46,673 bases of DNA from a virus, in the IMG/VR virus record IMGVR_UViG_3300025312_000007, positions 1 through 46,673 of that record; one strand, given 5' to 3'. Below the pieces are notes generated by a model. The model saw nothing but the letters and a program-made list of their open reading frames with translations. It made no database searches and was not told the DNA's origin. Both the position numbers and the translations under genes were made by a program. Below, piece by piece: positions 1 through 46,673 of this stretch; within the stretch, counting starts at the first letter, position 1, and each line of letters begins with the position of its first letter.

Positions 1-99
1 TTGAAATAGCTTTCGAATAAAATACCCAGTCGCTTATTGACTTTTTGTAAGGCATATTAGAATCAAAGTCTTCACAATTCCCATCAGAATCTATAGTAA
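1..99. repeat. Direct terminal repeat, left copy
   Basis: Bases 1-99 are identical to 46575-46673. An exact 99-bp end overlap is what an assembler leaves when it closes a circular or circularly permuted molecule (99 is a common k-mer size). The gene crossing the join stays open, which supports true circularity. A genuine short terminal repeat of the virion DNA cannot be excluded from sequence alone. Confidence 0.95.
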
Positions 100-163
100 A
101 GACTACATATTTTTTACCTTCTCGAACTTTAATTCTTTTAGATATTTCAGTTGTGACTTTCAT
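1..163 (-). CDS. Small hypothetical protein, N-terminal part (crosses the circular join)
   Basis: The ATG at 163-161 overlaps the TGA of the NinG-like gene (ATGA). Reading continues off the left end and resumes at 46574, ending at 46543, for a total of 64 aa beginning MKVTTEISKRIKVREGKKYV and ending KEIKKYD. It is rich in Lys and Glu with no recognisable domain. Its stop overlaps the start of the next gene at 46550. Its continuity across the join shows that the ends are artificial. Function unknown. Confidence 0.8.
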   Translation of the reverse strand, partial: MKVTTEISKRIKVREGKKYVVFTIDSDGNCEDFDSNMPYKKSISDWVFYSKAIS

Positions 164-579
164 TTTAGTAAACTTTTGTATTTCAAATAAATTGTCTCTA
201 GTTCATGCACCTTGAATTGCTTGACAATACCCCTCATTGCTAGCATTGTGTCTACCTCTTGTTGTCCGTATTCTCTTACCATTTTCTTTAGATAATCCGG
301 CCAAGCGCCTTTAAGCCCGATATTACAGTGATAGCATTGCGAATGTACTTGTCGTTCATCAAAAAGAAAAATCGGATGGCGACCAGGAATGAAATGTCCA
401 GCTTGAGCTTGTTTGAAATCTAATTCTTTTCCGCATGTGTAGCATAAAATTACTTTCCTTCCACCTAAGTCAATTGTGTCGCGTTGGCGTATCCACTTAG
501 AGAAAACGTCCCATGCTTTTTTCTTTAACTTACTTACCGTTTGCTTTTTTGGTTTTTTTACGCCAATACTTTTGGACAT
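160..579 (-). CDS. NinG/Rap-like recombination protein
   Basis: 139 aa. The pattern fits the NinG (lambda Rap) family: a basic N-terminus with FSKWIRQRD (about residues 26-34), then CYTCGKEL (46-53), QAGHFIPGR (59-67) and QCYHCN (81-86), that is, two CxxC zinc knuckles around an HNH-like core. Lambda NinG is a structure-specific nuclease acting in recombination (family knowledge); here that role is inferred. It is shorter than lambda NinG (about 204 aa). The start overlaps the upstream gene by 50 nt and has a weak purine-rich ribosome site. It is one of the few recognisable DNA-metabolism genes in a genome with no polymerase or helicase. Confidence 0.8.
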   Translation of the reverse strand: MSKSIGVKKPKKQTVSKLKKKAWDVFSKWIRQRDTIDLGGRKVILCYTCGKELDFKQAQAGHFIPGRHPIFLFDERQVHSQCYHCNIGLKGAWPDYLKKMVREYGQQEVDTMLAMRGIVKQFKVHELETIYLKYKSLLK

Positions 580-745
580 AGCTCTCTAATCCTCTTTTAA
601 CCTGAAAGACCTTAGAGATTGGAATTGAAATCACCTGCTCGCCATTACTTTTTAAAATGTATAAAACTAAGATATTCTCGTTGGCGTACATTCTTACGCT
701 TTGTGTTTCTTTAATTTTTGTAAGTTCTTCGGTGATGATTTTCAT
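530..745 (-). CDS. Small hypothetical protein
   Basis: 71 aa when started at the ATG at 745, which overlaps the upstream TGA (ATGA). A longer frame reaching 760 exists but lacks this coupling. The sequence is mixed beta/alpha in character (VRMYANENILVLYIL) with a very basic C-terminus (WRKKTKKANGK). No family recognised. Its 3' end overlaps the NinG-like gene by 50 nt, so the two are likely co-translated. Confidence 0.7.
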   Translation of the reverse strand: MKIITEELTKIKETQSVRMYANENILVLYILKSNGEQVISIPISKVFQVKRGLESYVQKYWRKKTKKANGK

Positions 746-1092
746 TTTGTTGCATTCCAAGCCACATGTTCTTTAGTTTCTTTACAAAATATTCCCCTCC
801 ACGGCTTACCAGTTTTACTTATTCCTTCCTTGTAGTCAGCATCAGCACCACAAGTGGCACAGACATATTTCTTACCTTGACCAGAGGTTGCATTCATTAT
901 CGGGTCTTTGTTTAATTGTATTTCGCTTGTGTCTTTATTCCAGGATGGTTCAAAACCCCTTTTAATATAAGTGTTAATTATCTTTACTATTTGAGTGGCC
1001 TTGTAGCTACTCGGAACGCTTTTCTTTATATGAAAGCCTTTGTAATATAAATCTATGCTTGTCCAAGATGTTTCTTTGGTATCGTTATTCAT
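742..1092 (-). CDS. Hypothetical protein with C-terminal zinc-knuckle
   Basis: 116 aa. The N-terminal half (SIDLYYKGFHIKKSVPSS) is predicted beta-rich. The C-terminal part has CATCGADADYKEG followed about 20 residues later by FCKETKEHVAW, so it could bind zinc through CxxC...C...H. The start overlaps the end of the membrane-anchored lysozyme-like gene by 8 nt. Possibly a nucleic-acid-binding protein, but no family is recognised. Confidence 0.7.
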   Translation of the reverse strand: MNNDTKETSWTSIDLYYKGFHIKKSVPSSYKATQIVKIINTYIKRGFEPSWNKDTSEIQLNKDPIMNATSGQGKKYVCATCGADADYKEGISKTGKPWRGIFCKETKEHVAWNATK

Positions 1093-1669
1093 ATTTAGTT
1101 AATGCACATCCGTTGGTGTAGCCCACCCAGGCATTAAAGTTACCCTTACCATTACCTTCTTTACCATCGGCCCTGTCCCAAACTTTATATCCACAACTTA
1201 TATTTCCTTCAGGAGTGGCAACTTCTAATAGAGAGCATCCAGGGGTTTTAAAATGAACGGAATTTATACGCATGTAGCCTACGTCTATGCTTCCATTGGT
1301 ATTTGTATTAAACCCATCAGCGGGATGGTTTAGGCCTTCACATCGAGACACGGCTATGGCCATTCGATAATGCTCAATTCCGAAAGTTTTGTATATTAGT
1401 TGTTCAGGCTCAGTCTCTAAATCCTCAGGTGCAGGAATTGACTCTAATATGGTAACTATTTCTTTGGTTGGTATTTCTCTTGCCTTTATTTCTATTGGCT
1501 TTTTGAACTCAACAGTGACAGGTTGGTTAAAGACTAGTTCATTACTATCAAACCAAGCGTTTACCGACCTTAGAAGCGCGTACATAGCCCCACACGCTAA
1601 TATAAAGATTGATAGCCCAAGTAGAAACCAAGTCTTTTTGTTTATGTGTAATTTATATTTATTTACCAT
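1085..1669 (-). CDS. Membrane-anchored lysozyme-like transglycosylase
   Basis: 194 aa. Residues about 12-33 form one hydrophobic helix (WFLLGLSIFILACGAMYALL), preceded by basic residues, so an N-in anchor is predicted. After a Glu/Pro linker, residues about 100-190 match the lysozyme-like SLT fold: AVSRCEGLN contains the probable catalytic Glu, NGSIDVGYMRINS is the usual [N]GSxDxGxxQINS block, and FNAWVGYTNG is the C-terminal block. The expected activity is peptidoglycan glycan-chain cleavage at the membrane. It lies away from the holin/endolysin group, so it may act in superinfection exclusion or local wall remodelling instead of final lysis (inference). The ribosome site is GAGG, 7 nt before the ATG. 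Confidence 0.75.
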   Translation of the reverse strand: MVNKYKLHINKKTWFLLGLSIFILACGAMYALLRSVNAWFDSNELVFNQPVTVEFKKPIEIKAREIPTKEIVTILESIPAPEDLETEPEQLIYKTFGIEHYRMAIAVSRCEGLNHPADGFNTNTNGSIDVGYMRINSVHFKTPGCSLLEVATPEGNISCGYKVWDRADGKEGNGKGNFNAWVGYTNGCALTKYE

Positions 1670-1845
1670 GATGTGTCCTCGTAGTCTTCGTAAGACATTC
1701 TAATTTTCCTTTTTTCAATATATCTTAGTCCTTTTAAATAACCTTCTAAGTAAGCCTTTACTTCATCTTTACTAAGTTTTACTTGTGCATGAAGTATTGC
1801 TTTGTTTAATTTGTTTAATTCTTTTAAAGTATTCATATTATTCAT
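1663..1845 (-). CDS. Small hypothetical protein
   Basis: 60 aa from the ATG at 1845 (MNNMNTLKELNKLNK). Alternative starts at 1875 and 1836 are possible, the last lying just after the upstream stop. It is helical, charged and rich in Lys and Glu, with a Tyr/Asp/Glu-rich end (SYEDYEDTSW). No family recognised. It overlaps the genes on both sides. Confidence 0.6.
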   Translation of the reverse strand: MNNMNTLKELNKLNKAILHAQVKLSKDEVKAYLEGYLKGLRYIEKRKIRMSYEDYEDTSW

Positions 1846-2020
1846 CAAGTAAACTTTGAACGCCGCGATCTTCATAATCTACATATTCATATGGATCTAT
1901 ATTTGTCTTTGGTAAACCATCTTCGGATTTGTTATAAGTGATTACAGTTTCCATGTTTTTATAAACTCTAGTAACAAAGTCGTTGAATAGTTTGTCTTGT
2001 GGGCGAAGAGATTTGTTCAT
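1838..2020 (-). CDS. Small hypothetical acidic protein
   Basis: 60 aa, beginning MNKSLRPQDKLFNDF. The C-terminal half is acidic with several Tyr (DPYEYVDYEDRG). It starts 2 nt after the stop of a ribbon-helix-helix gene and is probably in the same operon. No family recognised. Confidence 0.65.
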   Translation of the reverse strand: MNKSLRPQDKLFNDFVTRVYKNMETVITYNKSEDGLPKTNIDPYEYVDYEDRGVQSLLDE

Positions 2021-2021
2021 G

Positions 2022-2159
2022 TTATTTCTTACTAGTAACTATAAATGTTTGGATTACAAGTCTAAGTGCTTGGCTGAAACGACTCTCGTATCTTTCAATT
2101 GCAAGCTTTTTAATAAACTCATATTGTTCGGGGGTTATTGAGATGCTTAACTTTTTCAT
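2022..2159 (-). CDS. Ribbon-helix-helix (CopG-like) regulator
   Basis: 45 aa (MKKLSISITPEQYEFI...). A short beta strand (KKLSISIT) is followed by two helices (PEQYEFIKKLAIERY; RFSQALRLVIQTFIV), the canonical RHH layout of dimeric DNA-binding repressors. The start overlaps the upstream TGA by ATGA. A possible target is the 20-bp palindrome at 2593-2612 (inference). Confidence 0.75.
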   Translation of the reverse strand: MKKLSISITPEQYEFIKKLAIERYESRFSQALRLVIQTFIVTSKK

Positions 2160-2350
2160 ATTGCCAAATATACATCAAAAATACCTTTTGCTTTCCTTAG
2201 AGAATTAGTAAAATGTGTTTCCTCGCCTGTTTTGGCAATAATGAAAGTTGGATGTTGAATACCATCTTTCCATAAACAAACAGTTTCTCCGTTTTTGCTA
2301 CATCCTCTCTGTAATAATTTTTTAGAAACCTCGGACTTTACATTTTTCAT
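2156..2350 (-). CDS. Small hypothetical protein, probably leaderless
   Basis: 64 aa (MKNVKSEVSKKLLQRGCSKN...). Contains a compact beta-like core (ETVCLWKDGIQHPTFIIAK) and resembles small phage toxin-like folds only superficially; no family assigned. The ATG lies 7 nt after a -10 box, so its mRNA is predicted to be leaderless. It is the first gene of the RHH operon. Confidence 0.7.
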   Translation of the reverse strand: MKNVKSEVSKKLLQRGCSKNGETVCLWKDGIQHPTFIIAKTGEETHFTNSLRKAKGIFDVYLAI

Positions 2351-2357
2351 TAGTGTT

Positions 2358-2386
2358 AGCTTATACTACGAAGTATTACTTGTCAA
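2358..2386 (-). promoter_or_regulatory. Leaderless promoter for the RHH operon
   Basis: On the minus strand: TTGACA (2386-2381), 17-bp spacer, TAAGCT (2363-2358), 7 nt, then the ATG at 2350. An overlapping TATAAG with a 15-bp spacer is an alternative -10. The -35 lies inside the end of the upstream gene. Confidence 0.6.
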
Positions 2387-2579
2387 CACCCAAAATAGCT
2401 TCCCTTTTAAAAGCTTGAAATGCAGACTTATATATACGACTACATATTTGCTGTTTGTGAGTTACTTGGCCCCTATCCATTAAAGATATCTTTTCACCGC
2501 AGACCACACATACATTTACGTGTTTAAGTGAATTAAACCACTTTTGGTGGGATATGTTATTGTAATTTCTAATAGTCAT
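2376..2579 (-). CDS. Small zinc-finger-like protein
   Basis: 67 aa. CVVCGEKISLMDRGQVTHKQQIC gives a CxxC...H...C pattern that probably binds one zinc ion. Similar small HNH-like or zinc-ribbon proteins are common in phage early regions, but the core His-Asn-His residues are not convincing here. It is preceded by a palindromic site at 2593-2612. Confidence 0.65.
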   Translation of the reverse strand: MTIRNYNNISHQKWFNSLKHVNVCVVCGEKISLMDRGQVTHKQQICSRIYKSAFQAFKREAILGVDK

Positions 2580-2592
2580 GTATTGTATTTAG

Positions 2593-2612
2593 TTAATTCT
2601 TTTAAGAATTAA
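2593..2612. promoter_or_regulatory. Perfect 20-bp palindrome, operator candidate
   Basis: TTAATTCTT-TT-AAGAATTAA on the plus strand: two 9-bp arms with a 2-bp centre, 14 nt upstream of the ATG at 2579. The 2-bp centre is too tight for a good RNA hairpin, so a DNA-binding dimer site is more likely. The rest of 2580-2727 shows a T8 run (minus strand) and nothing else clear. Confidence 0.5.
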
Positions 2613-2727
2613 ATAGGAAAATAATCCCCCCGTTCCGATTTACGTTGGATTACCTGCACTTACGGACAAGAACAAAAAAAACAACTCTTTGCCTAGACTG
2701 TTTCATCTACAATTGCCCGATGGGCTC

Positions 2728-3198
2728 TTAATTTATAAGTAAAAGAACTAAAACACCAAAAACACCTTTTACTAGCTCTTTCAAGTCTTTTCCTTCTGCA
2801 TCTCTACCCTGATAAACAAACAGCTTTTCGTAACATTGATTGATCTCATTGTTATAGAGCCTTAATACTGCATTTCTTGTCTTTGCGCATTCACTACACC
2901 TATTGTATTTTGCTTCGCCTTCATAGTTTAAAATACTAAACCACTTGTGGTAGGTTGTTAGTTTGTGAGTATTTTTACCCTTGGTGTGGGTTTCGTGTAT
3001 TAAGATTTCCTTCCAACCCAAATCGTTGTCTTGTGGAAACTGCATTGAATCTAGTTGTTTCTTTGCTTCTTTCCAATCCTCCGGTTTTGGTAGATTAAGT
3101 GAGGCCTTAGCTATACTAGAAATGTTTTTTACTTCCTTCATATCTCTTTTTAAATAAGTCTCTTTCTGCTTAATAAACATTTCGTATGCTGGATTCAT
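2728..3198 (-). CDS. Hypothetical protein with zinc-binding centre
   Basis: 156 aa from the ATG at 3198, which overlaps the upstream TGA (ATGA) with AGAGGTG upstream; a GTG at 3210 is an alternative. It is helical and Lys/Glu-rich at the N-terminus, followed by a pattern with H (HETHTKGKNTH), CSECAKTRN and C (NQCYEKLF) that may hold zinc. The C-terminus is hydrophobic (VFGVLVLLLIN). No family recognised. Confidence 0.65.
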   Translation of the reverse strand: MNPAYEMFIKQKETYLKRDMKEVKNISSIAKASLNLPKPEDWKEAKKQLDSMQFPQDNDLGWKEILIHETHTKGKNTHKLTTYHKWFSILNYEGEAKYNRCSECAKTRNAVLRLYNNEINQCYEKLFVYQGRDAEGKDLKELVKGVFGVLVLLLIN

Positions 3199-3968
3199 TT
3201 GTTTTTCCACCTCTTTTCAAAGTCTGTCATTTCTTCTTGCGGTTCTACTTGGGGCAATATCTCGGCTATCTTTGTGGCTATCGTTTTAATAGTCCAACTA
3301 TATTCTGCATCTCTTTCGTGTTCCATGACTGAGATAATTTGATCTGGTGTTCTACCATTCATAAACATTGTCTTAATTGCTTGTTGGATTGGTTTATATT
3401 CGTCTCCTTTGGGGTCTATACCTTTTACTTCCTTGTACTTCTCTATCACTCTGTTGTAGTCCTCTTGGGGATAAGACTCATCTTTTCTTTTCTTCGCGGG
3501 GGTCATTCTATGGCAATAAACACACTCTATAAAAGCCTGTTCTTCTGGTTCTTTCGGGGTAAGATAATGTTGTTTAACAAGTTCTCTATCAATATCTGAC
3601 CTAGAGTTGGTTTCTGCTAGTTCCAACATATATTTATAATTATCGTCATCTACGTGGGGAACCACCTTAGCCAGCTTCGTCCAGCCTATTTTATTCAACT
3701 CGCTCGGAGCGAGTGAATATTTGTCTATAAAAGTCTCGTAGATTTGTATCCATCTTAAGGTGGTTGTTCTATCGAAAGCAAACTCTGGTCGTGCAAGGTA
3801 GGAGAAAAAAGATTCCTCGCCCTCAATTTTCCATAATTGTTTATCCCTAACTTCTTTTAATCTTTTTGTAAGTTCCCAAACAAGTATATCGGCACGATTT
3901 CTCAACTCAAGAATTTCGTTGGTTATTTTGCGAGCATAATCAGCCGTTGTTATCTGTTTGTTTTCCAT
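3195..3968 (-). CDS. Hypothetical protein, possible DNA-binding/replication-associated
   Basis: 257 aa from the ATG at 3968 (a GTG at 3989 is possible). The N-terminal 100 residues are helical and resemble HTH-containing phage regulators (ARPEFAFDRTTTLRWIQIYE). A single knuckle CVYCHRM sits near residue 150. The C-terminal third (YKPIQQAIKTMFMNGRTPDQIISVME) looks like a helical DnaD/primase-C-like segment. It is the largest gene of the small-protein region and therefore the best candidate for a replication initiator, but this is positional inference only. Confidence 0.6.
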   Translation of the reverse strand: MENKQITTADYARKITNEILELRNRADILVWELTKRLKEVRDKQLWKIEGEESFFSYLARPEFAFDRTTTLRWIQIYETFIDKYSLAPSELNKIGWTKLAKVVPHVDDDNYKYMLELAETNSRSDIDRELVKQHYLTPKEPEEQAFIECVYCHRMTPAKKRKDESYPQEDYNRVIEKYKEVKGIDPKGDEYKPIQQAIKTMFMNGRTPDQIISVMEHERDAEYSWTIKTIATKIAEILPQVEPQEEMTDFEKRWKNK

Positions 3969-4197
3969 TTTTGAAGAAACACGGGCCACATTGATCCATT
4001 TCTGGAAAAATATTCGGCTTTTCTACATACCAAAACTTCCAAATCTTTTTACCACAAGTTTTACAGTGTGTAACTGCATCCTTTTGAAGAAGTTGCTCCC
4101 ACATTTCGTCTTGTAACATAACCCAATCTACTATACTTTTAAAGGTCTTACAATAACCAATTTGTGCGTAAATGTGAAAATATATTGTGTGAAACAC
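3940..4197 (-). CDS. Zinc-ribbon protein
   Basis: 85 aa from a GTG at 4197, or 59 aa from the ATG at 4119 (MLQDEMWEQLLQ). The first 26 residues have no support beyond being open. Two knuckles, CKTCGKKIW and CGPCFF, make a CxxC...CxxC zinc ribbon. Probable nucleic-acid or protein binder. It overlaps the following gene. Confidence 0.6.
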   Translation of the reverse strand: MFHTIYFHIYAQIGYCKTFKSIVDWVMLQDEMWEQLLQKDAVTHCKTCGKKIWKFWYVEKPNIFPEMDQCGPCFFKNGKQTDNNG

Positions 4198-4300
4198 GAT
4201 CCGCTATTGACAAGGCTTGACCAAATGCCATAATAAATTACCCTAGTGGGCTAAGTCATAGTACGACCCTCGCTAGGATTGATAGTTTCTTTTTTAAATA

Positions 4301-4357
4301 GTTTAAGCGGGGAGGGACTTCATTATCAGGGCAGGCTAAACATATCCCCGCTTAGAC
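4301..4357 (-). other. Long inverted repeat / structured RNA candidate
   Basis: Arms 4301-4313 and 4345-4357 pair over 13 positions with one mismatch (core TAAGCGGGGA / TCCCCGCTTA) around a 31-nt loop. No U-tract follows in the transcription direction, so it is not a simple terminator. It lies in the 175-bp gene-free stretch 4198-4372, where no reading frame is convincing. Confidence 0.5.
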
Positions 4358-4372
4358 TTTAAACCTTGGAGG

Positions 4373-4588
4373 CTAAGTAATAAAAGAATTCTTTCCTCTT
4401 TTAAGAAGTAAACCCTTTACTGGACACATCATTTCACCATCAACCTCCCGACATCGTTCACAATCGGGATCACCCTCTTTGTAAATGGTAATCTCTCTAG
4501 GAAGTTTCTCAAAAGCATAAATTTCTGACTTAAATCTTTCCCCGCACCTTGTGGTAAACTGATATTTATGTTCTAAAAGTTCTTTCAT
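4373..4588 (-). CDS. Small zinc-binding protein
   Basis: 71 aa. Cysteines at CGERFK, DCERCREVDGEMMC and a basic C-terminus suggest a zinc-stabilised fold. The ATG overlaps the upstream TGA, and a good ribosome site (AAAGGAG) lies just ahead. Last gene before the structured gap 4198-4372. No family recognised. Confidence 0.65.
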   Translation of the reverse strand: MKELLEHKYQFTTRCGERFKSEIYAFEKLPREITIYKEGDPDCERCREVDGEMMCPVKGLLLKRGKNSFIT

Positions 4589-4845
4589 TTTCTCCTTTTT
4601 CTTTGTGGAAACCTCCAGCCGCCTGCCGCCGCGTTATCGGTGTTGTCTCTGGCGGTTTTAAGCATTTCCTCATCGTGTTCTGTATTCCAAAATACATCTC
4701 CATTCTTAACTAATTCATCTCTTTCTCCAAAGGTCTTTTTAAAAGAATCCTTAGTTCCATCGTAATTTTTAAAAGTTTGAATCATGTCTGGATGAACGCA
4801 AAATTGTTTTTCTGGATCAATGTATCGTTTACCTCGCTCTTTCAT
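4585..4845 (-). CDS. Hypothetical protein
   Basis: 86 aa, highly charged (MKERGKRYIDPEKQFCVHPD...), ending in a basic tail (RFPQRKRRK). The start overlaps the HNH gene stop by ATGA, so the two are co-translated. No family recognised. Confidence 0.65.
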   Translation of the reverse strand: MKERGKRYIDPEKQFCVHPDMIQTFKNYDGTKDSFKKTFGERDELVKNGDVFWNTEHDEEMLKTARDNTDNAAAGGWRFPQRKRRK

Positions 4846-5105
4846 TTGATTCTATTACTAGGACATCTGCCCGTATGTTCGCACTCAAAAATGGTTATCA
4901 AGTTTGTGGGATCGTTTCCTCCATGGGCTCTTTGGGGTTGAATGTGGTGTACATGAAGATGCGGACAGGGTTCGCCGTCATAAGGACACACATCATTTTT
5001 ATACCAACCACGCCCCTCAGAATAATGTCTCATTTGTGAGTGGTAATCGTCCCTTTCTAGTATTGCTTCACGTTGGTTTTTAGTTAAAGGTAATTCAGGT
5101 GACAT
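4842..5105 (-). CDS. HNH endonuclease
   Basis: 87 aa. HVHHIQPQRAHGGNDPTNL is a canonical HNH core (HH...N...), followed by ECEHTGRC with zinc-type cysteines; CPYDGEPCPH supplies the first pair. This is the compact HNH form found near phage packaging and early genes. It could be a homing nuclease or a packaging helper; the terminase is 39 kb away in linear terms, so the first seems likelier. Overlaps its neighbours on both sides. Confidence 0.8.
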   Translation of the reverse strand: MSPELPLTKNQREAILERDDYHSQMRHYSEGRGWYKNDVCPYDGEPCPHLHVHHIQPQRAHGGNDPTNLITIFECEHTGRCPSNRIK

Positions 5106-5370
5106 CTACGTACTTACCCATCAATGGGCCATGAAGTCCGTAATAACTAATTTCTCCAAAAACATCCTCTGCAACAAATTCTTGTTCTCCGCCATCAAAG
5201 TCTCTATATTTAACTTCGGCGACCGATGTTTCGCCAAGACTGTTTGCTTCCTGTATTTCCATCATATATTGAGTTACCTCATCAAGCGGCATAACAACTT
5301 GTATGCCTCTTTTTTGTCCTTTTCTATCTGTTCGTACCGCTAAAATATTAACTCCATTTTCTACTGTCAT
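5095..5370 (-). CDS. Hypothetical protein
   Basis: 91 aa from the ATG at 5370, with GGGTGA 5 nt ahead; a GTG at 5379 is less likely. Predicted beta strands (NGVNILAVRT; RGIQVVMPL) followed by an acidic stretch. No family recognised. It overlaps the HNH gene by 11 nt. Confidence 0.65.
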   Translation of the reverse strand: MTVENGVNILAVRTDRKGQKRGIQVVMPLDEVTQYMMEIQEANSLGETSVAEVKYRDFDGGEQEFVAEDVFGEISYYGLHGPLMGKYVDVT

Positions 5371-5382
5371 ATAAATCACCCC

Positions 5383-5718
5383 CTACACTGGTTCTAAATC
5401 ATCGGGTGGTGGTAATTCTCGTGGACTTTCCGTCCCCCGATTCTTTCTTCCAGCATTATCCTCAATCTCATGGTAAAGAATAAGTTGTCCATTGTTATCA
5501 AGTCTTGGCTCATATAGATAACTCCCGCCAGCATCAGGTGCATAATCCATAATCCAGTAGTTTGCATCTCTTGCGGCCCCCTTAACACACTGAGCACACC
5601 TGCAAGTATCAACGTGAGGATCCCTAATTCTCTCGGCTCTTGCAAATGCCTTTTTTGCCTCTCGGTCTGCATATCTTCTGACATATTCTTCTTGTGCATT
5701 TTCAAATTCTTTAGTCAA
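5383..5718 (-). CDS. Hypothetical charged protein (TTG start)
   Basis: 111 aa from a TTG preceded by a strong GGAGGAGG. It has an Arg/Glu-rich N-terminal helix (YVRRYADREAKKAFARAERI), then TCRCAQCVKG, a possible zinc knuckle, and a Pro-rich tail. A second frame over the same bases (5394-5705) is a shadow of it. No family recognised. Confidence 0.65.
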   Translation of the reverse strand: MTKEFENAQEEYVRRYADREAKKAFARAERIRDPHVDTCRCAQCVKGAARDANYWIMDYAPDAGGSYLYEPRLDNNGQLILYHEIEDNAGRKNRGTESPRELPPPDDLEPV

Positions 5719-5725
5719 GTATTAC

Positions 5726-6064
5726 TCAACCTCCTCCTGTCGGCGTTGCTACTGGAGCTGGATTTGCCCACAGTCCCCTTTCTTCTCGACATTCATCTAA
5801 AGTTACACCCGGCGCACCCATGGCCTGTCTTAATATATTCTCATTAAGACAATCTCCCACTAAGTTTTCGTGATCTCTCTTGCCTTCTGCAACATTAGAT
5901 ACTGCTGTGTATACTAATCCCGCAGACCCCGCAATAAATGCTCCTACAGCTAGAGCCCTTGCAACATAATCCTTTTTCTCTACACGCAAACCATCGCTGG
6001 GAATAAAATATCTATTTCCTTTATTGTCTTCTGCAATTATGCTTTTTTCACCTGTTTCTTTCAT
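5726..6064 (-). CDS. Membrane protein of unknown function
   Basis: 112 aa. One hydrophobic helix at about residues 35-55 (VARALAVGAFIAGSAGLVY) separates a charged N-terminal part from a Cys-containing C-terminal part (VGDCLNENI, LDECREERG). It ends in PTGGG. The start overlaps the stop of the sigma-like gene as TAATG, so translation is coupled. No family recognised. Confidence 0.65.
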   Translation of the reverse strand: MKETGEKSIIAEDNKGNRYFIPSDGLRVEKKDYVARALAVGAFIAGSAGLVYTAVSNVAEGKRDHENLVGDCLNENILRQAMGAPGVTLDECREERGLWANPAPVATPTGGG

Positions 6065-6294
6065 TAGTAATCACCCCCGAAATATTTGGCAACAACTTCT
6101 TTTACTGCTGCCATTCGTTGTGAAATTGCTTGTTTGGTAACTCCAAACTCTCCCGCTATATCATCGAGCGTGAATCCTTCCATTGTTAATGCAAATACCG
6201 ATAACTGTCTAGGCGACAGGTCATCCATTAGGGCTTTTAATTTCTCTTTATAAGCAACCATTTCTATCGCTTGATCTTCAACTGATCTTTCCAT
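6064..6294 (-). CDS. Sigma region 4-like HTH protein
   Basis: 76 aa. Residues about 25-70 (LSPRQLSVFALTMEGFTLDD, then IAGEFGVTKQAISQRMAAVK) match the sigma-70 region 4 / LuxR-type helix-turn-helix, the part of sigma factors that reads the -35 box. Regions 1-3 are absent, so it is a partial sigma or a regulator. It has a good ribosome site (AAAGGA). It is a plausible reader of the extended -35 element found at six structural-gene promoters (inference). Confidence 0.75.
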   Translation of the reverse strand: MERSVEDQAIEMVAYKEKLKALMDDLSPRQLSVFALTMEGFTLDDIAGEFGVTKQAISQRMAAVKEVVAKYFGGDY

Positions 6295-6410
6295 TATTTA
6301 AATCCTTTCTGGGGCGCAAAAGAAGAAAACTCAATAAAGAGGTTATACGAAGTTAAAGCTAGTTTCTTACTTTGTATTGGCGTAAATAGTCCTAAACATA
6401 CAAATAATAA
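6295..6410. other. Short gene-free stretch
   Basis: 116 bp between the holin stop and the sigma-like gene. A TATAAC hexamer is present on the minus strand but without a matching -35 box. A Shine-Dalgarno (AAAGGA) precedes the ATG at 6294. No hairpin with a U-tract is apparent. Confidence 0.4.
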
Positions 6411-6638
6411 TTAGAAACGAGTTAGTCCTTTCTCTGCTACTCCCGTTTTATGCAATGCGGAATCTGCAAATCTTAGTCCTGCTGTTAATAATAAGTAAAA
6501 TGTTGGATCCAGATTAAGTCCACCAAGATTTTCAAGTAAAAATCCAACTACCGCCGTTGCAAAAGCCAACACTCCCCACCTTAATGATTCTACTACAAGT
6601 TTTCCTAAAGGACTTTCTAAAAACTTTAATTTGGTCAT
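6411..6638 (-). CDS. Holin-like membrane protein
   Basis: 75 aa. A basic N-terminus is followed by two hydrophobic segments (WGVLAFATAVVGFLLENL and PTFYLLLTAGLRFADSAL), which fits a small two-helix holin. It follows the M23 endolysin by 25 nt with its own ribosome site (AAGGTG). The likely role is timed permeabilisation of the inner membrane. The assignment rests on topology and context. Confidence 0.65.
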   Translation of the reverse strand: MTKLKFLESPLGKLVVESLRWGVLAFATAVVGFLLENLGGLNLDPTFYLLLTAGLRFADSALHKTGVAEKGLTRF

Positions 6639-6663
6639 TTTATATCACCTTCTTCTATTAATC

Positions 6664-7557
6664 TTACTTCCCTAACAAAGCGAATCTAATTAACTGAAAC
6701 TTTGTATACCTTTTAAGAACTGATGTGTCTGTAAGTTTCAGATATTCCTCCTCAGTAATGGCAACTTTGCCCTCGAAATCTTTTAATTGTCTTTGTAATT
6801 GAAATATAAATGTTTCTTTATCTCCTAATAATCTAACTTTTTCTTTAAGTTCTTCATCAAGTTTGATTCTATTTGCTTCAATCGTCTGAAGCCTTTGTTC
6901 CAAGGCACCAATTTCTGAAGCTTGACCCTCAAGCTGTTTTTGTAGCTTATTAACTTGAGCTTTGTATTCTTCAACTTTTTTATAGGCATCCACAACTCCC
7001 TGCAATAATCCTCTTACTTCACCTTCTGGTTTTGTTAAATCAACATTAAATTGTGTTCTGAAATATTCTACTAGCCATTCCATATTAGTTCCTGTCTTTC
7101 TCGCCCACTCTAAGACGAATTGTATAGGATCTGTCCACTTTTTCAAATCATCTAGTGTCTTTGCTATCCCATCCACCCCCGTTGGTTCTTTCTTAATACA
7201 AAAATGTAAGTGTGCCGACTGAGTGCCGCTTTTGCCTAGAGTTGCGATCTTCTGTCCTTCGATAACTTTGTCACCCGACCTTATAAATATGTCCTGACAA
7301 TGTGCATAGTGACACCAGATACGCCCCCAAGGCCCATCATGCTGGATATGTACATGGTTTCCAAAAGTCGGCATTCCTGAATGATTATGTGTGCTTGTAA
7401 CCTCTCCGTCTGCTATGGCGAATATCGGTTGTCCTAAATCTGTATCTCCGCCTGTTTTTAAATTGACATCCGCACCCTCATGTATATAAGTTTCTCTTTT
7501 GTCTCCATATCCGCTCGCTATATACCACGACTCCCAATTGTCCACAGGTAATCTCAT
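6664..7557 (-). CDS. M23 (LytM-type) peptidase endolysin with coiled coil
   Basis: 297 aa. Residues 1-150 form an M23 metallopeptidase: HEGADV supplies the HxxxD zinc ligands (about 27-31) and HLHF is the HxH motif (about 116-119). Residues about 195-270 are a long coiled coil (VEEYKAQVNKLQKQLEGQAS...), in place of a known wall-binding domain. The expected activity is cutting peptidoglycan cross-links. There is no signal peptide, so export would depend on the holins. The start overlaps the XhlA-like gene by ATGA. It could also be carried in the virion. Confidence 0.85.
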   Translation of the reverse strand: MRLPVDNWESWYIASGYGDKRETYIHEGADVNLKTGGDTDLGQPIFAIADGEVTSTHNHSGMPTFGNHVHIQHDGPWGRIWCHYAHCQDIFIRSGDKVIEGQKIATLGKSGTQSAHLHFCIKKEPTGVDGIAKTLDDLKKWTDPIQFVLEWARKTGTNMEWLVEYFRTQFNVDLTKPEGEVRGLLQGVVDAYKKVEEYKAQVNKLQKQLEGQASEIGALEQRLQTIEANRIKLDEELKEKVRLLGDKETFIFQLQRQLKDFEGKVAITEEEYLKLTDTSVLKRYTKFQLIRFALLGK

Positions 7558-7775
7558 TTAATTTTGCTTTTAATCCAATCTATTGCAAAAATTCCTATGA
7601 CATTTATAAAAGCGACAAATGCCACAAGTTTCCCCATTATATTTGCTCTCCATAATTCCAAACTAGACACCCTCTCGACTACTTTGTCTAGTTTATCTTC
7701 TACTCTGTTAACTATCTCGTAAACATCTGATATCGTGACTTTTCCGTTTGGCATATTATTCATTAATTGTGACAA
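7554..7775 (-). CDS. XhlA-like membrane protein (putative holin partner)
   Basis: 73 aa from TTG at 7775; ATGs at 7763 and 7754 are alternatives. An amphipathic coiled segment (VNRVEDKLDKVVERVSSLEL) leads into one C-terminal membrane helix (LVAFVAFINVIGIFAIDWI), the layout of the hemolysin XhlA family that works with holins and endolysins. A TATAAT hexamer ends 5 nt before the TTG, and a TTGCGT-N18-CACAAT pair also lies upstream, so a separate lysis promoter is possible. Confidence 0.75.
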   Translation of the reverse strand: MSQLMNNMPNGKVTISDVYEIVNRVEDKLDKVVERVSSLELWRANIMGKLVAFVAFINVIGIFAIDWIKSKIK

Positions 7776-7786
7776 GTTAAATTATA

Positions 7787-10627
7787 TTAACGCAAGTCTG
7801 GAGGTGCGGCATACCAAGCCCCCCATCCTTGCTCATCATATATTATCTTTGCCATTTTTATATTCAGAGTTGGTTCATACATATCTCTATAAGAGGTAAT
7901 TCCATTCTTTTGGAGTAATGATTTTTTCCTTCTGTGAAAATCTGCAAATGTGTTAGAGTTTATTCTATAAAGTCCTCGATCAATTGAACCATCATTGTTA
8001 GGTATATCCACCTCTGGCCCTGTCTGAAAACCTGTATTCTCGCCTTTAATAACTCCTTTTTCATCTGTATACCTTAAAACTCTGGTTGCGTCTTTCCAAT
8101 CATCCCCAAAAACTCCCCCAATCTCTTTATCATAAGGCGTAACTGTACTTTCTTTGTCTACTATCTTTATTTCTTTCTGGAATGTTTCATCCTCCCCAAT
8201 CCTTTTCAAAACCGATGAGGGGATTTTGTCTTTATCTACAAAAGTATATTCACCATTGTCTGATTTTTTATAATACCCCCCACCAGACTTTATGTATCCC
8301 TTTTCAACAAATGGATCTTTATTTTGTTGGTTTAACATAGCCTTCTGGTAATCAACCGCCTCCTGCAATCTTTGTTCCTTAGATGTATATCCAAACTTCT
8401 CGGAAATGTTCTTTTCTCCTATACCAACCTTTTCACCCACTCTTGCCAATACTCTTCCAATTTCCTGGGCTATTGTTAGATCACTATCAACATCTCTGTA
8501 CTTTAATTTAAAATTTCCTCTACTATCGGTGACTCCAAAGGCCAACTTATCGCCTTGAATTTCAACCGAAGTAATTTTCTCTTCAGATGCACTAGCGGTT
8601 TTAGAAATTGAGTCTAATACTTTATTAACCCTGGCAATAAATTTATTTAATGGCTTACTTGCAGAAATTTTACCTGGCAACAGCTTTTCCATTTCTTTTT
8701 CCTCCTCTTTTTGTTCTTGAGATTTAACTTCAGTCTTATACTTAAAGTCATACTCTTCAAATATCTGTTGTTTTATTTCTTCCTTGGCTTTGGTTATAAG
8801 TTTTTCTTTGCTTTCATCTGATAAATTTTTAAACTCCGAGGTCGTAGTTATATTCGTGTACCATTCGTTGTATACTCTGTTGTAGTTGTCGTTGGCTTCT
8901 TCAAACTTACCCTCACCAACCTTTTCTTCGAACTGCTTTAATTCCTTTGTTGGATTAATAGACCAATCTTTTTTAAATGCTGATGAAGAGCTTGTAGAAA
9001 GTCCTAGAAACTCCAATATATTTGATCCCAGCCTGTTTGATGAGTTTGGGTCGTCTACCATTTCCCGTGCAGTTTGTAAGTTAATCGGCTGGAATAGACT
9101 CTCCATTTCACCTTTAAAAGTAACAGGTTTACCGCCGTACATTTCACCTACTGATACATCGTTCAAAACCCTGCCGATTACGTTTAATTTACCAGAAGCA
9201 AAATTAACCAGTAAATCTTTACCTGTTGTCTCTCCATATTCAGGTGTTTTCCCTTGTAATCCATCAATAATTTTTTCTGACATTTTAACTGCAAGATTAA
9301 CAAATGCCGCTTTGCCTCCAGTTATGTCAACCCAACGTCCCCATATCTTTATTTTTCCTAGTTTCTTTTCGTGGTCAATGCTATCCGGATCCAAAGCTTT
9401 AGCCAAAGCCATAACTAAGCTAGTTACACCTAAATTTATAAGTAGATTTTTAGCCGCTTCTTTTCTGACGTAACTCGTAGCTCTTGGGTCAAACACATGG
9501 GCTGTTAGTTGATTAATTTCTGCGGTATAGAATCTAGGAGCATAGAATACTTTTCCTAGTAAACCAGTGGCCGCACCAGCACTTCCCCTACCCGTAATTG
9601 AAGTAACATAACTTCCAAGTCCACCGGCAACCTTTGTGTCTAAGACATTCTGTCTTGCGGTTTCTGCGGCTTTAATTGTAATATCTGCGATATCGGCTCT
9701 AACTAACTTTGCACCACCGTTAAAAGCTGCTTCACTTGCCTTAAAAAACCTTCCCAACACTGGTATTTTGGCTGGCAATTGTGAAGCGTAAACTTCTTCT
9801 GAGATTATTCCCAGTCCATATCCTGCTGGGTCGGCAGAATACTTACCATTTACGGCATTGGGTCTTGAATATACCTCGGCATTAATAGCAAGCATGGGGT
9901 CTTTACCTCCCAGTGATTGCCCCATTATTTTCCACGATTGCAAAAATCTCTTTACCCAAATCCCTGTGAATCTAGGATTTGTCAAAGCACTAATAAGCTG
10001 TCTTCCCCACAAAGAGTTGTCATAGGCCGTCTGAATCGTTCTGGCGAGGTCTGAAACTGTATTAATAGGTACACTAAGGAGATATTTAGCGCGTTGTTCT
10101 CTAAAATACACCTTTTGGGATTCTAATTTTAGTTTTCCTATGTAATCTTTCAAAACGGCATCATATAACCCGTACTTCATTCTCTTGGGAGAACCTATTA
10201 GATCGCTTTCTGGAATACTTGCCTTAGCCTCACTTCTTTTCTCCGACAAGTCACTGATGGTTTTTGCTTCGTTTTGGGTTACATCTATTCCTAATCTTGT
10301 CGAAGCTAAATCTTCTAAAAACACACCTTCGGGGTCTAAAACACTATCCATCTTCTCTATTCTTGAAATTAAATCTCTTTTTACTTGAGGAGATATCCCC
10401 GCTACTTTCTTGGCCCAAGTTATCATCCCTGCCTGTTGGTTTTTAAGAAGCAACTTACTTTCAAATAATGAATTAACCTGTTTAGCGTTTTCGGCACTGA
10501 TAACCTTTTCGAAGTAACCTCTTCTTTGCTCACTGGACATATCTGCCAATTTAAAGGGATCTATTTCTCCGCTTTTTAAGGCTTGTTTAAACTTTAGTGT
10601 TTGATCCTTGGTTAAGCAAAACGCCAT
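7787..10627 (-). CDS. Large putative ejection protein with lysozyme-like C-terminus
   Basis: 946 aa. Residues about 190-460 resemble the large polyvalent-protein segments of podovirus internal virion proteins (FYAPRFYTAEINQLTAHVFD followed by KEAAKNLL). Residues about 590-680 are charged and helical. The last 90 residues carry a lysozyme-like block: GENTGFQ, then NNDGSIDRGLYRINSNTF and GWGAWYAA. The likely role is injection with the DNA and local peptidoglycan cutting, as in T7 gp16-type proteins. The catalytic Glu is not certain (DEKG or GEN). Follows the 572-aa gene by 1 nt. Confidence 0.7.
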   Translation of the reverse strand: MAFCLTKDQTLKFKQALKSGEIDPFKLADMSSEQRRGYFEKVISAENAKQVNSLFESKLLLKNQQAGMITWAKKVAGISPQVKRDLISRIEKMDSVLDPEGVFLEDLASTRLGIDVTQNEAKTISDLSEKRSEAKASIPESDLIGSPKRMKYGLYDAVLKDYIGKLKLESQKVYFREQRAKYLLSVPINTVSDLARTIQTAYDNSLWGRQLISALTNPRFTGIWVKRFLQSWKIMGQSLGGKDPMLAINAEVYSRPNAVNGKYSADPAGYGLGIISEEVYASQLPAKIPVLGRFFKASEAAFNGGAKLVRADIADITIKAAETARQNVLDTKVAGGLGSYVTSITGRGSAGAATGLLGKVFYAPRFYTAEINQLTAHVFDPRATSYVRKEAAKNLLINLGVTSLVMALAKALDPDSIDHEKKLGKIKIWGRWVDITGGKAAFVNLAVKMSEKIIDGLQGKTPEYGETTGKDLLVNFASGKLNVIGRVLNDVSVGEMYGGKPVTFKGEMESLFQPINLQTAREMVDDPNSSNRLGSNILEFLGLSTSSSSAFKKDWSINPTKELKQFEEKVGEGKFEEANDNYNRVYNEWYTNITTTSEFKNLSDESKEKLITKAKEEIKQQIFEEYDFKYKTEVKSQEQKEEEKEMEKLLPGKISASKPLNKFIARVNKVLDSISKTASASEEKITSVEIQGDKLAFGVTDSRGNFKLKYRDVDSDLTIAQEIGRVLARVGEKVGIGEKNISEKFGYTSKEQRLQEAVDYQKAMLNQQNKDPFVEKGYIKSGGGYYKKSDNGEYTFVDKDKIPSSVLKRIGEDETFQKEIKIVDKESTVTPYDKEIGGVFGDDWKDATRVLRYTDEKGVIKGENTGFQTGPEVDIPNNDGSIDRGLYRINSNTFADFHRRKKSLLQKNGITSYRDMYEPTLNIKMAKIIYDEQGWGAWYAAPPDLR

Positions 10628-10628
10628 G

Positions 10629-12347
10629 TTAGCACTCTATAGAATTAAGGAAACTATTCCACACATTTTTATTTGGTACTTTTATATTCTTCTTGATGTT
10701 CTCAACAACTGTATCTTGTGCTTGTTTAACTGTCCTGCCCTTGTATCTTTCACCGAACCTTTTAGCTCTGATATCTACGATTTCTTTCATTAGTTTAACA
10801 GGAGAATCTGGATCTATCTCGGTTAAAATACTTATCTCCTGACCTCCCCTAGTAGACGCTAAGGTAGCTAACTTTCGTGCAAGATCTACATCCCCCCTTG
10901 ATTGATTTTGCATGGCTACGAAGATTGAGTTATTTAGAAGCCCAGACGGAGCTTCCTTTTCTCCTGCCAGTACTTGTAATGCTTCGTTAGGGTTTTTGCT
11001 AACATAATCAACAGCCTTTGCTATCTGCTCTTGTTTGTTCATCTGATTATACGTTGACAAATTCTTGACTTCATCTGGGGCTGTATCTAATGATTCCTTA
11101 ATCCTTGCTTCAAGTCTGCTTTCTTTCTGTCTTCCCTCACCTACCGGAAGTTGCTGACGGGGAACTTCTACTTTTTTAGGTTTTACTTCTGTGGGTTTTA
11201 CTTCTACTCCTTTAGGTTGGGTGGGTTGCACAACTGGTTTTGGTTCTTCAACTATTTTTAACTTTTTACCTATTACAGGTTCCTCACTTACTTTTACAAC
11301 ATTCGTTTCCTCTTTTGTTATCGGTTCTATTACTTCAGGAGTTTTAACTTCTTTTGCCTTTATTGGTTCCTGTTCAAGTAGAATATCCTGACTAAAAGAT
11401 TGGTTTATTGTTCCTACTACAGTTGTTGCACCTGTACCACCCAGAAGTCCACCAAGTCCTGCCAAAGCGTTCCTCGTTTGTACCTCATCCCACCCTAAGT
11501 CTTTTCTAAAGGTAGCCTCAGCCGCTAATTGTAAGTTCTCTTGGGCTACTTCAGTTCCAGCCTCCTTGAGAGACATTGGAATTATTCTTTTAGCAAATCC
11601 GCTTATGAATTTAGATTTCTGTGCCGGACTAAATAACTCATCTGGAACTATCCTGTCCAAAGCTCCGACTAAAATTCCCGTTCCTAGACCAAGCAACTCT
11701 GCCCTTCCTTCTGGTACTCCGTTTTTAATTGCTCCACTCTTTACATCATTTGCAGTAGATCCTACAGTTACACTCACACCGACTACGGGATTGAGTGCAT
11801 ACAAAACAAAAGACGGAGCGATATTCGGCCCAAGAACAGCTAGAGTTTCACCCAACCTTTTAGTTAGTTTTTCTTTTAAAGGAGCTTTTGACCAGTCATC
11901 TGAAGGTCTTATGTATTCGGTCTGTTGGACTTTGTCCCATCCCAGTTTTGGAACTTCAGCCGCAGTTTTGTAAACATCCTTCCATTTGTTTAACTCTTCC
12001 TTTTGTTTTTTAGCTCTCTCTTTTTTACCCAACAATTCAGTTGTCTTTATACCTACAGTAGCACCCAAATTGAATATCGGGTTATCAACGACAAAACTGG
12101 TTGTAAAGTCTAAGGATTCAGATATAAGGTCTCCGAAACCTACGACTGTACGAGCGCCGAACTTTTTAGCACCTTCTATAAATCCACTTTTCTTCTGTGG
12201 CTGAGTGGTTACTGGTTGCTGTACTTGTGTCGGTTGTGGCTTTCTTTCCAAGACTGGAGAACTTGTAGGAACTAAAGGTTGTATACCACGTCCACTAGTA
12301 CCCGTTGGGGCTTTTGTACTTTCGGATAATGGGCCAATGACAACCAT
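10629..12347 (-). CDS. Putative internal virion / ejection protein
   Basis: 572 aa. The N-terminus is Pro/Thr/Gln-rich and disordered. The middle has Gly-rich amphipathic or membrane-like helices (LLGLGTGILVGALD; LAGLGGLLGGTGATTVVGTI) around EAGTEVAQENLQ, a pattern seen in large phage internal proteins. A Pro/Lys/Glu linker (about 330-410) precedes a helical C-terminus. By position and composition it is probably ejected with the 946-aa protein. No enzymatic motif found. Confidence 0.6.
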   Translation of the reverse strand: MVVIGPLSESTKAPTGTSGRGIQPLVPTSSPVLERKPQPTQVQQPVTTQPQKKSGFIEGAKKFGARTVVGFGDLISESLDFTTSFVVDNPIFNLGATVGIKTTELLGKKERAKKQKEELNKWKDVYKTAAEVPKLGWDKVQQTEYIRPSDDWSKAPLKEKLTKRLGETLAVLGPNIAPSFVLYALNPVVGVSVTVGSTANDVKSGAIKNGVPEGRAELLGLGTGILVGALDRIVPDELFSPAQKSKFISGFAKRIIPMSLKEAGTEVAQENLQLAAEATFRKDLGWDEVQTRNALAGLGGLLGGTGATTVVGTINQSFSQDILLEQEPIKAKEVKTPEVIEPITKEETNVVKVSEEPVIGKKLKIVEEPKPVVQPTQPKGVEVKPTEVKPKKVEVPRQQLPVGEGRQKESRLEARIKESLDTAPDEVKNLSTYNQMNKQEQIAKAVDYVSKNPNEALQVLAGEKEAPSGLLNNSIFVAMQNQSRGDVDLARKLATLASTRGGQEISILTEIDPDSPVKLMKEIVDIRAKRFGERYKGRTVKQAQDTVVENIKKNIKVPNKNVWNSFLNSIEC

Positions 12348-12352
12348 ACATA

Positions 12353-13504
12353 TTAAGCTTTAAATTTACCTTCTTTTACGTCTTCGATATCTTCTCCTGC
12401 GGATCCATAGGGAGAGTAAGTGTTATAAATTCTGTAGATATCTTCAACTGACAACCCACCTGCTACTCCGTAATGGCCGACAACTGCTCTTAATGTTGCT
12501 CCTCTTTGAATATCGCCTATTAAGTTTTGTGTTGTCTGTTGTTGGTCGGCTTCTTTCCTCTCTCCTGCAGTTCCCGTACTTGCTTTTGGTTGAGATACTG
12601 CAAGAACCTGTTTATTAATAATCTCTCCTGTTTGGGGATTGATTACCGCAAATCCTGAATTAACTCCATCGTCAAAAGAAACTACTTGAGTTTGAATCTT
12701 ACTTTTCTTACTGGTATCAATGGCCGATTGAATCATTGAACTTGAAAGTCCTGTTGCTCTTGTAATATTTGCGATATCTGTGCCTGATGCACTATCTAAG
12801 GCCCCCGCCCCAAGAAGCGTCTGGAATTGTTGCAATGCTTGTTGGGCTTGTTGGGAGTTAATATCAAACTGTTTTGTTTGTAGGCTAAGTTGTGTTTCAA
12901 CATCCGCTTTTTTCGTTGCTAACTCATTTTGTACCCCTTGTATAGCGTTATTGTAATCTGTTTGTAGTTTTTGGATTCTACCTACACGATTTGCTTCTGA
13001 CAAGAAGGGATTATCGTTGATTTTACTTACTGCTTCGTTAAATCCCTTAGTCTTGTCTGCAAGTTCCTGTTCTTTACCTGAAATTCCTGAACTTTCATAA
13101 AGACCTTTATAAATACCTACCAAATCAATTGTCGGTTGGTTGGTAATTCCTACACCAGCACCAGCCCCTGCTCCTGCACTTGCTGTTGGCCCGCCTTTTC
13201 CCTGCCCACCCGTTGCCTGAAAGTCTGCTACTGCTTCTCTATCATTCCAACCTGCATATCCGTAATAACCTCTTGAAATTAAGTCAGCCGCAGAACTTGG
13301 TTGTCCACTGGTAGTTGCCGTACTTGTGTTTTGCGGAGGAGCATAGGGCTGTTGTAGGGCTGGTTGTCCTGCCTGAGAAGTCTGTTTTGTTGGCCCACCC
13401 TTACCCGCCCCTCCAGTAGCGGCAAAGTCTGCTGCGGCTGAGGCATCGTCCCATCCCTGATATCCATAAAATCCTTGTTGGACTAATTGCTGTGCAGTGG
13501 CCAT
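12353..13504 (-). CDS. Putative virion protein with N-terminal tandem repeat
   Basis: 383 aa. Two copies of a roughly 33-aa unit open the protein: GFYGYQGWDDASAAADFAAT and GYYGYAGWNDREAVADFQAT, each followed by a GGxGKGGPT tail. They are separated by a Gln/Ser/Thr-rich linker. Residues about 125-270 are a helical, coiled-coil-like stretch rich in Gln. The C-terminus ends in a compact domain (LRAVVGHYGVAGGLSVEDIY). Located between the adaptor and the ejection proteins, it is probably structural. The start overlaps the adaptor stop as TAATG. Confidence 0.65.
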   Translation of the reverse strand: MATAQQLVQQGFYGYQGWDDASAAADFAATGGAGKGGPTKQTSQAGQPALQQPYAPPQNTSTATTSGQPSSAADLISRGYYGYAGWNDREAVADFQATGGQGKGGPTASAGAGAGAGVGITNQPTIDLVGIYKGLYESSGISGKEQELADKTKGFNEAVSKINDNPFLSEANRVGRIQKLQTDYNNAIQGVQNELATKKADVETQLSLQTKQFDINSQQAQQALQQFQTLLGAGALDSASGTDIANITRATGLSSSMIQSAIDTSKKSKIQTQVVSFDDGVNSGFAVINPQTGEIINKQVLAVSQPKASTGTAGERKEADQQQTTQNLIGDIQRGATLRAVVGHYGVAGGLSVEDIYRIYNTYSPYGSAGEDIEDVKEGKFKA

Positions 13505-14244
13505 TAAGTGTCAAACCTCCCCCTAAGGTCTTTCGTACTTGAGTTTCCGAAAAAATTAGGAACGTCAAAGAAAGGCATATTTTTTTCGTACTTTGCCATT
13601 TCCTGTCTAATCTTGCCCCAAGAGGTTGCCAGTATTTGTTTGGCTTCAGCACTTTTAAACTGAGAGGATTTGTCATCTTCTCCTTTAGACCTAAGTATTG
13701 CCACGGCTTCAAGTTCCACTGCTTCGTTTGCTTCAGGAGTAGAATAAGTAAAGATTGTTGTATCACTATCAGCACTTAGTACCGTTACATTCTTTATGCC
13801 CCAGATATAAATGACATTTATTCCTGTAACTAGACTCCCTGCAACAGTAGGAACTGGCCAAACAAAATACCTTCTCCATTGATTAGCCCACTTTTTATCG
13901 GTACTGTCGGGGTAATCTTCTTTCCAGTTTAAGTAATCATCAAAAGAGAGGGGGCTTCCATCAGGGTCTTCTCCGTACCTTGGGTCTTCACCGCTCGAAT
14001 CCGAAATACCAAGTTTCCAAATAGAATTTGATCTCCAATTTTGGGGATAATCATAATACTCCTGATCCACTTGAGTTACAGTCTTTTTGGCGTCTTGAAG
14101 TTCGGGCCAAGGGAATAATCCCGCCGCCTTCCGATATGCTCTGTTTATAGCCCTATCTATAAGACTAGGCGCATAAAGAGTTGATTCATCTCCGACAGTA
14201 AGGTCGTCTTGGATTGCCGTTCTTAGTTCTGCTAGTGTATCCAT
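13504..14244 (-). CDS. Head-tail adaptor-like protein
   Basis: 246 aa from the ATG at 14244; a TTG at 14250 overlaps the promoter gap and is rejected. It has an N-terminal helical unit (DTLAELRTAIQDDLTVGDES; LIDRAINRAYRKAAGLFPWP), a beta insert (DYPQNWRSNSIWKLGI) and a helical end (ELEAVAILRSKGEDDKSSQF). The order fits the SU10-type adaptor family that docks under the portal. The ATG lies 6 nt after a TATTAT -10 box, so the mRNA should be leaderless. Confidence 0.7.
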   Translation of the reverse strand: MDTLAELRTAIQDDLTVGDESTLYAPSLIDRAINRAYRKAAGLFPWPELQDAKKTVTQVDQEYYDYPQNWRSNSIWKLGISDSSGEDPRYGEDPDGSPLSFDDYLNWKEDYPDSTDKKWANQWRRYFVWPVPTVAGSLVTGINVIYIWGIKNVTVLSADSDTTIFTYSTPEANEAVELEAVAILRSKGEDDKSSQFKSAEAKQILATSWGKIRQEMAKYEKNMPFFDVPNFFGNSSTKDLRGRFDT

Positions 14245-14250
14245 AGTCAA

Positions 14251-14280
14251 ATAATAGATATCTGTTTTAGTTTAAGGCAA
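14251..14280 (-). promoter_or_regulatory. Structural-class leaderless promoter (adaptor)
   Basis: Minus strand: TTGCCT (14280-14275), 18-bp spacer starting TAAACTAAAA, TATTAT (14256-14251), 6 nt, ATG at 14244. It shares the 12-mer CTTAAACTAAAA with the promoters at 22807 and 39330. Confidence 0.75.
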
Positions 14281-14284
14281 TAAG

Positions 14285-14422
14285 TTAAGTGAACCACAAT
14301 CTAAATTTCGGGCATTCCAGTGGTTGTAGTTGAACGAAACCTCTTTGCCAAAAAATTATAATTAAAAGCCCAATAATTATTAGAATTAAACCAACTGCTC
14401 CTAAAATGTAAATTCTTTTCAT
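14285..14422 (-). CDS. Small single-helix membrane protein
   Basis: 45 aa (MKRIYILGAVGLILIIIGLL...). One strong membrane helix (residues about 5-24) after a basic N-terminus, then FWQRGFVQLQPLECPKF. The start overlaps the upstream stop by ATGA, which supports translation. Sits between tail genes. Possible roles include a lysis accessory or a membrane pore, but nothing specific can be shown. Confidence 0.65.
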   Translation of the reverse strand: MKRIYILGAVGLILIIIGLLIIIFWQRGFVQLQPLECPKFRLWFT

Positions 14423-15246
14423 CTACCTAACGGAATCACGGAAATATAACTATCTGTCATTTGGGCAGTTCCCGTCCCAGACTGTCTTCTGGCTCTAATA
14501 ATCATTGTGTGTGTTCCTGCACCAAATCCAAATATCCAAAACATTGAAAATGTTTGGTCATAAAGTTGGTCAAAAACTAAATTTGGTGAAAAAGATCCAG
14601 CAAGAGAATCATTAAAACTCATCACCATTATATCTCCAGCAGTACCAACTCGACCAAAACCCCAATAATTAACCAGAAGATTTGTTGTTCTTAATAAAAC
14701 TACTTCTAAACTAGCTATCGTTACAAAATTAGAATCTGGAATTTGAGCTTCTGTGTCACCATTTGTTGCTTGATATGGGAAATTCGCTGTTGAGACTAAT
14801 CCCGTTCCATCTATTATAGTTTGGCCATTTTCATCTTCTACTGTTATACCTCCTGTCAATAAAGAACCAGCTCGTATTTCTCCCTTAAACACCGCATCCC
14901 CCGTATCCCCATCTATCGCAAAGGTTGTTATCCCTGCTTTATCTCTGGCGGTTAATCCGCTAGGAGTTATCCTTAAATCTCCCGAAATGCCCGATTTAAA
15001 ATCTCCAATTTTGAGACCACCAGATTGTTGCAACTCAAACTCTTGAAGTATCTTTTTACTTCTAGTGTTTAGCGCCTGACCAATAGTCTCACTTGCGACT
15101 ATCTTTTTCTTAAATGGTTTATCTTTTGTAATAGCTGGAGAATAAGTACCCGCAGGGTTAGCCTGTCCAGGTAAGGGAACAAGTTGAGGTTCCCCTGGAA
15201 ACGGAGTGTCCTGTATTACCTCTGGTTCGTAAACTTTGTCTGCCAT
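14419..15246 (-). CDS. Putative tail fibre / receptor-binding-type protein
   Basis: 275 aa from the ATG at 15246, 1 nt after the upstream stop; a TTG at 15255 is less likely. The N-terminal 80 residues are extended. Residues about 85-160 are the repetitive beta type seen in phage fibres and central tail proteins (GDLRITPSGLTARDKAGITT; FKGEIRAGSLLTGGITVEDE). The C-terminal 115 residues look like a compact beta sandwich (FGFGAGTHTMIIRARRQSGT). Probably a distal tail component. No Ser-rich repeat here. Confidence 0.6.
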   Translation of the reverse strand: MADKVYEPEVIQDTPFPGEPQLVPLPGQANPAGTYSPAITKDKPFKKKIVASETIGQALNTRSKKILQEFELQQSGGLKIGDFKSGISGDLRITPSGLTARDKAGITTFAIDGDTGDAVFKGEIRAGSLLTGGITVEDENGQTIIDGTGLVSTANFPYQATNGDTEAQIPDSNFVTIASLEVVLLRTTNLLVNYWGFGRVGTAGDIMVMSFNDSLAGSFSPNLVFDQLYDQTFSMFWIFGFGAGTHTMIIRARRQSGTGTAQMTDSYISVIPLGR

Positions 15247-15247
15247 G

Positions 15248-16840
15248 TTAGTCAAAGTAAGTTCTGCTTCTTAATACTGTCGGTGTCAGGTTGAAAGACG
15301 GAGTTAGTAAAATTTTATGTTCAAAAATATCCCCTTCCGCACCGATTCTAAATACTGCCTTTTTACCATTCGTTGTAGAGTAACTTGCGTCACCATTGGC
15401 CGCGTAAGCCCTTGTCCAACCCCCTGCTTTGTTCATTTTGTAAAATAGTTCTATGCTACATCCTGTAGGTAACTGCTCCATAAGCAATTCCGTATACTTC
15501 CAGGTTGTTGGTCTTTCTGGATTTTTCATCGGAGTTCTAAACTCAAGCGAGTGGTATTCTGCGGTGGCTTTAAAATCAGGGTCTACGGCTTTAACTCCGA
15601 AAGACGTACCATCACGGTAAGAACAAATAGTCGTGCCTTCAACATTAGCAACCGCACCGATTTCGTCTACATCAAGTTCATATTCTAAATTAAGAGTAAA
15701 AGGAGCTTCCTTGTGCCTACGGCCATAACTGTAAATCCCGTTATAACCAGATGTAGCCCCAAAAACACCCCAAAGAGATAAGTTTCCCAAGGACTGAACA
15801 TCCACCCAGGATAAACTCGTACTTTCCCAATCAAATATATTAATCTGATCCACTTCATTAGCCACTCCACCGGGATTTACTCTACCCCCCCCAGGGAATC
15901 TTTTAGCGGGCATTGTGTCGGTAAAATTAGCAAAGAATATCTCTCCATCATCTCCGATTTGAGCTAGAGGAACCTCACAATCAATCATTCCATTAACACC
16001 TTTATTGGGATAGCCTGCTTTGTAAGTTCCTATTATCGCTCTACCGTTTCTTTCAACTATAGTTTTTGCGACATTCCCCGGAATTAAATTAAGTGCCTCA
16101 TTAGTATAGGAATCGTCATATCCTACTAAAGCAATATCAGAACCTGCACTGATATAATTCGCACCACCGACTTGTTTCATGGTGTGCCAATCTGCATCGG
16201 GTAAATTATCAGCTACAGTAGTAACATCAGTCCAATTCGAGTTACCAGGGAGTTCTTTTTGTTTGACCTTAGTTCCTGTTGCCCACTGAAGATAAGTTGT
16301 CGTAGCGGATGGTTTTTCTTCTGCTCCTTTTATCTGTCCGTCTGGGTCTTTGTAAACATTTCTCCAGTAACCATCACTGAAACGCCTGTAAATAAATCCT
16401 GTGTTGCCGAATCCATAAGTATTCCCATCACTTGCCTTAACAAAGAATCTGATTAAATCCTCAAATACATTGACTAACCCTTCAGACTGGGAAGGTGAGG
16501 CACTTAACGATCCTGAAGGAGACGCTGAACCTGAAGGAGATGCACTTTTAGAGGCACTCTTAGAACCCGATGGTGAATTACTTTGGCTGGGAGTACCGCT
16601 GGGACTTTGAGTTGGACTCGCACTTCCACTTGGTGATGCCGATGCGCTGGGTGAAAGAGAGGGTGAGATTGAATGAGTTATCCCAAAAAGCCCCTCATCA
16701 ATCAATCTCTGTCCGCAAGTAAGGGTATCAACAGTTTTCCTGATATCTAGGTTGCTTAGGAACTTTGCCGATCCTCTTATCCCACGATCAGAAAATGACG
16801 AAATCCCGCCCGACCATGAAGTTATCTCAAAAATTGGCAT
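15248..16840 (-). CDS. Tail protein with an internal Ser-Pro-Ala-Ser linker
   Basis: 530 aa. The first 55 residues (MPIFEITSWSGGISSFSDRG...) and the beta-rich residues about 120-530 look like one tail-hub or tubular-type protein. A 60-residue low-complexity stretch ([14 protein letters not shown]...) lies between them. The C-terminal region includes propeller-like strands (ANYISAGSDIALVGYDDS). The start is 5 nt after a -10 box. That the linker splits an otherwise folded protein suggests insertion into an older gene (inference). Exact family not recognised. Confidence 0.65.
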   Translation of the reverse strand: MPIFEITSWSGGISSFSDRGIRGSAKFLSNLDIRKTVDTLTCGQRLIDEGLFGITHSISPSLSPSASASPSGSASPTQSPSGTPSQSNSPSGSKSASKSASPSGSASPSGSLSASPSQSEGLVNVFEDLIRFFVKASDGNTYGFGNTGFIYRRFSDGYWRNVYKDPDGQIKGAEEKPSATTTYLQWATGTKVKQKELPGNSNWTDVTTVADNLPDADWHTMKQVGGANYISAGSDIALVGYDDSYTNEALNLIPGNVAKTIVERNGRAIIGTYKAGYPNKGVNGMIDCEVPLAQIGDDGEIFFANFTDTMPAKRFPGGGRVNPGGVANEVDQINIFDWESTSLSWVDVQSLGNLSLWGVFGATSGYNGIYSYGRRHKEAPFTLNLEYELDVDEIGAVANVEGTTICSYRDGTSFGVKAVDPDFKATAEYHSLEFRTPMKNPERPTTWKYTELLMEQLPTGCSIELFYKMNKAGGWTRAYAANGDASYSTTNGKKAVFRIGAEGDIFEHKILLTPSFNLTPTVLRSRTYFD

Positions 16841-16845
16841 ACTTT

Positions 16846-16875
16846 ATATTAGAAAAAATTATTGGTTTAACGCAA
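16846..16875 (-). promoter_or_regulatory. Structural-class leaderless promoter (530-aa tail protein)
   Basis: Minus strand: TTGCGT (16875-16870), 18-bp spacer starting TAAACC, TAATAT (16851-16846), 5 nt, ATG at 16840. Confidence 0.7.
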
Positions 16876-16876
16876 T

Positions 16877-19507
16877 TTAGTCTGGTGAGCTGGGTAATGC
16901 ATCCCACGACTTATACTTATCAACATAAGCAATAGGGCTTGAAGGACTTGCACTCTCGGAAGCTATATTATTTGGGATTGGGTCATCGTCAACAACTATT
17001 GGTAAATCATCCCACTCCTTATATTTAGCAACATATGATATCGGAGAAACAGACGGGCTGGCGCTGGGACTGAGGGATGCTGACCCGCTTGCCGCAGAAG
17101 GTGACACACTTGCACTCTCACTTGCAGAGGGTGACAAGGAAGCGCTGGCAGAAGCAGACCCAGACGCCGAAGGAGATAATGAAGCACTTTCACTTCGTGA
17201 CGCACTGGCTGATTCAGAGTTAGAAGCAGATTTACTGGCACTTTTGCTTTCTGATGCCGAAGCACTTGCAGAAGCGGAAGCTGATGGGGAAAGAGATTTG
17301 CTTTCACTGGCAGAAACAGAAGCACTTATTGACGCAGACGGAGACAAGCTCTTTGATTCACTTGCGCTTGGACTTGGTGATTTCGACTCCGAGGCACTTG
17401 GAGATAATGATGCAGAGAGAGACAGGGATGCACTAGGACTTAACGACTTACTTTCAGAGGCTGACGGACTCTGGGAAGCTGATTCAGATGCAGATGGACT
17501 TAAACTGGCTGATGGTGACAGGGAAGCACTAGGGCTTTGTGATTTACTTTCTGAAGCACTCGGACTTTGAGAGGCAGATGCGCTAGCCGATGGTGAAAGA
17601 GATCCAGAAGGACTTTGGGAAGCAGATCCGCTACCTCCTGAAGCAGAAGCGCTAGCGCTAGGTGATAAAGATTTACTTCCCGAAGCAGAGGGACTAAGAC
17701 TTTTTGATTCAGAAGCACTAGGAGACTGGCTGGCAGATGGAGATAAGCTGGCCGATGGGCTTAAACTCTTAGACTCACTAGCGGAAGGAGATTGACTCTT
17801 GCTCGCTGAAGCACTAGGACTCAAAGAAGCTGATGGCGAAAGAGAGGCACTTGGACTTAATGATTTAGACTCTGAAGCGCTGGGAGAAAGGCTCTTGCTT
17901 TCTGAGGCGCTTGGGCTTTGAGACGCACTAGGGCTAAGTGAAGCGCTAGGAGACAACGATTTACTTTCACTAGCAGAAGGAGACAAACTAGCACTAGTTG
18001 ATGCTGATGGGCTAAGACTGGCCGATGGTGATAGTGAGGCGGAAGGGCTTAAGCTCGCAGACGGACTAAGAGAGCCTGAGGGGGACAGGCTAGCTGACGG
18101 ACTAAGAGACTTACTTTCTGACGCTGATGGACTTTGACTTTTAGACTCACTAGCACTTGGTGAAAGTGACGCAGATGGACTTAGAGATGCCGAGGGACTT
18201 AGAGAGGCACTAGGGCTAAGACTAGCGCTTGGACTGAGTGATGCAGACGGTGATAGCGAGGCCGAGGGGCTAAGGGAGGCACTCGGGCTTAAAGAAGCTG
18301 AGGGTGAAAGAGATGCGCTTCCTGCCGCCGTACTTCCTACTGCCAAATATAGAATTTCTCTTGCTGTTGCATCGGCGGTTGACCAGTTAAGAGTAAACCC
18401 ATCACTATCAAATGAAACAAAATCTGCTTCTGCATCCAGGGTAGGAGTATCAGCATGGGAATACATTGTAATAATTTCATCTTGGTCTAATACACTATTT
18501 GCCTGTTGGGGTGAAACAGCGTCTTGATCTCCCATCCATGTAGCAAATCTGGCTGTTGTACTTGAAGCTGCACCAATAGAATGTTTAGAGTCTTCTATGA
18601 TCGAAGAAGAAGTTACTTGGTTCCAGCTCATAAGAAGTAATCCATTTGGCTGAAAACCTACTCCACTCGTTACTTGATTACCCGTACCTGTAGCCTGGTT
18701 AAATGACCCAACTTTAAAACTTGCACCCTTAAAACAAAATGCGAAACCATATCTTGCTGTCCCAGAAACCGTCGTGTAATTCAAGGTAAAACCATCGGAG
18801 TCAAAAGATGTAAGATCAGCCGACATAAATGCCGCACCACCATTTGATTCATCAATAACCTTGCCAGTTTTTTGGGTTTTTTCGTCAATTTGTGTTGTAA
18901 CGGTCGACCCTATACGTATGCCCATAGCTCCCTCGGCAGAAGCCCCAGAAGCGAAACCAAGTCCAATTAAAGACGTGTTATTCGTAGTAGGTAAAGACGC
19001 AGAAGCACTTGTTAAAACAAGCATCGCATCTGGTTGAAAGCCTACGCCCGTATATGCCTGGCTACCCGTCGATGTTTTTGTTGTAAATTGGAGAATTGTA
19101 GAATTCGTTAGATCAGTCCCACCTAACGCTATATAATTCATTATATAAGCAACGCCGTCTGAGGTTGTTATATTGATGGTGAATCCGTCGGCATCAAAAG
19201 AAACAAAATCTGCATCGAGAATTATGGTGTCGCTTGAGTTGGCAAGTGAAACAACTTTTGTTGCCACAGTTGACCTGCTTGCATCTGTGGGGTTGGAGCC
19301 GTCAAAACCACGAGTTGATTGTGTTGTTCTATTTGTTGAAGAGGTGGCAAAACCAAGAATTAAAGTGGCATTAGCCGCGTTGCCGTCCGCAGTTAAGTTA
19401 TTCCCTACAAATATAATTGCTTCAGGTTGGAAGCCAACACCAGTTACAGACTGGTTGCCTGTGGAAGTGTTAAGTGCAAATGAGCCAGCTTTTGTTGATA
19501 ATGCCAT
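16877..19507 (-). CDS. Ser-rich repeat virion protein with three N-terminal domain copies
   Basis: 876 aa. Residues 1-390 hold three copies of a roughly 130-aa beta domain, each with TGVGFQP-type (SGVGFQP in the third) and FDxDGFTxN motifs. Residues about 394-822 are almost purely Ser, Pro, Ala, Leu, Glu and Lys in [15 protein letters not shown]-like units. The C-terminus repeats a short motif: [13 protein letters not shown] and [13 protein letters not shown]. Probably a fibre or decoration protein whose repeats act as a long spacer and possible O-glycan acceptor (inference). Starts 1 nt after the upstream stop. Confidence 0.7.
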
Positions 19508-19508
19508 T

Positions 19509-19841
19509 TCATCTTAAATTTCGTAGTGCTTGAAAATAAGTCCCTACTCTCGCCAGCGTTGCACCGTTGAGAGAAATATCATCTATTGCTGCATCTATGG
19601 CATCGGTCTTCTGTTTTCTCAGAATTGCGTTTCTTACTTCGTCAACCCCGCTATCATCAATTTCCTGTTGAGTGGGGACTAGTAAGGTTAGATTATCCAC
19701 ATCGAGCTTCCAATACCCATTGTCAAGATCAATAGGTGTTACCATTTCAATCGCAGTCTCATCCAGGGACAAAACAGGAACATTATCTGTGGTAAGTCTC
19801 CGTATTATTCTTGTTGTTGTGTGAATGATTGCTTTTTGCAT
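19509..19841 (-). CDS. Small tail-associated protein
   Basis: 110 aa. Beta-rich N-terminal half ([33 protein letters not shown]) and a helical C-terminal half. Located between two Ser-rich repeat proteins under its own leaderless promoter. Similar small proteins accompany fibre genes in environmental phages; a connector or chaperone role is possible but unproven. Confidence 0.6.
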
Positions 19842-19848
19842 ACTTTTA

Positions 19849-19878
19849 ATATTAAACTAAATCTTTATTTAAAGACAA
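19849..19878 (-). promoter_or_regulatory. Structural-class leaderless promoter (110-aa protein)
   Basis: Minus strand: TTGTCT (19878-19873), 18-bp spacer starting TTAAATAAA, TAATAT (19854-19849), 7 nt, ATG at 19841. Confidence 0.7.
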
Positions 19879-22800
19879 CTAAAGTGTGCTTGTATATTTG
19901 TCCGTATAAGTATTTCCTGTAGTTGAATACTTATTGGTATAACTTGCCGGTGAAGGTGAGGCCGAGACTGAGGCAGATGCTGAAGGAGATTCAGATGCTG
20001 ATGGGCTTAAGGAAGCACTGACCGATGCCGATTCACTTGCGCTGGGAGATAACGAGGCGCTTCCACTTGCCACCGATTCGCTAGCACTTCCGCTTGGACT
20101 TAGAGAGGCCGATTGGCTAACGCTTCCTGAGGGAGAGAGGGAGGCGCTTTCTGATTTAGATGCACTCTTGCTTGCAGACTTGGATGCAGATTTTGATTCC
20201 GAGGCGCTAGGACTTAAAGATTTAGATTCAGACTTTGATGCTGATGCCGATCCCGAGGCTGATGGGCTTTGACTAGCGGAGGGTGAAAGACTTTTACTCT
20301 CCGATGCCGAAGGGGATTGACTGGCGCTGGCCGACTTAGATGCTGATGCAGAAGCACTTGCAGACTGAGACAGGGATCCGGATGGACTTAAGGATGCACT
20401 TGGAGACAATGATTTACTAGCAGAGGCAGAGGGGGATAGAGAAGCCGAGGGCGACAAGGAGGCACTTGGCGATAAAGAGGCAGACCCAAAGTTCTCAAAC
20501 GGATAATAAGCTACAAAATTTGCCTCACCCCCAGTTAATTCAAGGCTTTTGTTGTCACTTATTTCAGTTGAGGTTCTTATATCATTCCAAACTCTTACAT
20601 CATCTAACATTCCATCAAAAAACTGTTCCTTCACTCCGCTTTGTTCTGTTGCACCCAAAATAAACGCTGCGGTTCCATTAAAGATTGAGGTTACACTTCC
20701 ATCTTGTAAGGCTGTGCCATTTCCTTGACTTACGCCACCTACAAATAACTCAAATTCTGTGGCAACGGCATTTGATACATCACAAGTAACAGCCAAGTGA
20801 AACCACGTTCCTGGCGTTAATATGTAATTAAAAGCTACAGTATCCCTATTAGTTGTTCCTCCATCTGAAGTAATGGTGGCTGAAAGTCTTTTTGTTCCCC
20901 CTGAATCCTGATATGCAATGGCATAAGACCTTTGTGCTGTTCCATAATCTGATTTGTTTACAATGAAATAAGTAGTATCTGCCCCAGGGGCGCTTTCTAC
21001 TTTTATCCAAAATTCAATGGTGAAATCTCCAGCCAAATCTAGACCAGTTTGTGCTGCATCCGCAATTGATAGAGATTGAGATGATCCAGCTTCAAAGTCT
21101 GCCGCAATAGCAGAATCTACAAATGGTGTATCACTTATTCCTGTAACAGTATTGTTGTTAGTTAGGTCATTATTGTTGGCCGTTTTATCATCTATCTCTA
21201 ATGTCATAGGAGAAGGAGAGGCGGAAGGAGAAAGCGATTTACTTGCACTACCACTAGGTGATTGAGAAGCTGATTGTGACAATGAGGCGGAAGGACTAAG
21301 AGAGGCTGAGGGACTCAAAGATTTAGACTCAGACGCAGAAGGTGAAAGGGATTTAGATGCCGAGGCGCTAGGAGACAAGGACGCTGATGGACTTAGACTT
21401 CCTGAAGGACTCAAACTGGCTGAGGGTGATTGACTTTTACTTTCACTGGCTGAAGGAGACAATGATTTACTTTCACTAGCCGAGGGGCTTAGTGAACCAG
21501 AGGGTGACAAACTAGCGCTAGGTGAGAGAGAAGCGCTAGGCGAAAGACTAGCACTAGGGCTTACTGAAGGGCTTACACTTGAACTTCCTCCCCCTGCTGC
21601 TGTATAGGTAGCGTAGATGGACATATTTATCGCAGTTGATGCGTCTGCAGTTGTCCACGGATCTTCCTTTGCGGCTGCGTAAGAACCAGCGCCAGAGAAA
21701 AGTTCGGAATACCCATTAAGGCTTCCAGCACTGTCATAGACGTAGTTCAAATCTCTCCCTGCTGTTATGTCGGCCCAATCCCAAGTTGCACTTATTACAA
21801 TAGGCACAGCAGTAATGGCAATGGATAGGGATGAAAAATTGAAAAATGCGGCTGTTGTTGTTGTGGACTGGTCAACATCCCCAGAAGCACCAATGAGAGC
21901 GTGACTATCACCAGCAGTATCTTCCGTGTTCAGAAAGGCCATTGCAGTGATGGTGTCATTTCCAGCAGAGTTGTCTGCCGCAACAGATATTTCAGTAACT
22001 GTTCCAGCACCTGCGGGAGTATATCCTCTCCCATTCCTCCAATTTCTTTGAAATCCGCCCGAAGTTCTTATCCACCACCCACTGGTTGATGCACCTAGAC
22101 TTGTGTATCCAAACGTCGGATCAACTATTACTGGATATACCGCATTATCTAACCATGCTTGGTCTATAGTCACACTCAATAATCCATTTTGCTCATCAAT
22201 ATTTAGTTCTCCCCAAGTCTCATTTCCATTAGCGTCTGTTATTTTTGGTCTGAAGATGTGGAAGGCTTTACCGACCTTGTATTCCATTCCATCGCTTCTA
22301 TTCATTCCACCCTTTGTAGCGTGATATACAGCATAGCTTCCTTCTACGTTTTCAGGTCTTGAAGCACCTTCATCTATTTCTTCTTGAGTAAGTGGAGGCT
22401 GAAAGAAGAAGTTAAGTCCTTTGGTTTGAATAGTTGCGGTTAATACATTTGTACTTGGTTTTTGTTTCAGCACCCATTCGAACTCAAATCCCCCATCTTC
22501 ACCAGCATCAGGCTTATCATATTGGTGTACTTCATATTCGGGAGTAATATATTTAATCTTCTCGCCTTCAGTTTCAACTGTAGCTCCTACTTTTTCTTCG
22601 GCTCGTAAAGAAAAGTTAACTTCATTATCCCAGCGCATTATCTTGAATTGGGGTTTGAAGTCGGGCTGAAGTGCATCCCCGATTTCTACTCCTATTCTAT
22701 CTTTGGGGTTATCTTTTACCTCATGAGAGAAAGTTTCGTTCTCAACAACATATTTATCTGTTAAAACCTTGGGAAGTTTAATCTGGTCTATAGTCGCCAT
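19879..22800 (-). CDS. Multidomain Ser-rich repeat virion protein with LamG-like domain
   Basis: 973 aa. Residues 1-225 are a beta-rich N-terminal region ending in [13 protein letters not shown]. Residues about 230-405 form a beta-sandwich similar to the N-terminus of the 543-aa protein at 35149. A first Ser-Pro-Ala-Ser stretch spans about 410-530. A LamG/concanavalin-like domain follows ([33 protein letters not shown]). A second repeat stretch spans about 770-950, with a C-terminal YTNKY...YTDKY motif. Likely a carbohydrate-binding fibre. Leaderless start. Confidence 0.75.
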
Positions 22801-22806
22801 TCCCTA

Positions 22807-22836
22807 AGAATAGGAGTTATTTTTAGTTTAAGGCAA
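22807..22836 (-). promoter_or_regulatory. Structural-class leaderless promoter (973-aa protein)
   Basis: Minus strand: TTGCCT (22836-22831), 18-bp spacer starting TAAACTAAAA, TATTCT (22812-22807), 6 nt, ATG at 22800. The -35 overlaps the last codons of the glycosyltransferase upstream. Confidence 0.75.
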
Positions 22837-24454
22837 TTAAATCTTTGGAGTCCCAGCCTGAAACCTGATAATTTTCACTCTCTTGCCAGTTAATAAGAAG
22901 CTGTTGGTTCCTATATTGTTCTTTTTTCCATCTTTGGCCTGTGGCATTAGCCCCGTGCTTAATATCCACGTTGGGAAACTCGGACATCCAAGTTTCATAC
23001 TTAAACTGGTTCTTCCACTTAATTCTTCCATGAGTGAATGGTTCAAATCCACAATGCCTTACCCAGCCATTAAACTCTCCTTCAGATAACTCTTTAAACT
23101 TTTGCTCTGCCAACTCGAATCTTTCTCTGAAATGAGTAATCGCCGCATCTCGATAAACACAAAGTCCTGATAACTGGTTGACGTCATAGTGTAGTGCATG
23201 GCCATCTGTTGCCCTTAGAAGCCACACATTCTGGTTATAATAGAATACATCTTCTTTGGGTGGTTTGAAGTCAAAATGGGATGGGTGATACAAAACGTCA
23301 TGCTCGGTGAAAAAGATTATATTGTCACTGCTTTTTTCCAATGCACCTAGTATTTGTTTAAACATTGTTAAATACCCACGCTTCATACTTGGGAAGCGTA
23401 CATTCTTGTCCCCAAAATCCATCTTTTTAAGAGAAGAGCAGGTTATACTTATTTTCTTTTCTTTACTTATTTTTGAAAGTTGGTCTCTTACGGGCCTGGC
23501 AATCTTTTCGTCTAATTGATTGTCTGTATAAAATATAGCCCCACTAGTAATTGTCCAATCGGGAGGATTGAATTTATCTAATAGCCATTGGAATTTACGT
23601 GTTGCAAGCGGCCACTTGTCTTTTTGGAACATCTGCCTTGACTTCTCTCTGTTCTCGTTTACTTTGTCTTGCGGGTTAGGATATGGGAATCCGAAATCTC
23701 CTCCTCTTGTACGAAACATGTGTGCATACCATGTTCTAAGATTTGCTATAACTCTACCGCCTGACAACCAAGTCTTACAAGCAACCTCAACTCCCTGCTG
23801 ACCCCAAGAGTTAAATTCTTCACTGCAAAGATCTAGTTCAAAATACTTTGCTTTGGTACACATAAAGCACGAGCCTTGTATGCTTAAAGTCTCTCTGAAA
23901 TCACCTTGTGCAAGGCTTTCGGGTTTTTTAGCTTGACCTCCGTCATATTGGAAGTGCATCGTCTTATCAAATCTAAAAGTGAAGGTTTGCGGACTTCTCT
24001 TCGGAATCCATACTACATCCTTAATAGTAGGCTCTTTACACTCTTCACACATCCCTGAAGGGCTTTGGTAGCGTCTGTGACCATTTTTACACACCCAGTC
24101 AAAGGCGTGCAGATTACGCATCACCGGAATCATTGTTACATTATCATCAAGTTCCTTATATGCCTGGAGCATCTTCACATCAAAGCCTTTATCAAAAGCA
24201 CAATGGGCGTCAACCTTCATTACATACTTACCTTTAGCTAACTTGGCAGCTTGATTGGCGGCGACTCTTTGCCCCACAGATACAGGGTTATATATAACTT
24301 TTACCTTTTCACTTACAGGAAGCGGAGGATCAGGTAAGTAACCATCCAAAATAGCGATTATTTCCGTTTCTCCTTCTATGTTTTCAAGAAGGTCTTGAAT
24401 AGTACGACCTAAAAATTCTTCCGACCTCGCAGGAATAATTACTGTGAGATCCAT
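22823..24454 (-). CDS. Bifunctional glycosyltransferase (two GT-A-like domains)
   Basis: 543 aa. Residues 1-300 are a GT2-type domain (LTVIIPARSE start; KVDAHCAFDKGFD with a DxH in place of DxD; LRTWYAHMF), interrupted by a zinc-knuckle insert (CKNGHRRY...CEECKEP). Residues about 310-540 form a second GT-A-like unit with FFTEHDVLYHPSHF. Expected to add sugars in sequence to a glycan. It is the last gene of the cassette and the largest transferase. Its start overlaps the dehydrogenase-like gene by 16 nt. Acceptor and donor are unknown. Confidence 0.8.
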   Translation of the reverse strand: MDLTVIIPARSEEFLGRTIQDLLENIEGETEIIAILDGYLPDPPLPVSEKVKVIYNPVSVGQRVAANQAAKLAKGKYVMKVDAHCAFDKGFDVKMLQAYKELDDNVTMIPVMRNLHAFDWVCKNGHRRYQSPSGMCEECKEPTIKDVVWIPKRSPQTFTFRFDKTMHFQYDGGQAKKPESLAQGDFRETLSIQGSCFMCTKAKYFELDLCSEEFNSWGQQGVEVACKTWLSGGRVIANLRTWYAHMFRTRGGDFGFPYPNPQDKVNENREKSRQMFQKDKWPLATRKFQWLLDKFNPPDWTITSGAIFYTDNQLDEKIARPVRDQLSKISKEKKISITCSSLKKMDFGDKNVRFPSMKRGYLTMFKQILGALEKSSDNIIFFTEHDVLYHPSHFDFKPPKEDVFYYNQNVWLLRATDGHALHYDVNQLSGLCVYRDAAITHFRERFELAEQKFKELSEGEFNGWVRHCGFEPFTHGRIKWKNQFKYETWMSEFPNVDIKHGANATGQRWKKEQYRNQQLLINWQESENYQVSGWDSKDLIALN

Positions 24455-25203
24455 GACTTGTTCCTTTCTAAAATAGCCCTAGTTATATCAGTGTTTGAAT
24501 TGAAAGACTCAGCCCATGCACACCAAGCGTATATGTCTTTAGGAATACACTTTGAATTAAACCCTCTTTTTTCAAATATAAATGTCCACCAAAGGTTAAA
24601 CCTTGGATCATCTCCATAAACTGCATCACGGATTGTATAATAGTCTACTCCTGATGCCTGACAAGCGTCGTAAAGCTCCTGACACTGTGCTACTTTAAAG
24701 GCTATTGCCCTATTCTCAGTTAGTTTGATAAGTTCCGCTTCGTAAGCCGTAACTTGTCTGATTGTGACGTTGGCGTTATAGACCGTAGTATACAAATCAA
24801 TCAAATGCCTTCTCGCTCCTGGCTCTCCTCCAATAATCAGGAAGGGTCTGGTCTTGGGATCTAGCATGGGATGGGCCGGAGTTTCTCCTATATACTCAGG
24901 TTGCATCACAATTCGTTTATTGTAAATTCTTGATAATCGGTCACAAGTGCCAGGATTGACGGTTGAACGGACAACTATTAAAGGACAAGTACACCAGGCC
25001 ACACATTCCTCTACAATCGAGGTATCCAGTTCTCCATCATCATTTTTCAGATTAGGAGTAGGTACACAAATAAAGGCAATATCACATTTATTTACATTGT
25101 TTTTGGTTGTTCCGTATATATTAGGGTCATATATAACAGCATCAGGAAATAGCTTGTGCATTGCTTTTCCAACCCACCCAAGACCGACAATTCCTACTTT
25201 CAT
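24439..25203 (-). CDS. UDP-glucose/GDP-mannose dehydrogenase-like protein, catalytic Cys kept
   Basis: 254 aa. The N-terminal Rossmann motif is VGIVGLGWVGKAM; a middle helical domain has ELIKLTENRAIAFKVAQC. RGFNSKCIPKDIYAW aligns with the GGxCxPKD active site, and Cys is present. The C-terminal nucleotide-sugar-binding domain of the full enzyme (usual length about 430 aa) is missing. It may oxidise a sugar nucleotide to a uronate, but the truncation makes substrate and activity uncertain. Coupled to its neighbours by overlapping starts. Confidence 0.7.
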   Translation of the reverse strand: MKVGIVGLGWVGKAMHKLFPDAVIYDPNIYGTTKNNVNKCDIAFICVPTPNLKNDDGELDTSIVEECVAWCTCPLIVVRSTVNPGTCDRLSRIYNKRIVMQPEYIGETPAHPMLDPKTRPFLIIGGEPGARRHLIDLYTTVYNANVTIRQVTAYEAELIKLTENRAIAFKVAQCQELYDACQASGVDYYTIRDAVYGDDPRFNLWWTFIFEKRGFNSKCIPKDIYAWCAWAESFNSNTDITRAILERNKSWISQ

Positions 25204-25487
25204 TTTAGTTCTATTAAATCTAATTGTTTTTTTGCCCTAGTTTCTAGATCATCACCAATATAAAAGTGTTTATTTATTTTCTTGTGATATTTATGATAAA
25301 TATTTTCCCCGTGTTCTGGTTTGGCTAATAATATTTCATCGGCCCATTCGCAAAGCATATTCAAGGTTTCTTTAGATACAAGTAATCCACCAACAGACAA
25401 TACATCTTTATATCCTCTATCATTAAGTGCGCGTTTTGTCCATACACTTCGATTATTTCCCAGCCTACAGACACAAAGTATCTTCAT
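25200..25487 (-). CDS. Low-molecular-weight phosphatase-like protein
   Basis: 95 aa. The N-terminus ILCVCRLGNNRSVW contains C-x5-R-S (C6, R12), the phosphate loop of low-molecular-weight protein tyrosine phosphatases. It is shorter than the family (about 140-150 aa), and the distal catalytic Asp is not obvious. It lies next to the heptose kinase, and no GmhB-type phosphatase is present, so it might remove the 7-phosphate of heptose 1,7-bisphosphate (inference). ATGA overlap with the kinase stop. Confidence 0.55.
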   Translation of the reverse strand: MKILCVCRLGNNRSVWTKRALNDRGYKDVLSVGGLLVSKETLNMLCEWADEILLAKPEHGENIYHKYHKKINKHFYIGDDLETRAKKQLDLIELK

Positions 25488-26449
25488 ATATTGAATATTA
25501 TTCTGCTTCCCAGATTACTGAATCTAAATGGTAACTCTTTATAATCTTTAAGTGCTTCTTTAATTTTGGCTCTCTTGTTAGCTGAAAACATAACCAAAAG
25601 AAATCCTCCACCACCTGCACCAATTATCTTTCCTCCTATTGCTCCAGCCTTTTTGGCCATATCATACATCGAATCAATTTCTGGATTGCTAACTTTGTTA
25701 ATTAAACTTTTCTTGATCTGCCAATACTTGTCAAATAACTGTGCAAAACCTTTTAAGTTACCTTTCAACAAGGCAACTATACCATTGTTAGCAAAGACCT
25801 TATTTTGATGAAGAAGCGGTAAATTTTCACCAACATTAAAGGATCCCAAGATATCATCAGCCTTTCTGGTAACCCCCGTATATAAAAGCATCAAACTGTT
25901 ATTGAAGTCCTCTTTTACCGATTCATCCATTTCTATTTTCCTTCCATAGACTTCGCCTGACGGACTAAACTCAATTGCCCTTAAACCACCCATTACCGCA
26001 ATATGCTGATCCTGTACCCCAATCGGTTTACCTAAAATATCTAATTCGATCTTTACAGCTTCCTCGGCCAGTTGTTGAGAACTTACACTTTCTCCTAGGT
26101 AAGCATGAAGGGCATTTAACACTCCAACTACAACACTACTTGAGGAACCAAGACCTGACCCCCGTGTTGGGATATCAGATAAAAATGATATTTCTATACC
26201 CTTTCTTATTCCAAGCAGTTTCAGGGACTCACGAACTAGATCATGTTTAAGATCATCTACTTTTTCTACAATCTCTTTATCTGAGTAATTCACAATTATT
26301 AGATCATCAAACCTCTTAACGACCGTGCAGTAAATATATTTGTCGATTGTCGTGGCCAAAACTAACCCACCATAATTCAGGAAATATTCTCTGAAGTCGG
26401 TATTTCCTCCAAGTAAACTTAGTCTTAAGGGTGTCTGACTAACTATCAT
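25484..26449 (-). CDS. hddA: GHMP kinase, HddA-like (heptose 7-phosphate kinase)
   Basis: 321 aa, full length for the family. Motifs: SQTPLRLSLLGGNTDF (motif 1), PTRGSGLGSSSSVVVGVLNA (ATP-binding motif 2) and GGKIIGAGGGGFLLV (motif 3). This combination is typical of D-glycero-alpha-D-manno-heptose 7-phosphate kinase, which makes the 1,7-bisphosphate on the way to GDP-heptose. The neighbouring GmhA-like isomerase, transaldolase and nucleotidyltransferase support heptose over other GHMP substrates. Overlaps the next gene upstream by 11 nt. Confidence 0.8.
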   Translation of the reverse strand: MIVSQTPLRLSLLGGNTDFREYFLNYGGLVLATTIDKYIYCTVVKRFDDLIIVNYSDKEIVEKVDDLKHDLVRESLKLLGIRKGIEISFLSDIPTRGSGLGSSSSVVVGVLNALHAYLGESVSSQQLAEEAVKIELDILGKPIGVQDQHIAVMGGLRAIEFSPSGEVYGRKIEMDESVKEDFNNSLMLLYTGVTRKADDILGSFNVGENLPLLHQNKVFANNGIVALLKGNLKGFAQLFDKYWQIKKSLINKVSNPEIDSMYDMAKKAGAIGGKIIGAGGGGFLLVMFSANKRAKIKEALKDYKELPFRFSNLGSRIIFNI

Positions 26450-27299
26450 CTAACTCCTTATACATCTCTCCTACCTTTTCTATGTGGTAATATTCGGATC
26501 TTTCAACACACTCTCTTGCGTAATTAACATATAAGCTTGTGGTTGTTCTTAGCCTGTCCAGTGCAGTCAAAAACTCACCAAAGTCATTAACTGGCATATA
26601 GCAACTCTTAACCTCTCCAAACGCCTTCTCGTCAAGTGCAATTGTCGGAATACCAAAAGAAGCGGCATTAACTATCTTTAACGGATTCGATAATATCTTC
26701 TTGTATGGCCTCCACACCAATTGAATATCAATACTCAAATAGAAATCTATAATATCCTGTCTGGTGTAAAACTTTGAAAACTCTATCAATTTCATATCTA
26801 TTTTTGCTAATTCTCTCTTTAATTCTTTAGGAAGATACGGGAAGGCTCCTCTAGTCCCTATTACTCCAATCGTAGTTACTTCTCTTCCTTCCCGCCTAAT
26901 TCGTTCAAAATTACAGTGATGTTGGGGAATATAGACAATCCTATTAGAAACTTCCCCAGACATGACTTCCATATCGGCTTGAGAACAGACTATCATTGTT
27001 ACTTCAGGATGTCTTTTAGCTACCATTGCTAAATTATGACCGTCTATTATGTCCAAGTAGGGTTTTCCTTCAAACTTGAAATCATCACCCTTTCTAACCA
27101 TAGGCTTGACATAAATGCAAACATCATTTTCGTACCCACTTTCAGGATTAAGTTTCGCCCCTATCTGATCCGCTATCTGATCTCCTCTTATCGTTGAAGA
27201 AACACGCATCAGCTGCCCCCTGGGAGGACTAACCCTATCTTTAAAAGACTGGCTCGGGTTTATATTAAGAAATGATGGTTTGGCAAAAATTGAAATCAT
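26439..27299 (-). CDS. GT-B-type glycosyltransferase (GT4-like)
   Basis: 286 aa. The second half carries a nucleotide-sugar-binding-like Rossmann unit (TTIGVIGTRGAFPYL) and the family's late motif region (RPYKKILSNPLKIVNAASFG, then IPTIALDEKAFGE), where conserved Pro/Asn-Ala-Gly residues hold the donor. The N-terminal half is shorter than in most GT4 enzymes (usually 350-400 aa in all). Different fold from the GT2 enzymes of the cassette, so it probably adds a different linkage. Confidence 0.65.
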   Translation of the reverse strand: MISIFAKPSFLNINPSQSFKDRVSPPRGQLMRVSSTIRGDQIADQIGAKLNPESGYENDVCIYVKPMVRKGDDFKFEGKPYLDIIDGHNLAMVAKRHPEVTMIVCSQADMEVMSGEVSNRIVYIPQHHCNFERIRREGREVTTIGVIGTRGAFPYLPKELKRELAKIDMKLIEFSKFYTRQDIIDFYLSIDIQLVWRPYKKILSNPLKIVNAASFGIPTIALDEKAFGEVKSCYMPVNDFGEFLTALDRLRTTTSLYVNYARECVERSEYYHIEKVGEMYKELDDS

Positions 27300-27790
27300 A
27301 AGACATACTCCTTAACTACTTCCGAAACTTTCATTCTTCTTCCCGGAATATTAATCTCACAATTAAATCCTTCGGGGATTAGGTTAATCCAATGTAAAAA
27401 CTCGTCTTTGTCCACAATGTATCTTTCTGCATCATGAATTTCTAATGGTTCATCGTTGGCAACTCGGTTTTTCATAAAGTTAATTAATGTGTTTGGATTA
27501 TCTCCCCATGTGATATTCCCAAGTCTGACAATGCAATACTTTGGAAAGTTCTCCATTACCAATTCCTCCATTTTCCTTTTATGTTGTGCATAGCGGTTGT
27601 CGTTGTAAAAAATCGACAAAGAACCAAAATATACCAAGCGACTATTTCTATCTTGTTGTAAAAGTAAGTCTTTTTCTCTTTGATACTCAGTTTCACGAAC
27701 CTCAGAACTATTACTGACCCCACTAGCGAAAAAGGTTGTTCCAGGTCTATCTGTCAACACACTAGCTATGTCTCCATTACCTTCAATCAT
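27296..27790 (-). CDS. Compact SDR-type sugar epimerase/dehydratase-like protein
   Basis: 164 aa. A short Rossmann start (MIEGNGDIASVL), FFASGVSNSSE, YFGSLSIFYND and a YAQHK (YxxxK) pair resemble extended SDR enzymes acting on nucleotide sugars. At about half the usual length (300-350 aa), much of the substrate domain is lacking. It could be a minimal epimerase or reductase in the heptose branch. Coupled by ATGA to the transaldolase. Confidence 0.65.
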   Translation of the reverse strand: MIEGNGDIASVLTDRPGTTFFASGVSNSSEVRETEYQREKDLLLQQDRNSRLVYFGSLSIFYNDNRYAQHKRKMEELVMENFPKYCIVRLGNITWGDNPNTLINFMKNRVANDEPLEIHDAERYIVDKDEFLHWINLIPEGFNCEINIPGRRMKVSEVVKEYVL

Positions 27791-28512
27791 ATTAGTTTCA
27801 TTTTCTCTCTTACATCACGATATGCTTTATTAAACTGGTCTGCTGTCTCTACGCCCCTTTGTGTAAACATCCATTCTTCTAATAGCTTTGGGGGAATGGT
27901 AACAATATCAGCCCCATTAACAAAGGCTTCCTCGATTTGATCTGTGTTTCTGATACTACCAATAATCACTTTTGTGGCCAAACTATGAGTTTGTAAGTAT
28001 TTTAGAGTAGTAGCTAGTGTCCTGACGGCAGCACCCTCTCCTTTTGCCTCGTCACACCTACCCCAAAATAAACTGATATAGTTATCTCCTTGAGCGGTAC
28101 TACCACGCATCGCTTCAGAAGCACCTATCAGTTGTCCTGCACTAATTCCAAGTGTTGCATTAAGCCTCACACCCTCTTGGCTTAATTTATACATTACTTC
28201 AAATGCTTTTTGTGAATCCCTCGGATCCATTGGAACCTTAATTACAGCATTACCAGGGAATCTATCACGATATCTGAGTGCTAAATCAACCATTTCCCCT
28301 TTTGACATATCGGAATCGGGAATCTCAATAGATATAGGAAAGTTCGGCCCCGATATCTCAATCATTTTCTCTATATGTTCGGGAACGTCTAAAATTCCCT
28401 CCTTCTGTAAAATCACAGGATTAGTGGTTGCTCCACCCAAAATTCCCGTATCAAACCACTTTTTAAATCCTTCAAGGTTGGCTGAATCGTAAAATATACC
28501 TGATTCTTTCAT
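27787..28512 (-). CDS. Transaldolase-like enzyme
   Basis: 241 aa, the length of the small TalC/MipB-type transaldolases. Motifs: FYDSANLEGF, GGATTNPVIL, AVIKVPM (Schiff-base Lys), NATLGISAGQLI, YISLFWGRCDEA and GADIVTIPP. Transaldolase interconverts sedoheptulose 7-phosphate and other sugar phosphates. Cyanophages carry talC for central carbon metabolism, but here it lies directly before the GmhA-like isomerase, so the probable purpose is supplying sedoheptulose 7-phosphate for heptose (inference). Confidence 0.85.
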   Translation of the reverse strand: MKESGIFYDSANLEGFKKWFDTGILGGATTNPVILQKEGILDVPEHIEKMIEISGPNFPISIEIPDSDMSKGEMVDLALRYRDRFPGNAVIKVPMDPRDSQKAFEVMYKLSQEGVRLNATLGISAGQLIGASEAMRGSTAQGDNYISLFWGRCDEAKGEGAAVRTLATTLKYLQTHSLATKVIIGSIRNTDQIEEAFVNGADIVTIPPKLLEEWMFTQRGVETADQFNKAYRDVREKMKLI

Positions 28513-29081
28513 TTAATCCTTCCTTTAAGGTCAAATATTAATCCATGATTTATTACAACGTGCATCGCTTCAACAAGTGGTGTGCCATATACCTCATTAT
28601 TAGTTGGAACCACAATACAAGCATCGGCCATTTTCTTTAACATTCCACCATCGAATCCCGAAAAGCCGATAATCTTAGCTCCTCGTTTCTTAGCAAGGTT
28701 GAGGGCCTTTGTAAGGTTGCCTGACCACTTACGATTACCCCCATGTACTGAAAAACCAACTAATACGTCTTTCTTTGTAAGCCATGCGTCCAACTGTCCT
28801 TCGAAGATACTGTCCCATCCGAGGTCGTTAGTGTAAGCACTGACAAGTGGGATATTGTCCACTAGAGAAATTGCCTTAAATCCCCCGGTCGTCTTAGCCA
28901 AATCAGCTGCAAAGTGAGTAGCAGTAGAAGCCGAACCGCCGCACCCCATCGTAAACACAGTTCCCTTTCGTTTATACAAATCTACTAAAATGTCTCTTGC
29001 CTTCACATATTCAGGAGACCATTTCCTTGCAAAGGACATATCAGATATAGATTCAAAATATTTAAGATATTCAAATGTCAT
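28509..29081 (-). CDS. gmhA: SIS-domain isomerase, GmhA-like
   Basis: 190 aa, the GmhA length. The SIS phosphate-binding loop is GCGGSASTATHFAADL, followed by SAYTNDLGWDSIF, a Ser/Gly loop (VGFSVHGGNRKWSGNL) and VEAMHVVINHGL at the helix that carries catalytic residues in sedoheptulose 7-phosphate isomerases. Expected to make D-glycero-D-manno-heptose 7-phosphate. Both starts and stops overlap its neighbours by 4 nt. Confidence 0.8.
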   Translation of the reverse strand: MTFEYLKYFESISDMSFARKWSPEYVKARDILVDLYKRKGTVFTMGCGGSASTATHFAADLAKTTGGFKAISLVDNIPLVSAYTNDLGWDSIFEGQLDAWLTKKDVLVGFSVHGGNRKWSGNLTKALNLAKKRGAKIIGFSGFDGGMLKKMADACIVVPTNNEVYGTPLVEAMHVVINHGLIFDLKGRIK

Positions 29082-29740
29082 GTTACTGGCCCCTTAACCC
29101 AAAACCACGATCTGTATTTATCTCTGGTTACCCCGTCTTTATATTCTTCGGCACCGACTATAAACAAAGGTATCATTCTGTAACATCTGGCGTAGGGAAC
29201 CAAGGCTCTTTTGACATGATTAAACTTCTTGTAAGAAAAGTATGCGTAATCGTGTCCCGACATAATTCCGCCCATCCTTACCTTTTTAAGCCAATAATGT
29301 AGATCGTTGGTGAAGTTCACAAAGTCATGGTTTGCGTCAATATAAACAAAGTCTAAAGACTCATCTTCAAAGTCTTTTAGGGCATCCATTGAGCTTTTCC
29401 TTACTATTGTGCAATTTTTATAACTACTTAACATTCTTATCGTTTCCTGATATTTACCTTCAAAGTACTCTTGGGGAGCATTTAAGGCAGTGATTTGTTC
29501 CAATGGTTCGTAATCCGATAACATCCAAGAATCAATGCTATAGAGTTTTAAATTAGGGTTAGCTTTACATAATACCTTTGAGTATTCTCCCCTCCACACA
29601 CCGATCTCCGCACCCTTGTTAAGGTTAAGTTCTGCGAATAACTTAGCCAGATCGTCTCTTCCCATATTGGGTATCTCCACAATATACTGACTACCCACAT
29701 TAAGGTTGTACTTTTTAACTATGTAGTCATAATTATTCAC
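29078..29740 (-). CDS. Class I SAM methyltransferase (Methyltransf_24-like)
   Basis: 220 aa from a GTG at 29740 that overlaps the upstream TGA as GTGA; a TTG at 29746 with GGAGG upstream is possible. GAEIGVWRGEYSKVL is the SAM-binding loop, LDFVYIDANHDFVNFTNDL the acidic motif and GGIMSGHDY the metal-site-like motif. Members often methylate sugars or small acceptors. Probably decorates the glycan. Confidence 0.7.
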   Translation of the reverse strand: MNNYDYIVKKYNLNVGSQYIVEIPNMGRDDLAKLFAELNLNKGAEIGVWRGEYSKVLCKANPNLKLYSIDSWMLSDYEPLEQITALNAPQEYFEGKYQETIRMLSSYKNCTIVRKSSMDALKDFEDESLDFVYIDANHDFVNFTNDLHYWLKKVRMGGIMSGHDYAYFSYKKFNHVKRALVPYARCYRMIPLFIVGAEEYKDGVTRDKYRSWFWVKGPVT

Positions 29741-30246
29741 TTCCAAAAGTCCTCCAAATCTACAAAGTTACTTAAAACAGTTGCTTGATTCTTGTCTTTT
29801 TCCCAGTTGGTTCGGTATTTAAATAACGGATAAATTTCCGAGTAATGATAGGTCTTTTCGTTATTCCCGCCGGAATCGTGAATTATTATATATTTCGCAA
29901 GGTTGGCAAGCCTTTTAACTTCTTCTCTGCGGCTACTATCTGGGGTCTGGTCTATCAACACAACATCCCAGGGCTTGTCTATCTTGGCATCTGAGTATTT
30001 CTCAACAAAGTGTAGTTCATGATATTCGTTTTCGTAGTGGTAATCAATGAAAAACTGCAACCAATTCTTAAAGTTCTCGTAGCTTACCAGTTTGCGTTTA
30101 GAGAGCATACAAGCATAATGTAGATAGGGTGTGCTAAATACTCCCATTCCCAGCTCCAGCACGTCTCCTGCGGTCTTAGACATCGCTTGTATAAGACAAG
30201 CTAAGTGCGTACCGTAATTTCCTGATACTTTCATTGAGTAAGCCAT
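29737..30246 (-). CDS. Class I methyltransferase-like protein
   Basis: 169 aa from the ATG at 30246 (AGAGAGG 7 nt ahead); the longer frame to 30279 and an ATG at 30234 are alternatives. DVLELGMGVFSTPYL matches a SAM loop, and WDVVLIDQTPDSSRREEV with YIIIHDSGG matches motifs of sugar-modifying Rossmann methyltransferases. It is short for the family. A second transferase of this kind in the cassette suggests a multiply methylated glycan. Confidence 0.6.
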   Translation of the reverse strand: MAYSMKVSGNYGTHLACLIQAMSKTAGDVLELGMGVFSTPYLHYACMLSKRKLVSYENFKNWLQFFIDYHYENEYHELHFVEKYSDAKIDKPWDVVLIDQTPDSSRREEVKRLANLAKYIIIHDSGGNNEKTYHYSEIYPLFKYRTNWEKDKNQATVLSNFVDLEDFWK

Positions 30247-31103
30247 GTTTTGTACCTCTCTTTCCAGTCCTCCGGCCAAGTAGGCATAGGGTAAAACTTG
30301 TCAATAAACCATTCAATCTTTGGGTCTTTCATCCAGTGATTGGCCCAAACATCATAACTAACTCTCTCCTGATCTTTGGTATAACGATAACCCTTAACCG
30401 AACCATCTTGGTGCATATGTGCATACCAAGTTTTTTTATTAACCATTACCTTACCTCCCAAAAACCAAGTCTTTAGTCCGAGATTAGGCGGCTCTTGGGC
30501 GTGTCCCATAGGGTCAATCAAGGGGAAGCCCCCTATCTTGTTAAGAAAGAAGTCTCGGTTTACAAACCATCCAGAGCCGTGAAATTGTGGAGTTTCGTCT
30601 ATTAGAATATCCAGTTTTTCTGCTGTTTTCTGAGGCCAATGCCCTCCAGCTTTAAATCTAAAGCCCCTTTTGTCCGTAAATGGACATGATAGGTAGAAAT
30701 AATCGTAAAATCTTTCATCCTGCCATTCCCAAGTCTTACCGTCTAGCACATAGAAACGTGGAGTGACAATCCAATTATCCTGCATATCCGCCTGTAAGAC
30801 TTCGTCGAATCCCTTACCGAAAGAACAGTGTGCATCGGACTTATAGATATACTTGCCTGTGGCCATAATAGCTAATATGTTCACCATTGCCTTTATCCCC
30901 ACATTCTCAGGTAGCCTTAATACTCTGAAGTTGGGATAATCAGGGAAGTCTTGGTATTCAGGGCCATTAAAACCAACTATTACTTCAAACTCACCCGTAG
31001 CCTTCTCATATACATCCTGTACAGTCCTTTGAAGAACATTAACTCCCTCATTGGTCGTAGCAATCTCATTGCAACTCGGTACAATAATACTTACTTTAGG
31101 CAT
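30231..31103 (-). CDS. GT2-type glycosyltransferase
   Basis: 290 aa. VSIIVPSCNE is the GT-A nucleotide-binding start, KSDAHCSFGKGFDEVL carries a DxH in the place of the DxD metal motif, and KKTWYAHMHQDG lies near the C-terminus. The KxDxHxxF and TWYAH blocks are shared with the transferases at 33819 and 22823, so the three are paralogues. No membrane helices. Donor and acceptor unknown. Confidence 0.8.
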   Translation of the reverse strand: MPKVSIIVPSCNEIATTNEGVNVLQRTVQDVYEKATGEFEVIVGFNGPEYQDFPDYPNFRVLRLPENVGIKAMVNILAIMATGKYIYKSDAHCSFGKGFDEVLQADMQDNWIVTPRFYVLDGKTWEWQDERFYDYFYLSCPFTDKRGFRFKAGGHWPQKTAEKLDILIDETPQFHGSGWFVNRDFFLNKIGGFPLIDPMGHAQEPPNLGLKTWFLGGKVMVNKKTWYAHMHQDGSVKGYRYTKDQERVSYDVWANHWMKDPKIEWFIDKFYPMPTWPEDWKERYKTWLTQ

Positions 31104-31650
31104 TGTTTACTCTTTCTAAGTCTTTGGGTGTATTGATTTCTCCTATAAAATCCTCGGCCTCTATAAGTGTTACTTTATGACTGGCGACAAACTCTTCTAC
31201 TAATGATCTGAATTGTTCATTAACTGGTTCATAATCAAATATGTCCGTATTCAAAACCATCACGCCATCGTATATTCCGTTATTAAATGTTAGAATACTT
31301 AAATCTTCTCTTAGGCATCTTTCAATATTGACTGGGTTTGGTATTTCATCTCCGTATATTAAAAGAAATCTTTCATCTTTTAAGTAATCTCTTGTAGCAA
31401 GAAAGCTATACACATTCCCCTCATCCGATCCGGTGACATACTTTACTTCTTTTCTTTTACCTATATGTTTTACAATTTTATCTCCCAGATACTTAATAAC
31501 AATAATTATTTCGTCTATTTCTTCTGGAAGAGAGGCTAATATGTAATCAATAATCGGCAATCCATTGACCTTCAACAATGGCTTAGGAGTCTTTGCCGTC
31601 AGTGGCATCATCCTTTCCCCCCTACCCGCCGCAAGTATCACAGCTTTCAT
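31096..31650 (-). CDS. Sugar-phosphate nucleotidyltransferase, HddC-like
   Basis: 184 aa. MKAVILAAGRGERMMPLTAK followed by TPKPLLKVNGLPIIDY is the signature of sugar-1-phosphate nucleotidyltransferases. In the context of HddA- and GmhA-like enzymes the likely product is GDP-D-glycero-alpha-D-manno-heptose (HddC reaction), though a different base or sugar cannot be excluded. Shorter than RmlA-type enzymes (about 230-290 aa), close to small HddC-like forms. Confidence 0.75.
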   Translation of the reverse strand: MKAVILAAGRGERMMPLTAKTPKPLLKVNGLPIIDYILASLPEEIDEIIIVIKYLGDKIVKHIGKRKEVKYVTGSDEGNVYSFLATRDYLKDERFLLIYGDEIPNPVNIERCLREDLSILTFNNGIYDGVMVLNTDIFDYEPVNEQFRSLVEEFVASHKVTLIEAEDFIGEINTPKDLERVNNA

Positions 31651-32564
31651 ATCTTGTCCTTTTTATATACTTCTTCCACAATCCTCAGTGTTTCGTAAGC
31701 ATCTTCGGCGTTTGATCTCGATTCCGACATAAAATCTTCTAATTCAAGTTCCAATGAGTGATCTGCTATTGAATCACAAGGAATAACAAACTCTCTCACT
31801 TTGTCAGGGTCGTCTGTACGACTTCCAACTATCAACTTTTCAGGTTCTCCATATCTCATCCCCAACCCTTCAACGACCAGATAACCCTTAGTGCCGTATA
31901 TCTCAAAAGTGTGCATCCGTTTCCACTGAGTCAAACTACTGTGAATTGAGGCAATTACATTTCCGCTTTTAAGAAGTACAAAAGCATTGTCTTCAGTCCC
32001 TGATCCCCAATAAGTATCGGCCCTGAATCCTTCTACTTTGTCAATCTTTCCCATGAACGACCTGGCCATATCAATCATGTGTACCCCTTGATCGTGCAAG
32101 TGTCCTCCCCCACCCATTTCCTTGTTTATTCTCCATTCTTTTTCATAGCCAGGTCTTCCTCCGAAACCATGTCTTGCCCTTATAAAGAGTAACTTACCTA
32201 TATCTCCTGCTTTGTAAAACTCTCTGGCCTTGATAAACCCGTCGTGGAATCGGTAGTTATAACCTATCTTGTAAATCAAACCCATTTTCTTTGCTAACTT
32301 AATATTCTTCTTAATCTCTTTTGATGTAATAGCGCTGGGCTTTTCACAAAGAACGTGCTTACCAGCTTTGAGGGCTTGTTCGGTAATAGAAGCATGGAAC
32401 TTGTGGGGAGTAGCGATTATAACAGCATCTATATTCGATGCCTCCAATACATCTTGTAGTGCAATAGTACCAGTCTTGGGTTCAACAATAGCAAGTAAGG
32501 AGTCGCCCAACACTCCAGCCCATCTGGTTCCCATCTTCCCTGCACCTATCAAAGCAAAATTCAT
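31647..32564 (-). CDS. Gfo/Idh/MocA-family oxidoreductase
   Basis: 305 aa, near full length (usual 330-380). FALIGAGKMGTRWAGVLG is the NAD(P)-binding loop, HVLCEKPSA the conserved E-K-P, and HDQGVHMIDMARSF contains the conserved His of the active site. Likely oxidises or reduces a hydroxyl of a sugar nucleotide. With the two dehydrogenase-like proteins it suggests that heptose, or a second sugar, is modified after activation. Confidence 0.8.
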   Translation of the reverse strand: MNFALIGAGKMGTRWAGVLGDSLLAIVEPKTGTIALQDVLEASNIDAVIIATPHKFHASITEQALKAGKHVLCEKPSAITSKEIKKNIKLAKKMGLIYKIGYNYRFHDGFIKAREFYKAGDIGKLLFIRARHGFGGRPGYEKEWRINKEMGGGGHLHDQGVHMIDMARSFMGKIDKVEGFRADTYWGSGTEDNAFVLLKSGNVIASIHSSLTQWKRMHTFEIYGTKGYLVVEGLGMRYGEPEKLIVGSRTDDPDKVREFVIPCDSIADHSLELELEDFMSESRSNAEDAYETLRIVEEVYKKDKI

Positions 32565-33310
32565 AAGTTTATTAGTTTACTGACAATTTTATCTCTGCGT
32601 TTGTGATTCTTTTCCATAACAGCATTTAGTATCGGAGTTTCCACACCCTTGTTCTTGGCTACTTCTTGTAAGTAATTTATATCTCTATCGAAATGGCCAC
32701 CTCGAAATCCCACTGACACATCTAAATATGCTTCTTTACCTATTCTCCAATCAGACCTTAACGCTTTTGTAACATCAACTACGTCAGCGCCAACCTGTTC
32801 ACATATATCGGCAATGTCATTGATTAACGATACGGTAGTTGCTAAGTAAGCATTTGTTGCGTGTTTAATCATCTCAGCAGTTTCTATACTCGTAAAGAAA
32901 ACCGTCTTGTCGTGGAACATATTAACTAGAGTGGGCTTAGGTTTGTCGCTATCAACTCCAATCGTAATTTGTGTAAGATTTATAAAATCAAAGATTCCCC
33001 TTCCGATTCTCATATGTTCGGGAATATAAGCATAGTTATCTCCTAGTATCTTCATCAGTTCTCTTGAAGTCCCTACTGGTACTTGGCTTGAACAAATTAC
33101 CAATACACCCTGTCTGAGTTTATCCCTTACTCTTTTGGCTACAATAAACACATCTTCGATATCTCCCCGGCCATCTTTACTAATAGGAGTATCAATTGCT
33201 ACCCAACACACTTCACACTCCTCCAATTTAACTATCTCGTGGCCTATCCTTTCCATGCAATATGAAAAAGCCTGGGCCATGTGTTCTGTTCCTACAATTG
33301 CTATTTTCAT
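32561..33310 (-). CDS. UDP-glucose dehydrogenase-like protein lacking the catalytic Cys
   Basis: 249 aa. N-terminal Rossmann (IAIVGTEHMAQAF), WVAIDTPI and a middle domain (MIKHATNAYLATTVSLINDI) match the UDP-glucose/GDP-mannose dehydrogenase family. The active-site block reads GFRGGHFDRD where the family has GFGGSCFPKD, so Cys is replaced by His and the Pro-Lys by Asp-Arg. The C-terminal domain is also absent. It may be a non-oxidising partner or have altered chemistry. ATGA coupling upstream. Confidence 0.7.
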   Translation of the reverse strand: MKIAIVGTEHMAQAFSYCMERIGHEIVKLEECEVCWVAIDTPISKDGRGDIEDVFIVAKRVRDKLRQGVLVICSSQVPVGTSRELMKILGDNYAYIPEHMRIGRGIFDFINLTQITIGVDSDKPKPTLVNMFHDKTVFFTSIETAEMIKHATNAYLATTVSLINDIADICEQVGADVVDVTKALRSDWRIGKEAYLDVSVGFRGGHFDRDINYLQEVAKNKGVETPILNAVMEKNHKRRDKIVSKLINL

Positions 33311-33831
33311 TTATGTTTTACAACAATTAGCCTATCGTCATAGCGTTCTCCACATTCGATTGTATTAGTGGAATAAATCTTGCTTATTGGTTCCAGAATA
33401 CTGATATCGGCCACGTCCTCAATAACATAGATGCAATCTTTCTTTAAACGAGGCATTACGGACATACAGGTATAAACTTGGTCCTTCGGTTTGTGTGATC
33501 CGTCATCTATAACTAAATCCATATCTAAACCGACATTGCCGAATAAATATATGAGGTCATGTCCTTTAGATTGATCGCAGAGAAAAACCTTAATTCTATT
33601 CTCTTTAAACAACCTTCCTACCTGATTATCAGCCCCGTAGATCATTGCATTTGGAAAAAAATCTCTAAACATTCTAAGTCCAGCACCTTCGCCTACACCT
33701 ATTTCAAGAACCTTTTTAACCCTACGTCTTTTGGAGTTATTTCTAAACATCTCGTAATAATGAGGCGTGTAGTGGTGTTTACCCCACTTGTCGGTTTTAT
33801 ACTTAATAGCCAACTCAGTTAACTTATCCAT
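33307..33831 (-). CDS. Class I SAM methyltransferase (sugar O-methyltransferase-like)
   Basis: 174 aa from the ATG at 33831, chosen because AAAGGAG lies 5 nt ahead; the frame extends to 33858. LEIGVGEGAGLRMFRDFFPN is the SAM loop, DLVIDDGSHKPKDQV the acidic metal-binding-like motif and YVIEDVAD the end of the core, as in CmcI/macrocin-type sugar O-methyltransferases. Overlaps the upstream transferase by 13 nt. Confidence 0.75.
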   Translation of the reverse strand: MDKLTELAIKYKTDKWGKHHYTPHYYEMFRNNSKRRRVKKVLEIGVGEGAGLRMFRDFFPNAMIYGADNQVGRLFKENRIKVFLCDQSKGHDLIYLFGNVGLDMDLVIDDGSHKPKDQVYTCMSVMPRLKKDCIYVIEDVADISILEPISKIYSTNTIECGERYDDRLIVVKHK

Positions 33832-34691
33832 CCCATCTCCTTTATTTGTTTTTCCCAATCGCTAGGCCATGAAGGCATACCGGGGAATTTGGTATTTATA
33901 AACCACTCGAATTTATGAACCATATCAGGCTCTCTATTGTTCAACCAGTGATCTGCACTCCAACTAGAAGCTTCTACAGTACCACCAGGGAATCTATACA
34001 TCCTTCCGTATCTTCTACCTTTATGTAAGTGTGCATACCAAGTTTTCTTATTTACTTTTATGGCCCCTCCTCCCAACCAAGTCTTGAAACCTATCTCCTG
34101 ACTCTCCTGGGCAAACTGTCCATAACCTTCTTCTTTTAGCCCCCCCAGTACGTTTAGGAAGTAGTTTCGGGTCATAAAGTAGCATGAACCCTGCATTGAT
34201 GGCGTATCGTCTATTTCCTCAGTTCTATCACGCTTCCAGGGTACGCCATGCATCCCGTCATCGTGATCTTTACCTTTACGTGGAAAGTCAATATACATAT
34301 AGTTAATTGGGTACTTATTGTCTGTTCTTTCTTCAATCTTCCATTCTTCAACATTTAAAGCATAGCGCCTTGGTATCTGTATCCAATTATCTTCTAAGTG
34401 GTTTTCAATGAGTATTTTGCCAAAATTCTCACCAAATGCTACGTGGTCATCACACTTTAGAATGTATTTTCCTTTGGCCATAGCAACGCAGTTATTGATT
34501 CCTTGTCTTAAACCTATTGGGGAGGCGGGATGAATATAGTGGACTCTCCCATCTTCACTTAGGGGTTCTGGCCACTTCTCATCTACGTTTACAATCACTT
34601 CTATGTCTACTCCAGCATTTTTTAAAACATCTTCTATAGTTTTAGCTGTGAAGGGTGAATTGCGATTGGGAATAATTATACTTAAATCCAT
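33819..34691 (-). CDS. GT2-type glycosyltransferase
   Basis: 290 aa. LSIIIPNRNSP begins the GT-A fold, KCDDHVAFGENF provides the metal-site region (DxH form), and NKKTWYAHLHKGR lies near the C-terminus. Paralogue of the proteins at 30231 and 22823. The ATG follows the Tad2-like stop directly. First transferase of the cassette and thus a candidate for the enzyme that adds the first sugar to the acceptor (inference). Confidence 0.8.
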   Translation of the reverse strand: MDLSIIIPNRNSPFTAKTIEDVLKNAGVDIEVIVNVDEKWPEPLSEDGRVHYIHPASPIGLRQGINNCVAMAKGKYILKCDDHVAFGENFGKILIENHLEDNWIQIPRRYALNVEEWKIEERTDNKYPINYMYIDFPRKGKDHDDGMHGVPWKRDRTEEIDDTPSMQGSCYFMTRNYFLNVLGGLKEEGYGQFAQESQEIGFKTWLGGGAIKVNKKTWYAHLHKGRRYGRMYRFPGGTVEASSWSADHWLNNREPDMVHKFEWFINTKFPGMPSWPSDWEKQIKEMGWIS

Positions 34692-34937
34692 TTAATTTAG
34701 CCTAGTTACAATAATGTAATCCCGTCCCTCCATATCACCATCGTTAATTAGCCAAGTGTGAAACTTGCCTTTAGTGTAAATACTTAGCCAAGTATCCTTC
34801 ATTAAACAATAGTCTTTATTTGCCCAAGATATTCTTGCGACCCATTTTCCTGCTTGGACTACTTTTAAGGCATCAAAAAAACTCATTGTCATAGCTTTAT
34901 GTTGCGGTTTTGGAACTAGCGGTGTTAAACTTTCCAT
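34692..34937 (-). CDS. Tad2-like (DUF2829) anti-Thoeris protein
   Basis: 81 aa from the ATG at 34937 (AAAGGAG 10 nt ahead); a GTG at 34946 is an alternative. MSFFDALKVVQAGKWVARIS matches the family start (FxxALxxLxxGxxVxRxxW), and the C-terminal DGDMEGRDYIIV matches its (A/G)xDWxxV end. Tad2 proteins sequester the cyclic ADP-ribose signal of Thoeris defence (family knowledge). Many DUF2829 proteins are uncharacterised, so the role here is inferred. Its place at the head of the glycan cassette is unusual. Confidence 0.75.
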   Translation of the reverse strand: MESLTPLVPKPQHKAMTMSFFDALKVVQAGKWVARISWANKDYCLMKDTWLSIYTKGKFHTWLINDGDMEGRDYIIVTRLN

Positions 34938-34938
34938 A

Positions 34939-35103
34939 TTACTCACTCTCCTTTGTTTTAGATTTTGAAGCGCTTACATTCACTTTGTATAGCTTTTGAA
35001 GAAATTCACGAATTGCTATTCTTATTGTTTCACTTATTGTTCCGGGGAGTTCCTCTAAGAGACTAAAGTCTTTATCATCTATAAAAAGATTTATACGCCT
35101 CAT
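34939..35103 (-). CDS. Ribbon-helix-helix regulator, first gene of glycan cassette
   Basis: 54 aa (MRRINLFIDDKDFSLLEELP...). Strand RRINLFID, then helix DFSLLEELPG and helix ISETIRIAIREFLQKLY, the RHH fold, with a Ser/Lys-rich tail. Its ATG lies 7 nt after a -10 box, so it is read from a leaderless mRNA. It probably regulates its own promoter and the cassette (inference). Confidence 0.75.
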   Translation of the reverse strand: MRRINLFIDDKDFSLLEELPGTISETIRIAIREFLQKLYKVNVSASKSKTKESE

Positions 35104-35110
35104 TGAGTAA

Positions 35111-35140
35111 ATTATGAGTAGGTGAATTAGTGGAAGTCAA
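35111..35140 (-). promoter_or_regulatory. Leaderless promoter of the glycan cassette
   Basis: Minus strand: TTGACT (35140-35135), 18-bp spacer, CATAAT (35116-35111), 7 nt, ATG at 35103. Lacks the TAAACTAAAA extension of the structural class, so the cassette may be timed differently. Confidence 0.7.
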
Positions 35141-35148
35141 CAGGAAGA

Positions 35149-36780
35149 TTAGCTATTATTTAAATTATTTATTACATTTTGACTAGATTGTAACTTCGAT
35201 ACTTTTATTATCACAACTAATTCTTCAGAACTAGGGCTTGGACTCGGAGATTCACTCCCACTTGGTGAGATACTTTCCGATACGGAAGGTGAAGGGCTTT
35301 TGCTTTCTGATCTTGATTCACTTGCAGATGAACTCACAGAAAGAGACTCACTTTTGGATTCCGAAGCCGATGGAGATAGAGATTTACTCTCGCTTAGGCT
35401 TCCTGAAGCACTGGCACTAGCTGACGGGCTTAAGCTTTTAGAGGCGGATGCACTACCGGATGCTGATTCCGATGCGGAGGGCGATAATGATTTACTTTCG
35501 GAAGCAGAGCCAGACTTAGATTCGCTTGCACTTGGGCTAAGGGATTTGCTCTCAGAAGCGGAGCCACTTTTAGATTCAGACCCACTCGGACTTAAAGACC
35601 TACTTTCTGACGCAGATTCCGACTTACTCTCACTAGCAGAACCAGACTTAGACTCTGATGCCGAGGGACTTAAACTGGCCGAACCCGAACCTACCCCTGA
35701 TGGACTGGCGCTTCCAGAAGGTGATAATGAAGCCGAGGGTGACAAGCTTGCCGAAGGAGAAGGGCTTTTAGATTCACTGGCACTAGGAGATGCACTTTTT
35801 GATTCTGATGCACTAGGGGATAAACTCGCTGAGGGGGAAGCTGATTTAGACTCCGAAGCACTAGGAGAAAGAGATTCTGACTCACTCGCTGAGGGAGACA
35901 GGCTTGCTGATGGAGAGAGTGATTTGCTTTCTGAAGCTGATGGGGACTGACTCTTTGACTCAGAGGCACTCGGGCTTTCACTGGCAGATGGGCTTAGAGA
36001 TTTAGATTCAGAAGCAGATGGTGAGGCCGACTTACTTTCGGAAGCGGAGGGGGATTCCGAGCCTGAAGGCGAAGCACTGAAACTGCCCGATTCCGAAGGA
36101 CTTAGACTTTTACTTTCTGATGCGCTGGGGCTTTCACTAGCTGAGAAGGAAAGGGAAGCACTGGGTGACAAAGACGCTGATTCACTAACGCTGGCTGAGG
36201 GTGAAAGAGAAGCAGATGGGGAAAGTGATGCGCTTGGTGAAACTGAGGCAGAAGGAGATAAAGAAGCTGAAGGACTCAGCGATGCCGATCCACTTGTATA
36301 AACAGCATAAATTGCATACATTCCGTCAGCATCAGCCACCGCACCGCCTCCATAAGGGTCATTAAGGGTTGTTTGAGATGCGAGTATATCACTCCCGGCA
36401 CCACCAGAGGCTTCACTGTCAACTCCACTGTTACCTGAGTGAGCGTCCATTTGTAGACCAAGCCAGTAGGCTGTGCTAGGGGAAATTGCCCAATCTACAG
36501 TTACACGAACCCAGCCACCCGCAGTATCGGAGTTGGTATTATCTACAAAAAGCCTAACATCTGCCACGCCGGCAGTATCAGAATATAATGCAACCTCAAA
36601 GTTTGCACTATTAGTACCAGCAGCACGATACCAACCTATCTCTGTTATTTTTGTAGCTCCTGCTGGGCTAGTGTCTTTTGTTACAACCGAAGAACCATCA
36701 AAAGTAGTGGATGTTCCTGCGGGGTCAGAAGTTGGAGCTGTTGTTACAAAACCCGAACTTGTTCCTAATACTACTGCCAT
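35149..36780 (-). CDS. Ser-rich repeat virion protein with N-terminal beta-sandwich
   Basis: 543 aa. Residues 1-160 form a carbohydrate-binding-like beta sandwich ([41 protein letters not shown]), similar to residues about 230-405 of the 973-aa protein. Residues about 162-517 are Ser-Pro-Ala-Ser-type repeats with Glu/Lys variants ([13 protein letters not shown]). The protein ends in a short hydrophobic segment ([12 protein letters not shown]). Likely a head or fibre decoration. A purine-rich AAAAGGGGG precedes the ATG. Confidence 0.65.
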
Positions 36781-36851
36781 ATCAGACTACCCCCTTTTGA
36801 AGTTTAACTAAGAGTTTAGAAGTGTCTTTTAGGTTCCATATAAATATCACA

Positions 36852-37184
36852 TTATTTTTCTATAATAATAGCCGTTGCGCCCGATTCTCTTTCAATAATG
36901 TTAAAAGCAGTCTGCTTGGTTCCATCCGCTTGTAAAGCAATCGCCAAGTCTACAATTTGATTGGCTGGAATAATCTCGTCAAAAAGTGAAGCATTGGCAT
37001 CTTCTATTCCCCATCTTAAATAAACATCTTTAGAAATTGCATATATTCGCAAAAAAGTAGTATTTGTATTTAAGGTAATCTCAATTGACGAAGACAAAGT
37101 GGCTTGGACATAACGAGCCAGAGAAGTCCCCATAGGAGTTATCTGTATTGGTCTTCCAAATGTATCTGTTGGTAGTTCAGTCAT
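36852..37184 (-). CDS. Small head-associated protein (decoration-like)
   Basis: 110 aa, mostly beta (SSIEITLNTNTTFLRIYAIS; DVYLRWGIEDANASLFDEII). Such small beta proteins often sit just downstream of capsid genes in environmental phages and may decorate the capsid. The ATG follows the upstream stop by 2 nt, with no ribosome site, so it is translationally coupled. Assignment is positional. Confidence 0.6.
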   Translation of the reverse strand: MTELPTDTFGRPIQITPMGTSLARYVQATLSSSIEITLNTNTTFLRIYAISKDVYLRWGIEDANASLFDEIIPANQIVDLAIALQADGTKQTAFNIIERESGATAIIIEK

Positions 37185-37186
37185 AG

Positions 37187-38056
37187 TTATGGGAATGAAA
37201 TACTTGCACTTGGACTTGCACTAGCTGATGGCGAAAGTGATCCTGATGGACTAAGGGACTTTGAGGCTGATTTAGATGCGCTAGCTGAAGGACTAAGACT
37301 TCCTGATGGGCTAAGAGATGGACTTACAGACTTAGACGCACTAGCCGATGGACTCTTTGAGGCCGAAGGGCTAAGAGATGCTGATACTGAACCTGACGGA
37401 CTGGCTGATCCAGATGCACTGGCAGAGCCTGATGCTGACGGGCTAAGAGAACCAGATGGGCTTGCAGATTTAGAGGCACTGGCTGAAGCCGAGCCAGAAG
37501 GACTAAGGCTTTTAGATGCACTAGCACTAGGACTAAGTGATCCTGAGGGGCTAGCAGATTTAGATCCACTCTTACTGGCCGAGGCTGAACCTGATGCTGA
37601 GGGACTAAGAGACTTTGAAGCTGACGCACTTGGAGAAGCAGACTTGGATGCTGATTTGGACGCTGATGGGCTTGCTGAGGCTGATCCTGACGCTATTTCA
37701 GTCTCCATTGGCTGATTCCATATAGCATAGGTATCGTCTCCCGTATTTACATAAACATTATTTCCATTCTTATCAAGATCATAAAATACTGCACCATGTT
37801 TAAATCCTGAATCTCCGGTAGGAAGCGTATTTCCTTCAGCTTCTAAAATATCATCTGTAGATAGATGTCCTTGACTTGTTGATCCTTGAACCAACTCTGT
37901 ATCCCACCTCAAAACCCTATTTGTTCTGTAAGGTAAAAGAGCTGTTAAGAAGTTCGCTTCCGTAGTAGTCCTTAATCCACTAGATTTAGCCTCGATTCGT
38001 GCGAGTTCAGCCTGGTCGTCTAGTGATAAATCTTGTTTTAGTAAAAACTTAGCCAT
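37187..38056 (-). CDS. Ser-rich repeat head-region protein
   Basis: 289 aa. Residues 1-120 are a small folded region ([36 protein letters not shown]) like head-fibre or neck proteins. Residues 122-288 are Ser-Pro-Ala-Ser/Gly/Lys repeats running to the last residues (SASISFP). It has a clear ribosome site (AGGAG, 4 nt before the ATG) after the capsid terminator. Possible capsid fibre. Confidence 0.65.
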
Positions 38057-38068
38057 GTTTCTCCTATT

Positions 38069-38131
38069 AAAAAAGCCTACTTCTTAAAACCTAGCGCTTT
38101 TTTTATAGCTGTAGGCTTCAAGCTGTAGGCT
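38069..38131 (-). terminator. Terminator after the major capsid gene
   Basis: In the transcription direction, AGCCTAC occurs twice (38131-38125 and 38117-38111) and can pair with GTAGGCT (38080-38074), followed by a T6 run. The 30-nt loop is large and the duplicated arm offers two pairings, so efficiency may be partial or regulated. Confidence 0.55.
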
Positions 38132-38158
38132 TTAATAGCTCTTTACTTATTTACTTTT

Positions 38159-39265
38159 TTAAAACTTCCAGAATCCTAATGCCGCTTGGTGTCGGTTGAT
38201 GTCTTTCACCTTAGCTCCATAAACAAATAAGTCTTTGTATGCTGTACCGAAGTCTCCTATAAGATCCTCTTCCATTCTTGCATCAAGAACTTTCTCTGCA
38301 AATGTAAGCCAGTTTGGATGTCCTGCAAGCAGATAGTAGCCATCAGTATTATCGCCGTCAAGTCTATTACTCTGAAAGAGTTTGAAACCTTGCAACATAC
38401 CCATAAAGCCCTTTTTAACTAAATCCTGATATGCTTCATCAACATGAAGGACTACTCCCGTTCCCTGAGTAAGTATTGTGAAAAATTCAGGAGGAGCAAC
38501 TAAGTATCTATCTGAGTCCGGTACTGCCGAAAACCCATTCTTCTCTGCTAAATCAAGTCTTTGTTTAAGTGTTGCAACTTTGTTTAGAATATTTGCTGCG
38601 GTAATTGTTAATACTGTGGCCGCTTCGATGGTATACGCTGTACTTGCCGCTATTGCTCCGCCTGTGTAAGCAGATGTTGAATCATCAAGATCATCTTCAA
38701 TAGTTATAGAGGTTGCGCTTGTGTATGTCTTAATCCTATACCAGGTTGTGTGTCCAGTGGCTTTGAAACCCCGACCAACCATAGCTGCAGTAAAGGTCGT
38801 TCCGTTTCCTGTTACAACACCTGTCGTTACCGCTACTTCAACATCACCTGTAGTGTAATCAGTCCCAACTCTATTTCCTGAGCCAACATCCGGGTGAAGA
38901 TCAAAGGCGAACAAATCCATGTTTCTTGATCGTTCCTCACCAACCTGAGTAACTATATAAGGATGTGGATTCTTGATGTAGGAAAGCCACTTTGCGAGGG
39001 TCTTCTCTTTCCAGTAGAAAGATTTGTATTGATCGATAGTTAATGCGCCATTGTTTTCTGTTAGGGAGTCTGCTGTGAGGGCTGCGTCTGCGTAAGTCTT
39101 TTCGGAGAGTTTGCCGAAGTCGAGGATGTTTAGCTTGGATCCTACTCCGTTAATTTCACCTTCGTAGTTTCTGTTGACAATTGTGTCTAAAAGGTTATTG
39201 TCATACACAAACTGCATTACTTTGCTTGAAAAACCTTCTGCTATTTTTGTTCCGTATGCTGACAT
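38159..39265 (-). CDS. Major capsid protein
   Basis: 368 aa. Starts MSAYGTKIAEGFSSKVMQFV, with a central EERSRNMDLFAFDLH and the C-terminal segment VYGAKVKDINRHQAALGFWK. Size, position after the scaffold and the general layout fit an HK97-fold capsid. Residues about 140-210 (TGVVTGNGTTFTAAMVG; YRIKTYTSATSITIEDD) look like an inserted Ig-like beta domain, probably exposed on the capsid surface. It has its own promoter and a 57-nt leader with a hairpin. Confidence 0.8.
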   Translation of the reverse strand: MSAYGTKIAEGFSSKVMQFVYDNNLLDTIVNRNYEGEINGVGSKLNILDFGKLSEKTYADAALTADSLTENNGALTIDQYKSFYWKEKTLAKWLSYIKNPHPYIVTQVGEERSRNMDLFAFDLHPDVGSGNRVGTDYTTGDVEVAVTTGVVTGNGTTFTAAMVGRGFKATGHTTWYRIKTYTSATSITIEDDLDDSTSAYTGGAIAASTAYTIEAATVLTITAANILNKVATLKQRLDLAEKNGFSAVPDSDRYLVAPPEFFTILTQGTGVVLHVDEAYQDLVKKGFMGMLQGFKLFQSNRLDGDNTDGYYLLAGHPNWLTFAEKVLDARMEEDLIGDFGTAYKDLFVYGAKVKDINRHQAALGFWKF

Positions 39266-39268
39266 TTT

Positions 39269-39293
39269 GGTAAAGTTGTAGATCTACTTTACC
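39269..39293 (-). promoter_or_regulatory. Hairpin 3 nt before the capsid start codon
   Basis: GGTAAAGT and ACTTTACC pair over 8 bp around a 9-nt loop, ending 3 nt before the ATG at 39265. No conventional ribosome site lies between. It may stabilise the mRNA or set the translation rate. Confidence 0.55.
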
Positions 39294-39329
39294 GTCTTCT
39301 TAATGAAGGTTAGGAGTTATCTAGTTGTA

Positions 39330-39359
39330 AGTATGGATAGCGTTTTTAGTTTAAGTCAA
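39330..39359 (-). promoter_or_regulatory. Structural-class promoter for the capsid gene (with leader)
   Basis: Minus strand: TTGACT (39359-39354), 18-bp spacer starting TAAACTAAAA, CATACT (39335-39330). The only site of the class with a long leader (about 57 nt) before the start codon. No other feature seen in 39294-39329. Confidence 0.7.
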
Positions 39360-39384
39360 TAGGGGAAAATAGACTAATTTAGCC

Positions 39385-40185
39385 TCAAAGGTCGGACTTA
39401 ATTTTTCCCGCTATTAAATATTCCTTGTATTTATTGTAGTCCGTCTCTCTTAATTTTCTTGCCTCTTCTAGGGTAATAGTATCGCTTTTCGGTTGTGGCT
39501 TGTCATTTGGCCCACCAGATCCATTTTCAAACATTCTTCCTTTATGCGGTTTGCTGTTGGTTGACTGCTCATGCAGGAAAGCACCTACCAATACTTTAAA
39601 TGGTACGCTGTTATTGGATTCTTCTTTGGCGAAAGACTCAAATTCGTTTGTTTTACCTTCAAGTTCCGGGCTGTCAATTAATGTCTTGGGATCTCCTATA
39701 AACTCATTAACCGAATCATTCCACCTCTCTATCTTAGTTGCCTGTTCTTTGGCTTGAGATATGGTCTTTCTCCAATTCCTGCTTATAACTGTCTCTTTAG
39801 CAAAAGTTCTTTCAGTATCACTCATCACATCCCAGTCCTTAAACTCTTTTTGTAAGTCTTCTTCTGTTGGCTCGGGAGTTTCTTCTGCATCAATTAAAGC
39901 TTTGTTGATAACCCTATTCTTTGCGTATAGCTTCTGTGCCTCACGTGCTGAAGCGGACAACTTTTTATTCTTCTCTGCTACCTCTATCTTGAGTTTTTCT
40001 TTTACTTCCTTTGAAGGTTCTGCTTCTTCGGATTCTTCTTGTGGTTCAGACGGAGCAGGTTCACTTGGAATCGGCTCAGATGGTTCAGTTTCGTCAATTG
40101 AAGCTTCTAATTTTTCAGCCTCTTCTATAGCTTCCTGCTCCTTCTCTTGGAGTTCTTCTTTACTTGGCTTTTGGTGCTTTGGCAT
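39385..40185 (-). CDS. Putative scaffolding protein
   Basis: 266 aa, highly charged and helical with an acidic Pro-rich N-terminus (EPSEPIPSEPAPSEPQEE) and a basic C-terminal region (KYKEYLIAGKIKSDL). Position directly before the capsid gene, length and composition fit a capsid scaffold. Overlaps the upstream small gene by 26 nt. Confidence 0.7.
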   Translation of the reverse strand: MPKHQKPSKEELQEKEQEAIEEAEKLEASIDETEPSEPIPSEPAPSEPQEESEEAEPSKEVKEKLKIEVAEKNKKLSASAREAQKLYAKNRVINKALIDAEETPEPTEEDLQKEFKDWDVMSDTERTFAKETVISRNWRKTISQAKEQATKIERWNDSVNEFIGDPKTLIDSPELEGKTNEFESFAKEESNNSVPFKVLVGAFLHEQSTNSKPHKGRMFENGSGGPNDKPQPKSDTITLEEARKLRETDYNKYKEYLIAGKIKSDL

Positions 40186-40363
40186 TTTTCTTTACCGGCT
40201 CCTTAGTAGGAGGTTTGGTTTCTAGTACGCTTTCGTATTCTTCTAACTGTGATGCTTTGAGATAACTTCGCCTTGCTCTCAAAAAGACTATTTCATCTTT
40301 AGTGAGTGTATCTGGATTCTTTTCAAGAATTTTCTCCAAATACTCTTGAGCCTCGGGATTCAT
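40160..40363 (-). CDS. Small head-region protein, leaderless
   Basis: 67 aa: helical (PEAQEYLEKILEKNPDTL; IVFLRARRSYLK) with a Lys/Pro tail (KEPVKKNAKAPKAK). The ATG lies 6 nt after a -10 box. It overlaps the scaffold start, so both are probably made from one leaderless message. Function unknown; possibly scaffold-associated. Confidence 0.65.
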   Translation of the reverse strand: MNPEAQEYLEKILEKNPDTLTKDEIVFLRARRSYLKASQLEEYESVLETKPPTKEPVKKNAKAPKAK

Positions 40364-40369
40364 TGGTTA

Positions 40370-40399
40370 AGATTAGACAATGAAATTGTTTATTGTCAA
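40370..40399 (-). promoter_or_regulatory. Leaderless promoter (67-aa protein and scaffold)
   Basis: Minus strand: TTGACA (40399-40394), 18-bp spacer, TAATCT (40375-40370), 6 nt, ATG at 40363. Confidence 0.75.
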
Positions 40400-40761
40400 A
40401 TGGAATGTATTTTTTTGTGACAGGAACTACATAACCATATAACATCTAACGGTTTCAAATAGTCCTCGTGGTGAGCAGATAATCTACTTTCTCTATTGCA
40501 CCTAGAACATTTCTTGGGTTTGACTAATTTACCTATTTTAAGTGCATAAGCAACTTTACAGTAAGCCTTAAATGCTTCGGGGTGTTCCTTTCGCCAAGTT
40601 AATATAGCTTCTATGTAATCTGGGGCTCTATTTCTTCCATTTTTAGTATACCATTCTCTATAATATTTTTTACGGTACTCTAAATATATGGGGTCTTTTC
40701 TTCTTTTTCTATTATATTCTCTACTATAAGCCCTTCCTTTTTCTATATCAGCGTAAACCAT
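40396..40761 (-). CDS. HNH endonuclease (homing-type candidate), leaderless
   Basis: 121 aa. A basic N-terminal half (RAYSREYNRKRRKDP; EYRKKYYREWY) precedes a zinc-HNH core: CSRCN, then SAHHEDYLKPLDVIWLCSSC and HKKIH. The layout is that of free-standing phage HNH homing nucleases. It interrupts the head-gene block and has its own near-perfect promoter, which suggests late insertion (inference). Confidence 0.85.
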   Translation of the reverse strand: MVYADIEKGRAYSREYNRKRRKDPIYLEYRKKYYREWYTKNGRNRAPDYIEAILTWRKEHPEAFKAYCKVAYALKIGKLVKPKKCSRCNRESRLSAHHEDYLKPLDVIWLCSSCHKKIHSI

Positions 40762-40767
40762 ATAGGA

Positions 40768-40796
40768 ATTATACTAAGGAAAAACTTTTCTGTCAA
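40768..40796 (-). promoter_or_regulatory. Consensus sigma-70 leaderless promoter (HNH gene)
   Basis: Minus strand: TTGACA (40796-40791), 17-bp spacer, TATAAT (40773-40768), 6 nt (TCCTAT), ATG at 40761. Both hexamers are the perfect consensus. Confidence 0.85.
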
Positions 40797-40897
40797 CTCT
40801 TTTTCTTTTTCTTCCTTTTGGCCTTGGCGGCTGCTTTGTAACCAGCCTTGCTATATGGAAAATGCTTTACCTTACCCTTTATTTTAACTTTAGGCAT
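40793..40897 (-). CDS. Very small basic protein
   Basis: 34 aa (MPKVKIKGKVKHFPYSKAGY...), with 15 Lys or Arg and a C-terminal run KRKKKKKS. The ATG follows the upstream TAA with no gap, which supports translation. Similar short basic proteins (MPxVxGKxFxYTxxG) are common beside phage head genes; DNA binding in the capsid is possible. Its stop overlaps the HNH promoter. Confidence 0.65.
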   Translation of the reverse strand: MPKVKIKGKVKHFPYSKAGYKAAAKAKRKKKKKS

Positions 40898-41218
40898 TTA
40901 ACCCACCTTCTTTCCAACAATACTAGATACTGCGTTCTCCATTTGTTGTTTGGCTCTCTCCGGTGTACTTAAGAAGGCATCTAGTAACATATAGTTTCTT
41001 AATCTTGCTTTTAAGAATAAATCCTGTTTTTTCTCTATGTTGGATTTGCAAAGTTCCTGTTCAACAGCCTCTTTCATTGAAGTGATGTACTCTTTGATCT
41101 TTTCGACACTTAAAGCGCCTTTTTGGAGTGCTTCCAGCCATACATTAAGTGTTTCTTTCTCTGAAGGATTTAAGTCCTCGTATTTAAGTCCTGCTTTCTC
41201 TAATATCGAATCTAACAT
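40898..41218 (-). CDS. Head-region hypothetical protein
   Basis: 106 aa, helical (MLDSILEKAGLKYEDLNPSE...). The start overlaps the portal stop as TAATG. Its position between portal and scaffold is typical of a small conserved head protein, but no family is recognised. Confidence 0.65.
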   Translation of the reverse strand: MLDSILEKAGLKYEDLNPSEKETLNVWLEALQKGALSVEKIKEYITSMKEAVEQELCKSNIEKKQDLFLKARLRNYMLLDAFLSTPERAKQQMENAVSSIVGKKVG

Positions 41219-42963
41219 TATTGTATAAGCATGGGTTGTTGCTGTTTAGGTTGTTGCAGTTGTGGTTGCTGTTGTCCATTCATCGGCATACCAGCCCCAA
41301 GCATTGGATTTGTCATCTTTTGCTCTTCAAACTCCATTATCTCAGTTACTTCATCTGGGGTTAGATCAGCAAACTCAGCTAATTTTCTCTTGTAAATATC
41401 TAAGACTTTGGGATTATCAAACATCTCCATCTTTAGTAATTGAAGTTTTTGAAGTGAATCAGTGTCATTGGCTTTCTTCTCATCTTGGCTCCAGACTTTA
41501 ACTCTATACCCGGCTTTGGTCATCCAATCTTTAGGAGATATCTCTCTTTCAAATATATTATCGGTATTTCTTCCTTCCTTGTAAATCTTGACTGCATCCA
41601 ACTGGCCACTCGCTGCTTCAACTAATTTAAGGAATTTAGTTGCTCTTTGCTTCCAAGCATCTGTATAAAATTTAGACATCCCTTGTGTCCTGGCTTTTGC
41701 TTCACCTTGTGCTAACTCCACCTCACCCAACGTAACCTGCCTCTCGGTTTGTACTCCCTGTTGTGTTGCTGTAGCACCCGTAGCCTTCTCAGTCATCTCA
41801 GTTATATAAGCCATTTCGTCTAAGGATTCTGATAAATCAGGAATATCCACCTTTTGAAGAACATCTGCAGGTTTACCTGGTACAGGATACCATCCCCAGG
41901 GGACGGGATTGAAGGTTGAAGGAATAAAACCATCAGCTTTTAGAGAAGAATCGTAATAATGCATACCAAAGTTTCTTAGTGTTCTGTTCTCGACTAGTTG
42001 TGAGAACCAGGAGTTAAGCACCTTATTCGGAACCCTTACTATATCGGCTATCCCATCTGTCCAAAAATCTTGTTTGTCTATATCATCTCCCCAAGTGTTG
42101 TATCTGAAATGGTTTCTCCAGTAGTGATCCTCAGTTGTACCAATTATCACCTCTTGGGGTTTCTTCATTAAGATTGTTTGCTCTTCGGCTTCAACGTAAA
42201 CAAATATCTGATCTGGTAACTCCTTACCCTCATACTTCTCGCCTTCTCTAAATACATAGTGAATTGTTAGCTCTACATAAGTTTCTCCGAGTACTGGATC
42301 TTCTATATCGCTCACACCCATGTCGGCCATCTTCTTGTTCTTTTCCTGTAGTGTGTTCTCGTTATCTTTCGCCTTAATTATTCCGAGTTGTGATTTAAAG
42401 TAATCTTCGAGTTTCCTTACTTCCTTTTTATCATAATCAGGATTTCTTTTAAGACTACTAAGGGGTACAAATATATGCGTGTGAATCAGAAACCTCGATG
42501 AGTCTATATCATAAGGGTTCATAAACCTATCAACCAAAATATCTTCAGGATCTTCAATGTCAAATCTAATCGCCCCATCCTCTACCTGCCATGAGTCAAA
42601 TGTCCTTCCAAAGAAGAAGTCCTGCTTTTTGTCTACAATGTCCTGAATTTCTGCGTTATTTCTTTCAAGTGTCCACTTCCAATACTCATTCTGGAACACT
42701 TCGGCTTCTTTGTCGTTATCCAAGTTCTCAAATACTATTACAGGCATATCGTCAACATCCTTGAGGAGTGTTCTGAGGGTTGTCTTCATCAGGGGAAGAT
42801 TGACGGACTGGCGCTGTGTTAACCGATTGATTGTAACGTGATCCCTATATAGCTCGTAGTTCTCTCTCCATGACTCTTCACGCCTTTCCCGGTAATTAAA
42901 TCCCGCCTCTTTATTATTTAGAAGCATCTGAAGTTCTAAGTTTTCTAGTTTAATTTCTGCCAT
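41218..42963 (-). CDS. Portal protein
   Basis: 581 aa. It follows the terminase and shows the helical and beta layout of podovirus portals (RREESWRENYELYRDHVTIN at the N-terminus; FRYNTWGDDIDKQDFWTDGI and VRVPNKVLNSWFSQLVENR in the clip/stem region). It ends in a Gln-rich tail (QQQPQLQQPKQQQP). It forms the dodecameric DNA channel (family knowledge). The ATG is 6 nt after a -10 box (leaderless). Confidence 0.8.
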   Translation of the reverse strand: MAEIKLENLELQMLLNNKEAGFNYRERREESWRENYELYRDHVTINRLTQRQSVNLPLMKTTLRTLLKDVDDMPVIVFENLDNDKEAEVFQNEYWKWTLERNNAEIQDIVDKKQDFFFGRTFDSWQVEDGAIRFDIEDPEDILVDRFMNPYDIDSSRFLIHTHIFVPLSSLKRNPDYDKKEVRKLEDYFKSQLGIIKAKDNENTLQEKNKKMADMGVSDIEDPVLGETYVELTIHYVFREGEKYEGKELPDQIFVYVEAEEQTILMKKPQEVIIGTTEDHYWRNHFRYNTWGDDIDKQDFWTDGIADIVRVPNKVLNSWFSQLVENRTLRNFGMHYYDSSLKADGFIPSTFNPVPWGWYPVPGKPADVLQKVDIPDLSESLDEMAYITEMTEKATGATATQQGVQTERQVTLGEVELAQGEAKARTQGMSKFYTDAWKQRATKFLKLVEAASGQLDAVKIYKEGRNTDNIFEREISPKDWMTKAGYRVKVWSQDEKKANDTDSLQKLQLLKMEMFDNPKVLDIYKRKLAEFADLTPDEVTEIMEFEEQKMTNPMLGAGMPMNGQQQPQLQQPKQQQPMLIQ

Positions 42964-42969
42964 GCCTTA

Positions 42970-42999
42970 AGAGTAAACTATCATTTTAATTAAAGGCAA
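42970..42999 (-). promoter_or_regulatory. Structural-class leaderless promoter (portal)
   Basis: Minus strand: TTGCCT (42999-42994), 18-bp spacer starting TTAATTAAAA, TACTCT (42975-42970), 6 nt, ATG at 42963. Confidence 0.7.
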
Positions 43000-43002
43000 T
43001 AG

Positions 43003-44202
43003 CTAGCCTACGTTGGGAATGTAAGGAAGGATTCCCCCCACGTTATTATCCTGAAGTATCGGTTGCATTGGTCGGAATGAGTCCATCCCGTAACGGGTCG
43101 CATCCATTAAATGATTCAAAAACTCTTGGGGTTCATTGATTATCTTTCCGTCTTTGTCCGTTATCCATAAGTAGTTTCTGTATTCTCTTAAAAGATTGAG
43201 TGAGCGCTTGGTAACACTTATTCTTTGCTGTTGCACATACTGAATTCCCTGTAAAACAGACCCCTGACCTTTTTGCGATCCTTTAATGTTAATTCCGTAT
43301 ACTTTATACATTTCGTCAATTGACTTTGGCTCTGCACTATCGGCCATCACTAAAGCAGGAGGTTCAGTAATTAATCTATCTGCTATGTCTTTATTGCTTA
43401 ATCCGTGGTTGTAACATATCTCATCCAAAATATAACCGCCATTGTAATAGTGAATCGCAACTATTGCTGTCGGGTCGTTGGTGTAGCCGAAGTCTAGTCC
43501 ATACCGTCTTAAGGCTGCTTCGTGAGGTATCTCGTCAACTATTGCCCAGTCCTTGTATATTCTTCCTTCGGCATCACCTAACTCACCCAACCCATAAACC
43601 TTCCACCAGTTCTTGTTTCCTCTCCTTACTTCAATTGCTTCAATAAGTTTTGGGTCAAGAGCTTCATTATCCTTATAAGTAAGAATTAAAAAGTCGCAAT
43701 CGTCTCTATCTTTAACTGCCGGCTCGCCTGATATCTCATTCGCATAAAACCAAAACTCACTTACAGGGTTCCAATCTAACCAAACTATATCTTTAGTCCT
43801 GATTTCCAACTGCGTGTAAGTCTCGTAACTGATGTTATTTGCTTCGTTAATGAAAAGGACGTCACGCCTTGGCCCCCGAACTTTGCCCGGCTGATCGGCT
43901 GAGAAAAATTCGATTATACTTTTCGTCTCGAAAGTGTAAATGCAGTCAGTTCTATTCCACATCACATCTTTGAAATAGTTATGCTCCCGCATTATTGAAA
44001 GGAAGTCTCTGATTGCACCACGTTTTAAATGGGGGAATGACTCTGATACTACACTTATCCTTTGATTATCATGCCGTTGGGCGTAATCAATTAAAATAAG
44101 AAGAATTGAGATAGTCTTACTGGCACTTGTCCCACCTGCTATTCCTCTAATCCTCTTTGTTAGCTTCTGGAGCTTCTCGGTTGCCCGAGTCTTTATGTAC
44201 AT
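43003..44202 (-). CDS. terL: Terminase large subunit
   Basis: 399 aa. ATPase: IAGGTSASKTISIL is the Walker A-type loop (about 22-35), and RRDVLFINEANNI gives Walker B plus the catalytic Glu. Nuclease: YGLDFGYTNDPTAIV, VMADSAEP and HLMDATRYG supply the acidic metal-binding residues. This is the Terminase_3/6-like layout of a packaging motor and nuclease. Its start overlaps the small-subunit gene by 56 nt, a large overlap but with no better internal start before the ATPase loop. Confidence 0.9.
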   Translation of the reverse strand: MYIKTRATEKLQKLTKRIRGIAGGTSASKTISILLILIDYAQRHDNQRISVVSESFPHLKRGAIRDFLSIMREHNYFKDVMWNRTDCIYTFETKSIIEFFSADQPGKVRGPRRDVLFINEANNISYETYTQLEIRTKDIVWLDWNPVSEFWFYANEISGEPAVKDRDDCDFLILTYKDNEALDPKLIEAIEVRRGNKNWWKVYGLGELGDAEGRIYKDWAIVDEIPHEAALRRYGLDFGYTNDPTAIVAIHYYNGGYILDEICYNHGLSNKDIADRLITEPPALVMADSAEPKSIDEMYKVYGINIKGSQKGQGSVLQGIQYVQQQRISVTKRSLNLLREYRNYLWITDKDGKIINEPQEFLNHLMDATRYGMDSFRPMQPILQDNNVGGILPYIPNVG

Positions 44203-44554
44203 CGCCTAAAATTGGAAGTGGCTTGCCGCCAGAAGTAATATCTGTATGAGTTGATTCTATCATCTTATGGTTTACTTTAAGAAGTAGCATGACAATATTT
44301 GAGTTGATTTCCTTACCGCCGAATACCCCTATTTCAGTAAGATATTCTTTCTGTTTCATCTTTAATTCTCTTAAAGCGTCAGATATCTCTTTGTGTATTT
44401 TTCTCCACTGATAAAGAGTTTCTTTACTTATCCCGAGTTTAAGGGCGAATCCTTCAACTGTCGGTATCTTCATGTTTTGGGGAATAGCTTCTGCCATATA
44501 CTCATCATAAGTCTTTAGTGTTTCTTCTGAATACTTTGTAGGCTTTGTAATCAT
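44147..44554 (-). CDS. terS: Terminase small subunit
   Basis: 135 aa. Residues about 30-60 form a helix-turn-helix (IPTVEGFALKLGISKETLYQ, then WRKIH), followed by a helical oligomerisation region (LRELKMKQKEYLTEIG) and a flexible tail. Position directly before the large subunit supports the call. It recognises phage DNA for packaging. ATGA overlap with the wHTH gene. Confidence 0.8.
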   Translation of the reverse strand: MITKPTKYSEETLKTYDEYMAEAIPQNMKIPTVEGFALKLGISKETLYQWRKIHKEISDALRELKMKQKEYLTEIGVFGGKEINSNIVMLLLKVNHKMIESTHTDITSGGKPLPILGDVHKDSGNREAPEANKED

Positions 44555-44805
44555 ATCTTCCTTAGTTGCACATAAAATGTTTTATTTGATATTATTACAG
44601 CTCTCCTTATATAACCTAATTTTAGCAGACCATTCAATGCATTGACTACAGTAGAACTATTCCGGCCTTTTCTTTTCATTTCGTCTATTATTTCTTTTTG
44701 GGGAATAGGAGTCTTTTCAGTCATTACCCAATAAGTAATAAACCGCACGATCTTTTGTTGAAGGTCGGTTATATCGTAAAGATTCGTATACTCTGTTTTT
44801 GGCAT
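44551..44805 (-). CDS. Winged helix-turn-helix protein
   Basis: 84 aa. Helices QQKIVRFITYWVM and PIPQKEIIDEMKRKGRNSST, recognition helix VVNALNGLLKLGYI, then a beta wing (RRAVIISNKTFYVQL), a MarR/ROK-like wHTH. Lies immediately ahead of the terminase genes, so it may regulate the switch to late genes (inference). Confidence 0.7.
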   Translation of the reverse strand: MPKTEYTNLYDITDLQQKIVRFITYWVMTEKTPIPQKEIIDEMKRKGRNSSTVVNALNGLLKLGYIRRAVIISNKTFYVQLRKI

Positions 44806-44814
44806 CTAGTACAT

Positions 44815-44925
44815 CTAGTCTCTTTCATCTTTTAAGACCATTATTAGTGACCAAAAGCTTATAGCTATTACTCCTACAACTAAACCTATTATAAAACCTG
44901 TTAAGAATGTAAAAAAGTAAGTCAT
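44815..44925 (-). CDS. Very small membrane protein
   Basis: 36 aa (MTYFFTFLTGFIIGLVVGVI...). One long hydrophobic helix, then a short charged tail (LKDERD). The start overlaps the upstream TGA (ATGA), which supports it as a real gene. Confidence 0.6.
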   Translation of the reverse strand: MTYFFTFLTGFIIGLVVGVIAISFWSLIMVLKDERD

Positions 44926-45194
44926 TTACTTTTGAGAGTTAAATATTTTCTTGCGTATTCGTTTATCCATTCAGAAACTTTTTTGGTCATGCCGACTAAT
45001 TCTATTGGATCATTAGCATTTTTAATGTCTGTACACCTTTTTGGTTCTAATAATTCAAGATTCCTATAAACCGCTACGTCATATCCGTTAAGACAAGGCT
45101 CTAAGGCAATTTCTATATCACTCTTTTTGTATGATAAATAACCCGCCGGCATTTTCAAAAAGTCTTTAATTGTTATTTCTTCTTTCTTTCTCAT
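44922..45194 (-). CDS. Hypothetical protein
   Basis: 90 aa. Charged N-terminus (MRKKEEITIKDFLKMPAGYL), then YDVAVYRNLELL and a helical end (VGMTKKVSEWINEYARKYL). No family recognised. Confidence 0.65.
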   Translation of the reverse strand: MRKKEEITIKDFLKMPAGYLSYKKSDIEIALEPCLNGYDVAVYRNLELLEPKRCTDIKNANDPIELVGMTKKVSEWINEYARKYLTLKSK

Positions 45195-45200
45195 ATTATT

Positions 45201-45293
45201 TTATTTTTTATATGTCATTGACGTTATTATAATAGCCAAAATTAGGATTCCAAAAGGCCACCAATTACTCAAATTTACACAAACATTTTCCAT
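45201..45293 (-). CDS. Very small membrane protein
   Basis: 30 aa (MENVCVNLSNWWPFGILILA...). One hydrophobic helix (FGILILAIIITSM). The ribosome site AAAGAGA lies just before the ATG, inside the 21-bp repeat. Tentative because of its length. Confidence 0.5.
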   Translation of the reverse strand: MENVCVNLSNWWPFGILILAIIITSMTYKK

Positions 45294-45296
45294 ATT

Positions 45297-45317
45297 CTCT
45301 TTGGTAAAAGTTATTTA
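45297..45317. repeat. 21-bp direct repeat, copy 1
   Basis: CTCTTTGGTAAAAGTTATTT plus A on the plus strand, identical to 46173-46193. On the minus strand it supplies TAAATA and an AAAGAG ribosome site before a start codon in both places, so it is a duplicated expression signal. Confidence 0.7.
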
Positions 45318-45328
45318 TTTTTGAGAGT

Positions 45329-45532
45329 TTAGAATAAATATCTTCCCAAATCACTGTCCCCGCTATCGGCTATATCCGCATAATAAAATCCCATTTCACT
45401 TTTCTTATAACCAGCCCTCCTTGCTTTATACCAATGTTGTTGTGTTTCAGTTTCACTCCAGTATGCTTGTATATCAGCACCAAACTTGTCTGAAAGTAAT
45501 TTAATAAACCATCTTTTTATTTTCTTTTTCAT
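45329..45532 (-). CDS. Hypothetical small basic protein
   Basis: 67 aa. Basic amphipathic N-terminus (MKKKIKRWFIKLLSDKFGAD) and a Tyr/Asp-rich C-terminus (GFYYADIADSGDSD). No family recognised. Confidence 0.6.
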   Translation of the reverse strand: MKKKIKRWFIKLLSDKFGADIQAYWSETETQQHWYKARRAGYKKSEMGFYYADIADSGDSDLGRYLF

Positions 45533-45558
45533 TTGAGATTATTTCTAGTCTTTTAATT

Positions 45559-45711
45559 TTAAAAGTTATCTACAGAATATAGAGCCATTATTCCCCCAAA
45601 TATTAAAAGCAAACCAATATGTATTAAACCAAGTCCAATACAAATCATTAATATTCCCACAACAAAGAAAACTGCGTCAAATAGGTCATGGGATTTGTCT
45701 TTGTTTTTCAT
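45559..45711 (-). CDS. Small two-helix membrane protein
   Basis: 50 aa (MKNKDKSHDLFDAVFFVVGI...). Two hydrophobic stretches (VFFVVGILMICIGLGLI; GLLLIFGGIMALY). The start overlaps the upstream TGA (ATGA). Function unknown; one of several tiny membrane proteins in this early-type block. Confidence 0.65.
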   Translation of the reverse strand: MKNKDKSHDLFDAVFFVVGILMICIGLGLIHIGLLLIFGGIMALYSVDNF

Positions 45712-45884
45712 ATTCTTTTATTGCTACTAATAATGTTGTTGGCACGCTTTATTATTTCTTCAAGTTGCTCCAATGTTATATAGTAATCATTATTTTTACC
45801 AACAACCTGATTATTCTTCATAGCCAATTTAGTTGCTTCGCTGTATATTTCTAATGATTCTTCGCTTACTAACATAAGACTCAT
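45708..45884 (-). CDS. Small hypothetical protein
   Basis: 58 aa (MSLMLVSEESLEIYSEATKL...). Mostly helical (LEQLEEIIKRANNII). It starts 4 nt after the upstream stop and ends in an ATGA overlap with the next gene. No family recognised. Confidence 0.65.
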   Translation of the reverse strand: MSLMLVSEESLEIYSEATKLAMKNNQVVGKNNDYYITLEQLEEIIKRANNIISSNKRI

Positions 45885-45888
45885 ATTC

Positions 45889-46164
45889 TTATTTTTGAGA
45901 GTTAGAGTTTAGAATTTCATCCAAGACTTTAAACACAGCTTCTTCCGCCAGGTCATCGAGTAAAGCATCTTCCCCCGTTAAACTTTCTCCTAGTAACTTA
46001 TCCTTTATTTTTTCAATTACCTCTTTCTCTCTTTCTTTTAGCTTTTGGTCAAACCAGTCAAACATCATATGATCCCTTATTTCAATAGCTCCTAATTGCA
46101 TTTCATTAAAATCTTTATTATTTTGAAATGGTTTAACAAACTTCTTTATAAATTCTTTCTTCAT
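45889..46164 (-). CDS. Hypothetical helical protein
   Basis: 91 aa, Lys/Glu-rich coiled segments (FDQKLKEREKEVIEKIKDKL; LLDDLAEEAVFKVLDEIL). Strong ribosome site (AGAGGAG, 5 nt before the ATG). The leader contains the second copy of the 21-bp repeat and the long hairpin. No family recognised. Confidence 0.7.
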   Translation of the reverse strand: MKKEFIKKFVKPFQNNKDFNEMQLGAIEIRDHMMFDWFDQKLKEREKEVIEKIKDKLLGESLTGEDALLDDLAEEAVFKVLDEILNSNSQK

Positions 46165-46172
46165 ATATTCTC

Positions 46173-46193
46173 CTCTTTGGTAAAAGTTATTTA
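46173..46193. repeat. 21-bp direct repeat, copy 2
   Basis: Identical to 45297-45317. A TTGTCC lies 18 bp upstream of its TAAATA on the minus strand, giving a promoter-like pair for the gene starting at 46164. Confidence 0.7.
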
Positions 46194-46194
46194 A

Positions 46195-46278
46195 AGGGCT
46201 TTGGTTGGTGCGGACAAATAGTTGCTCTACTTAATTAGCAGTGTGCCTTATTCTGCCATCCCGCACCACCAAAACCCT
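46195..46278 (-). ncRNA. Long-stem structured RNA candidate
   Basis: Arms 46278-46261 and 46213-46195 pair over 18 bp with one bulged A (AGGGTTTTGGTGGTGCGG with CCGCACCAACCAAAGCCCT) around a 47-nt loop that can form a small inner hairpin. It fills most of the gene-free stretch 46165-46292. It has some tRNA flavour (GGTGCGG/CCGCACC acceptor) but no T-arm or D-arm pairing. It may be a small RNA or a leader structure. Confidence 0.5.
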
Positions 46279-46292
46279 CTAATTCTATAACT

Positions 46293-46550
46293 TCAGTCTT
46301 TAAAAATTGGTTTATTATTTATTAAAGATTCTATACAAGATTTATATCCCCAGTTGGGATTTATCTTATTTACATCTAATTGTTGACAGAACTTGATTAA
46401 ATCTTTTTGATATACCTTTTGTTGCCAATCAAACATATCTCTACGAAGATTAAGTTCAGCAATTTTATATTTCAAAATCACATCAAGACAAAAGACTATT
46501 ATCCCCATTATTATAAATATCACTCCAACCCAGAATATATGTTTAGTCAT
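46293..46550 (-). CDS. Small membrane protein
   Basis: 85 aa. One N-terminal membrane helix (IFWVGVIFIIMGIIVFCLDV), then a charged Gln-rich domain (RRDMFDWQQKVYQKDLIK) with two Cys (FCQQLDV; KSCIESL). The start lies in the end of the join-crossing gene. Topology suggests a membrane-tethered domain. No family recognised. Confidence 0.65.
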   Translation of the reverse strand: MTKHIFWVGVIFIIMGIIVFCLDVILKYKIAELNLRRDMFDWQQKVYQKDLIKFCQQLDVNKINPNWGYKSCIESLINNKPIFKD

Positions 46551-46673
46551 ATTTTTTAATTTCTTTAATCATTTTTGAAATAGCTTTCGAATAAAATACC
46601 CAGTCGCTTATTGACTTTTTGTAAGGCATATTAGAATCAAAGTCTTCACAATTCCCATCAGAATCTATAGTAA
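46543..46673 (-). CDS. Small hypothetical protein, C-terminal part (crosses the circular join)
   Basis: The rest of the 64-aa gene that starts at 163. The stop TAA is at 46545-46543, overlapping the next gene's start (ATGACTAA). Bases 46575-46673 duplicate 1-99. See the first part for the protein. Confidence 0.8.
   Translation of the reverse strand, partial: TIDSDGNCEDFDSNMPYKKSISDWVFYSKAISKMIKEIKKYD
46575..46673. repeat. Direct terminal repeat, right copy
   Basis: Exact copy of bases 1-99. It should be removed once to obtain the unit genome of about 46,574 bp. Confidence 0.95.

What the first reader, a model, noticed from the sequence alone, without database searches (positions are those of the whole stretch)
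25484..31650. Phage-borne heptose pathway includes its own transaldolase
Transaldolase (27787) directly follows the GmhA-like isomerase (28509), with the HddA-like kinase (25484) and HddC-like nucleotidyltransferase (31096) close by. This would carry carbon from central sugar phosphates through sedoheptulose 7-phosphate to GDP-heptose. In cyanophages talC is read as a pentose-phosphate gene; here the context gives it a glycan role.
Basis: partly seen in the sequence, partly recalled or inferred. Interest (0 to 1): 0.7.

Follow-up and report, generated by a model that had tools for sequence, protein, structure and literature searches.

The report
Phage transaldolase–isomerase pair, octose-type sugar cassette
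A virus of bacteria carries a small gene set for building an unusual long-chain sugar, starting with its own transaldolase; the core gene pair is related to the one that makes the eight-carbon sugar of the antibiotic lincomycin, so the product is probably an octose rather than the seven-carbon heptose first suggested.

Summary
All TAL catalytic residues are kept and selection is purifying. A glycan role is well supported. The GDP-heptose reading is only partly supported. The nucleotidyltransferase is not HddC-specific and no GmhB is present. The SIS belongs to a distinct clade with a remodelled phosphate loop (SVxGG plus an insertion instead of SxSG). In 74 loci that loop and a nearby TAL coincide perfectly: 16/16 against 0/58. 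The clade contains LmbN and CcbN, and the linked TALs include LmbR, the lincosamide enzymes that make octulose 8-phosphate and octose 8-phosphate. Cyanophage TalC falls outside it, among ordinary pentose-phosphate TalCs. Bacterial operons (Rhizobium, Lawsonia, Candidate Phyla Radiation bacteria, Streptomyces) carry fuller sets. Canonical heptose clusters carry no TAL. Best reading: a viral, slimmed LmbR/LmbN-type cassette making a higher-carbon sugar, most likely C8, to decorate the flanking Ser-rich virion proteins. The kinase, shared with TAL-free sister phages, is the main evidence that the product could still be a heptose.

The parts
27787..28512 (-). Transaldolase (TAL, 241 aa), LmbR-type; catalytic D9, T29, N31, E63, K92 (Schiff base), N118, T120, S147, F149, R152, S186, R188; local motif SLFWGR
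28509..29081 (-). SIS-domain ketose-phosphate isomerase of the LmbN clade (190 aa); H56, D60, E171, H179 kept; phosphate loop SVHGGN plus insertion instead of SxSGNS
25484..26449 (-). GHMP sugar-phosphate 1-kinase (321 aa), HddA/WcbL-like; shared with TAL-free sister phages
31096..31650 (-). Short sugar-1-phosphate nucleotidyltransferase (184 aa), GlmU/MurU-like, not HddC-specific; conserved in three related contigs
31647..32564 (-). Gfo/Idh/MocA oxidoreductase, LmbZ-like (39% to the Rhizobium cassette protein, 37% to LmbZ)
32561..33310 (-). Nucleotide-sugar dehydrogenase lacking the C-terminal UDP-binding domain, LmbL-like (31% to Rhizobium, 29% to LmbL)
25200..25487 (-). 95-aa low-molecular-weight tyrosine-phosphatase-like protein (CX5RS: C7...R13 S14); candidate replacement for the missing LmbK/GmhB phosphatase (role inferred)
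24439..25203 (-). Second nucleotide-sugar dehydrogenase-like protein, also lacking the C-terminal domain; present in TAL+ and TAL- phages
27296..27790 (-). Mini-SDR (164 aa, YxxxK kept); in TAL+ and TAL- phages, so not specific to the TAL module
33819..34691 (-). Glycosyltransferase-like protein (GT2-type, assigned by reading the sequence), first gene of the operon
30231..31103 (-). Second GT2-type glycosyltransferase-like protein (assigned by reading the sequence)
22823..24454 (-). Large glycosyltransferase-like protein (assigned by reading the sequence), last gene before the Ser-rich protein
19879..22800 (-). Ser-rich repeat ([11 protein letters not shown]) protein directly after the operon; candidate glycan acceptor
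35149..36780 (-). Ser-rich repeat protein upstream of the operon; candidate glycan acceptor

Best explanation
The operon is a viral, slimmed-down version of a bacterial higher-carbon-sugar cassette whose only characterised relatives are the lincosamide GDP-octose genes. TAL transfers a three-carbon unit from fructose 6-P (or sedoheptulose 7-P) to a phosphorylated aldose, most likely ribose 5-P, giving octulose 8-P. The SIS enzyme isomerises it to octose 8-P. The GHMP kinase phosphorylates C1. A phosphatase (perhaps the 95-aa LMW-PTP-like protein, otherwise a host enzyme) removes the terminal phosphate. The short nucleotidyltransferase makes an NDP-octose. The dehydrogenase and Gfo/Idh/MocA oxidoreductase then oxidise and reduce the sugar, probably at C6. 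Glycosyltransferases attach the product, most likely to the Ser-rich virion proteins encoded on both sides. Shown here: gene content, conserved catalytic residues, purifying selection, and that TAL and SIS belong to the LmbR/LmbN-containing clades and are co-inherited. Inferred: acceptor, chain length, nucleotide, the phosphatase role and the virion target.
For: (1) TAL within 8 kb and the SVxGG loop coincide 16/16 against 0/58 across 74 SIS loci from phages, CPR bacteria, Alphaproteobacteria, Desulfovibrionales and Actinomycetes; with a kinase nearby 13/13 against 0/38. Columns V112, non-Ser113, G115 and the insertion at 119 separate the classes completely (18 against 53). (2) With LmbN and CcbN added, the TAL-linked SISs form one side of a 99/99 branch. 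Linked TALs including LmbR form one side of a 100/99 branch, against PPP TalC plus cyanophage TalC. (3) Window SIS to LmbN 42%, 134 bits; TAL to LmbR 30%, 97 bits; the best GmhA of known structure reaches 77 bits with another scoring program. (4) LmbR makes octulose 8-P from F6P or S7P plus R5P (PMC5854111) and LmbN is octulose 8-P isomerase (PMC4351081). (5) The L146 locus was accepted as lmb because of its gene set and the N-terminal extension of its SIS. (6) LmbL- and LmbZ-like genes accompany TAL in the window and three of the four other TAL+ contigs, and occur in none of the 10 TAL- sister contigs. (7) Seven CPR genomes with SxSG SIS plus kinase have no transaldolase, so that pathway does not need one; Streptomyces with the linked TAL have housekeeping TALs besides. 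(8) S147/F149/R152 match TalB S176/F178/R181, the transaldolase-type site with a phosphorylated acceptor (PMC3962226). (9) Ser-rich proteins flank the operon in related contigs.
Against: The phage kinase nests among kinases of TAL-free phages and is not in the clade of cellular TAL-linked kinases, which suggests an unchanged, perhaps heptose, substrate or a tolerant kinase. Only the Lmb branch of the TAL/SIS clade is characterised, and its relation to the phage branch is not resolved with support. There is no HAD phosphatase and no aminotransferase (LmbS). Similarity of the nucleotidyltransferase to LmbO is weak (27%, 32 bits). Three of the four CPR genomes with the linked TAL have no other TAL, so it may also serve central metabolism there. 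Contig L018 has TAL and SIS without the LmbL/LmbZ-like genes.
Confidence: 0.5

Rival explanations
1. One reading: TAL makes sedoheptulose 7-P from F6P and erythrose 4-P, SIS acts as GmhA, the kinase as HddA, a host or the LMW-PTP-like enzyme as GmhB, and the nucleotidyltransferase as HddC, giving GDP-heptose for a glycan.
For: Kinase best match is HddA (169 bits), and it is about 73% identical to kinases of TAL-free sister phages that carry a GmhA-type (SxSG) SIS. The gmhA model is the best named model for SIS.
Against: SIS is in the LmbN clade with a remodelled phosphate loop. HddC match is only 33 bits. Canonical heptose clusters lack TAL in all 58 non-SVxGG loci, and the Campylobacter heptose paper (PMC10680097) starts from S7P with no mention of transaldolase. 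Some CPR genomes run SIS and kinase with no TAL.
Confidence: 0.3
2. The TAL/SIS pair makes another ketose/aldose phosphate (different acceptor or donor, for example another pentose 5-P epimer or a C6-C9 product); the clade is defined by a dedicated TAL feeding its SIS, with varied chain lengths.
For: Linked TALs vary at the position after the catalytic Phe or Leu (W, A or G). Several subclades have no characterised member.
Against: The one characterised branch makes a C8 sugar from common metabolites; there is no direct evidence for another acceptor.
Confidence: 0.15
3. TAL is an ordinary phage auxiliary gene that pushes the pentose-phosphate pathway, as proposed for cyanophage TalC, and its place next to SIS is incidental.
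For: Same Pfam family; similarity to cyanophage TalC is about 33%; three of four CPR genomes with the linked TAL have no other TAL.
Against: TAL is tied to SVxGG SIS across phyla. Cyanophage TalC lies in the other clade and, in S-SM2, beside psbA/psbD and nrdC. Here TAL sits inside a sugar operon.
Confidence: 0.05

Closest known systems
LmbR/LmbN (CcbR/CcbN) octose 8-phosphate module of lincosamide biosynthesis
   Same: TAL and SIS in the same clades, the same SVxGG loop, the same catalytic core; kinase, nucleotidyltransferase, LmbL-type dehydrogenase and LmbZ-type oxidoreductase also present
   Different: Phage-borne; no HAD phosphatase (LmbK), no aminotransferase (LmbS), no full-length LmbM-type epimerase; truncated dehydrogenase; kinase from a different branch; glycosyltransferases and Ser-rich virion genes around it
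Bacterial TAL-SIS polysaccharide cassette (Rhizobium jaguaris, Lawsonia plasmid 3, CPR genomes)
   Same: Dehydrogenase, Gfo, kinase, nucleotidyltransferase, SIS and TAL
   Different: Bacterial version has a GmhB-like HAD and an SDR, and a distant TAL subclade (24% identity to Rhizobium); product unknown
[quoted passage not shown]
   Same: Isomerase, GHMP kinase, nucleotidyltransferase logic
   Different: No transaldolase in that pathway; SIS loop type differs; no GmhB; nucleotidyltransferase not HddC-like
Cyanophage TalC
   Same: Phage-encoded small transaldolase with the same catalytic residues
   Different: Different clade (SPF[V/L] motif, photosynthesis/PPP context)
Caulobacter phage Cr30 phosphoheptose isomerase and D,D-heptose 7-P kinase genes
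   Same: Phage-borne SIS plus kinase
   Different: SxSG-type SIS, no TAL: the canonical kind

Membership tests
Transaldolase / FSA superfamily (PF00923), transaldolase branch | Schiff-base Lys and active-site D/T/N/E/N/T set | tested here: met
   K92 and D9, T29, N31, E63, N118, T120, S147, R152, S186, R188
Transaldolase / FSA superfamily (PF00923), transaldolase branch | Phe (transaldolase) rather than Tyr (aldolase) at the TalB F178 position | tested here: met
   F149; role of F178Y from PMC3962226
LmbR/LmbN-type TAL-SIS pair | TAL encoded near an SVxGG-loop SIS | tested here: met
   Adjacent, 4-bp overlap; SVHGG
LmbR/LmbN-type TAL-SIS pair | SIS and TAL group with LmbN/CcbN and LmbR to the exclusion of GmhA-type SIS and PPP TalC | tested here: met
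LmbR/LmbN-type TAL-SIS pair | Product is octulose 8-P, then octose 8-P | not testable with these tools
   needs enzyme assay
Lincosamide GDP-octose pathway (LmbRNPKO-MLZS) | Complete gene set including LmbK phosphatase and LmbS aminotransferase | tested here: not met
   No HAD phosphatase or DegT aminotransferase seen in the operon; so it works like part of this pathway but is not a member of it
GDP-heptose pathway (GmhA/HddA/GmhB/HddC) | GmhA-type SIS (SxSG phosphate loop) | tested here: not met
   SVHGGN plus insertion
GDP-heptose pathway (GmhA/HddA/GmhB/HddC) | HddC-type guanylyltransferase and GmhB HAD phosphatase | tested here: not met
   HddC 33 bits against GlmU/MurU-type 78-86 bits; no HAD found
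Cyanophage TalC | Groups with cyanophage/PPP TalC | tested here: not met
   Separated by 100/99 branches
Low-molecular-weight tyrosine phosphatase (25200-25487) | CX5R(S/T) P-loop in the LMW-PTP fold | tested here: met
   C7...R13 S14 invariant in six relatives; AF2 pLDDT 90.8; nearly all top Foldseek hits are LMW-PTPs, best E 5e-4

The most novel reading that the evidence does not exclude
Phages encode a GDP- or NDP-octose route: an LmbR/LmbN-type pair that builds an eight-carbon sugar de novo during infection and puts it on Ser-rich virion proteins. The SVxGG SIS/TAL pair would then mark an overlooked octose pathway across bacteria and their viruses, previously characterised only in lincosamide antibiotics.
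Probability: 0.45. Interest if true: 0.8.

Novelty: new variant of a known kind. Interest (0 to 1): 0.62.

Why it matters
If right, the dedicated transaldolase/SVxGG-isomerase pair is a sequence signature that separates higher-carbon (probably octose) sugar clusters from heptose clusters, which annotation now lumps together as GmhA/HddA. It would extend octose biosynthesis from antibiotic producers to phages and to many bacteria, and would give phage transaldolases a second role besides host energy metabolism. It also offers a testable route to unusual glycans on virion proteins.

Tried and rejected
Rejected: TAL as cyanophage TalC. Rejected: HddC label. Considered: TAL needed because the host lacks S7P; weakened by CPR genomes with SIS and kinase but no TAL, and by Streptomyces that have the linked TAL plus housekeeping TALs. 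Considered: D60/E171 (in place of Glu/Gln in GmhA) as the class mark; rejected because many TAL-free SISs share them. Streptomyces sp. NP160 hit (L037) proved irrelevant. phmmer of the 95-aa protein against PDB found nothing; only the fold search placed it. Host assignment stayed open: the nearest cellular SIS/TAL is in a WWE3 (CPR) genome, and the TerL search of CPR genomes gave one 62%-identical fragment. The original LmbR/LmbN and LmbK/LmbO papers were not held; no paper found by the searches describes a phage octose pathway.
Full report
Observation. The four genes are real and at the stated places, all on the minus strand. TAL overlaps the end of SIS by 4 bp, as do most genes of the operon running from 34691 down to 22823. 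Family scans give TAL_FSA (104 bits), SIS domains, GHMP kinase with HddA as best named model, and a nucleotidyltransferase that is nearer GlmU/MurU than HddC. The window is the whole 46.7-kb IMG/VR record. The pair is under purifying selection between related phages: dN/dS 0.03-0.18 where it could be computed, dS saturated.

Phage comparison. Searches of IMG/VR with TAL, SIS and kinase gave 14 distinct contigs that hold this operon far enough to be scored, besides the window and its near-identical copy L002. TAL and a long SIS occur together in four of them (L003, L004, L008/L010, L018). The other ten carry the same kinase but a short SIS and an SDR, and no TAL, no Gfo, no first dehydrogenase and no nucleotidyltransferase. 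A further contig, L019, is cut off before the SIS position. In L008 and L010 (one contig) an HNH-type gene separates SIS from TAL, yet both stay. A second phage contig of another kind (L027) has its own TAL/SIS pair.

Bacterial relatives. The single scan of GTDB genomes with the phage TAL alignment found one real relative, a WWE3 (Candidate Phyla Radiation, CPR) contig where SIS (65% identical), TAL (48%) and a HAD phosphatase lie together. Plasmids of Rhizobium jaguaris and Lawsonia intracellularis carry a fuller set: nucleotide-sugar dehydrogenase, SDR, Gfo/Idh/MocA, GHMP kinase, nucleotidyltransferase, SIS, HAD and TAL. Phage SIS, kinase, Gfo and dehydrogenase are 43, 39, 39 and 31% identical to the Rhizobium proteins, TAL only 24%.

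A class mark. I collected 74 SIS loci from phages, plasmids, a CPR sample (380 genomes) and an Actinomycetes sample (395 genomes). SISs whose phosphate loop reads SVxGG have a TAL within 8 kb in 16 of 16 cases; all others, mostly SxSG, in 0 of 58 (Fisher 1.5e-16; with kinase 13/13 against 0/38, 2e-12). A few of the 58 are poorly framed GC-rich ORFs. The loci are related by descent, so the p-value overstates independence: the tree shows one clade that has kept its TAL across phyla. Alignment columns V112, residue 113 (never Ser), G115 and an insertion at 119 separate 18 TAL-linked from 53 other SISs without exception, while H56, D/E60, E/Q171 and H179 stay.

Link to lincosamides. The set TAL, SIS, kinase, HAD, nucleotidyltransferase, dehydrogenase, epimerase and Gfo oxidoreductase is the lincosamide amino-octose set R, N, P, K, O, L, M, Z (table in PMC4351081; PMC12945683). 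A genus search then found a 10.3-Mb genome (L146) and an 8.9-Mb genome (L147). L146 fits lmb: TldD, methyltransferase, DegT, AMP-binding genes and a SIS with an N-terminal extension, as described for LmbN. L147 fits ccb: its Gfo protein has a C-terminal carrier domain, as described for CcbZ. The identification rests on gene content. Adding them, TAL-linked SISs including LmbN and CcbN form one side of a 99/99 branch, and linked TALs including LmbR one side of a 100/99 branch, with cyanophage and PPP TalCs on the other. One row in the SIS group, L143, was placed there by similarity without checking its TAL. The window SIS matches LmbN at 42% and TAL matches LmbR at 30%. The TAL local motif SLFWGR resembles LmbR SLLWGR; ordinary TalC reads SPF[V/L]GR.

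What TAL does. S147, F149 and R152 correspond to TalB S176, F178 and R181; F178 marks transaldolase rather than aldolase, and R181 binds the acceptor phosphate (PMC3962226). So TAL should be a transaldolase with a phosphorylated acceptor. LmbR uses F6P or S7P as donor and R5P as acceptor to give octulose 8-P (PMC5854111), and LmbN isomerises it (PMC4351081).

Why not simply heptose. Clusters of the GmhA/HddA kind do without TAL, also in seven CPR genomes that have no transaldolase at all (genomes may be incomplete). Streptomyces with the linked TAL have two or more other TAL-family genes. A dedicated TAL next to an isomerase with a rebuilt phosphate loop is best explained by a ketose phosphate that the cell does not otherwise supply. 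The strongest counter-evidence is the kinase: the phage kinase nests among kinases of TAL-free phages, apart from the kinases of cellular TAL clusters. Either it tolerates a longer chain or the sugar is still a heptose.

The missing phosphatase. No HAD was found in the window's operon. The 95-aa gene after the kinase has a CX5RS loop conserved in six relatives, a confident AF2 model (pLDDT 90.8), and Foldseek matches to LMW tyrosine phosphatases (Wzb, YwlE; best E 5e-4). In sister phages the slot before the second dehydrogenase holds either a relative of this protein or a small HAD-like protein, which hints at interchangeable phosphatases. This role is inferred, and a Wzb-like regulatory role is possible.

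Destination. Proteins with stretches up to 50% Ser ([11 protein letters not shown]) lie on both sides of the operon in the window and next to it in the related contigs that reach that far. With several glycosyltransferase-like genes in the operon, O-glycosylation of virion proteins is the likeliest use, but this is inference.

Verdict. The finer reading changes: the pair belongs to the LmbR/LmbN class, and the product is more likely an octose than a heptose (about 0.5 against 0.3).

Noticed in passing
15248-22803 and 35149-38083: Five Ser-rich repeat proteins ([11 protein letters not shown], up to about 50% Ser) flank the sugar operon; similar proteins flank it in related contigs.
   Followed up: partly
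L011-L017, L020-L022: Sister phages carry an alternative cassette: same kinase, short (about 140 aa) SxSG-type SIS, SDR epimerase, and a small HAD-like or LMW-PTP-like protein in the same slot.
   Followed up: partly
L008:10548-11216 and L010: An HNH-type endonuclease gene inserted between SIS and TAL; other HNH-like inserts in L004, L015, L019 and L020.
   Followed up: no
27296-27790: A 164-aa miniature SDR that keeps a YxxxK motif but lacks most of the usual N-terminal domain; conserved across the phage group.
   Followed up: no
24439-25203 and 32561-33310: Two nucleotide-sugar dehydrogenase-like proteins that both lack the C-terminal UDP-binding domain.
   Followed up: no
L032, L128, L132: A different GmhA-like SIS gene sits between hydrogenase maturation genes (hypC/hypF and hypD) in Bradyrhizobium, Mesorhizobium and Methylocystis plasmids.
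   Followed up: no
L093, L124: Gene clusters with the lincosamide octose gene order but flanked by a seryl-tRNA-synthetase-like gene, a glycosyltransferase and an ABC transporter: possibly an undescribed octose natural product.
   Followed up: partly
L149 (G185): A CPR genome contig encodes a fragment 62% identical to the window's terminase; together with the WWE3 SIS/TAL relative this hints at a CPR host, not shown.
   Followed up: partly
L035:5863-9965 (Synechococcus phage Bellamy): Another phage sugar cluster: HddA-like kinase, nucleotidyl transferase, two epimerases and an AraD-like aldolase instead of a transaldolase.
   Followed up: no
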